Positions 1-64,000 of a stretch of 64,000 nucleotides of DNA are shown piece after piece (within the stretch, counting starts at the first letter, position 1; every line of letters starts with the position of its first letter). This DNA comes from Cylicocyclus nassatus. Its lineage: Eukaryota > Nematoda > Chromadorea > Rhabditida > Strongylidae. The stretch is from contig CATQJL010000316.1 of assembly GCA_958299035.1 (NCBI GenBank), positions 42,892,025 through 42,956,024 of the forward strand. Direction: 5' to 3'. The notes beneath the pieces are model-generated. The model had not been told where the DNA came from. It did no database searches and was given only the letters and a program-made list of their open reading frames with translations. The position numbers and the translations under genes are program-made.

Positions 1-374
1 CTTGATCCGCTCTCAATCCTCTCCCAAGTTACAACGGGCAAGATACGCTTACAAACAACTTCCTTTGCATTACATTTTACAATGCTACTATACAACAAAT
101 GTTGCCTCTCTCTAATGACGATATTCAACATCATTTTGTAAACCTTCTCAATTCTTGGATCGTTATCAGGAAGGCCACATGTCGAGCCTATTTTCTTGTT
201 TAAAATGAATGCCGGTAAGGTATTTTCTTTCTTGCATCTTCGAAGGAATCGAACGGATTGTCGTAACACTACAATCTTCTGGCGGAATGATAACGTCTCA
301 CGCACCAACGAGAGCATATTCGGCGGGATGTCAGTAAGTAGATCAAAAGCTCTCTTATCTTTGAACCTGGGCAT
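1..374 (-). CDS. N-terminal part of a Penelope-like element ORF (cut by window edge)
   Basis: The minus strand is open from an ATG at 374-372 to the window edge, 124 codons without a stop. The translation starts MPRFKDKRAF and has a basic, leucine-rich segment (RQKIVVLRQSVRFLRRC) of the kind found ahead of the reverse transcriptase in Penelope-like elements. It lies downstream, in the same direction, of another Penelope C-terminus at 687-1409 and of a hammerhead-like motif at 438-462, so it reads as the start of the next unit in a head-to-tail tandem. The reverse transcriptase itself would lie outside the window. Assignment to Penelope-like elements is inference from composition and context; the open frame is seen directly. 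Confidence 0.5.
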   Translation of the reverse strand, partial: MPRFKDKRAFDLLTDIPPNMLSLVRETLSFRQKIVVLRQSVRFLRRCKKENTLPAFILNKKIGSTCGLPDNDPRIEKVYKMMLNIVIRERQHLLYSSIVKCNAKEVVCKRILPVVTWERIESGS

Positions 375-437
375 TTTGATATGTGTCAGTAATTGATTGT
401 TTTGCCGAAACCAGGTTTCTTGGTGGATGTTTATTCG

Positions 438-462
438 ACCGACGTTTCGACGGGCTCGTCTT
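438..462 (-). ncRNA. Degenerate hammerhead-ribozyme-like motif of a Penelope-like element
   Basis: On the minus strand GACGA is followed by a short GC-rich stem and GAAACGTCGG, which is the second half of a hammerhead core (CUGANGA...GAAA). The first two core bases are changed, so activity is doubtful. Penelope-like elements are known to carry minimal hammerhead motifs in their terminal repeats, and the place between the C-terminus of one unit and the N-terminus of the next fits that. Confidence 0.35.
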
Positions 463-686
463 TTTCAAGAGGTCTGAACGTAGATTATAGGTTTTTGGAT
501 CTGATCAGTAGGCCGCCAAGAGCCTCCTCCACAAGTGCTAGTCTAGACCTCATCGGAGGATAGCAGCCAGCGGGAAACCATCAAAGTTGTGAAACGAGCT
601 AACCTTAACTCCACCGCATACCAGTAAGTCCGCACAATGGGACAATAGCGGACGTCACTGAGTGTCACCCAGTGAGTCAAGGGTAT

Positions 687-1409
687 TTATGTGCGGCTGT
701 TCAGATTGCATAGCGGTATAAACGGCAAGAGATCACTGTTGATTGACACGCATTCATTCTTAGCATTCATTCTAGGATTCCTCGTAAGTATCCATGCTGC
801 CTCAAGGATCTTTCTTGCGCAAATCTCGGTCTCGTAAGACAGAATGGTACATTTGACTTCAAAGTCATTTCCACCATGTGCCTCAGCTTTGTGTCTTCCC
901 AACGGTGTTGTTAATATCCCACGTCTTTTGCTAGCCAAATGTTCCTTTAATCTTACACCCAACGCTCTACCCGTCTCTCCTATGTAGCAGCCTTGGCAGC
1001 TCAAACATTCCAACTGGTATATCACACCTGCCTTTGCACAATCCCCAACATTGCCGTACGGGCACACGATGCATTCATCTACTATGCATTCGTAATCGTA
1101 GAGTCTATTCCGAACTAGCTGCTTCTTAATGTTATCTTTCGGTACCTCAACCAATATCACATCATTCTGCAGTTCAGCTCGGTGAATGCATCGTCTAATT
1201 GCCGCGCTAACCTTATCTGATATAAAAGGGATGCAAAGTGGAACCTTATTGTTACGCTGTTCACGGATAGAGGTATCGGAACGTGCAAAAGTTCTGCATC
1301 TGTGTTCAATTGGTACATATCCGTTACTCTGCGCAATTTGTAATGCCAGCTTTCGTGATTCGAGCTGCTCTTCGTGGCCTGTGCATACCGCTGTAGCAGT
1401 TTTTATCAT
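687..1409 (-). pseudogene. Penelope-like retroelement C-terminus with GIY-YIG endonuclease
   Basis: This 240-residue open frame is the C-terminal part of a Penelope-like polyprotein; the upstream reverse transcriptase would lie in or beyond the assembly gap at 1440. Residues about 95-135 hold a Cys-rich linker (CIVDECIVC and following Cys). Next comes the GIY-YIG nuclease domain, visible as GVIYQLEC...CYIGETGR, then RLKEH and a downstream conserved Glu region (ILEAAWI). GIY-YIG domains nick target DNA for integration of Penelope-like elements. The C-terminus looks intact and ends about 225 bases before the hammerhead-like motif. I call it partial because the reverse transcriptase is not visible. 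Confidence 0.8.
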
Positions 1410-1439
1410 GTTGCGGATGACCGCTCGTTTTGTTGCTGC

Positions 1440-1939
1440 NNNNNNNNNNNNNNNNNNNNNNNNNNNNNNNNNNNNNNNNNNNNNNNNNNNNNNNNNNNNN
1501 NNNNNNNNNNNNNNNNNNNNNNNNNNNNNNNNNNNNNNNNNNNNNNNNNNNNNNNNNNNNNNNNNNNNNNNNNNNNNNNNNNNNNNNNNNNNNNNNNNNN
1601 NNNNNNNNNNNNNNNNNNNNNNNNNNNNNNNNNNNNNNNNNNNNNNNNNNNNNNNNNNNNNNNNNNNNNNNNNNNNNNNNNNNNNNNNNNNNNNNNNNNN
1701 NNNNNNNNNNNNNNNNNNNNNNNNNNNNNNNNNNNNNNNNNNNNNNNNNNNNNNNNNNNNNNNNNNNNNNNNNNNNNNNNNNNNNNNNNNNNNNNNNNNN
1801 NNNNNNNNNNNNNNNNNNNNNNNNNNNNNNNNNNNNNNNNNNNNNNNNNNNNNNNNNNNNNNNNNNNNNNNNNNNNNNNNNNNNNNNNNNNNNNNNNNNN
1901 NNNNNNNNNNNNNNNNNNNNNNNNNNNNNNNNNNNNNNN
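1440..1939. other. Assembly gap, exactly 500 N
   Basis: Five hundred unspecified bases, a conventional placeholder length. Open frames crossing it are meaningless. It cuts the Penelope-like element on its upstream side. Confidence 0.99.
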
Positions 1940-1964
1940 AAGCAGTGGTATCAACGCAGAGTAC
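1940..1964 (+). other. SMART cDNA-synthesis primer sequence (artefact)
   Basis: The 25 bases directly after the gap match the commercial SMART/PCR primer IIA, which begins AAGCAGTGGTATCAACGC and ends AGAGTAC. This is library adaptor, not genome. It suggests that a read from amplified cDNA or amplified DNA was assembled or used for scaffolding here, so the junction between the two sides of the gap should not be trusted. Confidence 0.93.
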
Positions 1965-4633
1965 TCGATTAATAAGTACTCACACTAATTATTCGACAGA
2001 AAACGCAGAAGGATAATCAGCGTTTTTCTTTTTCAGTTTTTTCCGTATCGCGCGAACTATGAATACGAGAGAAGCATAATGCCCAACAGCTCACGAAGGA
2101 AGTTACGAAGGAAAAACGAGAAATCCACGAATCGCCATTTTTGCGTTCTCTGCCGAATAACTAGATGGGCACTGGATTATAAACAAAAAAGGAGAGAAAA
2201 ACCGATTCAATTGTGTCTCAATTTTCTGCATAAGGGAAATGTTCAAAACATGATGTAAAGTTCTGACTACCCTATGCATATAGTGTTGTTCATAATTTCG
2301 AACTGTTTTATTATTATTTACTTGGGCAGGGATTTTTTTGAGATTGAAAACCATTTGTGCTACATGAAAGAGCATAGCCAAAAAGGTTTACTAAGCCCAA
2401 CAAGAAAATTCGGTGTTAACTTAAGAATGAATCTGCGCCGGAGGCGAATTCAAACTGTACATAATTTTATGAACACTTAATTAAAGCTTTCTCCAAAATT
2501 GTATCCTTTCGCATGAAATTTTTACATGTAGTTACAGTAACAAAGCCTGAGAAATAGACGATGAACTCAGTTCTGTTTAGAAAGTTTTATTTTTTCGGTA
2601 TGATTCACAATGTTTTGAATTTTATGAGCTTTAAAAAGTTCTGTTTTTGTGAGATTCTAGAACGCTGGGTTCAGCTTGTACTAAGACTACCGTCGCGCAC
2701 AAAAATGCGTCGATACGAGTGCAGCTTGTATGATGAAGTGTCCGCATTGGAATCTTCGGCGCTGGAGGGGCTAGAATAAAGCCTTTGGAGCTGAAGTGCA
2801 AAGAAGGTAAGATTGCATTACTAAACACAGCCATTTATGCTGGAGACGCTGCACAACTGAAACAATGCTTAGCGCCGCAAAACTTTTCCAGAAAAAAACC
2901 AACCCAATGCTCTAAATTTGTACGTACCATGTATGATTACAATGATTACATCATTATAGAACCTCAGAAGCTAGGTTTTGAGACCCAAAAACATGATAGC
3001 TCTAGGGTAAGATTGAGAAGTGGGTGGAAAAGGCGACAATTACGCAGGGCTTTCCCAGGCGTCAAACAAAATATTAGTCAAGACGAAGGTACTACACAGT
3101 CTTAGTACAAGTGATGTGTTTTACAACTAAGACCAAAACTGACATTCTTGGAGTCCAAAAGCGTTTGAGTTATCCGGTAAGAGCAAAGCTTTTGAACTTC
3201 GTTGAGTTCAACCTGTAGCAAGTATCTCAGGCTTTCTTACCGTAATACCAAAAACTTGATGCGAAAGAATGAAATTGAAAGCATCAGTGAATTATAATTA
3301 TTATAAACGTTATTGCAGTTACAACAACCCATTAGATCGGTACAAAAGGTTTGTCAATTTTTTGAACCCACCCAAAGTACGGTAGAATAATGATAAACAA
3401 ATACTTCGAGTAGTGCCTGATGTAGATTTACCTGCTTTTTTTAGCAACTATGTTCTGGAAAGCCTGGACAGCCAGTAGGAAAAATCTTTTGCCAAAAAAA
3501 GCATTTATCTTGTCTCAGCATCATTTTCAGAGTTTTGCCAAATAATTTTTTCAAAGATTTTAGATAAAAAAGTTGCGCTTAACGAGTCAATGCACCAAAG
3601 CTGCAAAATCTTATAGATACTGAGGGTCTAAAACTTGATTATTACTATTACCAGCCTTACAAGGTAAAACAGCAATTTACCAGAGCAACATGAAGATATT
3701 GAAAACTCGGTTTCGATTGCTGCGCATTCTAAAATTGGAAAATACTCGATTTCTCTCTCCTTCTTTCCCCCCCCCCCCATCCATACCTTCGATAGTCTAG
3801 AGACAGGGCGTCAAAAGTGGAGGTTGTTTGAACATCTGACCTCATAAATAGTGAAGGTTGCTTGAAGAAGACCAGTGAAAAGGAAATGACGTAAAACGGA
3901 TACAAAACACAAAAGTAACTGCTGAAAACCAGATAAAAACGCTGCAGTGAGGTTTGAAACCTTTCATTTGGCGGCTTGTCAAAATGCAAGTTTCCGCTCC
4001 AGGACCAGCAATTCGCAACACGGGGGAATACGAAGAAAAGCTAATTTTTTTTGTAATTGTTCCAAAAAAACATGTTTTGGAAGGAGTGATTATTAAGAAG
4101 AAGATAAACAAGAAAGAAATTAGTTATGAAAACGCAAAGTTTCTTTTACCAAGTCGAAAAGAACGTCGAAGCCAAATTTAATTTTTTGATGCGTCCTTTA
4201 AATCTTTACCCTGCATTGACGTTCCTGTTTCCTGGGACGTTGTCTGGATTGTTGCTCTTATTGTTCTGAGCAACAATCGCCCAAGCTGGAACAAAAATCG
4301 CTGCGAAAGCACTGAAACAGAACAAGGTAAAGAAAAACGCACTTTTTACGATTTCTCGCAGAAAAAAAACCCACCATAATCGAAGATATGAGGGCTAGAT
4401 GGTTGTCTGCATTATGAACAGAAGCAAGATTTGTAGAATGCACGAAAAAACCGCGTGAGAAGAGTTAAACTAGGAAAAAACAAGAGATTTTCGAAAATAA
4501 GGTTTTTGCCGGATTTCTCGACCAAATCAAAGAATGTGGTTTTGGAACGTTGTCAGCGTGAATATAGAGATCAAGAGCTTCAAAGTGATGTATAGCTTAC
4601 TAAATTTGGGTTCAAAACAGCGAAGAAAGGGGT
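1965..4633. other. AT-rich non-coding stretch, no gene recognised
   Basis: Only short open frames without recognisable domains occur. A C-homopolymer lies near 3768-3779. I see no RNA gene or clear element boundary. Confidence 0.5.
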
Positions 4634-4744
4634 ACCAGAGCCAAATGCCCCGCGCCCCGCGTTTGAAGCGAGGAGCGCGCAGCGCGCGGAGATGCAGACG
4701 AGCAGCAGAGACAGACCAGAGCCGACAGGGCATTTGGCTCTGGT
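4634..4744. repeat. Short foldback with 17-bp perfect inverted arms
   Basis: ACCAGAGCCAAATGCCC at 4634-4650 is the exact reverse complement of 4728-4744. The 77-bp interior is GC-rich (GCGCGCAGCGCGCGG) in an AT-rich surround. This looks like a tiny MITE or a cruciform-forming unit; no coding capacity and no clear target duplication. Confidence 0.6.
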
Positions 4745-6609
4745 TCGAGATCTCCGCGGGGTCTCAATGAAACCCTGCAACATTACATATCATTCTGATG
4801 GTCATGACACGACGAGAAAAACTGACAATGTCCCAAGCTTTGAAAATCACTGATTAACGAGATAGACCAGCGTTTTCGAGCGCGACTCTCTGCGCAAGAT
4901 TTTAGCGCAATTTCTCGTTTTTAATCCACTCTAACAGCCATACTAAACTTCTGAAACTCGATTTTGGTCAAAAAAAGGTTAACTGAGAGAAGTTGTCCTG
5001 AATTCTGGCGAAAATTTCATAGAAACCTTCTTTTTAACGTAAAAAAGGCTATGAAAACGCAAATTATAACCTAAAGATATTATTCCCTGTATTTACTTCA
5101 TTAGAATTCGTTCCGATATAGTCAGGAAACATCCGAGGCTTCGCCCTGAATGACTTCTGTTTTTTTTCCAGGTGAAGGTTGTGTTCCCTCGTATCCCTCA
5201 AAGTGAAGGTTACCAGAGTACATGGCTCTATGCATCGAAGGTGTGCACCCATCCCTCCTTAATAAGTGTCTCGTCAAGAAAAAAACAATTTTTAAAAAGA
5301 AAGGAAAGGGTTGCATCTAACGGTACCTGCGCTGTTTACCATTTTATGTCTACGAGGTCAGAATAGGTCGAATGTCAAATTCGTACACTTCAAGATATTG
5401 TTCCAAAAGGTAAGCCACAGAGCTCTAAAAGATTGCCTTGATTCCCAAAGGTTTGCTCTACCAGCTGTCAAACAGAACACCTTCAAAGTTTCAGGTAAAA
5501 ATTCTAAAAATTAGCGAAATTTAGATATAGTGACAATGAAGGGTTGTAACTTCCAGCAATTCTTTCATTACCCTTTCAAATATAATAGTAACATGACAGC
5601 TTGAAAAAAGCAGAAAATCTGCACCGGTTACTGCATGGAGTGTGTGTTTATTTTTACTGTGCTGAATTTGCTGATTATGTTCAAAGAAAAACCGACAAAA
5701 ACTTTGCAGAGACCTAAAATAATTAAGAACCGAACAAAACTCGCTTCCTGCGAGAACTCATTCCTAGGTTAACAACGAGTAGTTTTCCCTTTCGTGGGCT
5801 GTGTAAAACTTTTTCGGTTATGGTCTTCCAAGTAGCACCAATGGTTCTTGAGTTTTCTTCAGAAATTCCCGAAACTCTCAAAGTAAGAGCTGTTTCCTAT
5901 AATCATGAACCGCATTTTATACAGGGTGACTGCTGTGAGTATGGCACAAAAAAGAATGTCACTGTAATGTGATGGGGTGTGAAGTTGAGGACTGAAACAG
6001 ATTAGGACCAAATTTCTCACATGTGCCACGCCTGTCTCCTCCATTTTTGTTTCGTCATACTTGCCCTCAACTCCCTCTCAAAGCTGCGCCAAATATTTCT
6101 AGAAAGAAATATACAAATTGGTACTATGAAGAGTACGTACTCTGAAGGCACAAGATTCGCGAGGTGGAGATATATACCAACTTTTATCATTATGTGAGTT
6201 AGGTTTGTGCCGTTTTTAGACACCATCTCAATCCATACAGAATAACGATAGACAAACTCTGTATGCAACGTTCCACGCAGAAATTCTTTATCTTTCCAGC
6301 ACCAATGTTTTTGTTCGGATTCCTTTGATGTTCGCTTGAAAAAGCCTCAGATTCTTCAACCCATGGTCTTTAACCCTACCCTAATTTTTGCTATTTTTCA
6401 AATTTTCGTGTTGGATTTTGAAAAAATTTGATAACAGTTGGATAGAGTAAACAAAATGCTACAAAAACCAATTTTTTGGCACTGATAGCTGGTTTTTCAG
6501 TATTTTTGAAAACGAGTACTCTAAAAGTCTTCACATGCGAAGTCGTAGAGTATAAACGCTTAAACACTACGAAATCTTCGCAAATGGGAAATTCCAAAAA
6601 TCAATTATG
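4745..6609. other. Non-coding stretch
   Basis: Short frames only. The phrase near 5170-5230 (GTGAAGG...) resembles pieces of the repeat seen near 26.3 and 29.2 kb. No gene recognised. Confidence 0.4.
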
Positions 6610-6990
6610 ATTAATTATTAATTTTAACAAGCAAATGAGTTTCTACCGCCTCGAAATAATTGTTTATGAAATTTTCTGGTGCAGCCCGGAACGGATCAAA
6701 AACCTAGAACTATGGTGATTTTTTCATCGAGGCCTTTGCGAATCAGAAAGAAAAAAACCTGTCAGAAATAGGAGAAGAAGTTGCATCGTGACATCCTAGC
6801 TATTTGCCGTTCAATGCTCTACAAGGTTTGAAATAAACAAATATTAAATGGTAGCATCAAAATGATAATTTTAGAATATTTGGAAAGCTAGTTAACGATG
6901 CCAAAATGTATTAGATTGCATTTTGTTTGCTCTATCTGTTATTAAAGCATTTCCAGAAGTCCAGAACGAAAACTTGAAAAACAGCGCAAG
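6610..6990. repeat. Dispersed repeat, partner of 21960-22345
   Basis: About 380 bases starting at AAATGAGTTTCTACCGCCT resemble 21960-22345 throughout, in the same direction and with many substitutions. A shorter related piece lies at 54145-54210. No coding signal. It looks like an old interspersed element of unknown class. Confidence 0.6.
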
Positions 6991-7919
6991 TGAAGGTAAC
7001 ACTAAATTACATGGGTTGAAGAATGTGAAGTTTTTTGAGCTAGCATAAGAGGTATCCAAACGAAAACATCACTGCTGGAAAGGATCCCCTGGGATCCCTA
7101 GAGGATCACCCCACATTCGAAAGTTCCACAATTTTGACGAAAATGCTGTAAAATTGTACCGGAGATATACTACCGCACAATGTACGGGGATATACTATAG
7201 TACTAAACATGTTTATAGTAGTAACAAGTCTAATGGACTGACTGTGTGTGTGAAGTGGGAATGTGACTAAAAGTAGAACTTTTGAAGAATTGTAGCGAAC
7301 CTTCTCTTTCCCAAAAGTATGGCCCGGATCTGAACACGTAACTACCCCAAAGATTAAAAAAGTCATGGATCTTTCCTGCTTTCGAAGATTTCCAAAATTT
7401 TTTCATCGGAATTGGCAACAGAACTATGACTGCTCCCCGTCCACCTTGTTATAACCGCACCGCTACTTCCTTTCTCGCGGAGACACGAATTTTCAGTTAC
7501 TTAATTTACAGATAATGTAAATTCCCGAGGTTTGTATAATCTTGACCCCCCCCCCCTCCCTCAACTCCTTTTCACCCAAGAGTTTCTTTTCACTCAGAAA
7601 CTTTCTAATGAAATTTCTGGAGGTGCTGATCTCTCATCGCATTCACACACTCTTCAGATCTGACTCATCTTTAGATCTAATTTCAAAAGAGCCTCCTGCT
7701 GTATTCAAGAGTTTAGCCTGTGCACGATCGAACAGACTCAGCCTGCCAGTTTTTCATCCTACGAAGTTTCTCAGATCCTCCGCCGTCTGGCTTCTTCTGG
7801 TCGCTAGGCGGTCCCTCCCCGCTCCAAGCCCGGGGTCAGCGATCGCCCCGTGGAAATCAAGAGTAGGCCTAGTAAGCCACCTCTTGTAGGGGAAAATTCA
7901 TATTACTCCTCCAGTTAGA
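6991..7919. other. Non-coding stretch up to the RTE element
   Basis: No recognisable gene. A poly-C run lies at about 7545-7556. The GC-richer sequence after about 7700 may be the 5' untranslated part of the RTE element that follows. Confidence 0.35.
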
Positions 7920-8009
7920 AGATTAGAAAGAAACCCTGCACATCGTATCCCGCCTACGGCGCTGGGTGGTAGCAAGAACGATGTCAGGGTACTCCGGGCG
8001 CCTTTCCGA

Positions 8010-8800
8010 TTGGACAAAAACGACATGTCTGCCCGGACGACACGCCATGAAGACTGCCTCATGCTCTGCACCTACAACGCCAGGACAGTCTCCACAAACG
8101 CCGACCTCCACGCTCTTCTCGACTCTGCAGAGCACATCAACTACCACATCATCGCTCTGCAGGAAACGAAGTCCAGGAAGAAGGACGTGCGACAGATGAG
8201 TGATGGGACCTTCATCATTCGTGGTGAAAAGGTTCCATCACGAAACGTGGGAGGCATCGGCTTTGTCGTTCATCCATCTATCATCCATCTTGTCGATTCG
8301 CACGAGATCCTACCACCTCGACTAGGCATCCTGCGACTACGCCCTCCACGTCAGAAGACCATCAGCATCATCAACTGCTACTCGCCAACATCAGCAGCTG
8401 ACGACTCAGAACTAGATGCTTTCTACGAAGACGTGGAGGAGGTCGTCCGCAACGAAAAGTCCTTCTACAAGTATGTTGTGGGCGACTTCAATGCGAAAAT
8501 CGGGATGCCACTAGAAAAGGAATGATCGGGAAGTTTGGATATGAGCTCCGAAACGAAAACGGCAACCGTCTCGTTGGGCTCCTCTCCGCCGCACGACTCT
8601 TTCATGGAAACTCCATCTTCATGAAGAAAGAATATCGCCGGTGGACTTGAGAATCGCCCAACGGAACGACTCATGTTGAGATCGACCACTTTCTCACCAA
8701 CCGAAGGTGGAGCTTACTCGATGTCTCTGTAGTTCCATCCTTCTGTAGTGGCTCCGATCACCGCCTCCTTCGAGCGAAGATACGACTCAGCCGAAGGCTG
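8010..8800 (+). pseudogene. RTE endonuclease domain (broken)
   Basis: From the ATG at 8010 the frame shows the endonuclease/exonuclease/phosphatase fold: CTYNART near the start, IIALQETK with the metal-binding Glu, [17 protein letters not shown] and [10 protein letters not shown] with the catalytic Asp-Asn. A frameshift after FNAKIG at about 8515-8525 moves the rest into another frame, where FGYELRNENGNRL and the final SGSDHRLL, with the active-site Ser-Asp-His, are readable. A TGA replaces a Trp-like position near 8648. This enzyme would nick target DNA for target-primed reverse transcription. Confidence 0.82.
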
Positions 8801-8938
8801 GAAGAGAAAGTCTGTCATTGTGCCGCGAGAAGGAAGGAAGTCGTTTATGACGGTAACAGGCTGCAAGAGCTCATATCAAGTTGTGACTGGCCCATCGAGG
8901 AGGACCCAACGTACGACTACGACCGGCTTCTGAAAGGA

Positions 8939-9364
8939 TTGCGAGCCTGCGGAGAATGCGCCTCAGTGACTTCTGAGAAGAACTTGGACCGCATCTCGAA
9001 GACCACCAAGGAATTGCTCGAAAGAAGAAGATCATTGAGGCAGGATCCGAATGCAACTCATCTCGAGCGACTGATAGCCAACACCAGTTGCAGAACAGCT
9101 TTGCAAGAGGATCTCAGGAAGTACAGGCAAGCCAAGATACTGGAAGCAGCCGAAAGAAGACGAAGTCTCAAGAAGTGCCGAAGGGACCTCTGCGAATATC
9201 ACGTACCGCTGGCTGCACTGCTGAACGAAGACGGGACTTCGACTTCTTTTCGATACAAGATGGATCGCGAAGAACTTCTACACCAACCTCTTCCGCTCAT
9301 CAACACCCGTGCAGATGCCCGTTGTTCCCACTGGAGAAGTACCACCACGAATTCTACCTGCTGA
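8939..9364 (+). pseudogene. RTE linker between endonuclease and reverse transcriptase
   Basis: A highly charged helical segment (ERRRSLRQDP, LEAAERRRSLKKCRRDL) sits where RTE proteins link endonuclease and reverse transcriptase. It is offset in frame from both neighbours, so at least two indels separate the pieces. Confidence 0.6.
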
Positions 9365-10438
9365 AGTGCGTATCGCGATACAGACCATGAAGACGTCCAC
9401 TGCTCCAGGACCAGATCATCTTTCCGTCGAACTTCTGCGAGCCGGAGGACACCGTCCACACGAGATTCTAGCGTCGCATTTGACATCTTACCTTCAGAAG
9501 GAGAAGATTCCCGACCAGTGGAGAACGTCAAGAACCGTCCTTCTCTTCAAGAAGGGTGAACGGGAGGATCTTCGGAACTATCGTCCAATATGCTTGCTGA
9601 GTGTGCTGTACAAGCTTTTCACGAAAATTATCCTCGCTCGCATATCAAGGACACTGGATGAAGCCCAACCCCAAGAACAAGCTGGATTTCGCAAAGGATT
9701 CAGCTGCATGGACCACATCCAGACCGTTTCGAGGGTCATAGAAGTCTGCCGGGAGTACCGACTGCCTCTCGTCCCAACCTTCGTCGACTACGAGAAAGCC
9801 TTCGACAGCGTCGAAACCAACGCCATCCTGTCAGCGCTAGTCGATCAAGGAGTGGACCCAGCCTACGTGAGGACACTAGCCAACTGCTACAAGGACTGTA
9901 CAACAACGATACAGCTGTTCCATCGCCCCCTGACCATACCAATCGGGAAGGGGGTCCGACAAGGCGACACAGTCTCGCCGAAGCTGTTCACCGCGGCCTT
10001 GCAGTGGGTGATGAAGTCACTGGACTGGGACGAGAGAGGCATACGAGTTGATGGGAGATTCCTGTCCAACCTTCGTTTTGCGGACGACATCGTTCTCTTC
10101 TCGAGCACTATCACCGAAGCAGAGACGATGCTGAAGGAACTAAACGAAGTAGGGAAGAAGATTGGACTGCGAATAAATCAGAAGAAGACTCAGTTCACGA
10201 AGAACGCCCTTTGCGAAGATGCAGAAGTGGAATTGGAAGGCACCCCAATTATGGAGACGTCTTCCTACGTGTATCTCGGACGTTCGATGAACATGGAGAA
10301 CAACTTGAGGGAAGAACTTAACAGGAGAAGAAGAGCAGCCTGGGCCGCCTTCGGGCCTCTGAAGGAAGCCACCGACCAACTGACGGACCCGGAGCTTCGT
10401 GCCCACCTGTTCGACTCAACCGTTCTCCCGGCGCTCTG
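9309..10438 (+). pseudogene. RTE reverse transcriptase, N-terminal and catalytic part
   Basis: This frame carries the usual non-LTR blocks in order: STAPGPDHLSVELL, YRPICLLSVLYKLFTKI, QAGFRKGFSCMDHI, motif A FVDYEKAFDSV, motif B GVRQGDTVSPKLF and the catalytic FADDIVLFS. The thumb region follows (INQKKTQF, YVYLGRSM). The frame is cut at ...VLPALC by the Harbinger element. Removing the insert and one TTA copy rejoins it in frame with 16061. The catalytic Asp pair is present, so the domain itself looks intact. Confidence 0.9.
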
Positions 10439-10441
10439 TTA

Positions 10442-10756
10442 GGGATCGGCCATACTAATCCTGATGATTCCTGCGACACCTGCGATTCCTGCGACTCCCT
10501 GTGATTCCCCACAGTTCTATGATGCCCGCACAGTTTAGGCGCCGCTTAAACGAGCGCATTCTGCGTTTGTCATTTGGTGCCGCGTAAGGCAAAATCGAAT
10601 GATTCAGTATTTTGCTGTGAACGTTTTTTTTCTAATTGTAGGCATATTCACACCTCGTAATCAATATGAAGATGTTTTAGAGGTGTTAACAAACGATACA
10701 CTTGTTTCAGATCTTGCGTTTCACCGAAAACAAGTGTTGCCTTTACTACATTTACA
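10442..10756 (+). repeat. Harbinger left terminal inverted repeat, 315 bp
   Basis: Matches the reverse complement of 15746-16060. A 50-residue open frame translated from each arm is the same in both. It starts GGGATCGGCC next to the TTA duplication and contains a CCTGCGA/CCTGTGA-like short repeat at 10470-10500. Confidence 0.92.
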
Positions 10757-12369
10757 ACTTATGTCGCCATCGTGTATGCAATGAATGTTGTTGAATGCTC
10801 AGCACCAGGTATGCTGTCCAAATTTTGTGAATGCTGTGTTTTTTGTTTTCTCCGTCGCAAGGAACTCTGTGGGAATGCATCTTGTTCTCATAGCGAAATG
10901 ATGCAGCGTTGTGTTGACGGAACTCTTTTCATAACTTTCCCGATTCCGCTATCTTTCATTTGCCATCGTGTGTAGAAAACGCTTCTCATGCTTTTATCTA
11001 CTTTTTATCTGTATAAACATGGAGGTGGGCTGGTATCCCAGTTAGCTCTTCTATTTTCAGCCGAGTAGCGAAGAACAACCGTGCGCAGAAGAGCATAATT
11101 GGAAGCGATGTTTGCTCAATGCCCAGGTAAGCTAGTCTTAAATTAATTGCGCATGTTCTTTGTGTTTTGAGAGTATATGATTGAAATTAAGTTCAAAGCA
11201 AATATCTTTCTCCCGTCACCAAACTTTCATTTGCTCATGCTTGGCGGACTTACTGAGATCCAACGATGCTATTTTCTAGATCCACCGAGAACACTAGAAA
11301 CATTAGGTCACTTCATTTTCAAGTTAAGGATGACTGAATTGTTGTGCAAAGCATCTGTTCTTACACCTGCTGTAGTGTGGCTAGTACTCAAAATGAAAGA
11401 TTTAATATTTAGGGAATCGCCTCATTATTCTCACTTGCTTCAGACAAATAGCTGGCTGTATCACTTCATGGAATAGTGTGCTGGTATGTTACTTGCTTTT
11501 TTATTCTTGTGACGTTTCTTGGATATATTTCCTACTTGATACTCATAAGCAAGCCGTGTAGTATTCACTTATAGGTTCGTATTAGAAAGACGGAGTGGGT
11601 TTATGTTCAAGGACGGAGAAATCTGTGGTCGCATAACAAGCATCTTAGCATGGGACACATCCAAAATGATTCTCTACTTATGACAGTGTAAGTTTGTACT
11701 GCAATCTACTATCTTATCATTTATCAACGCGAGTTCCTTTAGCACTGAACATTTTTGCTGTCAACTATCTGACTGCCCGAAGTATCGAGGGGAAGTCGCC
11801 GTAACTCGTGGTGGTTCTTTGCCACAGCAGACCTTTTGCTTGATAATCAAACCCCGTTTCTTCAACAGTGATTTTTGGATTGATTGAATAAAGATAACAA
11901 TGTGATGAATGATGTAGATATTCTCATGGGCATTACTTTTGTTCAGAATAGTCAGAAGAGTTTGCGATGATGAAATTCTAAATAAAGATTTTGCTACTTT
12001 TTTTGTGTGTATCATGTGAGGAAACATTTTTTTTCGCCTTTGCTAACATTACACCTCGCCTTGCTTCAACAGTGTTAGTTCTTCGGCCATAAATGGAAGG
12101 AATACAATTACACCTTTGACTAACCTAGGATCTTTTTCATCAGAGAACCTGTCTTTTTGTCTGCGCCATCTCTTCTAGGGTTTTAGCAGACTCCTTTTCA
12201 GCTGTTACGAAATTTGGATAGATAATTTGCTCCCAGTGTATTTGAGCTTTATTTCGGAGAATACCTTGATGTCGGGGGAGGGGGCGAACTGCAGTGACAT
12301 GTGCATGCATCGCGTTCGTAACTTTGTAGTGTAGCGTAGTCATCCTTTAATTACATTGTATGTTGCAGA
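10757..12369. other. Harbinger interior without recognised gene
   Basis: Short frames only (for example 11177-11476), none with a domain I recognise. Probably the promoter and 5' region of the transposase gene. Confidence 0.4.
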
Positions 12370-13648
12370 ATGAGCTACGAATCATTATCGAATCTTTTGG
12401 GAAGTTTGGAGTTCTTGTACGCTATGAGCGAGCCTACTGCAGGCCAGATATCTCCGCGGCAGAGGCGGCAGTATGTGCGGCAAGAGCACATTCGATTCAT
12501 TGAAACTCGCTTCCGCATTTTTGACGAATACCTGGTTACGAGGAGGCCTGAGGGTTTTCTCGAATTCATCAAGCTCTTGCCTGATGAATTTGAGGACCTC
12601 TACGAAAGAATAGGAAGTGGGTTAGAGCATCCTCGTACTCATCTTGGTCCAGTAACCGGCCGTCACAGACTGATGATCTACCTCAGGTGACTTGGGGAAC
12701 TGATAACGTGAACTAAACCGCTAATAACATGCATTGTCCCTTCAGATTTGTAACGCAGAGGAGGACTTTCACCGCCTATGCTTTGGACATAGGAATGGGG
12801 AAAACAACAGTATCGAATGTGGTAGAGGAAGTGGCAGAAGCCATCATAAGGGGTATAAGCAGAACGCTAGCTATATACATTACCACCAATCGTGATTCAG
12901 TTCTGCATAATGTTGCTTTTCCACCTCTAACACGTGCGAGACTAGAGGAAGTAGCCAGAAAGACACAGGCACGGTTTGACTACCCCAGGGCGGTGGGGTT
13001 CATGGACGGCAAGCACATAAATATCCAGGTTCTCAGTGCTTATGCAAGATGTATACAACGACAGTGTGTGTTTAGAAGCCGGCCCGCTCTGGAAGTATGT
13101 ACTGGAACTACAAACATTACCACTCGATCATTCTCCTGGCAATATGCGATTGTGATTATCGCTTTATGGCGTACGACGTTGGAGCTCCTGGTCGCCGTGG
13201 TGATGCTGGCGTGTTTCGGAATTCCGCCATCAAGGTTTGGTTCGCTAATGAGAAAATACGGAGGTTTGATTCGGGAATTCAGAGATGGCTGGAACGTCAC
13301 GATGACGTTTTTCCTCCCACGAGAGGGCTTGGAAGAGTGGGCCCTGTCCAATATCATTTCCTGGTGGACGGCGGCTTCGCTCAAGGGCCGCGATTTATCC
13401 GACCGTATAGAGAGCCCGAAACGACTACAGGAGATAGAAGGCGATTCAACCGACAATTAAGCGGGTAACTTATCACCTATCCGACATGACGATGTGGAGG
13501 AATAGTATTTAGAGCTCGGCATATGATAGAATCCACCTTTGGTTTGCTGGCCCAGCGTTTCCAAATTTTGATGACGCGGATGACCTTGACTCCAGAGCGA
13601 GCAAAGCGGCTGGTTGTTTCCCTCATGGTTAGCCCAGTTGACTATTGA
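12370..13648 (+). CDS. PIF/Harbinger DDE transposase (HARBI1-like), 4 exons, 374 aa
   Basis: The exon model is 12370-12686, 12746-13028, 13076-13464 and 13513-13648. All introns are 47-59 bp with GT...AG ends, phases agree at each junction, and 375 codons including the TGA result. The N-terminal half is helical with a helix-turn-helix-like region (YALDIGMGKTTVSNVVEEV). Catalytic positions: first Asp in GFMDGKHINI, second Asp in HFLVDGGF, Glu in MIESTFGLLAQRF. Between them are the family blocks MYWNYKHYHSIILLAICD and YDVGAPGRRGDAGVF. The protein would cut and paste the element together with the MADF partner. Exon 2 ends at a weak donor (GTTCTC), so the second intron is the least sure. No stop or indel is seen. 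Confidence 0.85.
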
Positions 13649-14339
13649 ACCGATTCCTGACATTGAGTTATTGAGCAATGGCTATAGATCCTTCACAACA
13701 TGCTTCCCCGAAGACAGGACAGCTTGGCAGAAGTGGAGAGATTTAGACCTGCACAAAACGCGTACCATCCACTGAGGAACACGGATCTCCTATAAACAGG
13801 CGGTGCTGCGAGAGATCTTATAACACAATACTACGTTGATTTATACGGTCATGAAAGATGAGACTTGGGTATTGTCTTAACCCTGGGAGAAAACCTTACT
13901 TCCACCTTAGCTGTCTTTTATATTGCCGCTTTTCCCCATCATCAGTAAGCGTTTTCGAGTATATCTTGTAAGAAGCCGAACTTCGGTCTGTAAATACATC
14001 TGCGTGCCTACAGTGTTTTCGTTCCTAAATAGTTCTCAACAGATACTCACGTGCCATTTATACGAAGTGATGTGTATAATCACGATAAACTTTTACTTCT
14101 TCTTGAAATCCAAAACCGTACAAAAGCTTTGAAAAAATGTGAACCGTATCGTACCAACCGTATCGTATCAACCGTACTTCACCGAGATCCAAGGACTAAG
14201 AATCTTACTAAAGAGTCTATCGAATGCTTCTCAAAGTGTGGAACTGCCAATGGTACTGGTAACAAAAAAATGAAAAGTAAACAAAGAAACTACTGGTAAC
14301 AAAATAAATGAAAAGTAAACAAAGAAAATGCACTCAAAA
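13649..14339. other. Harbinger interior between the two convergent genes
   Basis: The two genes converge here. A short direct repeat (GGTAACAAAA...AAATGAAAAGTAAACAAAGAAA) occurs twice at about 14259-14327. No gene seen. Confidence 0.4.
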
Positions 14340-15375
14340 TCATTCTTCGGGAGATGGTTCTCTTACATTGTCTTCGTAGTGCTTGACTACTTGGATTGGG
14401 AGACTGCTCTTAGATCGATATGCCTCTTCCACGCACTGGCGAAATTCCTCCGGTGTAGTGACATGTCTAACTTCTGTCACCAGAGACGTTACTATGACAT
14501 GTATCTTCTCTTGCGCTTTTACTTCGCCCATATCTCTCAGATTTTGAGCCACGAAAATACCTGAAAACACCGAATAGCTCGATCAGTTGTGCCTGAAAAC
14601 TCACCAAACGTATCGTATTTGTCATTCTTTCTGACCGCCTCCACCCTTTCTTTAACTGTGTTTATCGCATCGCGCAGAGCACCTCTATCTGAAACCGAGC
14701 ATAGTGTTGAAGAATGAGTGGAGAAGTATCTTACCTTCATCACACATGTCAACCATTCGGGATCTTTTCGGGGTGTGGGTCTTTCTCTTTTCAGAAGGCT
14801 GTCCAAGTAGCGGTATCTCGATTTCTTCAACGGGCCTCTTTCGGTTCGTTGATTCGTATTGAGAACTAGTCGATGGAAAATCTAAAACAGTTCCAATGTA
14901 TTGTGTAAGAAGAGCAGCAGAAGAGCTCTACCGTTTTCGTCGTTCACGTGCTCCTCATCGCTCAGATTTAAATTCGAAACTCGCGGCCTGAAATACAGCA
15001 AACTTCGTCTTCAGAATCAGTGGCGTTAGAGAGACGTACGCGTCCACTTCAGCTTGATCCAAAAATGTCAGATATCTGAAAATTCCTGTGCAGGTGGCTG
15101 CTTGTCCTGATTTTCCTTTACGGCACTTCATGTAGCCACTGCGCATGGCCTTCCATTTCGCTTTCACATCATCTACTATAACGAATCTTGATAAAGCTGA
15201 AGAAAAAAGTATTAATCAACTTACAATCAGCCGCTATACCACGTTCAAGCAACAAATCGACAATTTTATTCCATGTGGCTGCGCGTACGTCCTTATCGTG
15301 ATAGTCATCATGCGATGGCAACCATAGGTTCGGATGCTTTTCCACCAAAATTGCAATGTGTTCCCTAATGTTCAT
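14340..15375 (-). CDS. MADF (SANT/Myb-like) DNA-binding protein of the Harbinger element, 6 exons, 264 aa
   Basis: Exons on the minus strand: 15375-15225, 15175-15040, 14987-14932, 14881-14735, 14688-14605 and 14560-14340. Each has GT...AG introns and matching phases, and they sum to 795 bases. Residues about 1-95 form a MADF domain: REHIAILVEKHPNLWLP, then TWNKIVDLL, then VKAKWKAMRSGYMKCRKG. A basic linker follows (RKRPVEEIEIP, EKRKTHTPKRSR) with nuclear-localisation character, then a helical C-terminus that may mediate dimerisation or transposase contact. In PIF/Harbinger elements this protein binds the subterminal DNA and helps bring the transposase into the nucleus. The exact phase agreement over five introns makes the model strong. 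Confidence 0.85.
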
Positions 15376-15411
15376 CCTGCCTGCAAAACAGAACCTTGAG
15401 ATAAGGAATCA

Positions 15412-15752
15412 CTTAAAGTTGTAATGCAAATCACGACATAAAGTTGTAAATGTAGAGAGAGCTAACATCGCGACTCAAAGTTGTAATGCAAATCACGACA
15501 TAAAGTTGTAAATGTAGAGAGAGCTAACATCGCGACTCAAAGTTGTAATGCAAATCACGACATGAAGTTGTAAATGTAGAGAGAGCTAACATCACGACTT
15601 AGAGTTGTAATGCAAATCACGACATGAAGTTGTATGTAGAGAGAGCTAACATCACGACTCAATGTTGTAATGCAAATCACGACATAAAGTTGTAAATGTA
15701 GAGAGAGCAAACATCACGACTCAAATTGTTATGCAAATCACGACGTGTAAAT
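15412..15752. repeat. Subterminal tandem repeat, ~61-bp unit, about 5.5 copies
   Basis: Unit AAAGTTGTAATGCAAATCACG... ending in GAGAGAGCTAACATC... recurs about every 61 bases next to the right TIR, with few changes between copies. Subterminal repeats in this position commonly serve as transposase or MADF-protein binding sites; that role is inferred. The left end lacks a matching array. Confidence 0.85.
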
Positions 15753-16060
15753 GTAGTAAAGGCAACACTTGTTTTCGGTGAAACGCAAGATCTGAAACAA
15801 GTGTATCGTTCGTTAACACCTCTAAAACATCTTCATATTGATTACGAGGTGTGAATATGCCTACAATTAGAAAAAAAACGTTCACAGCAAAATACTGAAT
15901 CATTCGATTTTGCCTTACGCGGCACCAAATGACAAACGCAGAATGCGCTCGTTTAAGCGGCGCCTAAACTGTGCGGGCATCATAGAACTGTGGGGAATCA
16001 CAGGGAGTCGCAGGAATCGCAGGTGTCGCAGGAATCATCAGGATTAGTATGGCCGATCCC
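15746..16060 (-). repeat. Harbinger right terminal inverted repeat, 315 bp
   Basis: Reverse complement of 10442-10756, ending ...GGCCGATCCC before the second TTA copy at 16061-16063. Confidence 0.92.
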
Positions 16061-16530
16061 TTACGCAGCTGAGACTTGGGCCGACACTGTAGCCACGTCG
16101 AAAGCTTTACGGACCACCCACAGAGCGCTCGAGCGCAGTCTTCTGAAGATGACCCGACGCAAGCAACATCTAGTCGGACTTCGCAGCACGGATATGAGAA
16201 GAATATCCTGTCTTCGTGAACCAGCGGAATACGTCGCGAAAGCCAAACACCGATGGGCCGGTCACATAATGAGAAGAACAGACGACAGATGGACACTAAG
16301 AACATCTGAGTGGATTCCTCGCGAAGCCAAACGTCCTCGAGGAAGACCACCGACGAGATGGGCAAACGTGTTCGTGGAACGGATGGACCAGCTGAGAAAT
16401 CAGCTGGATACGACTTTCGCCCCTGGAACTCGTGGACGCAGCCACCGACGACGGCCAAGAAGATCGTGGATGTCTGAAGCGAGGGACAGGGAAAACTGGC
16501 GACTTCTGTACTGGGGCCCGCACGTCACGT
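16061..16530 (+). pseudogene. RTE reverse transcriptase, C-terminal part
   Basis: Continuation of the frame cut at 10438. It reads YAAETWADTV directly after the insertion, then the RTE tail (RWAGHIMRRTDDRW, RPRGRPPTRW, WRLLYWGP) and a TGA at 16528-16530. The basic, Trp-rich tail is a hallmark of the clade. The (TAAG)n end follows within about 15 bases. Confidence 0.88.
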
Positions 16531-16799
16531 GAGGACGGGCCATCTAAGTAAGTAAGTAAGTAAGAAGTTTCTCAGATGCTCTCAAACTTTCACAAGTGAA
16601 AAATTTTTGTGATTGAAGCCCCCGTCTTAAACCCGACAAAGCATTTCCAGCCATGTGCATTCTTCCCATATGGGGCCCTGTTTCCCACATTGAATGAGTG
16701 CATCTTGTCTGCATCTTGCATCTGTCTGCATCTTTTTGGCAGTCACTGTACATTACGTTTGAGATCTGAAGAAATTCCGCTATCATTCAATTGAATCGT

Positions 16800-17221
16800 T
16801 TTCAAGCTCAACAACTGGCAACTGGTTTTTAGAAAGGTTGACTTTGATTCCCCTATAGTTAGCTCACTTTAGCACTTGATGTACTGATTGTCCTAATTTT
16901 TCATGAATCTGTGCCCTAATTGGTGTCATATTTGACACACATCTTGATGGATCTGTTTTTAGTACATTAGGAAGCTTCATCGTATAGTTGTGAGCAAAAG
17001 CGGGGAAAGAGAGCTACCTTGTGGTACACATGAAGGACAAATCATTTCTCTGGATCTTTGACTTTAGCAGGTAACTTCAAAAGTCCGAATCAAAAAATAG
17101 GATTTGAACCAGTCAAAATGGTTTCACCTAACACCTATGCTATAATGCTTGTTGAGGAGCCCATGGTGATTTAGGAGACAAAAGCTTTGCTAGAATCCAA
17201 GTAAATGACTGCAATGTATAA
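16800..17221 (-). pseudogene. CR1-like non-LTR reverse transcriptase relic, 3' part
   Basis: On the minus strand motif A is readable as VIYLDSSKAF (about 17215-17180) and motif B as CVPQGSSLSPLL (about 17030-16990), with stops and frameshifts between. The catalytic YADD block is not recognisable. The rest of the same domain lies upstream, beyond a 3-kb insertion, at 20221-20760. Assignment to CR1/L2-like rather than another non-LTR clade is tentative. Confidence 0.6.
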
Positions 17222-20220
17222 GGTTGGAAACTAAGTTTTGCAACTGATCTCATTTCCCTCTCACTCAACATGGCGCACTCAAATTTTGCCACTGCGTTGG
17301 TTATTACGTAAGCTATAAGCGCAGCTGCTGTCCTACCAAATTCTGACGTCGCAGTGAGGGTTACGGTAGGTGCATGGTATCCAGGGGAAATATTCAAAGT
17401 TTGACGGATTTGGCTGAAACTTGGCATAGGGGTGTTATCCGACATGCTGATCACGAAAATGATAGTGAAATTGCATGATAAGGGCTTTTTTGTAGGATTA
17501 CTGTAGGTGTACGATATGGGGTCTTACCCTAAACAAGGAAGAAGGCGTTGACTTAACAAATGACTGTGATATTCGCGTTTGGCAGGTCAAATAACCTTAC
17601 TATGAAGTCTCGGCGCGATTTGGGCTTCGGACTCATTAGTCATCGACGGTTGTCCCCAGCAGCTGCGTACATCGACTTTTTCGACATTATGAGGACGCCA
17701 AATCTCGACATGCCCCTAAATTTTGTTTCTTTCTTACTAGGCCAAAGGAGTCAACCTCTAGCAATAATTTGTAGACGAATCCGGATTACTGCGCATGGTC
17801 TAGGCTGCCAAAGGCTTCATTTTATCTTGAAACCCCAAAAATTCTCAAATTTCACTAGTTTTCGAAAAACGCCTGAAACTTTTCTATTTCGTGTCAAAAA
17901 TTTAGACAATTTTGTAGCCAGGGCCCGGCACAAATCGTCTAGAAGCAGGCTGAACTTCGTTTTTAGAGCAAAAAGCAAAGGAGATATCGTTTTTGACGAT
18001 TCGGGGCCCAGCACCAAGAATAAGCGCCATTTAGTCGAATACAAGCTTTTCAGACAGGTTATCACACGATTGACACGCTCTATCGTGTATGGCGAAAAGT
18101 GCGCGCAATTTGAAAGCAAGGCTTAAATAAACGAATTGCTTGTTTACAGTGCACACAGAGTCATATGACACCAAAATTGTACTGTATACATTAAAAATTA
18201 TTTGCAAAAGAATTATGTAAAAAGGTTTGAAAACTTATGTGAAGTAATACGTTTTCCAAAATTAGATCTTCTCCAGGGCCCGGCGGGGGTGGCGCTTTCA
18301 CAAGCTGGATATCGTTTTTGGCCCGAAAAAGCAAGGGGGAAATCGTTTTTTGGGGTCCGGGGCGGAGCCCCGGAAAAAAATTGGTAGTTCATGCTCGCTG
18401 CTTATCTTAACATGTTATGTCCCTCAACAGGCAAACACTGGAGTTCGCGCGTGTAAAACCGCGCCGTCGCTAACTGCCGCACGCTCAACGTCGCTCAAAC
18501 AATGCTGTTTGTAACGCATAAATGACGAGTTCTCAATGTATGCGTAACGATATGGCACCAAATTTTGTAAGCGAACGGAGAGAGGCTAATGGAAACAAAG
18601 TATGAAAAATCATGAAAAACTTATGTGAACGGAACGAGTAATAAGCATTTTTTTTTGAAAATTTTGTAAAATTGGTAAATGAAGATGCGCATTCAATTGG
18701 CTCGTTTGCAACGCGCAGATGACGGTATGCTACGAGACTTGGTACATACGTGGACACAAGTTTGTAAGAGATTAATTAGGAGTTTCATTGAAAAATTATG
18801 TGACTGAAGGTTGTAGCAAGGTTTTTTCTGAAAATTTCCCACTATCAAGAAAATGGAAAAATGGCTCGTTTGCAATGCAGAGGTGACGAAATTGCGCGGG
18901 ATTTGGTGTGTATATGCGCAGTAGGACTAAGTAACAAAGTATGAAAAATTATGAGAAACTTATGTGAATTTAAAAAATGGTAAGTGTTTTTCGAAATTAG
19001 GTGGCTCCCGCGCCACCTGGGAGCCACCTGGGGTGGCTCCCTGCTTTCCTTCACATAATTTCCCGGATTTCTTTACATAAATGTGGCTTAGGTCGAGAGT
19101 ATTACTACATGTTCAAATCCGCTTCCAAAACCACCAAGGCACCGCTTCGATACAGCCCCAAACAGGGTTCACAGCGTTATGGTCGGCCTCGGAAAGCGCG
19201 CTCCAATCGCAATCTGTGCACCTTGCACAGACGACGCGGAAACTTTGAGAAATTGGCTTTTTGCTAGATTACTGATCGCTGATTGAAGCAATCTTCTCAG
19301 TCTTCAACCGATTGCTTCTTCGATAAGCCCTACAAGGGCTCAGAAGGCTCAGCGATCATATTTGATTGTAATGTTCTATGCAAAAAAGTTGTTTTTGTAA
19401 CGTATTTTTTCAATTTTCGCAATATGGTCAATTTTTCCGTATTTTCGCTCTTTTGGGTCGTTATTAATAAGTCGTTAGTAAGTGTAATTTTTGGCCATCC
19501 TCTCAAACGATGACCCGGGCCGGACCAGGAAAGCCAGGTAGTACTACTATAATAAGCGCTGAGGCCGCCCATCTTATTATTTGTGTATATCTGTTTGTCA
19601 GGGACTTACGGGGGCCAAAAATAGGGTCAAAGGGGAAGTCGTAAGAAATTTTGGCTTCAAAGGGGATATCGTTTTCAAAATTCTGAAATGCCACCTCCTG
19701 CCGGTCCCTGATCTTCTCCAGACGGCCACCAGACGATCCGAGATCGTCTGGAGCATATATTTCTGTCACTTCACATAAGTTTAAAATTTTTTATCATGGA
19801 CGGATTCCCCGTTCAAAAATCTACCCCTGAGCATGAAAACGTTTTCATATCATTGCCTTTCCTTTATTTTTGCCTTCATTTTCTCATATATCGCTTTGTA
19901 AAATATCGCGCTCCAATCCCAAACTCTTGTGCATGCGTAATACTCAGCTCCATTTTGGATTTTCACTCTTTTCTTAGTTTTATCTTTCAGACTAGTAATC
20001 TCTTTCTTGTTTTCATCTTCTCCTATGCAAATAGGTCAAAGGGGACTTCGTAAAACTTCCGAAAGTCATAGGAGACTTCGTTTTCAGAAACCCTAGAAAC
20101 CGACTCGTGCCGGGCCCTGCTTGTAGCTCACATTGCCTTCTACACAATGCCAAAGTTTGAGTGCGCCATATCCAAAGAGAGTGAAGTTATGAAACCAGTT
20201 GCAAAACTTAGTTTCCAGCC
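17222..20220. mobile_element. Non-autonomous TIR DNA element (2,999 bp) inside the CR1-like relic
   Basis: The ends read GGTTGGAAACTAAG... and the reverse complement ...CTTAGTTTCCAGCC. They form ~85-bp imperfect TIRs that run to the GGCGCACTCAAA block, flanked by TAA (17219-17221 and 20221-20223). A 3-bp TWA duplication and GG ends suggest a PIF/Harbinger-like class. No transposase is visible; the longest frame (17560-18126) has no recognised domain. The interior is made of diverged, phrase-like repeats (AAAGGGGATATCGTTTT, GGGCCCGGC) and one or two monomers (17360-17520) related to the satellite at 62.7-63.1 kb. Confidence 0.72.
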
Positions 20221-20760
20221 TAATATTTTCCATTACTAAGAGCGTCAATCATTTTTGCAACATTTCAACACTTGAGTGCAGATAGAGGAGCCGGTAACAA
20301 AACCGCGCTGCTCCCCAGAAGATGTTTTTTCGATACACCATTTTAGCATTTTTTGGCTAATATCTTTTTCGTGATTTTGCATGACGTGGTAAGAAAACTG
20401 ATTGGCCTAAATTCAGAAACTTTGATTGCATTGGTGCATTTCGGTACCGGAACAACCATAGCCTTCTTCCAGATTCTAGGAATATTTCCAACATATCGAT
20501 CAAGTCAGTCAGCCCCGCTAGATTACTAACACATTTTTTGAATAAAAAAATGCTGAAATGCCTCCAGATGTAAGGAACAGGAAGCTTGTTGCTTTGAGAA
20601 GTTTGTATGATTCAGGAGAATGATGGAAGGTAAAATTCCTCGGCTATAAAGTCAAGCTGAGGCCTTTGAGAAAAAGAGCTGCTGTAGGCATTCGATTAGC
20701 TGGATAGTGCATTAACTTTTTCTACAGCGAAAAATAAAACTTGTTCAGCTTCGTCCAGCA
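20221..20760 (-). pseudogene. CR1-like non-LTR reverse transcriptase relic, 5' part
   Basis: The minus strand reads the early fingers blocks: LFKKCVSNLAGL, RIWKKAMVVPVPKC and SEFRPISFLTTSCKI, then a degenerate HGF-like region before the insertion boundary at 20221. Together with 16800-17221 it gives one interrupted reverse transcriptase domain. Several stops and shifts mark it as dead. Confidence 0.65.
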
Positions 20761-21606
20761 TATTGGCGATAGCTTATCAAATTGAATTATTCGAGTATGC
20801 TGTCTTTTTCTGCTACTTTACTTTGTTCATAGCTCAAAACGGCGCAGGCTAATGTTAAAATTTTGACCTTTTCTGTACTGTGTATTTTCCAAAGGTTGGG
20901 GTTGGAAAAAAGCCGTCTTTTTATATTGAATATATTTTGCATGTGGAAGGGTATTCAATTTTAGAAGTGTGCTGCTTTTTTACGGGACGTGGATTTTTAC
21001 AATATTATACAAAATGGTATTGAATCGCATGTAAACATCCATGTTAGCGTGGTTATCGAACTGAAGCCAATCAATAAAATCGAATGCTCAACAAAACCCA
21101 GAGGAGGTAGAGTCAAAATTGATGTTAATTATTTGATGAGCTGGCAACAATAAACAATGTTGAGTTATGATGGGTGGAGCAGTCAACCACTTGATTGAAT
21201 CAAGCGGACATCAATAACCATTTGTTTTTATCAGAAATATGCTTATAAGGATAGCTTTTTAAGTCGAAGTGACCTTTCCAAATGAGATCTACATTCCTTT
21301 ATAAGGCACCGAACGCTGATTTATAATTTGTTTTTGTTATCTGCCATCCCTGGACTCCCGAGTTATAGGCGTTTTTTGAGCGAAAATTGAACACAGATTT
21401 AGGTAAAGCAAACAGATCTCACGGTCTTTACAGCGCTCAAATGGATCAAAATTGCGTATGGCTGTATTAAACAGAAGGTATTTACTGAAAAAAATTGCTT
21501 CAATAATTGTCAATTGACGTTTGAGCAAGTTAGAACAATTTGGTTCTCTATGCCGTCACAATTTTCTTAACGGAATAAACGCTTATGTCTCGGACCCCGG
21601 AGGCGC
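20761..21606. other. AT-rich stretch without recognised gene
   Basis: Short frames only; no repeats with clear partners seen. Confidence 0.4.
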
Positions 21607-21927
21607 TTGGCAGATAAGAAAGACAGACGTGGAATCACTGTCTATCTGCAAGGATATGGACGTCATATGAAAAGGCTTTTTTCGGCTAAAAAGACTTTCC
21701 TTGTTAGCATTGTTGGGTTATATAATCAGTACAACTTTGAGATGTTTTTGTCAGCTCTAAAAGAAAAAAAATTGACTTTGAAGAGGTTGGCGGCCGGGCA
21801 TCAGGAATTCATACAAAAAGCTGCAAAATACGGCCTACACAACTTCTCACTCCTGTTCAACAATGTGCATGGTAAAGAACAGAAAGAATACTTAGGGAAG
21901 ATAAACTATGAAATGTTCGAGAATTGA
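21607..21927 (+). CDS. Unrecognised ORF, 106 aa
   Basis: An open frame rich in Lys and aromatic residues, with a helical C-terminal half (KRLAAGHQEFIQKAAKYGL, then LLFNNVHGKEQ). No transmembrane segment or signal peptide. I do not recognise a family. Position 21586 onwards (ATGTCTCGG...) is in another frame. It lies directly before a dispersed repeat, so it may be part of an element or an exon of a broken gene. Reality as a gene is uncertain. Confidence 0.25.
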   Translation: MADKKDRRGITVYLQGYGRHMKRLFSAKKTFLVSIVGLYNQYNFEMFLSALKEKKLTLKRLAAGHQEFIQKAAKYGLHNFSLLFNNVHGKEQKEYLGKINYEMFEN

Positions 21928-21959
21928 ACTTCTAATCGTTTATGATTAGAAAATGATTA

Positions 21960-22345
21960 AACACCATCTGCAAACAAATGAGTTTTTACCGCCTAAAATA
22001 TTGATTTCGAAACTTTCGGGTGCAGCCTAGGACGGATCGAAAAATAGAATTATAGCAATTTCTCCTTGAAGCCTTTACAAATCGAAAAGAAACAACATCT
22101 TTCAAAAAAGGAGAAGAAGCTGCATCGAATGACATCCTAACAGTTTGCCGTCTGATGTTCTACGAGGTTTGGGACAAAGACAAATATCAAATTTGGTAGC
22201 ATCAAAATAATGACCTTAGAAAATTTGAAAAGTTAGCCGTTTGCCAGAAAAATGTATCACGCCGCGTTGCTTATTCTATCTAACTGTTATTGAGGCATTG
22301 CAGAAGTCCAGAACGAAAATGTGAAAAATAGCAAAAGTCAGGGTG
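21960..22345. repeat. Dispersed repeat, partner of 6610-6990
   Basis: Begins AAACAAATGAGTTTTTACCGC and follows the 6.6-kb copy over about 380 bases with many substitutions. Related fragments are seen near 3340-3410 and 22540-22600, so the original unit may be longer. Confidence 0.6.
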
Positions 22346-24091
22346 GATAAAAACCTTGAAGATTCCGAGGATTTTTCAAGCAAACGTCAAAGAAATCCGA
22401 TCAAAGAATTACTGCTGGAAAGAAAGAAATTCTGCATAGATTAGTTCTTGGAGGGCTTGTCTACTTTTATTCTGCATGATTTGAAATAGGTCTAAGAGAT
22501 AGCACGAACTTTTGGACCCACCAGATTAGGACGGCGCGAAAGTTCTTTCCTTTTTTTTCGAACCTACCCCCAAATTCCATAGAGTAAAGATGAACAAATA
22601 ACTTAAGCATCATTCAATTGCAGATTTTCTCCTTCTTCTACCTCCTATGTCCGCGATGCGGTTTCGATGAATGCGGAAGCTTACGCTTTATAATGAACAT
22701 GCTTGACTTCCGCTGGATTCCAAAATTTTGCTTTGAGTTTTTTGAAGGTGCTTTGCTTTGATAACCATTTGATGGGACAAATACTTACACAAACTGATGC
22801 GACTTTTTGTGTTTCACCAGCTTAATGTTGAATTTTGCTAAAGAATTGTCTAGAAGTCTTAGATTTCGGAAATATTGCTTAACACATAAATGCATCAAAC
22901 AATGCTGAATCTTCACAATATTGAGGTATTAATTATTTGATTATTACTATAGCATCATATGAAATTGATAGGCGGTTATATCTTTAAAATATGCTAATTT
23001 CGAAATTTAGAGCTTTACAGTGCACGTAAAACTCAGTAATACGGGCCACTTTGTCTGCAAAAGTTGCACTTGTAAAACGTATCGTTTATTCGTTGACCGT
23101 AACGACTGCTGACCGCGCGGCGACCGCTGCGCGTGCATGATGTTTTCGTAGAAAAGATGAATAGAAAGAAAACAGAGGATTCTTCTCATCTTTATAATGT
23201 AGAAAAGAAACAAAGAATTCTTCTCATCTTAAGCCACGGTCCAACTTGTCACTTTTTCGCAAGTTTAGAAGGCACGCGTCGCAGTCGCCACGCGGTCGGC
23301 AGTCCGTACGGTCAACGAATGAACGATAGCTAAAAAGCGGAGAAAAAACGCATTGTATAACACGTGAACTAACTACCATTTTGTGTCTTGAGAGGTTAAA
23401 ATAAGCCGAACTCGAATCTTGGTCGCTCCAGAAAGCACTTTTATAATTTCATGGAAACATAACAAAAAATACAAAAAGTTGCAATAGCTTGCAAAAGGTT
23501 CGCCTTATCAACAGGCTGTAAAGCATCTTCAGATTTTAGATGAACGAGCGAAAGACATGGTAAAAATAAAGGGTCATAAGCATCGGAGATTTTTTCAGCA
23601 GTCGTCAAAAATGTCGCGCCCGAACATTAATGAGGAAGAAATTTTGCATAGGATAACGTTTGAGCTACTTGTTCATCTTCACCTCATGGGATTTAAGAAC
23701 AAGTCCAAGAAACGAAAAGCACTTTTGCACCAACCTAATGATCATAATTCTCAACAAAAGGCAATTTTGCCTCTGTTCAGGGACATCAATCATTTCCGGA
23801 AGTGGTGTGCATACGATTGAAGTAATGCGCGCAGGCGTGAAGCTACCAAAACATGCTAAAGAATGTGTATCATTTTACAATTTGTTGGAAAAAGCTGTAG
23901 CAGCAAACACGGGACACAGGCCCAGACCCAAAAAAATCTTTCTTTGATTGGGGCGTACGCTTATCCTGATTATTCAGTGGTTACTATAGAAGCGGACGGG
24001 TGGTATGGATAAGTTTATTTTCGATGTCTGTCTTATTTAGTCTTGTTATGTTCAGAAATATAGTGTACTAGCTGGCTTACCCGGCTCCGCC
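22346..24091. other. Stretch without recognised gene
   Basis: A Lys-rich frame at 23557-23820, overlapped in another frame by 23660-23947 (EKAVAANTGHRPRPKKIF), could be part of a decayed gene, but no domain is recognisable. Confidence 0.35.
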
Positions 24092-24604
24092 GTATGTTCC
24101 AAATAGAAAATTCCATTTCTTAACCGATCCGGACCAAACTTGGCACACATACACTTCGGGCCCCGGCGGGTGTCACAGTCCACTTTTCGTTATCGATCGA
24201 TGTCGATTTTATCAATTTTTTGCAAAATTTGAGCTAGGGGGCTGGGATTTGGCACAGGGGGATGATCGAGCATGCTGATCACCCCCGTGGGGGTGATCAG
24301 CATGCTCGATTACACCCCTCTGCCAAATTTCAGCCCCTTAGCTCAAATTTTGCAAAAAAATCGATAAAATCGATAAAAGTAATGCACGATTTTAAAACTA
24401 ATATTGTATTCGGAATCTCCATGCTCACTTACCCCCCTGTGCCAACTCCCAGCCCCGTAGCTCAAATTTTGCAAAAAAATCGATAAAATCGATATCGATC
24501 GATACGAAAAGTAGCCTATGACACCCGCCGGGGCCCGAAGTGTATGTGTGCCAAGTTTGGTCCCGATCGGTTCAGAAATGGAATTTTCTATTCGGAACAT
24601 ACGT
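24092..24604. repeat. Large imperfect palindrome (foldback element) with a perfect centre
   Basis: GTATGTTCC at 24092 pairs with GGAACATAC at the far end, and most of each arm matches the other (AAACTTGGCACACATACAC, GCCCCGGCGGGTGTCA, AATTTGAGCTA). The centre at 24265-24310 is a perfect inverted repeat of two 22-base arms with a 2-base spacer. The right arm holds an internal duplication of the GCAAAAAAATCGATAAAATCG block. No coding capacity. A partial related copy lies at 31240-31430 in opposite orientation. Confidence 0.75.
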
Positions 24605-24672
24605 ACAGACATACAGACATACAGACAGATATACAGACAGACAAACAGACATTCAGCTTTATATATAAGATT
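24605..24672. repeat. ACAGACAT-type microsatellite
   Basis: A run of CAGACATA/CAGACAGA units ends in TTCAGCTTTATATATAAGA. The same tail flanks the related copy near 31.24 kb, so the microsatellite is part of that repeat family. Confidence 0.75.
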
Positions 24673-26719
24673 GTCACTACTTTGACGCATATTAGAATAA
24701 AATAAACTCTCCCGTTGAGTCGATGGTCTTTCCGGAATTCGCTGTCCACTGCTGTAGACATCCTAAACACTTTATATGTCTATAACAGAAGAAAAAGAGG
24801 AGGAAGTAACGTTCTTGGTGCCGGTTCTTGATAGAACGATAACAAGTTAGCGAAAAACGTTCACTGTTCCTATGTCGAAATATACATATTTAGAACCAAA
24901 ATACGACCTGTCAGTGTGTCTTGCACCAATGTATGGTAATGAGAGCAAATGGTTGATGTTGACAGAAGTAATTGAACATTATAAGTTGCAAGGTGTTCAG
25001 CATTTGTATGTATATGTCAAGGATATTGACGATTATTCTCATTTAGTAAGACGACAATGCTTTTCGTTCAAAACCAATGTAAGAGTATTTAGGTTCTAGA
25101 TGACTACGAAAAAAGTGGCGAAATTGAGGTGGTGTATTTAGAAGAGAACAAGACAGACTTGATTCGGAATGGCATGTTGTTGGGGTGCAGGTGAGTATGC
25201 AATTTCTGTCGATTTTCCTTCTTTTGGATTTGAAACTTTTAAAAACACCGTCCACCCAAAGTGAGGGTTGATGAGATTTCGGTGGCATACTAGTGTGGGC
25301 CCCCACACTAGGCAAACCCCAAAGTAGCACCGCAAAATACTCCCTCCGAAGCGAGAAATCCGCTCCGGAAGGGACGTAAGCGGAGGTGGTCACTCCGCCC
25401 ACTTTGCAGGCGCACCGTTGGGGATACTACACGCACAGCGCAGTACGCTGCCTCGTCGTAGGCGACTAATCGGAGTCTTTCTAGTGGTATTTCGTGTATT
25501 AGTATTCTTAACCGTTCGTTTTTTATTCAGTCATGACCAAATTTACGACAAAGTTGTTTTTGTGCGATTACAACTATCATCAGCATCCAGCATAGCTGTT
25601 TCTTGATGTGAACATGATCTTTCTTTATAGGCGACGCTTGTGCTCAATGAAACAAGATGAACATGCGAAGAGAACGTGAGTTTTTTTTGTTGCAATGTAC
25701 ATCAAATTCAAAAACTATTTGTAGTCAAAATGATCGCGTTGTCGTCGTTGCTACATGACTAATGGATCATTGCAATAAACTGTCACGTATTTCTGTGCAG
25801 CTGACTTGCTATTGCTGTGCGTTGATCTTGACGTGTTATTGAATTATTTGATGAACTTGTTTTGCAGACAAGTGAATCCCCATCAGCTTGGCCCACCCGA
25901 CAAAAAGTGCAGGCATATAATGATGACTTTCATCGTATAACTATTGACCGTGTGTTTGTTACCGTGATGTGTACGTTGTGCAAAGAATCTTTGACTTCAT
26001 TTATAATTTATTCAGAGGAATGGCTTGAATGAAGGAACATCAGTTTGATTCTGTATACTGTTGAACGATAGTTGTACTGAGCTATATGAGAGGCTTAGCA
26101 GTAGTACTGAAACGGCTTCAAGAAAGACATTATCGACTTAGTTCCCGATGCTATGCCATATCTTTTAGCTCTACATTTCCTAATACTCCCAATCGATTGC
26201 ACAATTGCCCGTGACTAGTTTGCAAATGACGCCCTGCGTATATCAGCGCGCCTGCAAAGTGGGCGGAGTGACCACCTCCGGTTACGTCCCTTCCGGAGCG
26301 GATTTCTCGCTTCGAAGCATAGGTGCGATAGGGGGAGCCGGGATCTCCCCAGGTGAAGGGGGTCTCGGCTGTTCCCGACCTTCCAGGGTGAAGGGGGTAT
26401 GTGAGTCTGGGGGGGGGGAGAGGAAGAGAGAAAAGGTAAGAAAGTGTGGTATGAAAAGCTCTAATTTGTACCTTATTTAGGCACAAATTGAAAAAAATTT
26501 GAAAATTTTCAAAAGAAATTTAAAAATTTTAAAAAAATTTATTATGAAGATCTGTGCTCCTGTTTCACTGCATCAACAAAAAAAAGCAATAAGGTTTATC
26601 CCAAAAGATGTACAAGTTAGGAACAACTTCATTTCCTGCGCATCATCATCAACAATATCACTATCGCTAACGTCAGAGACAACAAATTCGGTGCCTGAAA
26701 AATCTTCTTCTTCCTCCAA

Positions 26720-27785
26720 AAGGTCATTGGAGTGGAAGTAGAATTGAGTGCAAAGCGTTCTAAGTCAAAGATGGATTTGAAACTTTCTTCTTCTTCTAAG
26801 CACTTTTGTGATTTTTTTCCTGGCCCTCTGGTAGCATCAGGAAGTCAGCAGGTAGGTGACCAGTTTCTTCATACCATCTTTTAGGATATTTCAAAAAGTC
26901 ATACGGTAACAGCCTGTCTGGACCACTTATACCAATCCTTTGAATGAAGTTTTTAGATAACAATGTGTTTAGTAGAAGGTTGACAAATCTTAAGTAATTG
27001 CTTAGATGCTCTATCGTCGTACGACTTCTGCGTTGTGTTCTGATAACAGAGTAGATAGAAAATTTCTTTCTTCACCTCTGCCGTGCTAGTCGGAATGGAA
27101 ATTAGCTTTGCTAGTAAGTCCATCAGATTTTTGCGGTAAGTAATGGGAAAAGAGCCAGATCGTATATGCTTTCGCAACACGAGAAGGAAATAGTGCATAC
27201 TTTTTTGGGCCTTTTCGAACTCTGGCTTCACCTCCTCTGGCATACTTCCTGTTAACTGAAGAGAAAGCTGCTCAACTTCTTCTTCAACAGCATCTGCGGA
27301 ATAGCCGAAAAAAGTAGATACTATGCTGCGCGTTGGTTTTTTTCAATATCATAGGTCATAATGTCACAAGGCGAATAACTTCCAAAAGCATAAAGCACAG
27401 AGTTGGGTTCGCACTCCAGCCGGGATCTAAGTGCAGTAACTATGCTTTGTACTAACACCTTCCTTTTGTTCATATCCATGTTTGTGAATTTAGCAGCCTT
27501 GAATTCTTCAGCAACCTGAAGATCAGCAATGGACTTCCTGGACATTTCCTCATTGAAACTAGACAATCTGCTTGGATTCCTTATGCAGGAAATCAGAGAG
27601 TTTCGCTCAATTGTCAACTCTGTGTCAATGTCGACAACATTTTCGTCGGCGTAAAATTCTCCTTCTGCCTCGCTATTGAACTGGAACACATGCGAGTCAT
27701 CTGCGATTTTGTAAAGTATTCTGCCTGCCGTTTCCTCTTTAAACTGCCAACCTTTCCATAACATTGAGGGATAATTTAATAACAT
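26720..27785 (-). pseudogene. Unrecognised protein-coding gene, interrupted
   Basis: Consecutive minus-strand frames read like one protein: 27785-27321 (154 aa, with DDSHVFQFNSEAEGEFYADE and MDMNKRKVLVQSIVTALRS), 27243-26953 (KAQKSMHYFLLVLRKHIRSG, SYDDRASKQLLKIC) and, after another shift, about 26965-26820 (GPDRLLPYDFLKYPKRWYEE). A stop follows EKNQRAA and at least two shifts break it. The composition is that of a soluble, largely helical protein. I do not recognise the family. It may be cargo or a dead gene of the surrounding 4.2-kb element. Confidence 0.45.
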
Positions 27786-28144
27786 GCTATATTTTCTGAA
27801 TGTCTAAAAGTTTTTGATTCATTGAACCCAACCACCTTCTCTACAAATTAGGTAAGGTGAGTCTAGAGCGTTTTCATGAAAGTGACCTTCTTCAGCACTA
27901 GGTTTACAGAGTATAGATTCCAGAAATGGGCAGGTTTTTGTGTGAAGGTGTGGAAGTTTACCAATCTCCCATAGTTTTTTGAGTGTGCGCTAATAATGAT
28001 GGCATAACTGTCAATCAAAAGCGCATTTTTTACCAAAAAAACATAAACATACAACAACGTTCGCTCACGTTCCCGTTAGTGCTAATAGCGATGTCAATCC
28101 ACAGCACATTTTTTACTATTAACTTGCTCCACCTCGCTCTTATT

Positions 28145-28855
28145 AGGTCGTCCAGAAAGTTTTTGCGCATGAATTTCAAAATTCATAACTTCTGATTTTT
28201 CCAACCGATTTGACTGCTTTCACTTTTATGTGAAAGGGTAAGTCATGCTCTTTATAATGACTTCTCAGCTGCTTAGTAATGGTCATCTGTTGCATAGATA
28301 GGAGCGATAGAAGAAAAATGGTAAAAATTTTAATTTTCTGTGTAGGGTCATAAAAAATCGGAGAATTGCAACAAAAATCGGAGCACTCAGTACTGTAGGA
28401 TCTTTCACCAGCTCTTTCTAACAGTGCAAAGTTTGCGCCGATTGAGCGTGAAAAGTTATGATTTCCCTGAAAAATGCCAAAATAAATCAAATTCGCCTTT
28501 TTGTATTGCTTGCTCGGAAATCATAACTTTTCATAGAGACGCTCAATCGGAGCAAACTTTGCACTGTTAGAAAGAGCTGGTGAAAGAGCCTACAATACCG
28601 ACTGCTCCGATTTTTGTTGCAAGTTTTTGATTTTTTATGACCCTACACAAAAATTCAAATTTAGAGTGATTTTGGTTTTGAGCTTCTATCTATGTAACAG
28701 ATGATCATTACTAAGCAGCTGAGATGTCATTATCAAGAGCATGACTTACCCTTTCAAATAAAAATAAAAGCAGTCAAATCGGTCGGAAAAATCAAAAGTT
28801 ATGAATTTTTGAAAATCGTGCGCAAAAACTTTCGGGACGATCTATACAATGTGAT
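28145..28855. mobile_element. Mariner-type foldback MITE, ~710 bp
   Basis: The ends read TTAGGTCGTCCAGAAAGTTT... and ...AAACTTTCGGGACGATCTA next to TA, typical of mariner-type TIRs. The two halves are near-complete inverted copies, about 310 bp each (CAGCTCTTTCTAACAGTGC against GCACTGTTAGAAAGAGCTG), around a short unique centre near 28470-28520. No transposase. It could fold into a long hairpin. Confidence 0.8.
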
Positions 28856-30125
28856 GGCTTTTACGGGTCACCGGAGCAAATGATTTTTAGAGCCGGGAAG
28901 CAAAGAAGCCCTAACATGCTGTATACCATTCGAAAGCTGAGATCATGGAGAATCGACGTAGACCGTCGACTTTTTTCTAGGTCTTCTGTGCCGCGAGATA
29001 TGAGGGATTTTATGTGCTTCAAAAATTAACTGATTTTGTGCCCTCACTTTCTGCTCTCCAAAATGCTACGAGGATAAATAAATAATATAAATAAATATGA
29101 ATACCGTTTCTTTAGTAAATTTATGAGTGTGCTTGTTGTTTGAGGTACTTAGCCTGCAAAACCTTTTAATAACGATTTTTATCATATTCTCAGAGTACAA
29201 TACCAACCTCAGCCCAGGTGAAGGGGGTCATCGGGAGTTTGGCCTCAAAGTGAAGGGGGTAAGATCCATCACTCCCCCTATCGCAACTATGCTTCGAAGG
29301 GAGTATTTTGCGGCGCTACTTGAGGGTTTGCCTAGTGTGGGGGCCCGCACTAGTATGCCACCGAAATCTCATCAACCCTCACTTTGGGTGGACGGTGCCT
29401 TTAAGGACTGTCTGCAACGAAGCCGATAGCACTCCCGCTATGCTATTTTTGTGGATTTAGACGAAACTGATGGCAATAGAAGATCAAACTCTTGCGGAGT
29501 TTATTCCGTAGGTTCATGCTCATTATAAGTACTGTGTTGTGTATCTAACACACTTTTTTGAGGAAAGCAATGACGAAGCAGCCGAAAACAGCTATGCTGC
29601 AATTTAGGATGAGATGGGTTCTGCGCAGTAGAAGTCCACCAGAGAAATACGAGGCATGCATATCACAATCTTCCTAATTAGCAAGGAGCAGTAACGCCTC
29701 TTTTTGAAGGGAGAACTTACGTTAAAGCAGCATCTACCCACTCTTGTTTTTCACAACACATCAGCGATTGCTCCAGCCAACCATATTGCTAAATGTGTTA
29801 TAGATCCTGCACGTGTTAGTTTTTTGTTATTTTTTTGGATTTTTCTTGACTATTTCATTTAGGTGGTGCTTATGTCGATTCATTACGTAAAGGTTTACTT
29901 TCCTGGGTACAAAGGTGTTCGCGTACCACCAGAAAAAGCCCATATACGGTGTTTTGCTTTTTTAATACTTTTAAATTGCTAAGCCCTATCAATTTTTCCT
30001 GTTGCAGGCACTATCGTGCTCTCAACGACAATTTTGGAAAACCATGGATACCGAGTATTTTGAAGAGATTGAAGATAGCCGAAAAGTTTGGCAACTTTAC
30101 AACGACCAATTATCCTGAGCATCTA

Positions 30126-31066
30126 CAGGGTGTCCCAAAAGTCCTTAAGCCTAACTTTTCAACGTAGTAACTTTATTAGTTTCCATGCTTTTCAGCCAAA
30201 TTTTGCATTTGAGTTCTTCGTCTAGTTGCCAGTATTCTTCAAGAAAATCATACCGTTTGCGTTGTACATTCTCGAGTTATACTTCTTGAAGCAAACAATC
30301 AATCGTGAAGACAAGCCAAAGGAAACGTACCCCCTATTCAAATATTTACAGCTCTTTTACCTTTAGAGCTCTTGTGGAATCTTGAACTGCATACTGTTGA
30401 GCTAGGTTCACTCTACATTTACAGTGCAAAACCAATCGATAGCCTTCGTTCATTAGAGTAGGATTAGGATACAAACACTAAAGTTGTGCCGTGCCAATAG
30501 AAAGAAAAAGTTCTCGGAAACGAAAACCTGGGAAAGCTGAAAACTCCAACACCGAATCAGTTTGAGTCACTAATTCTAGCTGTGAGCCCTGCATTTCCTA
30601 CTGAAATACCATTTTAAAGTCACTCTCTGTACACCATAATTGCTGTTTTCTTGGTGTTCTCAAACACTTGAATGCTACATTTTGACACTTTTGTCAAATC
30701 TCACAGATATGCTTCTCAGATTTACGTGCCTTCAATAGCCGGGTCAAGAGGCCCTTGACTTTTCTTTGTGATCAGTCATGGAAAACAAGGTTTGCGCTAT
30801 TCCATGCTAAATTTTGGACAGTCTGGATTGCTTGCTTCAGAAGGTGTGAGACAATCTCGATGTGGAGTACTGGCTGCCATGGTGCATGCATTCCGCAAGC
30901 GTCTGAGAGCCTGTGTTTAGGCCAAAGGAGGGTTTTCCGAAATCTGAGTGTATCATGTTGTTTTGTAGGTTCTTCGCAAATTACCTGTTGAATTTCATGC
31001 ATTTACGTTGCTTCGTACATTTTCAGCGGAGGAAATACTAGGCTTAAAGACTTTTGGGACACCCTG
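30126..31066. mobile_element. Mariner-type element (941 bp) ending the GT92 frame
   Basis: CAGGGTGTCCCAAAAGTC at the left and GACTTTTGGGACACCCTG at the right form TIRs of about 28 bp with two or so mismatches, flanked by TA (30124-30125 and 31067-31068). This terminus is widespread in Tc1/mariner relatives. No clear transposase; the minus frame 31002-30772 (76 aa) is helical but unassigned. The left TIR continues the GT92 frame for about 15 codons to a TAG. Confidence 0.75.
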
Positions 31067-31239
31067 TAATGTGGAATTTATACGAGAACGTTGAAAAAAG
31101 GTTATCTCGGGTTTATGGAGGATTTTAACATAAATGCATTACTGTTTAACTGCCCGCATGGCTTGTACTCGATGTTTTTCAAAACTAAAGATCGTTTTTT
31201 GAGTTCTGCGCTTCAAAAATGGTATATGTATTTACATAT

Positions 31240-31430
31240 AAGACTGAATGTCTGCCTCTATGTCTGTCTGTGTGTCTTTACGTATGTTCCGAATAAAAAC
31301 TTCCATTTTTGGACCAAGCCGGATCAAACTTTGCACACACACACATCGGGCGGGCGGGTGCCGCAGGCTACTCCTCTTTATCGTTATTGATTTTGAGCTA
31401 CGGGGCTGGGAGTTGGCGTAGGGAGGGAGA
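31240..31430. repeat. Partial inverted copy of the 24.1-24.7 kb foldback family
   Basis: Contains TTTACATATAAGACTGAATGTCTG, the CTGTCTGTGTGTC microsatellite, GTATGTTCCGAATA, AAACTTTGCACACACACAC and GAGCTACGGGGCTGGGAGTTGG in the order expected for the reverse complement of the right arm near 24.4-24.7 kb. Confidence 0.7.
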
Positions 31431-31888
31431 TTACGGAAACAAAACGGAAATAGGACAAATGGCATGTAGCGAGCACAGATTGGTTGTGCAAGCGGATCAA
31501 GTATGGCGCGTGCCTAACAAACTAACTATCTCTTGCTACGTAACTTGGAACATGTTAACATACTCCACTTTGCCGTTATTGTCCAGTCGCAGTCAAACTA
31601 ATGACACTCTTCTTGCCCAGAATTCTGATAAACGTTCAAAACTCTGACTGCAAATATATTCCTTTTTCTATGTTCTAGTCAGCTTTTAGCACTGGACACA
31701 TAAATCATAAAAGAATAGAGACAACAATTTATTGCGGTTTGTTCATAAACTATTCAGTTTTTTCTTAGCAATCTACACTTTTGCAATAAATCTCAAATCG
31801 ATTCGCGATCCATTTTTGCTTAAACGAAAAAATTTTATGTTTGTAGACGCTACTTCAAACAAGAGTAAACAATGTTTTTCAGTACTAG

Positions 31889-32546
31889 TGTAATGTGCTT
31901 TGCCAAGTATCACATGCACGGATAGCGGATTTTACGTTTACATAACGAGTAGCAGCGGAGTGACATTGAATACGACGAAAACTAATTATCAAGACAAGAG
32001 AAGAAACCTACAAAAAACCCTCGAAGAAAACTGGACTCGTTGGAAAGCTTGTGTATTTTCAATTAGGCAATGTTAAATTGAATATCGTTTTTATTATACG
32101 TTTTATGTGACCGCGTATGTTTGCATCCATTAGTAGAAACATATATAAAAGACTGTAGGAAGCCTTTAGTGTTGGTTGTGCATTTGTGTATCGAACTTAT
32201 ACTCTTTCTCTCATCCTTACTCGATGTAGTTTTCTAAGCTCTTTCCCAAATTCTTTTAGCCTTGTCTGGTAGTTTCATAGTTAACAATTTCTACTAGTAT
32301 TTATCCGGTATCGGCCATAATGATTCATCGCCGCTGGCCGACGGCTTAGGTACGATCTTCTGTAATTTATCCATATTAGTTAGAGAGGTCACTTGCGTTT
32401 TGTTCGATCACATGGTTTGTCTCCTTGCTAATAAATAGTTGTTGGGAACTGACTTCGTTAAGGCCGGCGAACACCAATCACCTTATGTAAGACATTTTCA
32501 TCAATCTCAGCACTAGCTGCTCTGCGGAACCATGCCGAGCCTTACA
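31889..32546 (+). repeat. Outer element 5' LTR, 658 bp
   Basis: Starts TG and ends CA within the inverted TGTAA/TTACA termini. ATATATAAAAGAC at about 32140 is a likely TATA box and ATAAA at about 32429 a possible poly(A) signal. I see no difference from the 3' copy. Confidence 0.95.
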
Positions 32547-32559
32547 TGGAGGTTCCGGC
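32547..32559 (+). promoter_or_regulatory. Primer-binding site of the outer element
   Basis: TGGAGGTTCCGGC directly after the LTR. The same 13 bases follow the LTR of the inner element (47797-47809, minus strand). It begins with the TGG expected to pair with the CCA tail of a tRNA. The tRNA identity is not settled by eye. Confidence 0.8.
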
Positions 32560-32603
32560 GAGATCTATACAGCGTTAATAACTGAAGTCGAAATTTTAGA
32601 AAC

Positions 32604-32820
32604 ATGAGCATTGCTGACGAACGCTTTGAACATCTGCGCGATATCCTAAGTATTATTAGAGACGAAACTCCAATAACCCGAAGACCTATCAAAAGAATGG
32701 GAAAAGGAGCAAGAAAAAGCTATGGCCATGCCACCTCTGGGAATGTATGCTCTCCGCCCGTTTATTTTCACTTATCGCCACGTTTCTGGAAGAAGAATGT
32801 AACTGCCTTTTAAATGCATA
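32604..32820 (+). pseudogene. Small 5' ORF of the outer element (broken)
   Basis: Reads MSIADERFEHLRDILSIIRD and, after a one-base shift, EKEQEKAMAMPPLGMYALRP and FTYRHVSG. It corresponds to the 5' ORF of the inner element at 47737-47438. In both it starts 58-73 bases after the LTR. It is probably the first exon of the gag transcript or a small upstream protein; function unknown. Confidence 0.65.
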
Positions 32821-33380
32821 AGAACGCAGAACATTCCTCGTCACTGCAATCGCCTATTTGCTCTATCTTTGATAGCTTTCAATGGCAGCTGCGAACAATT
32901 CATTTCAAACTATTTTTCTTGCAAAAATTTGCCCGAAAATCAGCAAAAAAAATCGCTTTTGTGTAATTCACGTCCCAGAGGCCCCTTCCACAATTTACAG
33001 AAACATCTGTATATAGACATGGTCATTCACTTAATGCTCCGAATACTCACTGCTTGACGTTTCACCTGAATGCTCTACTCTGCTTGCTCTCCATGTCGAA
33101 CAAGTTCGGTTGATTTTGGCCAATTACCTAAAGCTATTTTCTATCTACTCAATCGTCTACGTGAAAACCCCAGAAAACTTCAAGGAACAGCACAAAGACT
33201 CCGATGTTTGGAAACCATGTTCATCTGAAAAATCATACTAACCCGCTTTCTCGTATCGCACCACTATTTTCGAACAACGTAGCGCTATATTTTGAAAATC
33301 GTGGAAACACCATAGATTCCAATTGCATTTATCATTAGATAAAATGGAAAAAAATATTTGATGAGGCTTTCAGTTTCAAT

Positions 33381-33908
33381 TCAATCCTGAGTCCTTCTTC
33401 TGCACAAAAAAGTCGGGTGGTTGTCTTCCCGTTCACAACGCGCACAGTATACGCGGGTAATACAGGCATGGCTTTCATGGAGTTCGGCACATCGTCCGCA
33501 GAGGCAATAGGCAAATACGATCCTGACCCGGGTGCGAAAATCCAACTCCACCTCACAAGCAGAGGTGCGGTGTCCGTTGACTCCACATATGACGCACCCC
33601 AAACGGGGGTAGACGTTAGGGAAATCTCTATCTGGCCCGAGCATCGGCGCCACTTCTTCATCTCCGTTCACATTGGCGTCCGCATGCAACTCTACCTCCC
33701 GCTCGAACTCAACCAGTCGGGTGAGAAGCAGCATTTTTTCCCGACTGCTCAGGGCTCGAGCTCCTAACCCAAAGTATGGATCATAGGGACCTTCCGGTGA
33801 CTCCCTGTCACTCGCTTCCCATCTTTCGCTCGACGTCGTGCTGGCAGTCTCATTACTAGCATTCGGTTCTTCGGGTATTTCTTTTTCAACTCCGTCGACA
33901 GGCATCAT
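33381..33908 (-). CDS. Antisense zinc-knuckle protein, 175 aa, inside the outer element
   Basis: An intact ORF on the strand opposite to the retroelement. The N-terminal half is acidic and Ser/Glu-rich. The C-terminal half carries three Cys/His clusters: CVICGVNGHRTSAC (CX2CX4HX4C zinc knuckle), CGRCAELHESHAC and CARCEREDNHPTFLC. That triple arrangement resembles the C-terminal part of BEL/Pao-type Gag proteins and would bind nucleic acid. A nematode splice acceptor (CTACTTTACAG) lies directly before the ATG, as expected for cis- or SL trans-splicing. It sits between the 5' ORF and gag in what is probably the outer element's first intron. The inner element has no equivalent. Whether it is captured Gag or an accessory gene is open. 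Confidence 0.65.
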   Translation of the reverse strand: MMPVDGVEKEIPEEPNASNETASTTSSERWEASDRESPEGPYDPYFGLGARALSSREKMLLLTRLVEFEREVELHADANVNGDEEVAPMLGPDRDFPNVYPRLGCVICGVNGHRTSACEVELDFRTRVRIVFAYCLCGRCAELHESHACITRVYCARCEREDNHPTFLCRRRTQD

Positions 33909-34062
33909 CTGTAAAGTAGAAATGAAATCATAACTATATCCTCTTGTAGAAAAATGTTAGCACATTTGAATTTTTGAAAGCTTCTCCTTTTTAGAGTAGA
34001 ATGAAACAGTCTTGTCCTAGTATTTTATGTTTCATCTTGTTTTCCGCCAATTTTATTTGCAG

Positions 34063-34740
34063 AACCAGCAGCGTCCAATATGTCGTCATCAATCACAGCG
34101 CGATCATTGCGACATCAACGCAGGGAGAACGAAGAGAAGCAATTTTCGAAGCAAATTGGAAAAAGCTGACCATGCCAGAAGAAAGATCAAGCATGTCAGA
34201 AGAAGGAGAAAGAAGCAAACCCACCACGTCACAAGGAAGAAGTGCAACATCTTCTATTTCGGACAAGGAATTTCAAGATCGGACTCCGAAAAAAAAAAAC
34301 TCCTGAGGAATGCCTGACAACTGTTACCATTTCACCTAATAGATGGAGCGAAACCGAAGTACCAGCAGATTCCGAATCGAGAGAAGATACCTTGGAAGGA
34401 ACTGGTAACGGAGCTAGCCAAGCGAATGAAGAACAACCACTCATCAAACAGATGGCCATTGATTTTTTTCATTGAGGGCCTCAATCCTGAGATTGAGAGC
34501 GGTTAGAAGATTACTTGATACGGACGAATTGGACGAGATAGCATGCAGTGCAGAAAAGGAATGTCGCATTTTGCAACAAGAAAGAAAAGAAGACAGAGAA
34601 GCTCTCCAAGCCGTCAACACTCTTTTTTATAAACGAGAAAATCAATCGGTTTGAGCAGCAGTTGAGGTAGACAAAAGCAACACCATGACAGAAACCTACT
34701 GATAATCATAATGGATATAGATCAGGCAGATACTGAGGAC
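34063..34740 (+). pseudogene. gag of the outer element (broken)
   Basis: Starts after the splice acceptor TTTTATTTGCAG (ending 34062), matching the acceptor of the inner element at 46834. Fragments in several frames match the inner Gag: KQMAIDFF, AVRRLLDTDELDEI and ECRILQQERKEDREALQAVN. Compared with the inner copy a central portion is missing and several shifts are present, so no functional Gag can result. Confidence 0.75.
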
Positions 34741-34741
34741 A

Positions 34742-37259
34742 TTGCGAGCTACTAAGATCCTTCCTCTAGCCCATGAGGATATCCCAGATACCCACCTTTC
34801 CTCATGCTCTTCAGGATGTCACAATTCAGGACTATGTTTCATGCATGGCTCGTCAAGAAGAATGAAGCGCTTTACACGATATCTTCGGGACAAGAAAGAC
34901 GGCTACTTGCAATCAGACAACTCGGATTCCAGAATTCAATACATGCTCTATATCTTGACGGAAATTTCTCGCTGAAACAGAACGCTGAAACGTCACCAAT
35001 AGCGACCTTAAGAGAGCAACGCGACTGTACAAATTTGAAGACCTATGCCATCTCGCACTACATTCGATATGGTATGGCGAACATCGCATGAAGCAATTAC
35101 ACCTATTTGCGGAAGTTGCGAGAAGGAACCACCGAACTATGCGGTAACCACTACTCATCGGGAGGAATCTGGAATATCTACGATTTCCGATGATTTGGAA
35201 AAGGAATCCGGGAGCTTCGCTACCAATTCACCGGGATCGTCAAAAGTAGATTGGAAGCCTAGAGTCCCTTATTTCAACAGTCCTATTATGATTACTACTA
35301 CTACTACTACTACTACTATTATTGCTACTACTACAAGCCCCTACAACCACAAGTCCGCCTACAACCACTGCTTACTACTACAACCTTGTCTATTACCACA
35401 ACCCCGCCTACAACCATAACTTCGTCCATAACTACAACGAAGCCTACTACTACAACCGCCCCTACAACCACAATTCCATTCATAACCACAATTCCCCCCC
35501 CCCTACAACTACAATACCGCCCACAACCATTATGACATCTACTACTATGATCCCGCCCACAATCACAACGAAATCCTCTACCACAACGCCGTCCACAACT
35601 AAATGAAGCCTACAACCACGACTACGCATACGACCACAATCCCGCCCAGACGACAATGAATCCTGTACCTATAGCAAGGATGCCTACGACTACAACTAAA
35701 ATTCTACCCATAATTTTTACGACGCCCACAACCGAGACCCGACCCGCAGTTACGACGACACCTACAACTACGATTTGGTCCACATCTACACGTTTATCGA
35801 TAACGACATCGATGATGACAACAAAGCCCTCAGCGACTATCTCTAAGACGTTAAGCAGCCCGAGCCCCACGCCTTCTACGGAAGGAACTTCTCTTACTAT
35901 ACCGACTATATTCACTACGACTACGGTACGGCCCCAACTATCCGAAAAGATATTGGAAGAACATCAAACTTTTCCGTCACCGTTCACTATTGCAACTACT
36001 ACTACTTCCTTCATCACGCCACCAACAGAACCTGAAGTATACTATCATACACCCATGCGCATCCTACAGCCGATAATACCACCTAAAATTCCAACATCAA
36101 TCCCTCAACTAGAAATCTTGATGAGGGCAACAAACTACGTCTCTATGGATTGGACTGCATCAGTAGTGGATTCAGTACTATCGACTGTATCAGTAGTAGG
36201 TTCAATACTGTCATCAAGGGTACCTACTGCGACGATGATCATGCCAGCTACGATGACGAAGGAAGAAAACGCTTCAGTAACACGAGAAGCTACAACCTTC
36301 TCTACAACATTTACAACTGCTTCCGTGTCTATACAACCATTCGATACGGAAATATCTTCACGAAATTTTGCGGTGCGACGTCAGTTCAACAACATTTGTG
36401 TCCGACAATTCTTGGGAGCACAACGCATACGCGCTTTGAGCTCCGTTGATCCAACATGGGCTGTAAGAATTCTACTAGGAAGAACCGACATCACGGCCGC
36501 TCGGACTGCTGAAAATTTGCTGATTACGAAATGTCGTCAAGTAACGCCTACATTCGTCTACGAAAATCATACGGTTGATGCAACATGCTATATGCTGAAA
36601 CCGGTCAAAGTCAACAGTGAACTTTGGTTTCACGTACCGGGAACGCAAGATCTGATACGGACATCGAGTACTATCCCCTGCCCTTATCCATTACCAAAAC
36701 GCCCTAACATGACGCAGAAGTTGGTACTACCGAGTAGTGTTATCAACGATCACGCGAAGCCTTTCCTCTTCGAAGCCCCGCCTACCTTCTATCGATTGCT
36801 CGACAGTTACGCCCCATCAATCATCCCACAGATGGAAGCGATAAGACAAGAACAAATGGAGATGGCCCTGCGACTTCAGAAAAGAGGAATCATAGACGAA
36901 GCAGTTTCGCGCATACGAAACACCAGCGCGTCTTTGGGTCAGTCTTTAATATCTCTTTATGAAAAAACGACACAGAAGCTTTCGGCTGGAGTAGAAGATA
37001 TCAAATGGTCTGTTTTATACACTGTACTCTGGATTGCAGTACCCGCCGTCATTATCCTGCTCTGTGTCGCCGCGTGCGTGATCTATGTGAAGCTCTTCTT
37101 TATCAGGCGTGCAACATCAACGGCCGCTTCAGCCATGTTCGACATCGCCAGGAATTTCGTCCCAAAGGGAAGAAGTCGAAGACATCCACGTGCGATAAAC
37201 ATGCTGATGACAGATATGTCACAAAACGTAGTTGAGGAAGAGCCACTTTTCGTGCCAAG
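34742..37259 (+). pseudogene. Envelope-like glycoprotein of the outer element, N-terminus broken, C-terminus open
   Basis: The N-terminal half is in fragments: RRMKRFTRYLRDK with the furin-type site, and TTHREESGIS. From 35656 a frame is open to the insertion. It holds a Thr/Pro-rich stalk, a Cys-containing ectodomain (RQFNNICVRQFLGAQRIR, N-glycosylation sites NHT and NMT), a dibasic site in LQKRGIIDEA, a coiled-coil-like stretch and a transmembrane helix near 37010-37090 (LWIAVPAVIILLCVAACVIYV), then a basic cytoplasmic tail. It is cut at ...LFVP by the inner element. The frame runs on to 37413 only because it reads into the inner LTR. Confidence 0.8.
35290..35650 (+). repeat. ACT/ACAACC triplet-rich stalk region of the outer env
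   Basis: (ACT)n at about 35293-35335 followed by ACAACC-rich sequence with frame slips. It corresponds to the Thr-rich stalk of the inner element and has drifted in length and frame. Confidence 0.8.
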
Positions 37260-37787
37260 TGTAAGGTTTGGCCTAGTTCTCGTAGGAATCGTAGCGGAAA
37301 TTCAAACTAATTTACCTTTTAGATGTAGATTACTTTGTTCGGCCAACCTTAACAATTTTCCCAACAACTCTTTATTCCTAAAAAGGACAGCCGACACATC
37401 GATCAAAATCTGATTCTAGGAAAGAAAGCCTCTACGGAGAAAGCATGAACATAAGTGCAAAGAAGGGAATACTAAAAGAAAATACACGCACAAAGTGGGG
37501 ATAAGAGAGGAGAGAAGGAGAAAGGCTAAAACTCAGTCATGATCAATCCTCATTCACAGCCAAACCTCAGCTATATATACGCTGTACCTTGATGAGAAAT
37601 TACGATCACATATGTTTTCTAAATACAAGAAATTGCGCTATTTTCCACTTCAGCAGTTGTCCTTCTTTCTTCAATGTGTCCTCTGAAAGGCCGTTATTGT
37701 ACCATAGCCGGTCTTCTGATTAATTGCAGCTCCGCTATCAATTACATGCATCCTTGTTTTCGAGGCTTCTGAAACTCGTTCTCTACA
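37260..37787 (-). repeat. Inner element 3' LTR, 528 bp
   Basis: In plus orientation begins TGTAAGG and ends CTCTACA. Compared with 47810-48337 I count about four single-base differences. Confidence 0.95.
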
Positions 37788-38245
37788 TCCACGGGGTACC
37801 AAAAGGTTGCGTCCCGTAACCTTCATCCTCGCCTTATGACTCCGAAGGTATTATTTCCTCTTCTCATTGTACCGTTCTTTTCAGAAAATCGTCGAAATGT
37901 CGCTATCTCCGAATGTTGACTTCTTCTGCCTGCCAAATGTTGACTTCTTTTGCATAGCTCGTAATTTCTTTGTTTTCGCCGCGCGGCTCATGGACGATGA
38001 TGCATCATTTGGTACGTTTCGATTAAAGTCCACATCTTCTTTTGCATATGCTTAATTATAATATTGTGGTCCTCATCTATAATCACTGAAATATCCTTGC
38101 GGCTCGCGTCTCGAGGCAACTGGAATGGTTGCGCAGGCCGGGTTCCGCGACGCGATTTCTTCTAAAATCATAAATTACCATTTGCCTCCTCAATTGTCCA
38201 ATAACCGCATAAAATTTCGTTGCGCAACCATTTTTTTTATTATAG
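37788..38245. other. Inner element 3' module between LTR and the antisense gene
   Basis: Next to the LTR, GGTTACGGGACGCAACC (minus strand) matches GGTTGCGGGACGCAACC before the outer 3' LTR. The GCGCAACCATTCC...GCGAGCCGC block at 38098-38146 is also shared with 51832-51872. A possible upstream antisense exon (acceptor TTTTCAG before 37889, donor GTACGT near 38012) does not join the EGF frame in phase. Confidence 0.5.
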
Positions 38246-38675
38246 ATGACCGCGGTGGACCGCTCCTTTTGCGTGAACAGCTGTTCTAATCGTGGACTCT
38301 GCATCAAATCGGATCTTGGTTTTACTTGCTTATGCGATGAAGAAGAAGACGAGTGCGAAGGGGTAATACCCGCGTCTACGCTGGTTGTACCCACGTCTAC
38401 GCTATCTATACTGGACATCCGACAAGATTTTTGGATTCTTATAATTACCGGTGGTGAGTCATACCTCTAGCGTTGCTGCAATTACGAAAGTATACTGGCC
38501 TTTTACAGTCACCGTCGTCGTGGGATGTTTTTGCCTGATGATAGGATTAATTGCGTGTCGACGACGTCATCGCCCAAAGATCCCTGAATTGAGGAGTCAC
38601 ATTCCGCTGGAATCACCCGCTCTGGAAGTGCCGTTGCATTTTGAGGAACCCATGGAAGAGATTCCTCTGGATTGA
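38246..38675 (+). CDS. Antisense gene: EGF-like, single-pass membrane protein, 2 exons
   Basis: Exons 38246-38453 and 38509-38675, on the strand opposite to the retroelement. Splicing out a 55-bp intron (GTGAGT...TTTTACAG) keeps the frame and gives about 124 residues. Residues 9-35 form an EGF-like domain with CX3CX5CX8CXCX6C spacing. A Thr/Ser-rich stalk follows. The splice joins FWILIITG to VTVVVGCFCLMIGLIAC, making one continuous transmembrane helix. After it come RRRHR and an acidic, Pro-rich tail ending PMEEIPLD. A splice acceptor (TTATTATAG) lies directly before the ATG. No signal peptide is seen, so an upstream exon may exist. No counterpart is found in the outer element. Function unknown; a captured host receptor/ligand-like gene or an accessory gene are both possible. 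Confidence 0.72.
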
Positions 38676-38816
38676 TTTGCTCTCTTCTCGCATACAGTTT
38701 TTGCTCAAAAGGTGCTCTACTTTCCCTACAATGGCAATGCTATTAATATAATTGGTTAATAAAAATAAATCATCTTTTGACATACAATCAAAACATGATT
38801 AATAGTTGTTGGGAAA

Positions 38817-38868
38817 AATTTTCTTTTTTTTTTCTTTTTTTTTGTCTTTTTTTTCTTTCCCTCTCTCT
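38817..38868 (-). other. Purine-rich tract directly after the integrase stop, inner element
   Basis: On the sense strand about 50 bases are almost pure A and G (GAAGAGAGAGGGAAAGAAA...). The outer element has a similar tract at 51105-51170. The sequence next to the 3' LTR is not purine-rich, so this may be the real or an extra polypurine tract. Confidence 0.5.
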
Positions 38869-40695
38869 TCATGACATGAGTTCCTTGTGCAGTTTTGTGC
38901 GGTCGACGTGGATAGTTCTTTCACGTTTGCCATCTCGAATTGTGATGTTGGGAAGATTGATGTCGATAATGGGGAATGGTCCTTCAAAACGCGCTGCAAG
39001 TTTATGGACACCGTCTCTTCTTATCCAAACTTTTTCCCCAATGTGATACTCGGCTTTGGGGGTCCTTGCTCTTAGATCGTAATGACGTTTCTGCTGATCC
39101 TGTGCTTTTACAAGATTTGAATAGACATGTTGATACGTATCCTTCAAGATTTGGGTAAGATGGTTTACATAGTCCTCTGTATCTGCAAACTTCTTTGTTG
39201 GTAGCTGGAGAGCCAGTTGAAAAATATCGATAGGATTATGGCCGTGAATGAGAAAAAAGGGTGAATATTTGGTTGAAGCGCTTTCCGCACAGTTGCAGGC
39301 GTGTACTACAAAATGAAGGACGTAGTCCCATTCATCATTATGTTGACGAGTAGCGATGGCGATTTGTTCCTCTAATGTGCGATTGGTTCGTTCGACTTGT
39401 CCATTCGATTGGTGATGATATGGGGTGCTTGTACAATGATTAACGTGTAAATTTCGTAGAAGTGTACGAAACGTTTCGCTCATAAAGTTAGATCCTTGGT
39501 CCGTTACTAGTGCTTCTGGTAGTCCAAATCTGGCCACAAAGCGCGTGGTAAAAATACGTGACGTAGTATCGGCCTTTTGATCAGGTATCGGTTCCGCGAC
39601 TATGTACTTGGAGAACGAATCGATGAAAACAATAATGTACTTGTTTCCCTCCATAGTGAGCGGCAAAGGGCCAATTACATCGGAGTGTACCCGTTGCCAT
39701 GGTTTTGTAGGTAACTCGAATGGACGCAGCGGCTCTCTTATTCTGTAAGCACTTGGGTCCTTCCTTGCTTGACATGAGTGACAGGAGTTAACAAAATTTG
39801 CAATATCCTTGCGCATGTGATTCCATATGGCAATTTTCTCGACAACGGCTTGGGTTTTACTAATCCCTAAATGTGCTGCCGCTAGTTGAGATTGATGGGC
39901 CATAGCGACGATATCGTTTTTGATCTGGGATGTTTCTGGTAGTATCACTTGAGGGTCCTGGTCTAGACGATTGGGCACTCTATAAAGAATGTCGTTTATG
40001 AGAATATAATTGCTTAACATCGCAGAGTTTTCATTATTCGCTAAGGCGGTCTTGATCCTTGCGATCCATACACACTCGTCTTGTTCCTTACGTACTGTAT
40101 CCATTTGAAGGTTATCGCTTGTGATGTATGTGATAGCATTCGCAGCGGGAGGTAGGTGTCGAGACAGTGCATCGCATACTGCATTCTTCTTTCCCGGGCG
40201 GTAAACGATGTCAATGTCAAATTCCTGCAACACAATCTGATATTTTGCTAATCTTCCCGTAAGATCTTTCCGGTGGAGAAGTGCCTTCAAAGGTGCATGG
40301 TCAGTGATGACCGTACACTTGGCTCCATCTATGTACGGGCGAAACTTCTGAACTGCGTAGACCAGGCCTAATGCTTCAAGTTCTATTGCCGGATATCTTG
40401 CTTCATGCTTGTTCAGGGTGCGGCTCGCATAGGCGATGACACGTTGTAATCCATCCTGTTCCTGCTTAAGAATACCGGCTACTCCTTTCGCTGAACTATC
40501 GGTTTCAATGGTAAAAGGTTTACCTAACCGTGGTGCTGCAAGGATAGGTGCCGTTGTCAGCGCTTTTTTCAGGTATTTCATGGCTTCTTCGCATTGAGAT
40601 GTCCAATCGAAAGGTGTATTCTTCTTCGTCAGTGCGGTAAGGGGGGCGGCTATAGTAGCGAAATTATGGATGAATCTCCGGAAAAATGAGCACAT
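38869..40695 (-). CDS. RNase H and integrase of the inner element
   Basis: A 608-codon frame. RNase H: ETDSSAKGVAG, AIELEALGLVYAVQ, TDHAPLKALL and VCDALSRH. Integrase: zinc-binding HLGISKTQ...CHSCQ, then the catalytic triad in HSDVIGPLP, TDQGSNFMSE and GQVERTNRTLEEQ, and a GPF/Y-type module (FEGPFPII) near the end. All catalytic residues are present. It belongs to the same polyprotein as the frame ending at 40803, from which it is separated by a net -1 shift; the stretch 40696-40802 between them is coding in the downstream frame. The enzyme would process and insert the cDNA with a 4-bp duplication, as observed. Confidence 0.9.
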   Translation of the reverse strand: MCSFFRRFIHNFATIAAPLTALTKKNTPFDWTSQCEEAMKYLKKALTTAPILAAPRLGKPFTIETDSSAKGVAGILKQEQDGLQRVIAYASRTLNKHEARYPAIELEALGLVYAVQKFRPYIDGAKCTVITDHAPLKALLHRKDLTGRLAKYQIVLQEFDIDIVYRPGKKNAVCDALSRHLPPAANAITYITSDNLQMDTVRKEQDECVWIARIKTALANNENSAMLSNYILINDILYRVPNRLDQDPQVILPETSQIKNDIVAMAHQSQLAAAHLGISKTQAVVEKIAIWNHMRKDIANFVNSCHSCQARKDPSAYRIREPLRPFELPTKPWQRVHSDVIGPLPLTMEGNKYIIVFIDSFSKYIVAEPIPDQKADTTSRIFTTRFVARFGLPEALVTDQGSNFMSETFRTLLRNLHVNHCTSTPYHHQSNGQVERTNRTLEEQIAIATRQHNDEWDYVLHFVVHACNCAESASTKYSPFFLIHGHNPIDIFQLALQLPTKKFADTEDYVNHLTQILKDTYQHVYSNLVKAQDQQKRHYDLRARTPKAEYHIGEKVWIRRDGVHKLAARFEGPFPIIDINLPNITIRDGKRERTIHVDRTKLHKELMS

Positions 40696-40802
40696 TCCTA
40701 AGAATGACTTGACTTCCGTTGCGTTTGTTGGTTGAGGGTATTGATCGATCGCCTTTGTTTTCTCGGGGTTGGGTCTTATACCTTCTTTACTCAGGATGAA
40801 TC

Positions 40803-43800
40803 CTAGAAAATTTCTTCCTTTGCAAATTCACATTTTGACGCCTTCAGCTTCATTCCTATGATTTCTATCTTCCCTAAGACTTCGTCAATATCTTCCAAGT
40901 GTTCTTGTGGGCTAGCTGACGTGATGATAAGGTCATCAATGTATATGAAGACTCTTGCTCTCAGATACTTTTTGAAGTCATCCATTATCCTTTGGAACGT
41001 AGCAGGGGCTCCTTTCAGTCCCATAGGCATGCGGATATATTCGAAGGCTCCGAGAAAACATGCAAATGCCGTTCTTTCACAGTGTTCCTCTTCCAACGGA
41101 ATTTGATGGAAACCTTGTTGAAAGTCAAGAGAGGAGTAGAGACACTGATTAGCGCAAAGGTCAATGATGTCCTGGATATTCGGAAGGATCGATTGCTGTG
41201 GTTTCGTGATGGCGTTGAGCCCACGGAAGTCAATTGTAAAACGCCAAGCATTTGCTTCGCGTTTCTTCACTAACACAATAGGTGCACAGAATGGCGAATT
41301 TGATTCCCTAATGATTCCGTCCTTCAGCATTTGTGTTATTTGCTTCTCAATTTCCTGTCGCTTCTCTAGAGGTACCCTGTAGATCTTCCTAGCTGGTATC
41401 GCCGCGTTTTCGATGAGATCGATCCGATGACGTATATTCCCTTTATAATGTCCAAGGTGTCCGTCTGGTCCCACGAAAGCGTTAGCATGATATCTAATAA
41501 TATTTCGTAATTGGTTTTTCTGAGGTTCCGTTAAGTTGGAGCGTGATAGGTCGATTTCTTCGGCGATGTCATAATCTTGAGACGTTAGGACTGGAAATCT
41601 GGGCAGACGAGTTTCCCAGTCTGCCTCCGGTGGGACGCGGAAATCGTTGTTACCATCTGCTGAGTAGTCATTGATATATGTGACTGAGGGGCAGAAAACA
41701 TCTTCCGAAGGCACGGCTTGTGGAACTTGTAGTTGCTGCACCCATACTTCCGACGCACAAGCGGGATATGCCAGTGCTATTCTGAGCTTCTCAGGGAGTG
41801 TAACATGAGACATAGATGGGTTGAGGATGTTAATATAGCAAGTTCCATCCAAATTCGGGGTAACAAGGGTTCGACCGACAATGAAGATTTCGTTCATCGG
41901 CCTGAGATTGTCTTCAATGAGAAAATCTCTACATCTCGGCCAGGTAAGTCCTTCAATACGCGCTTCCACCATGTTGTTAGTTCTTCTAGGTAACGATACT
42001 TTGTTGGTAAGTCCTACATCGTATGATGGTATTATTGCTAGTGTGATGTAATTGACTGAAACCAAATCTATCGTCTCAGGTCCTATCCGTATCGTTTTGT
42101 GGTATAGATCGAATGAAACTAAAAGACCATCTTCGTTTAACGCTCGAATAAAGTCGGATCCTAATAGGAGCGGAACGGGGCAATCTTTCTCTGCCGCTAC
42201 GTGGAAATTATGATATATTACATGCGTTCCAATCTGTACTGGAAGGCGGATTGATCCCACGAGTTGTATTGTCGTGCCGTTCGCCGTTGTTGCCAATTTT
42301 GGGTCTCCCTCAAGTGGTCTTCTATCTTGAATCAGCGAGAGAGTTGACATCCTCATGTATGAAATGGTTGCTCCGCTATCGAGCAAAGCTGTAACACTAC
42401 TATCTCCAACCCTGACTTCCAGATATGGTAGATATTGCGTTGTTCCTACGCCAACTGCGTAGATCCTTGGCACGAAAAGTGGCTCTTCCTCAACTACGTT
42501 TTGTGACATATCTGTCATCAGCATGTTTATCGCACGTGGATGTCTTCGACTTCTTCCCTTTGGGACGAAATTCCTGGCGATGTCGAACATGGCTGAAGCG
42601 GCCGTTGATGTTGCACGCCTGATAAAGAAGAGCTTCACATAGATCACGCAGGCAGCGACACAGAGCAGGATAATGACGGCGGGTACTGCAATCCAGAGTA
42701 AAGTGTATAGAACGGACCATTTGATATCTTCTACTCCAGCCGAAAGCTTCTGTGTCGTTTTTTCATAAAGAGATATTAAAGACTGACCCAAAGACGCGCT
42801 GGTGTTGCGTAGGCGCGAAACTGCTTCGTCTATGATTCCTCTTTTCTGAAGTCGCGGGGCCATCTCCATTTGTTCTTGTCTTATCGCTTCCATCTGTGGA
42901 ATGATGGATGGGGCATAACTGTCGAGCAATCGATAGAAGGTAGGCGGGGCTTCGAAGAGGAAAGGCTTCGCGTGATCGTTGATAACACTATTCGGTAGTA
43001 CCAACTTCTGCGTCATGTTAGGGCGTTTTGGTAATGGATAAGGGCAGGGGATAGTACTCGATGTCCGTATCAGATCTTGCGTTCCCGGTACGTGAAACCA
43101 AAGTTCACTGTTGACTTTGACCGGTTTCAGCATATAGCATGTTGCATCAACCGTATGATTTTCGTAGACGAATGTAGGCGTTACTTGACGACATTTCGTA
43201 ATCAGCAAATTTTCAGCAGTCCGAACGGCCGTGATGTCAGTTCTTCCTAGTAAAATTCTGACAGCCCATGTTGGATCGACGGAGCTCAAGACGCGTATGC
43301 GTTGTGCTCCCAAGAATTGTCGGACACAGATGTTGTTGAACTGACGTCGCACCGCAAAATTTCGTGGAGATATAATTTCCGTATCAAGTGGTTGTATAGA
43401 CGCGGAGGCAGTTGTAGGTGTTGTAGAGAAGATTGTAGCTTCTCGTGTTGCTGAAGCGTTTTCTTCCTTCCTCATCGTAACTGGCATGATCATCGTCGTA
43501 GTAGGTATCATTGATGACAATACAGAATCTACTACTGATACAGTCGATAATACTGAGTCCACCACTGATATAGTCCAATCCGTGGAGACGAATCTTGTTG
43601 TCCTCATCAAGATTTCTGGTTGAGGAGTTGACGTTGGAATCTTAGGTGCTATTATCGGCTGTAGCATGCGCATAGGTGTATGATAGTATACTTCAGGTTC
43701 TGTTGGTGGCGTGATGAAGGAGGTAGTAGTAGTTGCAATAGTGAACGGTGACGGAGAAGTTTGATGTTCTTCCAATATCTTTTCGGATAGTTGGGGCCGT

Positions 43801-46800
43801 ACCGTAGTCGTAGTGAATATAGTCGGTATAGTAAGAGAAGTTCCTTCTGTAGAAGGCGTGGAGCTCGAACTGCTTGACAAATTGGATGTAATCGCTGACG
43901 GCTTTGTTATCGTTATCGGTGCCGTTATCGGTAAACGTGTAGATGTGGACCAAATCATGGTTGTAGGTGTCGTCGTAACTGCGGGTCGGGTCTCGGTTGT
44001 GGGCGTCGCAAAGACTATGGGCAGGGTTCTAGTTGTAGTCGTAGACATCGTTGTTGTGGGTACAGGATTCACTGTCGTCTTGGGCGAGGTTGTGGTCATA
44101 TGTGGAGTCGTGGTTGTGGGCAGGGTTGTAGTTGTGGGCAAGGTTGTGGTTGTAGGCAGGGTTGTGGTTGTAGGCAAGGTTGTGGTTGTGGGCAAAGTTG
44201 TAGTTGTGGGCAAGGTTGTGGTTGTGGGCAGGGTTGTAGTAGATAGGGTTGTGGTAGACGACTTTGTTGTGGTTGTGGGGGAAGTTGCAGTGGTGGTAGT
44301 AGTAGTAGTTGTAGTAGTAGTGGTGGTAGTAGTAGTCGTAGTAGTAGTGGTAGTAGTAGTAGAACTGTTGAAATAAGGGATTCTGGATTTCCAGTCCACA
44401 TTTGACGATCCCGGTAAGTTGATCGCGAACCTCCCAAATTCCTTTTCCAAATAATCATCAAACATCATAGATATTCCAGATTCCAAATCCCGACGGATGT
44501 TGATTACCGCATAATTCGGTGGTTCATTCTTCGCACTTTTCGCAAATAGATGTAGTTGCTTCATGCGGTATTCGCCATATCGTATCGTGCGTAGTACAAG
44601 ATGACGTGGATCTTCAAATTTGTATAGTCGGGCTGCTCTCTTGAAATCACTGTTGGTGATATTCCAGCGTTTTATTTCAGCGAGGATCTTCCACCAAGTT
44701 ATAGGGCGTGTATTGAATTCTGGAATTCTGCTCAATTGTTTGACTGCGAATAGCCTTTTAATCAAAGACACAGATTCCATCGGTACCATTTCAAAGGGAA
44801 AAGTATTGCCATCTTTGTCTCGAAGATATCGTATAGCTCGCTTCATTCTTCTCTGATGAGTCATACGTAGAATATAGTCCTGGATTGTAACGTTTCGGGG
44901 GACGTAAGGAAAAATAATGATGTGATTTGATGTCGTAAGGTAGCTGGTGTCGAGTTGGCAGTGCTTGGTAAGTTGCTGGTGTAGCAAAGAGTCCTCAGAA
45001 AATCGAAAAACAAGATCCGGGTGAGGCAGGACTATATAGTCGCGAGTGACAAAAGCTTCAAAAACTCCTACATGTTCGTATCTGCATGCCGGAGTGGTTT
45101 CCGCTGGCTCCCAGACAATAGTATATTCTTGGGTGAGACAAGATCCTTGTGTATAGAGACAATCCTGGGTATCTCCTAGCGAATTGATAATATGATATCC
45201 ATCGAAAGTAGCAAGTTGTCCTTCTTCTATTGTATATATGCTACGAAGGTAGTTTCTTGTTCCCCATAAAGGTATTACTATATCGTCGTCCTCGATTTCT
45301 CTCGTGCTTCGGAGTCCATCAGCTTGCAGAATAAGCTCATGGTCGTGTATCTTGCCTGTCTCTTTTGCTTTTACACACAGCTCTTGGGGAATCGATACAC
45401 GTCGACGTCGCAATATAGTCGTTGTTGTCCGGATGCGAAGAAAACTGCTGATGGATACCTCGATAGCATCTCTGTAGCACTTAGTTGCGTTGTACCAAGT
45501 AGGATTGGAATTGTCCGCAAATAGTTGTACCGTGGTTCGCATCATAGGAGTATTGATCGGAGATGTACAATCAAATGCTTCTGGAAGTGAAAACACATTT
45601 GAATATGGATTCACGCCACATATCTGATATTCCGCCGTTACGTAGCCGCAGAACATGACCAATGTCATCACACAGAGTAGGTGTGTTCCCGGGGTGTAAA
45701 CATTCGTGCTTCTAGCAAAATTGCTCGGTGGTTGTTGAAATGTTGCGTCCCTGGGTACCGATAGATTCTGTGGATGGTTTGGGCATGTCTCACAATTGCA
45801 AGTCTTCATCATCTGTTGTGGTATATTCGCTCTACCGTGAAATGCCATACGGTTCGTATATGTCAGTGGGCGTTGGCGTCGGAAAAAACGTCTAGGATTA
45901 AATTTCCTTTGGTTGAAAAATGGTCTTGGAGGTGGTCGCATCATTCTCTGTCCTTGTTTGTTGCTATTCTGATTGATCGTAGGCTTCTTTTGCGATGTCG
46001 TTCCCATCTGGCTCAATTGTTCTTCAAGTTTATTGATCTTTTCATCCATTAGAAGAGCATTGACTGCCTGGAGAGCATCTCTATCTTCCTTCCTTTCCTG
46101 TTGCAGAATTCGATGTTCCTTTTCTGCCCTACATACTATCTCTTCGAATTCATCAGTCTCGGGAAGTCTTCTAATCGCTTTTCTGACTTCGGGATTAAGT
46201 CCTTTTATGAAGAAATCGATGGCCATTCTCTTGACTAGGGATTCTCCTTGTCCTTGGAAAGCGACTTTCGTTTTGTTGTAGACCTTCTTCGCAAACTCTC
46301 CTATAGTGTCTTTCCCTTGAGTGATGTTGTGCAGCTCGTCGCGAATATTACTGAGAAGTGACGCATTCTTCATTCGTGTTGCTAATTCCGTAACCAGTTC
46401 CTTCCAGGGCATTGTATCATGATTCGGGATCTGTTGGTATTTGAGCTTCGCTCCTCCCATCAGGTATGCTGGCAGCAGTCTTTTTGCGATCGGGTGGGGA
46501 ATCGCGAGTTGGTGTATCAGCTCCTTGTACTCGTCTAGAAATTCTTCAAACGTCTTATCTTCCGAGCCGGAAAACTTGTCCAGTCTATTGCCCAGCATCT
46601 TGAACGCTCTGTATAATTGCTCCTGGAATTCCTCATTAGTGAGTGATGGTGGCGGTTGATTAGGGCGAGTTGGTGCTGACTGATTCGAACGAGTTGGTGC
46701 AGAATGATTAGAACTTTCCTCGTCAGACATGGTAGCTTTGCGACGATTAGAGGCGATGATTTTCTCTCTCTGCTGTGCTCTGCGTTGGCGTCGCAGTAAT

Positions 46801-46833
46801 CGTTCCGTGATGACGGGTGCCGTTGCGTCCGTC
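40803..46833 (-). CDS. Gag - envelope-like glycoprotein - protease - reverse transcriptase polyprotein of the inner element
   Basis: One frame of about 2,000 codons. The real start is probably the ATG at 46730, after a splice acceptor (ATTTTTAG) ending at 46834. Gag (to about 45720) has capsid-like helices and an Arg-rich tail but no zinc knuckle. The envelope-like part follows without a stop: hydrophobic signal-like LLCVMTLVMFCGYVTAEY near 45700-45650, many Cys and N-glycosylation sites, furin-type RMKR near 44845, Thr-rich stalk 43700-44375, dibasic site in LQKRGI, transmembrane helix 42715-42630. Then aspartic protease (LLDSGATISYM near 42390) and reverse transcriptase (RFTIDFRGLNAIT, LDFQQGFHQIPL, catalytic YIDDLIIT near 40950). 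A 4-base shortfall relative to the outer copy ends the frame at 40803. Having env between gag and protease is the striking feature. Confidence 0.88.
43700..44375 (-). repeat. Mucin-like Thr/Pro stalk with 18-bp minisatellite
   Basis: The sense strand has (ACT)n-type Thr runs at 44285-44370 and about seven copies of an 18-bp unit encoding PTTTTL at 44100-44260. Such regions are expected to be heavily O-glycosylated and extended. The same region of the outer copy differs in length. Confidence 0.85.
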
Positions 46834-47437
46834 CTAAAAATAAGTTTATTAAAAACAATTACAAACATACAATACAAATAAATGAGACCACCACCAATAC
46901 CACAATATTATTGCTAATTAGTACACAGAAGAGTTAGTTTCATAGTTAAGTAAAAATATGAGATATAGAAGTTGCAAGTTATACGGCAAACTGGGGAAGA
47001 AATTTTCTTTTTCCTTTCTTTTTTTTCCCGCAGCCACACGTGTTCTCAATAGATCGCAAAACTTAAGACAGGGCGCATGTTCTTCAAAAAAAAATCAGTT
47101 TGTACCAGAGGACGCGGTTTCCCAACCATTTAGGTCCCTTCTTGGGGACTGTCTACACGGGGCAGGCGACTGTCTGCGCGGAGTAGGAGGACGAGGATGG
47201 CGGAATGAATGAAGAATTGTTCTAGGCAGCTGCCCGAAAATAAGCCATATCTGCTCTACGTGAAGCACAAGTGGAGTATCAACATTAAATGAAAAATCCA
47301 GTAGAGGAGTGTGAGGAGATTCAAGAGCATAATCATGTCTATAAAGCAAATGTTTTTGCAATGTGTGCGGCTGGCGGCTCGTCCTAGGGCAGGAGGAACA
47401 AGGAAAATGATAGTTCTTCGCATTTTTAGAATGGATG
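46834..47437 (-). other. Probable first intron of the inner element
   Basis: Lies between the 5' ORF and gag and ends with the acceptor at 46834. The 5' splice site is not certain. No conserved protein on either strand; the outer element carries the zinc-knuckle ORF in the corresponding place. Confidence 0.45.
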
Positions 47438-47737
47438 TTAAAGTAAGCATGGCCAGGGATAAATTGTCCACAACAAAGGAAGAATCATGCTGCAATGACG
47501 GGTAATGTCGTGATCCCTTATGTGGATCAGCGGACGATGGCACGCATCTTCAAGCAGGGTAGCCAAACGGTAGGTAAACACATAAGATCTCAGTGCGTGC
47601 ATATCCGGTGGTGGCAACGCCATGACTCGTTCTTGCTCTCTTTTCCACTCGCTAGTTGGCTGGTGGGGGACTACAGGGGTTTCGTCACGAACACTCGTAA
47701 GAATCTCAAGCAATTGCTGAATGGCCTCGTCGGACAT
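47438..47737 (-). CDS. Small 5' ORF of the inner element, up to 99 aa
   Basis: Starts 73 bases after the LTR: MSDEAIQQLLEILTSVRDET, then EWKREQERVMALPPPDMHAL. The first ~70 residues are conserved in the broken outer copy, which implies coding function; the end is less sure because a splice to gag may leave this frame. It could be a separate small protein or the true N-terminus of Gag. No known domain. Confidence 0.6.
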   Translation of the reverse strand: MSDEAIQQLLEILTSVRDETPVVPHQPTSEWKREQERVMALPPPDMHALRSYVFTYRLATLLEDACHRPLIHIRDHDITRHCSMILPLLWTIYPWPCLL

Positions 47738-47796
47738 TTCCTGAAAGTTCTAATTCTAAAATAAAATACTACTACGTAACGCTAGCTTTGTTCGAT

Positions 47797-47809
47797 GCCG
47801 GAACCTCCA
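47797..47809 (-). promoter_or_regulatory. Primer-binding site of the inner element
   Basis: Sense-strand TGGAGGTTCCGGC directly after the 5' LTR, identical to the outer element's site. Confidence 0.8.
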
Positions 47810-48337
47810 TGTAAGGTTTGGCCTAGTTCTCGTAGGAATCGTAGCGGAAATTCAAACTAATTTACCTTTTAGATGTAGATTACTTTGTTCGGCCAACCTT
47901 AACAATTTTCCCAACAACTCTTTATTCCTAAAAAGGACAGCCGACACATCGATCAAAATCTGATTCTAGGAAAGAAAGCCTCTAGGGAGAAAGCATGAAC
48001 ATAAGTGCAAAGAAGGGAATACTAAAAGAAAATACACGCACAAAGTGGGGATAAGAGAGGAGAGAAGGAGAAAGGCTAAAACTCAGTCATGATCAATCCT
48101 CATTCACAGCCAAACCTCAGCTATATATACACTGTACCTTGATGAGAAATTACGATCACATATGTTTTCTAAGTACAAGAAATTGCGCTATTTTCCACTT
48201 CAGTAGTTGTCCTTCTTTCTTCAATGTGTCCTCTGAAAGGCCGTTATTGTACCATAGCCGGTCTTCTGATTAATTGCAGCTCCGCTATCAATTACATGCA
48301 TCCTTGTTTTCGAGGCTTCTGAAACTCGTTCTCTACA
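47810..48337 (-). repeat. Inner element 5' LTR, 528 bp
   Basis: About 99% identical to 37260-37787. A TATATATA motif at about 48120-48130 could be the TATA box. Confidence 0.95.
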
Positions 48338-48340
48338 CAA

Positions 48341-49947
48341 GGATCTACGCAGTTGGCGTAGGAACAACGCAATATCTACCATATCTGGAAGTCAGGGTTG
48401 GAGATAGTAGTGTTACAGCTTTGCTCGATAGCGGAGCAACCATTTCATACATGAGGATGTCAACTCTCTCGCTGATTCAAGATAGAAGACCACTTGAGGG
48501 AGACCCAAAATTGGCAACAACGGCGAATGGCACGGCAATACAATTCATGAGGTCAATCCGTCTTCCAGTACAGATTGGAACACATATAATATATCATAAC
48601 TTCCATGTAGCGGCAGAGAAAGATTGCCCTGTTCCATTCCTATTAGGATCCGACTTCACCCGAGCGTCAAACGAAGATGGTCTTTTAGTTTCATTCGATC
48701 TATACCACAAAACGATACGCATAGGACGGGAGACGATAGATTTGGTTTCAGTCAATTACATCACACTAGCAATAATACCATCATACGATGTACGACTTAC
48801 CAACAAAGTATCGTTACCTAGACGAACTAACAACATGGTGGAAGCGCGTATTGAAGGACTTACCTGGCCGAGATGTAGAGATTTTCTCATTGAAGACAAC
48901 CTCAGGCCGATGAACGAAATCTTCATTGTCGGTCGAACCCTTGTTACCCCGAATTTGGATGGAACTTGCTATATCAACATCCTCAACCCATCCATGTCTC
49001 ATGTTACACTCCCTGAGAAGCTCAAAATAGCACTGGCATATCCTGCTTGTGCGTCGGAAGTATGGGTGCAGCAGTTACAAGTTCCACAAGCCGGGCCTTC
49101 GGAAGATGTTTTCTGCCCCTCAGTCACATATATCAATGACTACTCAGCAGATGGTAACAACGATTTCCGCGTCCCACCGGAGGCAGACTGGAAAACTCGT
49201 TCGTCCAGATTTCCAGTCCTACCGTCTCAAGATTATGACTCCGCCGAAGAAATCGACCTATCACAATCCAGCTTAATGGAACATCAGAAAAACCAATTAC
49301 GAAATATCATTAGATATCACTTTAACGCTTTCGTTGGACTAGACGAACACCTTGGACATTACAGAGGGAATATACGTCATTGGATCGATCTCATTGAAAA
49401 CGCAACGATACCAGCTAGGAAGATCTACAGGGTACCTCTAGAGAAGCGACAGGAAATTGAGAAGCAAATAACACAAATGCTAAAGGACGGAATCATTAGG
49501 AAAGTAACTTCTCCGTTCTGTGCACCTATCGTGTTAGTGAAGAAACGCGAAGCAAATGCCTGGCGCTTTACAATCAACTTCCGTGGACTCAACGCCATCA
49601 CGAAACCACAGCAATCGATCCTTTCGAATATCCAGGACATCATTGATCTTTGCGCTAATCAGTGCCCCTACTCCCCTCTTGACTTTCAACAAGGTTTTCA
49701 TCAAATTCCATTGGAAGAGGAACACTGTGAAAGAACGGCATTTGCGTGTTTTCTCGGAGCCTTCGAATATATCCGCATGCCTATGGGACTGAAAGGAGCC
49801 CCTGCTACTTTCCAAAGGATAATGGATGACTTCAAAAAGTACCCAAGAGCAAGAGTCTTCATATATATTGATGACCTTATCATCACGTCAGTTAGCCCAC
49901 AAGAACACTTGGAAGATATTGACGAAGTCTTAGGCAAGATAGAATGA
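48341..49947 (+). pseudogene. Protease and reverse transcriptase of the outer element
   Basis: Open frame after the inner insertion, in frame at GATCTACGC with the protease. Aspartic protease active site LLDSGATISYM, then the same reverse transcriptase blocks as the inner copy with substitutions (RFTINFRGLNAIT, where the motif Asp is Asn) and the catalytic YIDDLIIT near 49860. The frame ends at 49947 by a shift at the end of the domain. The ATG at 48274 lies in the inner LTR and is not the real start. Confidence 0.85.
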
Positions 49948-51074
49948 AGATGAAGGTGTCAAAATGTGAATTCGCAAAGGAAGAAATCAAGTTTTTAGAT
50001 TTATCCTGAGTAAAGAAGATAAGACCCAATCCCGAGAAAACCAAGGCGATCGATCAATACCCTCAACCAACATATGCAACGGAAGTCAAGTTATTTCTAG
50101 GAATGGGCTCATTTTTCCGGAGGATCATTCATAATTTCGCCACTATAGCCGCCCCGCTCACTGCACTAACGAAGAAGAATACACCTTTCGATTGGACATC
50201 ATAGTGCGAAGAAGCCATGAATCACCTGAAAAAAGCGCTGACAACGGCACCTATCCTTGCAGCACCACGGTTAGCAGGAACAGGATGGATTACAACGTGT
50301 TATCGCCTATGTGATTCGTGTCTTGAACAAGCACGAAGCAAGATATTCAGCAATAGAATTTGAAGTATTAGGACTGGTCTACGCAGCTCAGAAGTTTCGC
50401 CTGTACATAGATAGAGCTAAGTGTACAGTCATCCCGATCATGCACCTCTAAAGGCACTTCTGCACCGGAAAGATCTCTTGGAAAGACAGGCAAAATATCA
50501 GAGTGTGTTGCAGGAATCTGACACTGACATCATTCACCGCCCGGGAAAGAAGAATGCAGTATGCGATGCGCTGTCTCGACACCTACCGCGCGCTGCGTAC
50601 GCTATCACATACATCACAAGAGACAACCTTTAAATGGATACAGTATACAAGGAATAAGAGTGCCCAATCGTCTAGAACAGGATCCTCAAGTGATACTACT
50701 AGGAACGTCCCAGACCAAAAACGACATCATTGCTATGGCCACCAATCCCAACTAGCGGCAGCACATCTAGGGATCAATAAAACCCAAGCCGTTGTCAAGA
50801 AAATTTCCATCTGGAATCACATGCGCAGGGATATCGCAAGCGTCATCAAAGCATGTGATGTCAAGCAAGGAAGAATCCGAGCATGATCAACAGAAACGAA
50901 TTGGGAGCAAGAACCTTTGTAGGCACAATATTGGATAGGAAAGGAACTTCGGATAAGGAAGTCGTTGGACATAAGCCTGCGACACGATACGAAGGATCAT
51001 TTTCAATTATTGCTGTTGATCTACCTAACACCACCAGCTCGGACGAAGACAAAAGGACTAATCGCGTCGATTGA
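49948..51074 (+). pseudogene. RNase H and integrase remnants of the outer element, catalytic core deleted
   Basis: Fragments in different frames match the inner protein: GSFFRRIIHNFAT, DHAPLKALLHRKDL, RPGKKNAVCDALSRHLP and HLGINKTQAVV. After the integrase zinc-binding region the match jumps at about 50885 to the C-terminal GPF-like module (ATRYEGSFSII). The catalytic DDE core is absent, a loss of roughly 0.9 kb relative to the inner copy. The element could not integrate on its own. Confidence 0.85.
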
Positions 51075-51104
51075 ACGAAACTGCAAAAGTAAAACCTTTT
51101 TAGG

Positions 51105-51170
51105 GTCAGAGAAAAAGAAAGAAGAAAAAAATAAGAAGAAGAAAAAAAAAGAAGAGAAAAAAAATATTCC
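51105..51170 (+). other. Purine-rich tract after the integrase end, outer element
   Basis: GAGAAAAAGAAAGAAGAAAA... almost free of pyrimidines, at the same relative place as 38817-38868 and about 0.95 kb before the 3' LTR. Confidence 0.5.
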
Positions 51171-51339
51171 CAACAACTATATTCATCTATTCTTTTTGTA
51201 ATGCTGTGGTAAAAATTGTCACCTTTTTATTTGATGTGATAGAGACATTTCTACTTTTTTTGTATCATAACATCACTGTAGAGATTATAGGATTGCACAA
51301 GTTTTTGTATTATTGATAATGATAGTAATGTTATTCTAT

Positions 51340-51802
51340 AGGATCAAAGCAAGGAGAATCAAGACTCACCGTGCGCTGCTACAACTCGGGGAATGAATCA
51401 AGGTGTACGATCCAATCCAGGCAAGGTAGCCATCGGACGCCGAACTATTAATTTCTACGCACAGCTGGGCGCCCCGGAAACAAAGAAGGAACATAGCGTA
51501 GAAAGAAAATGCTGATCGACGACCATTCTGACGTCTACGAAAAGAACGTAACTTGTTATCAGCTCCAGTTGCATTTTAGCTTCAAGATCGAGTTATGAAA
51601 AGTATTCTAAAATAGACGGAGTATTTAGAGGCCTCGTAATTCATGACTCCGTTTATCAAGGCATCGGAAGATATCGTCTATATCCAGGCAGATCCTTTTC
51701 CCACTCTACTTGTATTGATTTCATGACCGGTCTAAAGATAATGGTTGCGCAAGACGATTCTTATGCGGAATATGGACTATGGATGAGGCAAATGACACTT
51801 TA
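51340..51802 (+). pseudogene. Decayed sense-strand accessory ORF in the outer 3' module
   Basis: Three partly overlapping frames read as coding: LTVRCYNSGNESRCTIQS, then IGRRTINFYAQLG, then VFRGLVIHDSVYQGIGRYR and SHSTCIDFMTG, with two N-glycosylation-like sites (NES, NVT) and several Cys. Small shifts separate them. This suggests a secreted or surface protein between integrase and LTR that is absent from the inner element. I do not recognise it. Confidence 0.35.
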
Positions 51803-52124
51803 ATAGATTTGAAACTCGCGCCAGTGTACCGGCCGCGCAACCATTCCATTGCCTCGGGCGCGAGCCGCGTGGACATGTGAATATGAAGTGTCGACACAAA
51901 AATGGGAAAAGATTTATTTAACTATGCTAGCATGAAGTATCATCGCCTTTCAGGATCAATTGACGCAGAAGATCCATTGATAGAAGAAGCTATTGATGAC
52001 TTCCGACGCCTCTGACAAGGAAAAAGAAAAGGAAAAGACAACAGCGAATGAGTACCGATTATCTCTGGAGCCACAAGTTCTTGGTATTGAGGTTGCGGGA
52101 CGCAACCTTTCGATCCCCCGTAGA
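51803..52124 (+). other. Outer 3' module next to the LTR
   Basis: Contains GCGCAACCATTCC...GCGAGCCGC (51832-51872) and GGTTGCGGGACGCAACC (about 52091-52107), both shared with the inner element. A 37-codon frame at 51903-52016 ends after EEAIDDFRRL. Probably cis-acting sequence for reverse transcription or RNA packaging. Confidence 0.4.
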
Positions 52125-52782
52125 TGTAATGTGCTTTGCCAAGTATCACATGCACGGATAGCGGATTTTACGTTTACATAACGAGTAGCAGCGGAGTGAC
52201 ATTGAATACGACGAAAACTAATTATCAAGACAAGAGAAGAAACCTACAAAAAACCCTCGAAGAAAACTGGACTCGTTGGAAAGCTTGTGTATTTTCAATT
52301 AGGCAATGTTAAATTGAATATCGTTTTTATTATACGTTTTATGTGACCGCGTATGTTTGCATCCATTAGTAGAAACATATATAAAAGACTGTAGGAAGCC
52401 TTTAGTGTTGGTTGTGCATTTGTGTATCGAACTTATACTCTTTCTCTCATCCTTACTCGATGTAGTTTTCTAAGCTCTTTCCCAAATTCTTTTAGCCTTG
52501 TCTGGTAGTTTCATAGTTAACAATTTCTACTAGTATTTATCCGGTATCGGCCATAATGATTCATCGCCGCTGGCCGACGGCTTAGGTACGATCTTCTGTA
52601 ATTTATCCATATTAGTTAGAGAGGTCACTTGCGTTTTGTTCGATCACATGGTTTGTCTCCTTGCTAATAAATAGTTGTTGGGAACTGACTTCGTTAAGGC
52701 CGGCGAACACCAATCACCTTATGTAAGACATTTTCATCAATCTCAGCACTAGCTGCTCTGCGGAACCATGCCGAGCCTTACA
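52125..52782 (+). repeat. Outer element 3' LTR, 658 bp
   Basis: Same length as and, by eye, no difference from 31889-32546. Followed by the CTAG duplication. Confidence 0.95.
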
Positions 52783-52786
52783 CTAG

Positions 52787-54340
52787 TTGATTCTATGTCT
52801 TAACCAGCGCTTCACGAGGTTTTTTTTCGAAAATGCTATAAAGTCCCCCTCGACTTTTGCAAAATTTCCCTTTGATCCTACATCCGAAACGAAAAAATCT
52901 CAAAAACGAAACATCGACTAAAAAACGTAACCTAATGTGCTTTTTCGGCCACAAAAATTATAGCACGTTTGCTTTTTGTCCCAAAAACGGAGACTTCTCA
53001 GCCGCGCAACCACTTCAAACAAATCCTTTATGCCAACATTATCCGTTCGCACGGATTTCGCTGTATTCAGGAATTCCAGGATATACTTCGAACTGATTAA
53101 CCAAGAAGTGAACTACAAAAAAGCAAAGTTTCACACTTTTTGGACATGACTAAGAGCTGACTAGGAGCACGTTTATATATGCTTCTACCTCGAGATGTTT
53201 TGCTTCATATAAACCGGGGACGCATTCACACCGTTGAAAGTCTCGATGCGAGTTCTGTTCTGTGAAGACTACAGAGATACATGGTGACGACTTGGCTTAC
53301 TTCAAGATGATTAGCATTGGGACAGGAGTGCTCAACTACCCAGAGTATTTAAAAGATCGTACTTGAAGAGGTTAACAAAGAGGAGGAATTAAAAGAAAAC
53401 AAATTTCTGAATTTCCGGGACGCGACATATGAGCTGCGGCATTAGTAGATACTTACAACCATTCTGTTATATGATTGCCGTAGGCGGTTGCTATAACAGT
53501 TGAGAGCCATCTTCATTTACAGCTTTGAGGACTATTTATGGTCAAACACTTGGGATTCTTATGCGTGTTAGTGAAGTTCATTACCCTGAGGATAGGAGAA
53601 GGGACAACTTGAGGTATTCCGGCGCTTATTTAGGCTGCTGTTTTGCAGAATCCTTCTTTTACAACACACCCCATCTGTATATCTTTTGATGTCACACTTT
53701 TGACGTTTTGAAGATGTGGGCAATGCAAGCACTTTTCGAACTTTTGACAGAGCGTCACTTTATTATTAGTTGTCTATTTCTACCTTTGACAGAATTTCTA
53801 GCGTAGATATATTTTACTCTGTGTCTAATTATGATGACCAAGTGCGAGGCTTGCAAAATTTTTTGGCGGATATCCCATTTCTGAATAATTACCTTTAAAA
53901 CCTGACTTTCAAGTTGAGGTAGACCACGGTTTTAGGTAGCTGTTCTTAGAGCTTGCTTTGTTTTGTTGAATATTTTACTTTACAAAGTTTTTTATTGCCA
54001 TACATGGTTATAGTCTTATAATGGAATTTTCATTAACCACACCAAATTTTAGGAGGCCTATTTTAACACAAACGCATCAAAAATCAATGAATTCCAAGAT
54101 TTAAGTTTTTTCAAAAAGTATGATTCAACTTCAATTATACAAAACAAATGAGTTTTTAACAGTCTGAAACATCAAATCTCGGTTTTTGTGGGTGTACCTA
54201 AAGCGAACATGAATTATAACATTGAATCTTATATACCATATCAAACTGTAATGGATCGCATAACAAATTCGAATTCCTTGACAATTTTCACGTCCCATCT
54301 TCAACCTGAGCATTGTTCATAATGATCAGCTCCGCTTAGC
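52787..54340. other. AT-rich stretch without recognised gene
   Basis: Short frames only. 54145-54210 resembles the start of the 6.6/22.0-kb dispersed repeat. Confidence 0.45.
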
Positions 54341-54553
54341 TACAGGGCTTTACAACCTGAGTGTCACAGCCGCCCCGCTCGGTAGCCACGCTTAGGGCCG
54401 CGCAGCGTTCGTGGCGCAAGCTGCGCGTCGACTAAACCTTCGCAAAATGCCCGGGCGATGCGCCGCAAACGCCGCGCGCGGCCTGAGCGAGGCGGCCGCG
54501 TTGGAGGAGCCGCGCAAGCGGAGGCTGTGACTCTTATGTTAAAAAGCCCTGTA
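54341..54553. repeat. MITE with ~30-bp imperfect TIRs and very GC-rich core
   Basis: TACAGGGCTTT...GTCACAGCC at the left pairs with GGCTGTGAC...AAAGCCCTGTA at the right. The ~150-bp interior is rich in GCCGCGCG-type sequence in an AT-rich surround. Flanking duplication uncertain. Confidence 0.72.
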
Positions 54554-55380
54554 ACTAGATTTGTTACGGTGGCGAGTTTATTCGATCGGCCTAACAGCTT
54601 CGTCGTTTCCTAAAACCTGGATCAATTCAAAGTAAAATCGGTGACGCCAGGCCAACAAATACCTTGTTTGCGCGCGAACTTGATATATTGCCACTGTTCA
54701 GTCAGAATTTTCGTCCTTTTCGTACTGGTCGCAGTTACTACTCAACAGCCTTCAAGTACATCAAATCGCTTTTATCCGCATAGTGTAATAGAGTCTTTTG
54801 ATATCGGCATCTTTACACTAGTTTATAGAGCTGTTGTTGGTATGCTATGCTGGTATGCTGGTATCATCATGTTGACTTTAGTGAAGGGAGCGATAATAAT
54901 AACCTTTGGTAAACATGCGTTTAAACTGCATCTTCTCTAAATGGATGGTAATAAATACCCAGATTCGCTACTAGCTATGGTTAGAAGAATGGCATTAGCC
55001 TCGCTATCTGCTATATCAGCAGAATCGGAGAACCAGCGACGACGGAATGCCTTTGATGGGCATAGGATTACAAATACTTCGACGATGTGTAGTAGCTGCA
55101 ACACAGTAATTTGTCCGGAGTAAACGAAAGACAAAGAGTTTATTATCGATGTTGCAGTTTTTGGTGCGGTCATTGCTTAAACGTTTTGAACGAGGCAATG
55201 AATAACTTATGCATGCTATTTGTACAGGGTGTTTAAAAAGTACCCGGCCAAAAGTACTTCTATTCGAATTTTGATGCGTTTTTTGTTTTACTGTGATCAT
55301 CAAGCCTAGATACCATCATTTTAGTGAAAATCAGGTTTCTTTGTGTTTTCTTTGATTTTTTCATTAGATTGAAGCACATT
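54554..55380. other. Stretch without recognised gene
   Basis: A 99-codon plus frame at 54641-54940 includes a hydrophobic stretch but no recognisable domain. CAGGGTGTTTAAAAAGTACC at 55228 resembles a mariner-type terminus without a visible partner. Confidence 0.35.
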
Positions 55381-56682
55381 GGCCCGTAGTAAACCCCCCT
55401 TCAGGGGATCTGCCCTGAGGCGGACCTAAGTTGATCGTATGGCGCCTCGGTCTAGCATCCCGCGAGCTATTGATCTAGATGCGGATCGCTTTTCAGGCAT
55501 AAAAACCTTGCGCGCTATCAAAGAGGAAACACCTACACCTCTTGCGCGGTTTGGTCAAACAGGTATGTGAATGGTACTCACAAGGGAATGGTCAAAATTC
55601 GAAGTGGCCATTTCAAACACGCTGCATACCATTAGATGCAGCATGAGACGGTGACTTCAAATATTTATTCGTTATCTGCTTAGCGCCCATGTGGGCGGAG
55701 TTATGAGCCGTTGAAAGCCATTACTTTGCTAGGAAATGGTGCATGCAAAGCGCAAGTTTGGCGGCATAGAGCCATTTTCGGCTTATTGCTAAACGATAAC
55801 ATGCAAATAGGTCACTTTATATTTAAACTCTAAAGATGAGTCGAAATTACAACATTGTGCTCAATTTCACAATTTTTATGTACGGTTTTTTTCGCCATAA
55901 AACTGCTCATAACTTCATCCATAAAGCCGATAAGCAGATATGGAATATAGATTCGAAGTCAGCGTTGAATGCTGCATCGAATGGTATGCAGCTTGCTTGG
56001 AATGGCCACTTCGACTTTTGACCATTCCCTTGTCAGCCCGCACGACCGTGTTCGGCGACGGACTGTGGCGAATTTTTGCGCATCACTGAGCAATCTTCGA
56101 TAGCGGCCACTATCGAAGAAAATCGATGACGGCCGCTATCAAGGAATCCACAAACCAAATGAATGCACAAAACAAAACTCCGTTTTTCAACCAAAATTTC
56201 ATTAAAAATTGAGGAAATAGGGACAAAATCGAATGGAAAGAAATAAAGAGATTGTCGCTCTAGGTAGCTTTTGTAGAAAAAACCTAAGCAAGCTCGGCAA
56301 AAAGGAAAAAACCTATTCTTCTGTTTTTTGCCGAAATTAGCTGTTCATTGATCCTTTCCTTTTTAGGCACCGGTATTGTGCAGTTTTGCGCGTTCTTGTA
56401 CTACAACAATGCGTCAAGTACGATGTCCCGTAAGTTACTCACGAGCAACTTACGAGATTTTTCTTCTCATTCCTTGCACACCATTTCGGTCAATTCATCT
56501 CAAAATCGGGGCTGCTCTTACGTTCAGGTGAATTCATCGCGGCACATGCCCTGACGCTAACTCTTCAGATCAGGTCGCATTCTTAAGGATGTGAAAGTGA
56601 CCGCTAGTCAATTTATCTTAAATACCTCAACTCAGTCTCTCAGCTGAGATTATCTGAAGTGAAGTGGGGTTTACTACTGGCC
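55381..56682. mobile_element. TIR element (1.3 kb) with an internal foldback
   Basis: GGCCCGTAGTAAACCCC at 55381 pairs with GGGGTTTACTACTGGCC ending 56682, one mismatch in 17. ATT flanks both ends. Inside, 55578-55720 and 55890-56034 are ~140-bp imperfect inverted copies (GACAAGGGAATGGTCAAAA type arms). No transposase; non-autonomous, class unknown. Confidence 0.65.
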
Positions 56683-56685
56683 ATT

Positions 56686-57360
56686 CTCAGACACTGGGAG
56701 CGGACGAGCCGGCCCTTATCCGGCTGGAATTTCGCAGCTCTCGCGGCCGCAGGTGGGCCTCTGTTCAGCAGCAGCTGGTTGAGGCCGTCCGTAGTTCATT
56801 CTGGCTCGGGCTAATCGGGCCTTGGCCCACTATTTACAGGGCCCCTTTGTCACTAAGTCATAATTTTTTTGATTGCCTAAGCCTAACACAGATACACGGT
56901 AGAATTGGCTTTTATTCACTGGCACAAAACAAAAATTGAAGCTACCGATATAGCAGCTTCGGAAACCAACTCCGACTTCAAAACTGAGTTATTCCAAATG
57001 CTATCCAATATTGTTTGCAAGACTACAGATCGTGCTTCTGCCTGAAAGGCAAGGAAATGTAAAAGAAAGTCATCCAAGGTAATAGACATTGAAGGCAGCC
57101 TGACCATGCGTCGTACATCACGCAAGTATCCCTTACGCTAAGACACTAAAAGCGGCCGAGCCGCGGCCTTTATTTGACATAGGCCGCGGCTCGGCCGGAG
57201 TTTCTTACACGGATTTTGGTCCGCGGCACAGCTGCAATGCTCCTTCCCATCACTGAGGGCGGCGGTTGAACCGGTGAGCCCATTTCCTCCCGCGGCGCGG
57301 TTGGTGCAATGATTGTGACATGGACGAAGGGCCGCGGGTCGGTCGCACCCAGTGTCTGAG
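56686..57360. mobile_element. TIR element (675 bp) abutting the previous one
   Basis: CTCAGACACTGGG at 56686-56698 is the exact reverse complement of 57348-57360, and similarity extends several bases inward. The interior is GC-rich. No coding capacity and no clear target duplication. Confidence 0.6.
57153..57197. repeat. Very stable GC-rich hairpin
   Basis: Arms CGGCCGAGCCGCGGCCT (57153-57169) and its exact reverse complement (57181-57197) with an 11-base loop. It lies inside the 675-bp element. Confidence 0.85.
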
Positions 57361-58048
57361 TCAATTTAGCTTTCCAAACAACTTTTTTACGCTTGCTAAA
57401 AAGAGGGAAACATAGTTAGCAGAAAATTTGGCATACCTTCTAAGCCCTTCCTTTAAGCTTTCTTACATGTGCCTTTATTTTCGAAGGAGTGAGTTCATTT
57501 TGAAATACCGTGATTTGAAACACAAAAGATCCAGTTTTAGGATTTTTTTCTTTAAAAAATTCTAACACCGAAATTTTTATATTTCATCTTCGAAATCTTT
57601 ACAAGGGTGCAGAATTTTTTGAACGAATATAACGAGGGTCAGAGAGTTGTGCTATAAATTCATTTTGGAATAAGACCCAAAATTTTTCAATCTGAAAAAA
57701 ATTTCAACGAAAGTTGTGCCGCGATTGTGCTGTAATTCAGCACATGAAAAATCTTTGTTCGCAAGCTACTGAAGAACTTTTGTTATGTAAGGGAAGTGTA
57801 GGTTTTGTCCTCGATGAGCTCTTTAAGATAGTCTGCTTAGCTGTCCGGAAAACTTCTGTTTTTGCTTTAAGAAAAGACCTAAAAGAAATCTCTCGCTTTA
57901 AGTTATTGTCCGCGACATTATGACGCGGCCATTTTCGGACTTTTTTAGAAAAAAATTTTCAAAATTTTTATAGTGCATGTTTTCCAAAAAGTGCTATGGG
58001 TTGTAGCTTTTGATGAGCTCTATCACCGCATGCTATCCTATCATTTTT
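57361..58048. other. Stretch without recognised gene
   Basis: A 69-codon plus frame at 57714-57923 has no recognised domain. The end of the decayed Gypsy element on the right is not precisely definable. Confidence 0.35.
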
Positions 58049-60375
58049 TCATGTTTGTTTTCCATCCGAAAATGAGCGATGAAGAAAGGAAGGCGGCTTG
58101 TCCGCCTTTCTTTTTTGGGCGGTCACTGTATTTGTGGAATTTCTTGACAGCAAAGACAATTCCCAACGCTTCTTTTTTGATGTACGAACTCTTCTCCGCT
58201 TAGTGAGAGACCGCCTTGCATGTGCGATTGGCTTCTCGGATCCATCAGCATATCTCTGCGATATCACGCACCCATTTTCGTAGTCGCTGGCGTCCGCTGC
58301 CACGACAATCTTCTGCCTTGGACTTTGATGAGCAAAATTTAGCTTACTCTAGAGTTTTCCTTGTGTTTTTTGAACGCTTCTTGATGTGTTCTAGTTCCTT
58401 CCCACTTCGCATCTTTCTTCAGCATCGCTTCTAATTGTCCACGCAGGTCTTTAATCTTTGGCATAAACGCCGCATAGTACGTTACCATGCCACGCTCTTG
58501 ATTGGCCAACATTTTCGGCTCTTCCAGATTCTTGATTGCTTCTATCTTCTCCAAGTTCGGCCTTCTTCCATTTCTGTCCACTATAAAGCGAGATATCGTA
58601 TCTCTGGCTTTCCACAGTAACATTCCTACAAGCGAATTCTGAATCCATATCAGGCTATCCTAGCAAAAACTGCTAACAAATTCTCCAAGTGTTAGGTTCT
58701 TCCACAAATCAGTATATCGTCCAGGTAGGTTGCCACACCTGGCAATCCGTCATCTTGTTCATGATTTGCTGGAAAATCTCTGATGCTGTCTCATTGCCAA
58801 AAGAAACACACATAGAGGATTGTCTGGTACAATAACAAAACTCTATGCGTGTTTACCACGACCATTTTCTTCGCTTCTTCTGACATCTCAATCTGCAAAA
58901 AGGCGTCCGACAGATCTATCTGCGAAAATATCATACCTCCATTGAACGAATTTATACTGCGGCAACGGCAAGTGATAATCCGATTCCAGCTCTTTGTTGA
59001 GCCTATTTGAGAAGTCAGCACATATTCTCAACTTTCCATTTGCCTTTCTGAACAGTCCAGTGATACATAGTGATGGGCGCTGCCCACTCACTATGTATCG
59101 CTGGACTTAAAGCGCTCAGTTCGAACAGTGTGTTTGACTCCTTTTCTACAGCCTCAAGCGCAGCATGAGAAACAGGCTTACTAGCCTTGAACACTAATAA
59201 AAGTTTTCATCCACTTGCATATGTGCCTTCTCCTTCGTACATAACACCAAACCTTTTTTGCGGACTTCTGGGTAGGCTCCTTTCGACTCAGCGATCGTAT
59301 CGTTTTGCCTCACTTTCACTTCAGCAACCACTCTGCTCAAGTTGAACATTTCCTCGTTTTCCTGAATCCACTCCAGTCTTAGCAACGAGTTGTGAGGCGT
59401 CACTTATGTATAATTTCGCTTCTGAATTCTTCAATCTCATATTCGCACCATAGCTTTCCATGAACTTGCATGAAACCTCCACTAGCATTGTTGACTAGCA
59501 CGTTTGCGTTTTCCAGTTGAAAAGAACTCCTGCTTTTCCAAACTGATTCGTTCAACAATTAATCTCTGATTCAGTATCCAACAGGAAACTAATTGGATGA
59601 CTATTTACTTTTGCTCGGTATACATGCGTGTCGAGTTGACCTTCTTCATCGCATTGCAATCTTCTCGACGCTGTATACATGACGTCGAGTTTTATTCGAG
59701 ATCTTCGTCCTACCCGTGTTCCTGTTTCTGTATATTCTTCAGTTCGTTCTGCTAGGTAAGCGCAGTTCCCTTCGCTATATGTTCGCAAAACCTTTCCTTA
59801 TAACCTGTCTTCTTGCATTTCTTGCAAACCGCAGCTCAGCTTTGCAATTTCTGGAAAAGTGTCCACGGCCGGGATTCCAGCACAATTTTTTCGACGATTC
59901 CTTGCTTGTTGCTTCGACATTCAACACATTGACGACCAAGGCCTTTCTCGGACCAGCCAACGTTTTTTGGATAAGATCACGCACAATTTCGTCTACAGTA
60001 CACCTACAGTAGCGCTAAAATGCTGGCAAAAACAGTCGAGGTTGTATATAGATCCAACATTAGAGAAAACTCTCAAAGTTGGTTTGACACAAATTATTAG
60101 CCATTTCAATCGGAGTCATGGTTTGTTAAGCCTTGACACACCATGTGTGTCAAGCGGTCGTCAATGTGTTAAGCAAACAGCTACAGTTTTACTATCTTTT
60201 TTTCAAAACTTAGAAAATTTCCACATCCCAAGTACGACTGCTGTAGCGACATTTTTTGCCCGGCGTCGCACTCTTTACCAGAGACGGCCCTAAGTCGCTG
60301 TCTAATCTCAGCTTCTTTCTGGCTCTTCAAGCGAAATCCACAGAAGGCATGTGCTTCCATTGCTATTGAGGCCAT
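58049..60375 (-). pseudogene. Decayed Gypsy retrotransposon (gag zinc knuckle, protease, RT, RNase H)
   Basis: On the minus strand, in order: a gag fragment with a damaged zinc knuckle (CWNPGRGHFSRNC, about 59880), a protease-like site (FLLDTESEINC, about 59580), reverse transcriptase pieces (FRKANGKLRICADFS, then FSQIDLSDAFLQIEM, about 59050-58860), the RT-RNase H connection (NGRRPNLEKIEAIKN, YYAAFMPKIKDLRG) and RNase H (AADASDYENGCVISQRYADG). Many shifts separate the pieces. No integrase or LTRs are visible. It is a different Gypsy lineage from the nested pair, with a normal zinc knuckle and no env in between. Confidence 0.8.
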
Positions 60376-60696
60376 GTATTTTCGCTTTCTCGCACAGTCC
60401 GTTCACTTGACCGGTATACATGAAACAGTCTTCGGAATTCGCCTTCTCCAGCTTCAAACACTGGTACCGCATTGTAAATTCCTAAATCTTCACATCTAAC
60501 AGCTGCTTCAATGTTTCGACGGTTTCTTGGAATTTAATCGCTTTTACCGCCCTCGGTAGCGTATGCTTCCGGTATTTTCGAAACTATCCTTGTTTAATAG
60601 CATATACGACTCTCGATAAATTTCGGCATAGTTCATAAATTGAGATCGATGTCTTGAAGCCAACGCCGGGATTGTTACAAAGGAAATTTTACTGGC
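60376..60696. other. Boundary region between Gypsy relic and PLE relic
   Basis: Probably residual gag sequence of the Gypsy relic up to about 60650, then the terminal part of the Penelope-like relic. No clear frame. Confidence 0.35.
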
Positions 60697-60728
60697 CAAC
60701 GTTTCGGTTTCTCACCTTCGTCAGAGCC
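60697..60728 (-). ncRNA. Hammerhead-ribozyme core of a Penelope-like element
   Basis: The minus strand has CTGACGA, a 3-bp stem II (GGT/ACC) with a GAGAA loop, and GAAACGTTGG: the full conserved hammerhead core. Stem I and the cleavage side are not clearly paired nearby, so activity is not assured. It follows the GIY-YIG relic by about 165 bases, as in the unit at 438-462. Confidence 0.5.
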
Positions 60729-60879
60729 TCAATGGGGTATCGACTCGTAACTTAGACGGAAATTCCTTTAAGGTCCCACGAAAAAAGGTTTAAGCTTAAT
60801 TTTAACCATTAGCTTTGAGACAGTTACTTACCACACAAACTTTCTTAGTAGAACGACCGCTGGATCGACCGACTAAATG

Positions 60880-61505
60880 GAAGGTAAGTACAGTTGTCTC
60901 GGATAAGGAACAGTTCTCTCGTAATTGCGAGGCATTCTTCTTTCCGGTGAGCTGTGATTTGTGAGCTTCTATTATGAATCTACAGTGCTTCTAGAAATTT
61001 GCGAGCAGCCGTGTTAGGTTCACATGCTAATATTTTTACGGTCACTTCAAAACTCGTCCCTTCATGTTTTGGTACTCTGTGTGTTTCTAGCGGAATGGGA
61101 GTTCTGTTTATTCCTGCCATTTGGGTGTTCTTTTACAAGAATACATAGAGGACGTGCGGTTTACCTACATACTCGTCGGCAGACAGTACAGGAGATGGAG
61201 TAGACCACTCCAGTTGACATACAATCTCCGCATTACCTCCTTTTACATATGATACAATTGTCCGTAGTACAGCTGCTGTCATACATGCGATTTCTTACTA
61301 AAATTCGCTTCAGGTTGTTCGGTGACACTTCTACTAACAAAACCAAATCAATTAGTCCCACTTTCTTAAGGCTACTGCGCATTGCTGTACTTATCTCGGT
61401 GAAGAACGGGACGTAAAAAATCTTTTCGCTATTGGATCGGTCTCGGCAGACTTTTTCCTTGCTTCGTTGTACCTGTAAAGTTTTCGTACCTATTTGAAAA
61501 AGCAA
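60880..61505 (-). pseudogene. Penelope-like element C-terminus (GIY-YIG) relic
   Basis: The open part 61505-61233 (90 aa: KKVGLIDLVLLVEVSPNNLK, ILVRNRMYDSSC, NCIICKRR) matches the segment before the GIY-YIG domain of the copy at 687-1409 (VILVEVPKDNIKKQLVRNRLYDYEC). After a shift, GVVYSISCTVC and VKEHPNG continue the nuclease domain with stops, and the RKFLEAL region near 61000 matches the C-terminal block. A further Lys-rich piece at 61707-61525 may not belong to it. Confidence 0.72.
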
Positions 61506-61709
61506 AGACTTTTCGATCCTATTGCTAAGCGGAAATCACATTCGGAATTTCGATTGAGGTACTGCTTCGTTTAGTCCAGTAAGGTGCTTGAGGATTTCCA
61601 GCAGTTCTCTTCTTTCTTTTTTCGTTAGTTCTCTGAGGCTTCGTTAATTCTTTGAACTCCTTCAGCATGTTTACTTCAGCATGATCAGCATCTCCTGTTT
61701 TCCTCAAAG

Positions 61710-62236
61710 AATTTGAGGAATATTAGGTAGAGTGCAAGCGTCCAAAAACAGCATTAGAGGTTAACCTAATTTGTGCTCTAAGTGCAGCTCAAAGAAAAAT
61801 CCAAGAAATTTCCTGCTGAAAGTTGGGTTTTCACATGATTTTGCCAAATTATCGCCCAAAGAAATCGGGGAAAAATCGTTCAAAAGCAACCCCGTCCCCC
61901 AGCTCCTCTCACATATCTCTATGCTGCGAGCCTTAGTAAATATAACAAAATTATACCTTTGCATTGGCCTGGTACTTGATAGTACGAAAATGAACGATTT
62001 AAGAAAACTCGAAAAAATCCTGCGTTATAGCGCTATATTTATTAATTAATTTTGGGCCGCAGAATCCAGCAAATACGTAAATGAATACTGTTTTCTGTCT
62101 GCTGATGATGACCAATTTGAAAGCCTAAGAAATTCCTGAAGAGAGAACTTTTCAAAGTAGCAAAAAATTGGAGTTTTGCTCCAAATTCACCTAGACCATT
62201 AAGATAAAAAGGCTGGGTCGGTAGTAAACCTATCGA
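61710..62236. other. Stretch without recognised gene
   Basis: Only short frames; nothing recognisable. Confidence 0.4.
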
Positions 62237-62285
62237 CACTCAGAGTTATAACTCAGAGTTAACTCTGAGTTATCTCTGAGCTAAC
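62237..62285. repeat. Cluster of AACTCAGAGTT/AACTCTGAGTT palindromic words
   Basis: CAGAGTTATAACTCAGAGTT followed by AACTCTGAGTTATCTCTGAG, alternating in orientation. The same words recur at 62449-62463, 62488-62508 and 63565-63645. Confidence 0.8.
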
Positions 62286-62671
62286 GCGGAACTTTTTGGC
62301 GCCCTTAACAGGTGCTTGAACAGACCAAATCCGGAAAGCGATGATATGGCAGGATACTCCGTAACCTGTAGTTTATTCCCAGTAGCGCAACATTGTCGAA
62401 ATCGTCTGCACAAGAAACAGCGCCACCAAACGCGCAACTAGTGTTTGCGATAACTCTGAGTTTTGTGCGCGTTCCAGTCTATCGTGGAACTCAGAGATAA
62501 CTCTGAATTGGCCAGAGAAAGAGAAATAGTGTGCAAAAGAAGAGGGACAGCTAAAAGGTCCTCCGGGGTACATTTTGCTCGTAGTTTAAGCAGGCAGGAC
62601 GAGAGGGTGGGTGCGGTATCGTGGTGCGCAGTAATTTGCAAACAAAATTTTAAATTTTCTAAAAACTTTGC

Positions 62672-63130
62672 CCAGGGGGTTATTCGGTGCGCTGATCAAG
62701 AATATGGTACTCATTTTTCACTATGAAGTCATATAGCCGGATTACGGTAGGTTTACGGTAGACAGGACAAAACTACAAGATCGGACACAATTAAGGCCGG
62801 TGGGGTTATTCTGGGCGCCGATCACGAATATGGTATGCAGTTTATACCACAGTGATATCTGGCAGGGTTACGGTAGGTTTACGGTAGGTGGGAAAAAACT
62901 ACGAATCTGATCGAAATTTGGTACACAGGGGTTATTCGGGGCACTGATCACGAATATGGTTTGCATTTCTGGCTTCGCATCCATATGGTGGAGTTACGGT
63001 AGCTATACGGTAGAATTGAAAAAATCACAAAACTGATCGAAACTTCGACCGTTGGGGTTATTCGGGGCCTGATCACGGACAGTCCACATGCTCCGTGCAC
63101 TGGTGTCATTTGAGCGGTTACGGTGAGCAT
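62672..63130. repeat. Satellite array, ~124-127-bp unit, about 3.7 copies
   Basis: Each unit has GTTACGGTAGGTTTACGGTAG, then a GGACAAAACTAC/GAAAAAACTAC block, TGATCGAAA, GGGGTTATTCGGGGC and CTGATCACGAATATGGT. Unit starts are near 62740, 62866, 62993 and 63117, with a partial unit before. Related monomers occur inside the 17.2-20.2-kb element. Confidence 0.85.
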
Positions 63131-63407
63131 ACTGCAAATCGGCCAAATCATGGAATAAGGGCAAGTTTTGCGGTTTTTTTTTTCAGTTTTTTTTCACAGT
63201 CCATATTAGCCCATTATTACCATTGCGTATGCCATCCGCTCTCTCTAATGTTTGAAGCTTTCAGCTGCGCATAAGACGAAACAATGCGACAAAGCACTAC
63301 TTCTCAACAAAGACGAAAATGAGTGAGGCTTTGATATGACTTGTTTTGGCATGTTTTGTCTTAATGCAATGACTACATAATGGCAAAGAAAGCTTGAGCT
63401 TCAAGGG
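63131..63407. other. Stretch without recognised gene
   Basis: AT-rich, with a T-rich run near 63174-63200. Nothing recognised. Confidence 0.4.
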
Positions 63408-63481
63408 TGTGTCATGGCCTAGCGGTTTAGTGTTCGGATATTTGCGCTAAACCATACAGGTTCGAGTCCCAACTTCAACGT
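63408..63481 (+). other. tRNA-like unit with RNA polymerase III A and B boxes
   Basis: TGGCCTAGCGG (63415-63425) fits an A box and GGTTCGAGTCC (63459-63469) a B box, 33 bases apart. The acceptor arms do not pair and a long GGTTTAG/CTAAACC hairpin replaces the normal D and anticodon arms. A tRNA pseudogene or the head of a tRNA-derived SINE is more likely than a working tRNA. Confidence 0.45.
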
Positions 63482-63564
63482 CGATTTTGCAGCAAAGTAC
63501 GTAACAGCTCCTCAAACTGCAAAACTCCGAGCTTGACAGTTGGGACTCGGAACTGTGGAAGCGT

Positions 63565-63645
63565 AACTCAGAGTTTCATTAAGCATAACTCTGAGTTTCA
63601 AAAACGGAACTCAGAGTTATCTCTGAGTTAACGCTGAGCTTTAAA
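63565..63645. repeat. Second cluster of AACTCAGAGTT words
   Basis: Five or so copies of AACTCAGAGTT or its complement, again alternating in orientation, just after the tRNA-like unit. Confidence 0.75.
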
Positions 63646-64000
63646 GTCAGAGCTTCGACCAGATTGCCACCGACCCCGGGAATTTAGCTAAACTATCGAA
63701 CATGCTTATGTCCTTGTAACTTATGGATGGGGACAATGGAAAGAGGACAAGTGGCAAAACTATGGCGTTGCACGCAATGCAAGCGGTCCACCTAAGCGTC
63801 AAAGTAACTACATATTATGCTACTTTCATTCGTAATAGATTGATTCATGAGATATAGCGAAAATTATTTGTTTTGAGTTTTGATGCAAACTACAATAGAA
63901 AAAAGCAGTTACAAAAGTTTTTTTGTTACAGCTTCACATAGACGCTCTATTATTTGAGTGAAACATTTAATAATGGTGCACAATTCAATATAATACACGT
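63646..64000. other. Window end, nothing recognised
   Basis: AT-rich sequence without frames of note. Confidence 0.4.

What the first reader, a model, noticed from the sequence alone, without database searches (positions are those of the whole stretch)
40803..46833. Envelope-like glycoprotein encoded between gag and protease in one reading frame
In known LTR retroelements with env, the env gene follows pol. Here a signal-like hydrophobic segment, Cys- and N-glycosylation-rich ectodomain, RMKR furin-type site, Thr-rich stalk, second dibasic site, transmembrane helix and basic tail all lie between Gag and the LLDSGAT protease, without a stop. The related outer element has the same order, so this is not a single rearrangement. 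It raises the question of how Gag and enzymes stay cytosolic while the middle enters the secretory path; splicing or an internal start are candidates.
Basis: partly seen in the sequence, partly recalled or inferred. Interest (0 to 1): 0.88.

Follow-up and report, generated by a model that had tools for sequence, protein, structure and literature searches.

The report
Worm retroelement with mid-frame envelope protein
In what appears to be a horse-parasite roundworm, a virus-like jumping element carries a viral-type membrane-fusion protein in the middle of its single long gene, between the shell protein and the enzymes, and many diverged copies keep this order, which suggests one protein chain threaded through a cell membrane.

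Summary
The inner minus-strand element (LTRs 37260-37787 and 47810-48337, TSD CAAG) has one open frame, 40803-46907: Gag, signal-like segment, Cys-rich ectodomain with RMKR, Thr-rich stalk, second ectodomain part, QKRG site, TM helix, basic tail, LLDSGAT protease and RT; this copy breaks inside RT. The order is a family trait: of 79 merged env loci scored in its own 515-Mb genome, 62 have protease-RT downstream on the same strand, none has env behind pol, 17 are unpaired. Of 87 env matches, 20 lie in stop-free frames of 2,434-2,687 codons. Hookworm and Cylicostephanus proteins agree. The middle protein is of viral fusion-glycoprotein type: 12 of 12 C-half members match Pfam Monjiviricetes_fusion at E up to 1 (best 2.8e-8), and a modest N-half model finds herpesvirus gB at the top of PDB. 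Env is under purifying selection and co-diverges with Gag and protease. No start codon or splice site is shared by all copies at the junctions. Best explanation: a Gag-Env-Pol polyprotein with flavivirus-like topology. Nine pertinent searches of an open-licence library showed no report of this order. RNA and protein evidence is lacking.

The parts
47810..48337 (-). 5' LTR of the inner element, 528 bp
   Evidence: 524 of 528 identical to the 3' LTR; TSD CAAG at 48338-48341
37260..37787 (-). 3' LTR of the inner element; TSD CAAG at 37256-37259
47797..47809 (-). primer-binding-site-like TGGAGGTTCCGGC directly next to the 5' LTR (same 13 bases in the outer element)
   Evidence: read from sequence
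46191..46472 (-). Gag capsid region (Retrotrans_gag PF03732, 2.1e-6); Gag has a basic C-terminal tail and no CCHC knuckle seen by eye
45633..45686 (-). internal signal-like hydrophobic segment, possible cleavage VTA|EYQ
   Evidence: 19 of 20 other copies pass hydropathy 1.6, the window copy does not
44433..45632 (-). N-half of the ectodomain, 8 cysteines, 3 N-glycosylation sequons
   Evidence: AF2 N-half model resembles herpesvirus gB
44838..44849 (-). furin-like site RMKR
   Evidence: R-x-[KR]-R in 18 of 21 copies, K-x-K-R in the other 3 (L039, L040, L044)
43368..44432 (-). Thr-rich linker or stalk, partly an 18-bp tandem repeat (44110-44237)
   Evidence: weaker constraint, dN/dS 0.22-0.31 in three pairs
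43002..43301 (-). C-half stretch matching Monjiviricetes_fusion PF24664, profile 347-441
   Evidence: 1.4e-4, 20.4 bits, under the curated cut-off of 27; 12 of 12 C-half members match at E up to 1, best 2.8e-8
42837..42854 (-). second basic site RLQKRG
   Evidence: KRG in 20 of 20 copies that keep the region (L034 lacks it); invariant
42639..42710 (-). transmembrane helix
   Evidence: hydropathy 2.94
42399..42638 (-). basic cytoplasmic tail joining TM to protease without a stop; PRIY and LPY invariant in 12 sequences
42144..42398 (-). aspartic protease, LLDSGATI
   Evidence: PF13975 8.9e-7
40812..41270 (-). reverse transcriptase start; this copy's frame breaks at 40803-40827
   Evidence: RVT_1 9.3e-27
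38869..40827 (-). RNase H and integrase in another frame of this broken copy
35551..37259 (+). outer element: linker, env C-half, TM and tail in one frame, cut by the inner insertion at ...EEEPLFVP
31889..32546 (+). outer element 5' LTR, 658 bp, identical to 52125-52782, TSD CTAG
52125..52782 (+). outer element 3' LTR

Best explanation
This is a Ty3/Gypsy-type retroelement family of strongylid nematodes that captured a viral fusion glycoprotein, probably class III and of the Monjiviricetes kind, between Gag and protease, and keeps Gag-Env-Pol as one reading frame. Shown: the order, the single frame, its conservation across diverged copies, purifying selection, and the profile match. Inferred: unspliced RNA is translated into one chain. 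Gag is made in the cytosol; the internal signal segment then docks the ribosome at the ER, the ectodomain enters the lumen, the TM helix stops transfer, and the tail with protease, RT, RNase H and integrase is made back in the cytosol. Signal peptidase would free Gag carrying a membrane anchor, furin-like enzymes would cut Env, and the element's protease, just behind the TM, would free Pol.
For: Single frame: 20 of 87 env matches lie in stop-free open frames of 2,434-2,687 codons. Of 20 copies that I fetched, chosen mostly for long open frames, 18 keep a Gag capsid motif, signal, site 2, TM and protease in one frame. Unspliced RNA of such a copy must yield the fusion if translated. Order: 62 of 79 env loci have PR-RT downstream, none upstream, 17 unpaired. 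Other species: Cylicostephanus goldi P0009 carries Gag end, Env, PR and RT as 1,613 aa on a 4,842-base contig, so without intron. Glycoprotein: 12 of 12 C-half members match PF24664 at E up to 1, best 2.8e-8; named Foldseek viral hits at E 0.001 or better are mostly glycoproteins of rhabdo-like viruses and a nyavirus; PDB rows 1-19 all herpesvirus gB. Topology: median net charge per 60 residues +5 before the signal and 0 after it (n=21), +1 before the TM and +6 after it (n=20). Selection: dN/dS 0.05-0.07 in the N-half (2 pairs), 0.11-0.15 in the C-half (2), 0.04-0.19 at TM (3), 0.10-0.18 in the tail (3). Co-divergence of env with PR r=0.96 and with gag r=0.90, p=0.0001, 11 representative copies. 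5 of 21 copies have no in-frame Met in the 120 codons before YQICG and 6 of 21 no acceptor-like pattern there.
Confidence: 0.6

Rival explanations
1. Env is made from a spliced subgenomic RNA (leader or early gag joined to env), as in insect errantiviruses, and Gag-Pol from an RNA with env removed; the open frame through env is incidental.
For: Spliced env is reported for Drosophila iERVs, in one subclade from within gag (passages of PMC12992720). Cer1 of C. elegans has a single gag-pol frame without a stop and still uses splice sites for a cerv mRNA (passage). Nematode gene models of this family are cut differently, though these are predictions. Acceptor-like patterns between TM and protease sit at one of two shared positions in 7 of 19 copies each.
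Against: No acceptor-like site is shared by all upstream of the signal: 6 of 21 copies have none of the patterns, and 5 of 21 have no in-frame Met in the 120 codons before YQICG. No donor at the gag end is shared: at most 3 of 19 at one position, 5 of 19 with none. Splicing would not require the frame to stay open through both junctions, yet 20 of 87 matches lie in frames of 2,434 codons or more.
Confidence: 0.25
2. The middle protein is no longer an entry protein but a membrane anchor that brings Gag and Pol to a membrane for particle assembly inside the worm.
For: The protein ties Gag and Pol to one membrane by its layout; the linker is poorly constrained.
Against: Cysteines and both basic cleavage sites are kept in nearly all copies, and the ectodomain's dN/dS (0.05-0.15) is close to that of protease and onward (0.03-0.11) where they could be estimated, more than an anchor needs.
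Confidence: 0.12
3. The order is a rearranged copy or an assembly error.
For: The window copy is nested and has a broken RT frame.
Against: Same order in 62 loci of this genome and in proteins of Ancylostoma and Cylicostephanus.
Confidence: 0.01

Closest known systems
Atlas virus, Belpaoviridae of the hookworm Ancylostoma ceylanicum (PMC9094657, passages read)
   Same: Nematode retroelement with a captured RNA-virus fusion protein in a single polyprotein frame, recent copies.
   Different: Order is Gag-Pol-Env; class II phlebovirus-type Gc at the C-terminus; Bel/Pao, not Ty3/Gypsy.
Tas of Ascaris (named in passages of PMC9094657)
   Same: Nematode element with an env weakly like herpesvirus gB, class III.
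   Different: Listed among belpaoviruses in that paper's RT tree; env after pol is from recall; not compared here.
Anakin, mosquito Pao elements with chuvirus glycoprotein (PMC7642597 and PMC10084718, passages)
   Same: Captured Monjiviricetes glycoprotein.
   Different: Pao superfamily in mosquitoes; PMC10084718 reports no clear capture by Gypsy. Its gene order was not in the passages I saw.
TelKA of bdelloid rotifers (PMC5408684, passages)
   Same: Retrovirus-like element with a mononegavirus-derived fusion protein.
   Different: Separate ORF3 downstream of pol; paramyxovirus F type.
Errantiviruses / insect iERVs such as ZAM (PMC12992720, passages)
   Same: Metaviridae with signal peptide, furin site and TM in Env.
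   Different: Baculovirus F-type env from a spliced RNA; its place after pol is from recall.
Flavivirus polyprotein (recalled)
   Same: Works alike: cytosolic capsid, internal signal, luminal glycoprotein, TM, cytosolic enzymes.
   Different: No kinship claimed; positive-strand RNA virus.
Cer1 of C. elegans (PMC10309623, abstract, passages and section 6; PMC3315495, passages)
   Same: Nematode Gypsy/Ty3 element with no stop between gag and pol.
   Different: No envelope between Gag and protease is mentioned in what I saw; a spliced CERV protein instead.

Membership tests
Metaviridae (Ty3/Gypsy) | LTRs, short TSD, PBS by the 5' LTR (general LTR-element features) | tested here: met
   528-bp LTRs, 4-bp TSD CAAG, PBS-like 13-mer
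Metaviridae (Ty3/Gypsy) | order PR-RT-RNase H-integrase with gypsy-type gag and protease domains | tested here: met
   Retrotrans_gag, gag-asp_proteas, RVT_1, RT_RNaseH, Integrase_H2C2, rve; RNase H-IN in another frame of this copy; open frames long enough for all in 20 of 87 matches
Metaviridae (Ty3/Gypsy) | RT tree position | not tested
   no reference RT set was compared
Errantivirus | env downstream of pol (recalled) | tested here: not met
   none of 62 paired loci
Errantivirus | baculovirus F-type Env | tested here: inconclusive
   no such Pfam match; absence in a search is weak
Belpaoviridae | Bel/Pao-type protease and gag-region Pfam families (recalled) | tested here: inconclusive
   one search lists none at E up to 1 and finds gypsy-type families instead; absence alone is weak
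Monjiviricetes-type fusion glycoprotein (PF24664) | profile match | tested here: met
   12 of 12 C-half members at E up to 1, best 2.8e-8; public records P0013 and P0016 carry PF24664; the window copy alone scores 21.5 bits, under the cut-off of 27
Class III fusion protein | class III fold | tested here: inconclusive
Class III fusion protein | signal, single TM near the C-terminus | tested here: met
   signal in 19 of 20 and TM in 19 of 20 fetched copies; window copy has the TM, its signal is below the cut-off
Class III fusion protein | membrane fusion activity | not testable with these tools
   needs an assay

The most novel reading that the evidence does not exclude
A lineage of retroelements makes its capsid, entry glycoprotein and replication enzymes as one chain threaded twice through the ER membrane, Gag in the cytosol, Env in the lumen, Pol in the cytosol, so that each Pol is carried on an Env tail and each Gag is born membrane-anchored: a flavivirus-like strategy reached independently by reverse-transcribing elements, with no subgenomic env RNA.
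Probability: 0.5. Interest if true: 0.88.

Novelty: new variant of a known kind. Interest (0 to 1): 0.8.

Why it matters
Where the passages I saw state the order (retroviruses, Atlas, TelKA), env lies behind pol. Here the order is gag-env-pol, kept across a diverged family, with a glycoprotein apparently of negative-strand RNA-virus kind. It shows that env capture is not confined to the 3' end, offers a splicing-free way to express Env, and predicts a coupling of Env and Pol packaging that can be tested. It also adds a Gypsy-type case to the list of fusogen captures by nematode elements.

Tried and rejected
Cer1 as a precedent: rejected, since what I saw mentions no envelope between Gag and protease. 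Troyka: no envelope. Sequence search of solved structures: nothing for the C-half; two chance ribosomal rows at E 0.62 and 0.94 for the whole. IMG/VR: 7 pattern matches, no relative. Profile search with the whole env: two hits, probably flooded by low-complexity words. Whole-env AF2 model: mean pLDDT 44.5; its Foldseek search gave two viral glycoproteins at E 0.001 or better and chuvirus-type fragments at 0.008-0.26; I lean on the N-half model. BDV_G match in 2 of 18 N-half members at best E 0.038: noted, not relied on. Genome-wide gag and env C-half searches: not completed, so Gag upstream of Env is shown only for the fetched copies: the R[RK]LP motif in 19 of 20. Literature: nine searches bear on the question and one on the host; their listings and the passages read showed no report of env between gag and protease; the library holds only open-licence papers.

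Corrections: an earlier count said 18 copies have only two hydrophobic segments; one search shows exactly two in 15 of 20, one extra stretch in four (L035, L036, L047, L048), none in L034.

Full report
What is there. The window holds two nested LTR elements. The inner one (minus strand, 37260-48337) has 528-bp LTRs with 4 mismatches, TSD CAAG and a PBS-like 13-mer next to the 5' LTR; the outer one (plus strand) has 658-bp LTRs without a mismatch and TSD CTAG. The inner ORF, 40803-46907, is stop-free for 2,034 codons. Its pieces read Gag, signal-like segment, ectodomain, Thr-rich linker, second ectodomain part, TM, basic tail, protease and RT. RNase H and integrase continue in another frame: this copy is broken inside RT. 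The outer copy keeps its env C-half in frame up to ...EEEPLFVP, where the inner element sits; its front half is not open.

Host. G000 has 514,686,895 bases. Two homologous proteins, P0013 and P0016, are named Cylicocyclus nassatus and come from a contig of 89,099,805 bases, exactly the length of G000:C112. I infer that the window is from this horse cyathostomin.

The order is a family trait. A search of the own genome with the N-half of env gave 87 matches at 35-100% identity (86 of 860 first-look candidates scored); 20 of the 87 lie, with no stop inside the match, in open frames of 2,434-2,687 codons. Some of these are near-identical pairs, so they are not 20 independent events. Pairing merged env loci with merged PR-RT loci gives 62 of 79 env loci with PR-RT downstream on the same strand within 9 kb, none with env downstream of it, and 17 unpaired; 18 of 80 PR-RT loci have no env match nearby, the outer element among them. 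I fetched 5 kb around env for 20 copies, chosen mostly for long open frames. In 16 of 20 the whole piece is open; in 18 of 20 a Gag motif, signal, second basic site, TM and protease share one frame (L034 has lost the env C-half, L035 loses frame after the TM). Outside this species, Ancylostoma duodenale and A. ceylanicum models join Gag and Env (P0006, P0008, P0010) or Gag, Env and Pol (P0014, whose model skips the linker), and Cylicostephanus goldi P0009 has 1,613 aa of Gag end, Env, PR and RT on a 4,842-base contig.

Conserved anatomy. The N-half has 8 cysteines in 19 of 21 copies and 9 in two; the first site is R-x-[KR]-R in 18 of 21 and K-x-K-R in three; KRG at the second site is in 20 of 20 copies with that region. 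The TM is found in 19 of 20 fetched copies and the window; the signal segment passes 1.6 in 19 of 20 but not in the window copy; exactly these two segments are seen in 15 of 20, one extra stretch (1.61-2.15) in four, none in L034; the window frame also has a hydrophobic stretch at its very start, codons 1-24. Between TM and protease, PRIY and LPY are invariant in 12 sequences.

Selection and history. Where dS could be estimated, dN/dS is 0.05-0.07 in the env N-half, 0.11-0.15 in the C-half, 0.04-0.19 at TM, 0.10-0.18 in the tail, 0.06-0.39 in the signal, 0.11-0.38 in the stretch before it, and 0.22-0.31 in the linker, against 0.08 in the gag tail and 0.03-0.11 in protease and onward; dS is 0.6-2.8, so ratios are rough, and many cells were undefined (one of eight pairs failed). 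Env distances follow PR distances (r 0.96) and gag distances (r 0.90), p 0.0001, in 11 representatives after dropping eight near-identical copies and two without the motifs. This fits one capture before this family split, with env kept since.

How it is expressed. If env had its own start, a Met before the signal should be conserved; 5 of 21 copies have no in-frame Met in the 120 codons before YQICG. If it were spliced, acceptors or donors should be shared: 6 of 21 have no acceptor-like pattern upstream, the commonest donor position at the gag end is shared by 3 of 19 and 5 of 19 have none, and between TM and protease the two commonest acceptor-like positions are in 7 of 19 each, with L031 having none. 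These are consensus scans only, at positions not corrected for indels. By contrast the frame stays open through both junctions. Unspliced RNA therefore encodes Gag-Env-Pol, and the topology works without further tricks: net charge in 60 residues is +5 (median) before the signal, 0 after, +1 before the TM, +6 after. L047 and L048 reverse the first contrast, L046, L049 and L050 the second. I conclude that a membrane-threaded polyprotein is the most likely mechanism, at about 0.6, with spliced expression the main rival.

What is known. Single-frame nematode elements with captured fusogens exist: Atlas virus is Gag-Pol-Env in 2,828 residues without stops or introns (passages of PMC9094657), and Tas is said there to have a gB-like env. 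Mononegavirus-type captures exist: TelKA env from paramyxoviruses, downstream of pol (passages), and Anakin in mosquito Pao elements (passages); the latter group found no clear capture by Gypsy (passage of PMC10084718). Insect iERV env is spliced (passages). Cer1 has no stop between gag and pol and splices a cerv mRNA (passage). None of these passages puts env before protease. Nine searches of an open-licence library found no such case, which is not proof of absence.

Limits. No RNA or protein data, no experimental structure, no RT tree, Gag upstream shown only in fetched copies, and gene models of other species are predictions.

Noticed in passing
window 31889-32546 and 52125-52782: The outer element has identical 658-bp LTRs but no open gag or env N-half, as if a defective copy had been mobilised recently by others.
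   Followed up: partly
P0013 and P0016 C-terminal ends: Two Cylicocyclus gene models of this family end in a similar stretch behind the protease or pol part, in P0013 a zinc-knuckle-like Cys-rich end; Gag in the window copy has no CCHC knuckle by eye. A 3' accessory ORF is possible; a genome search for it did not complete.
   Followed up: partly
window 44110-44237: The Thr-rich linker of this copy is expanded by an 18-bp tandem repeat; linkers in L044 and L032 are 239 and 308 residues.
   Followed up: partly
L034: A copy that lost the env C-half and protease; its 1,407-codon open frame in the fetched piece runs from Gag and the env N-half into RNase H-integrase.
   Followed up: no
window 9225-10442 (+): ORF resembling a non-LTR retrotransposon reverse transcriptase (by eye).
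   Followed up: no
window 687-1979 (-): ORF with a GIY-YIG-like end as in Penelope-like elements (by eye) and a long masked stretch.
   Followed up: no
window 12717-13460 (+): ORF resembling a Harbinger-type transposase (by eye).
   Followed up: no
window 15411-15744: Tandem array of a 62-bp unit, 5.4 copies.
   Followed up: no
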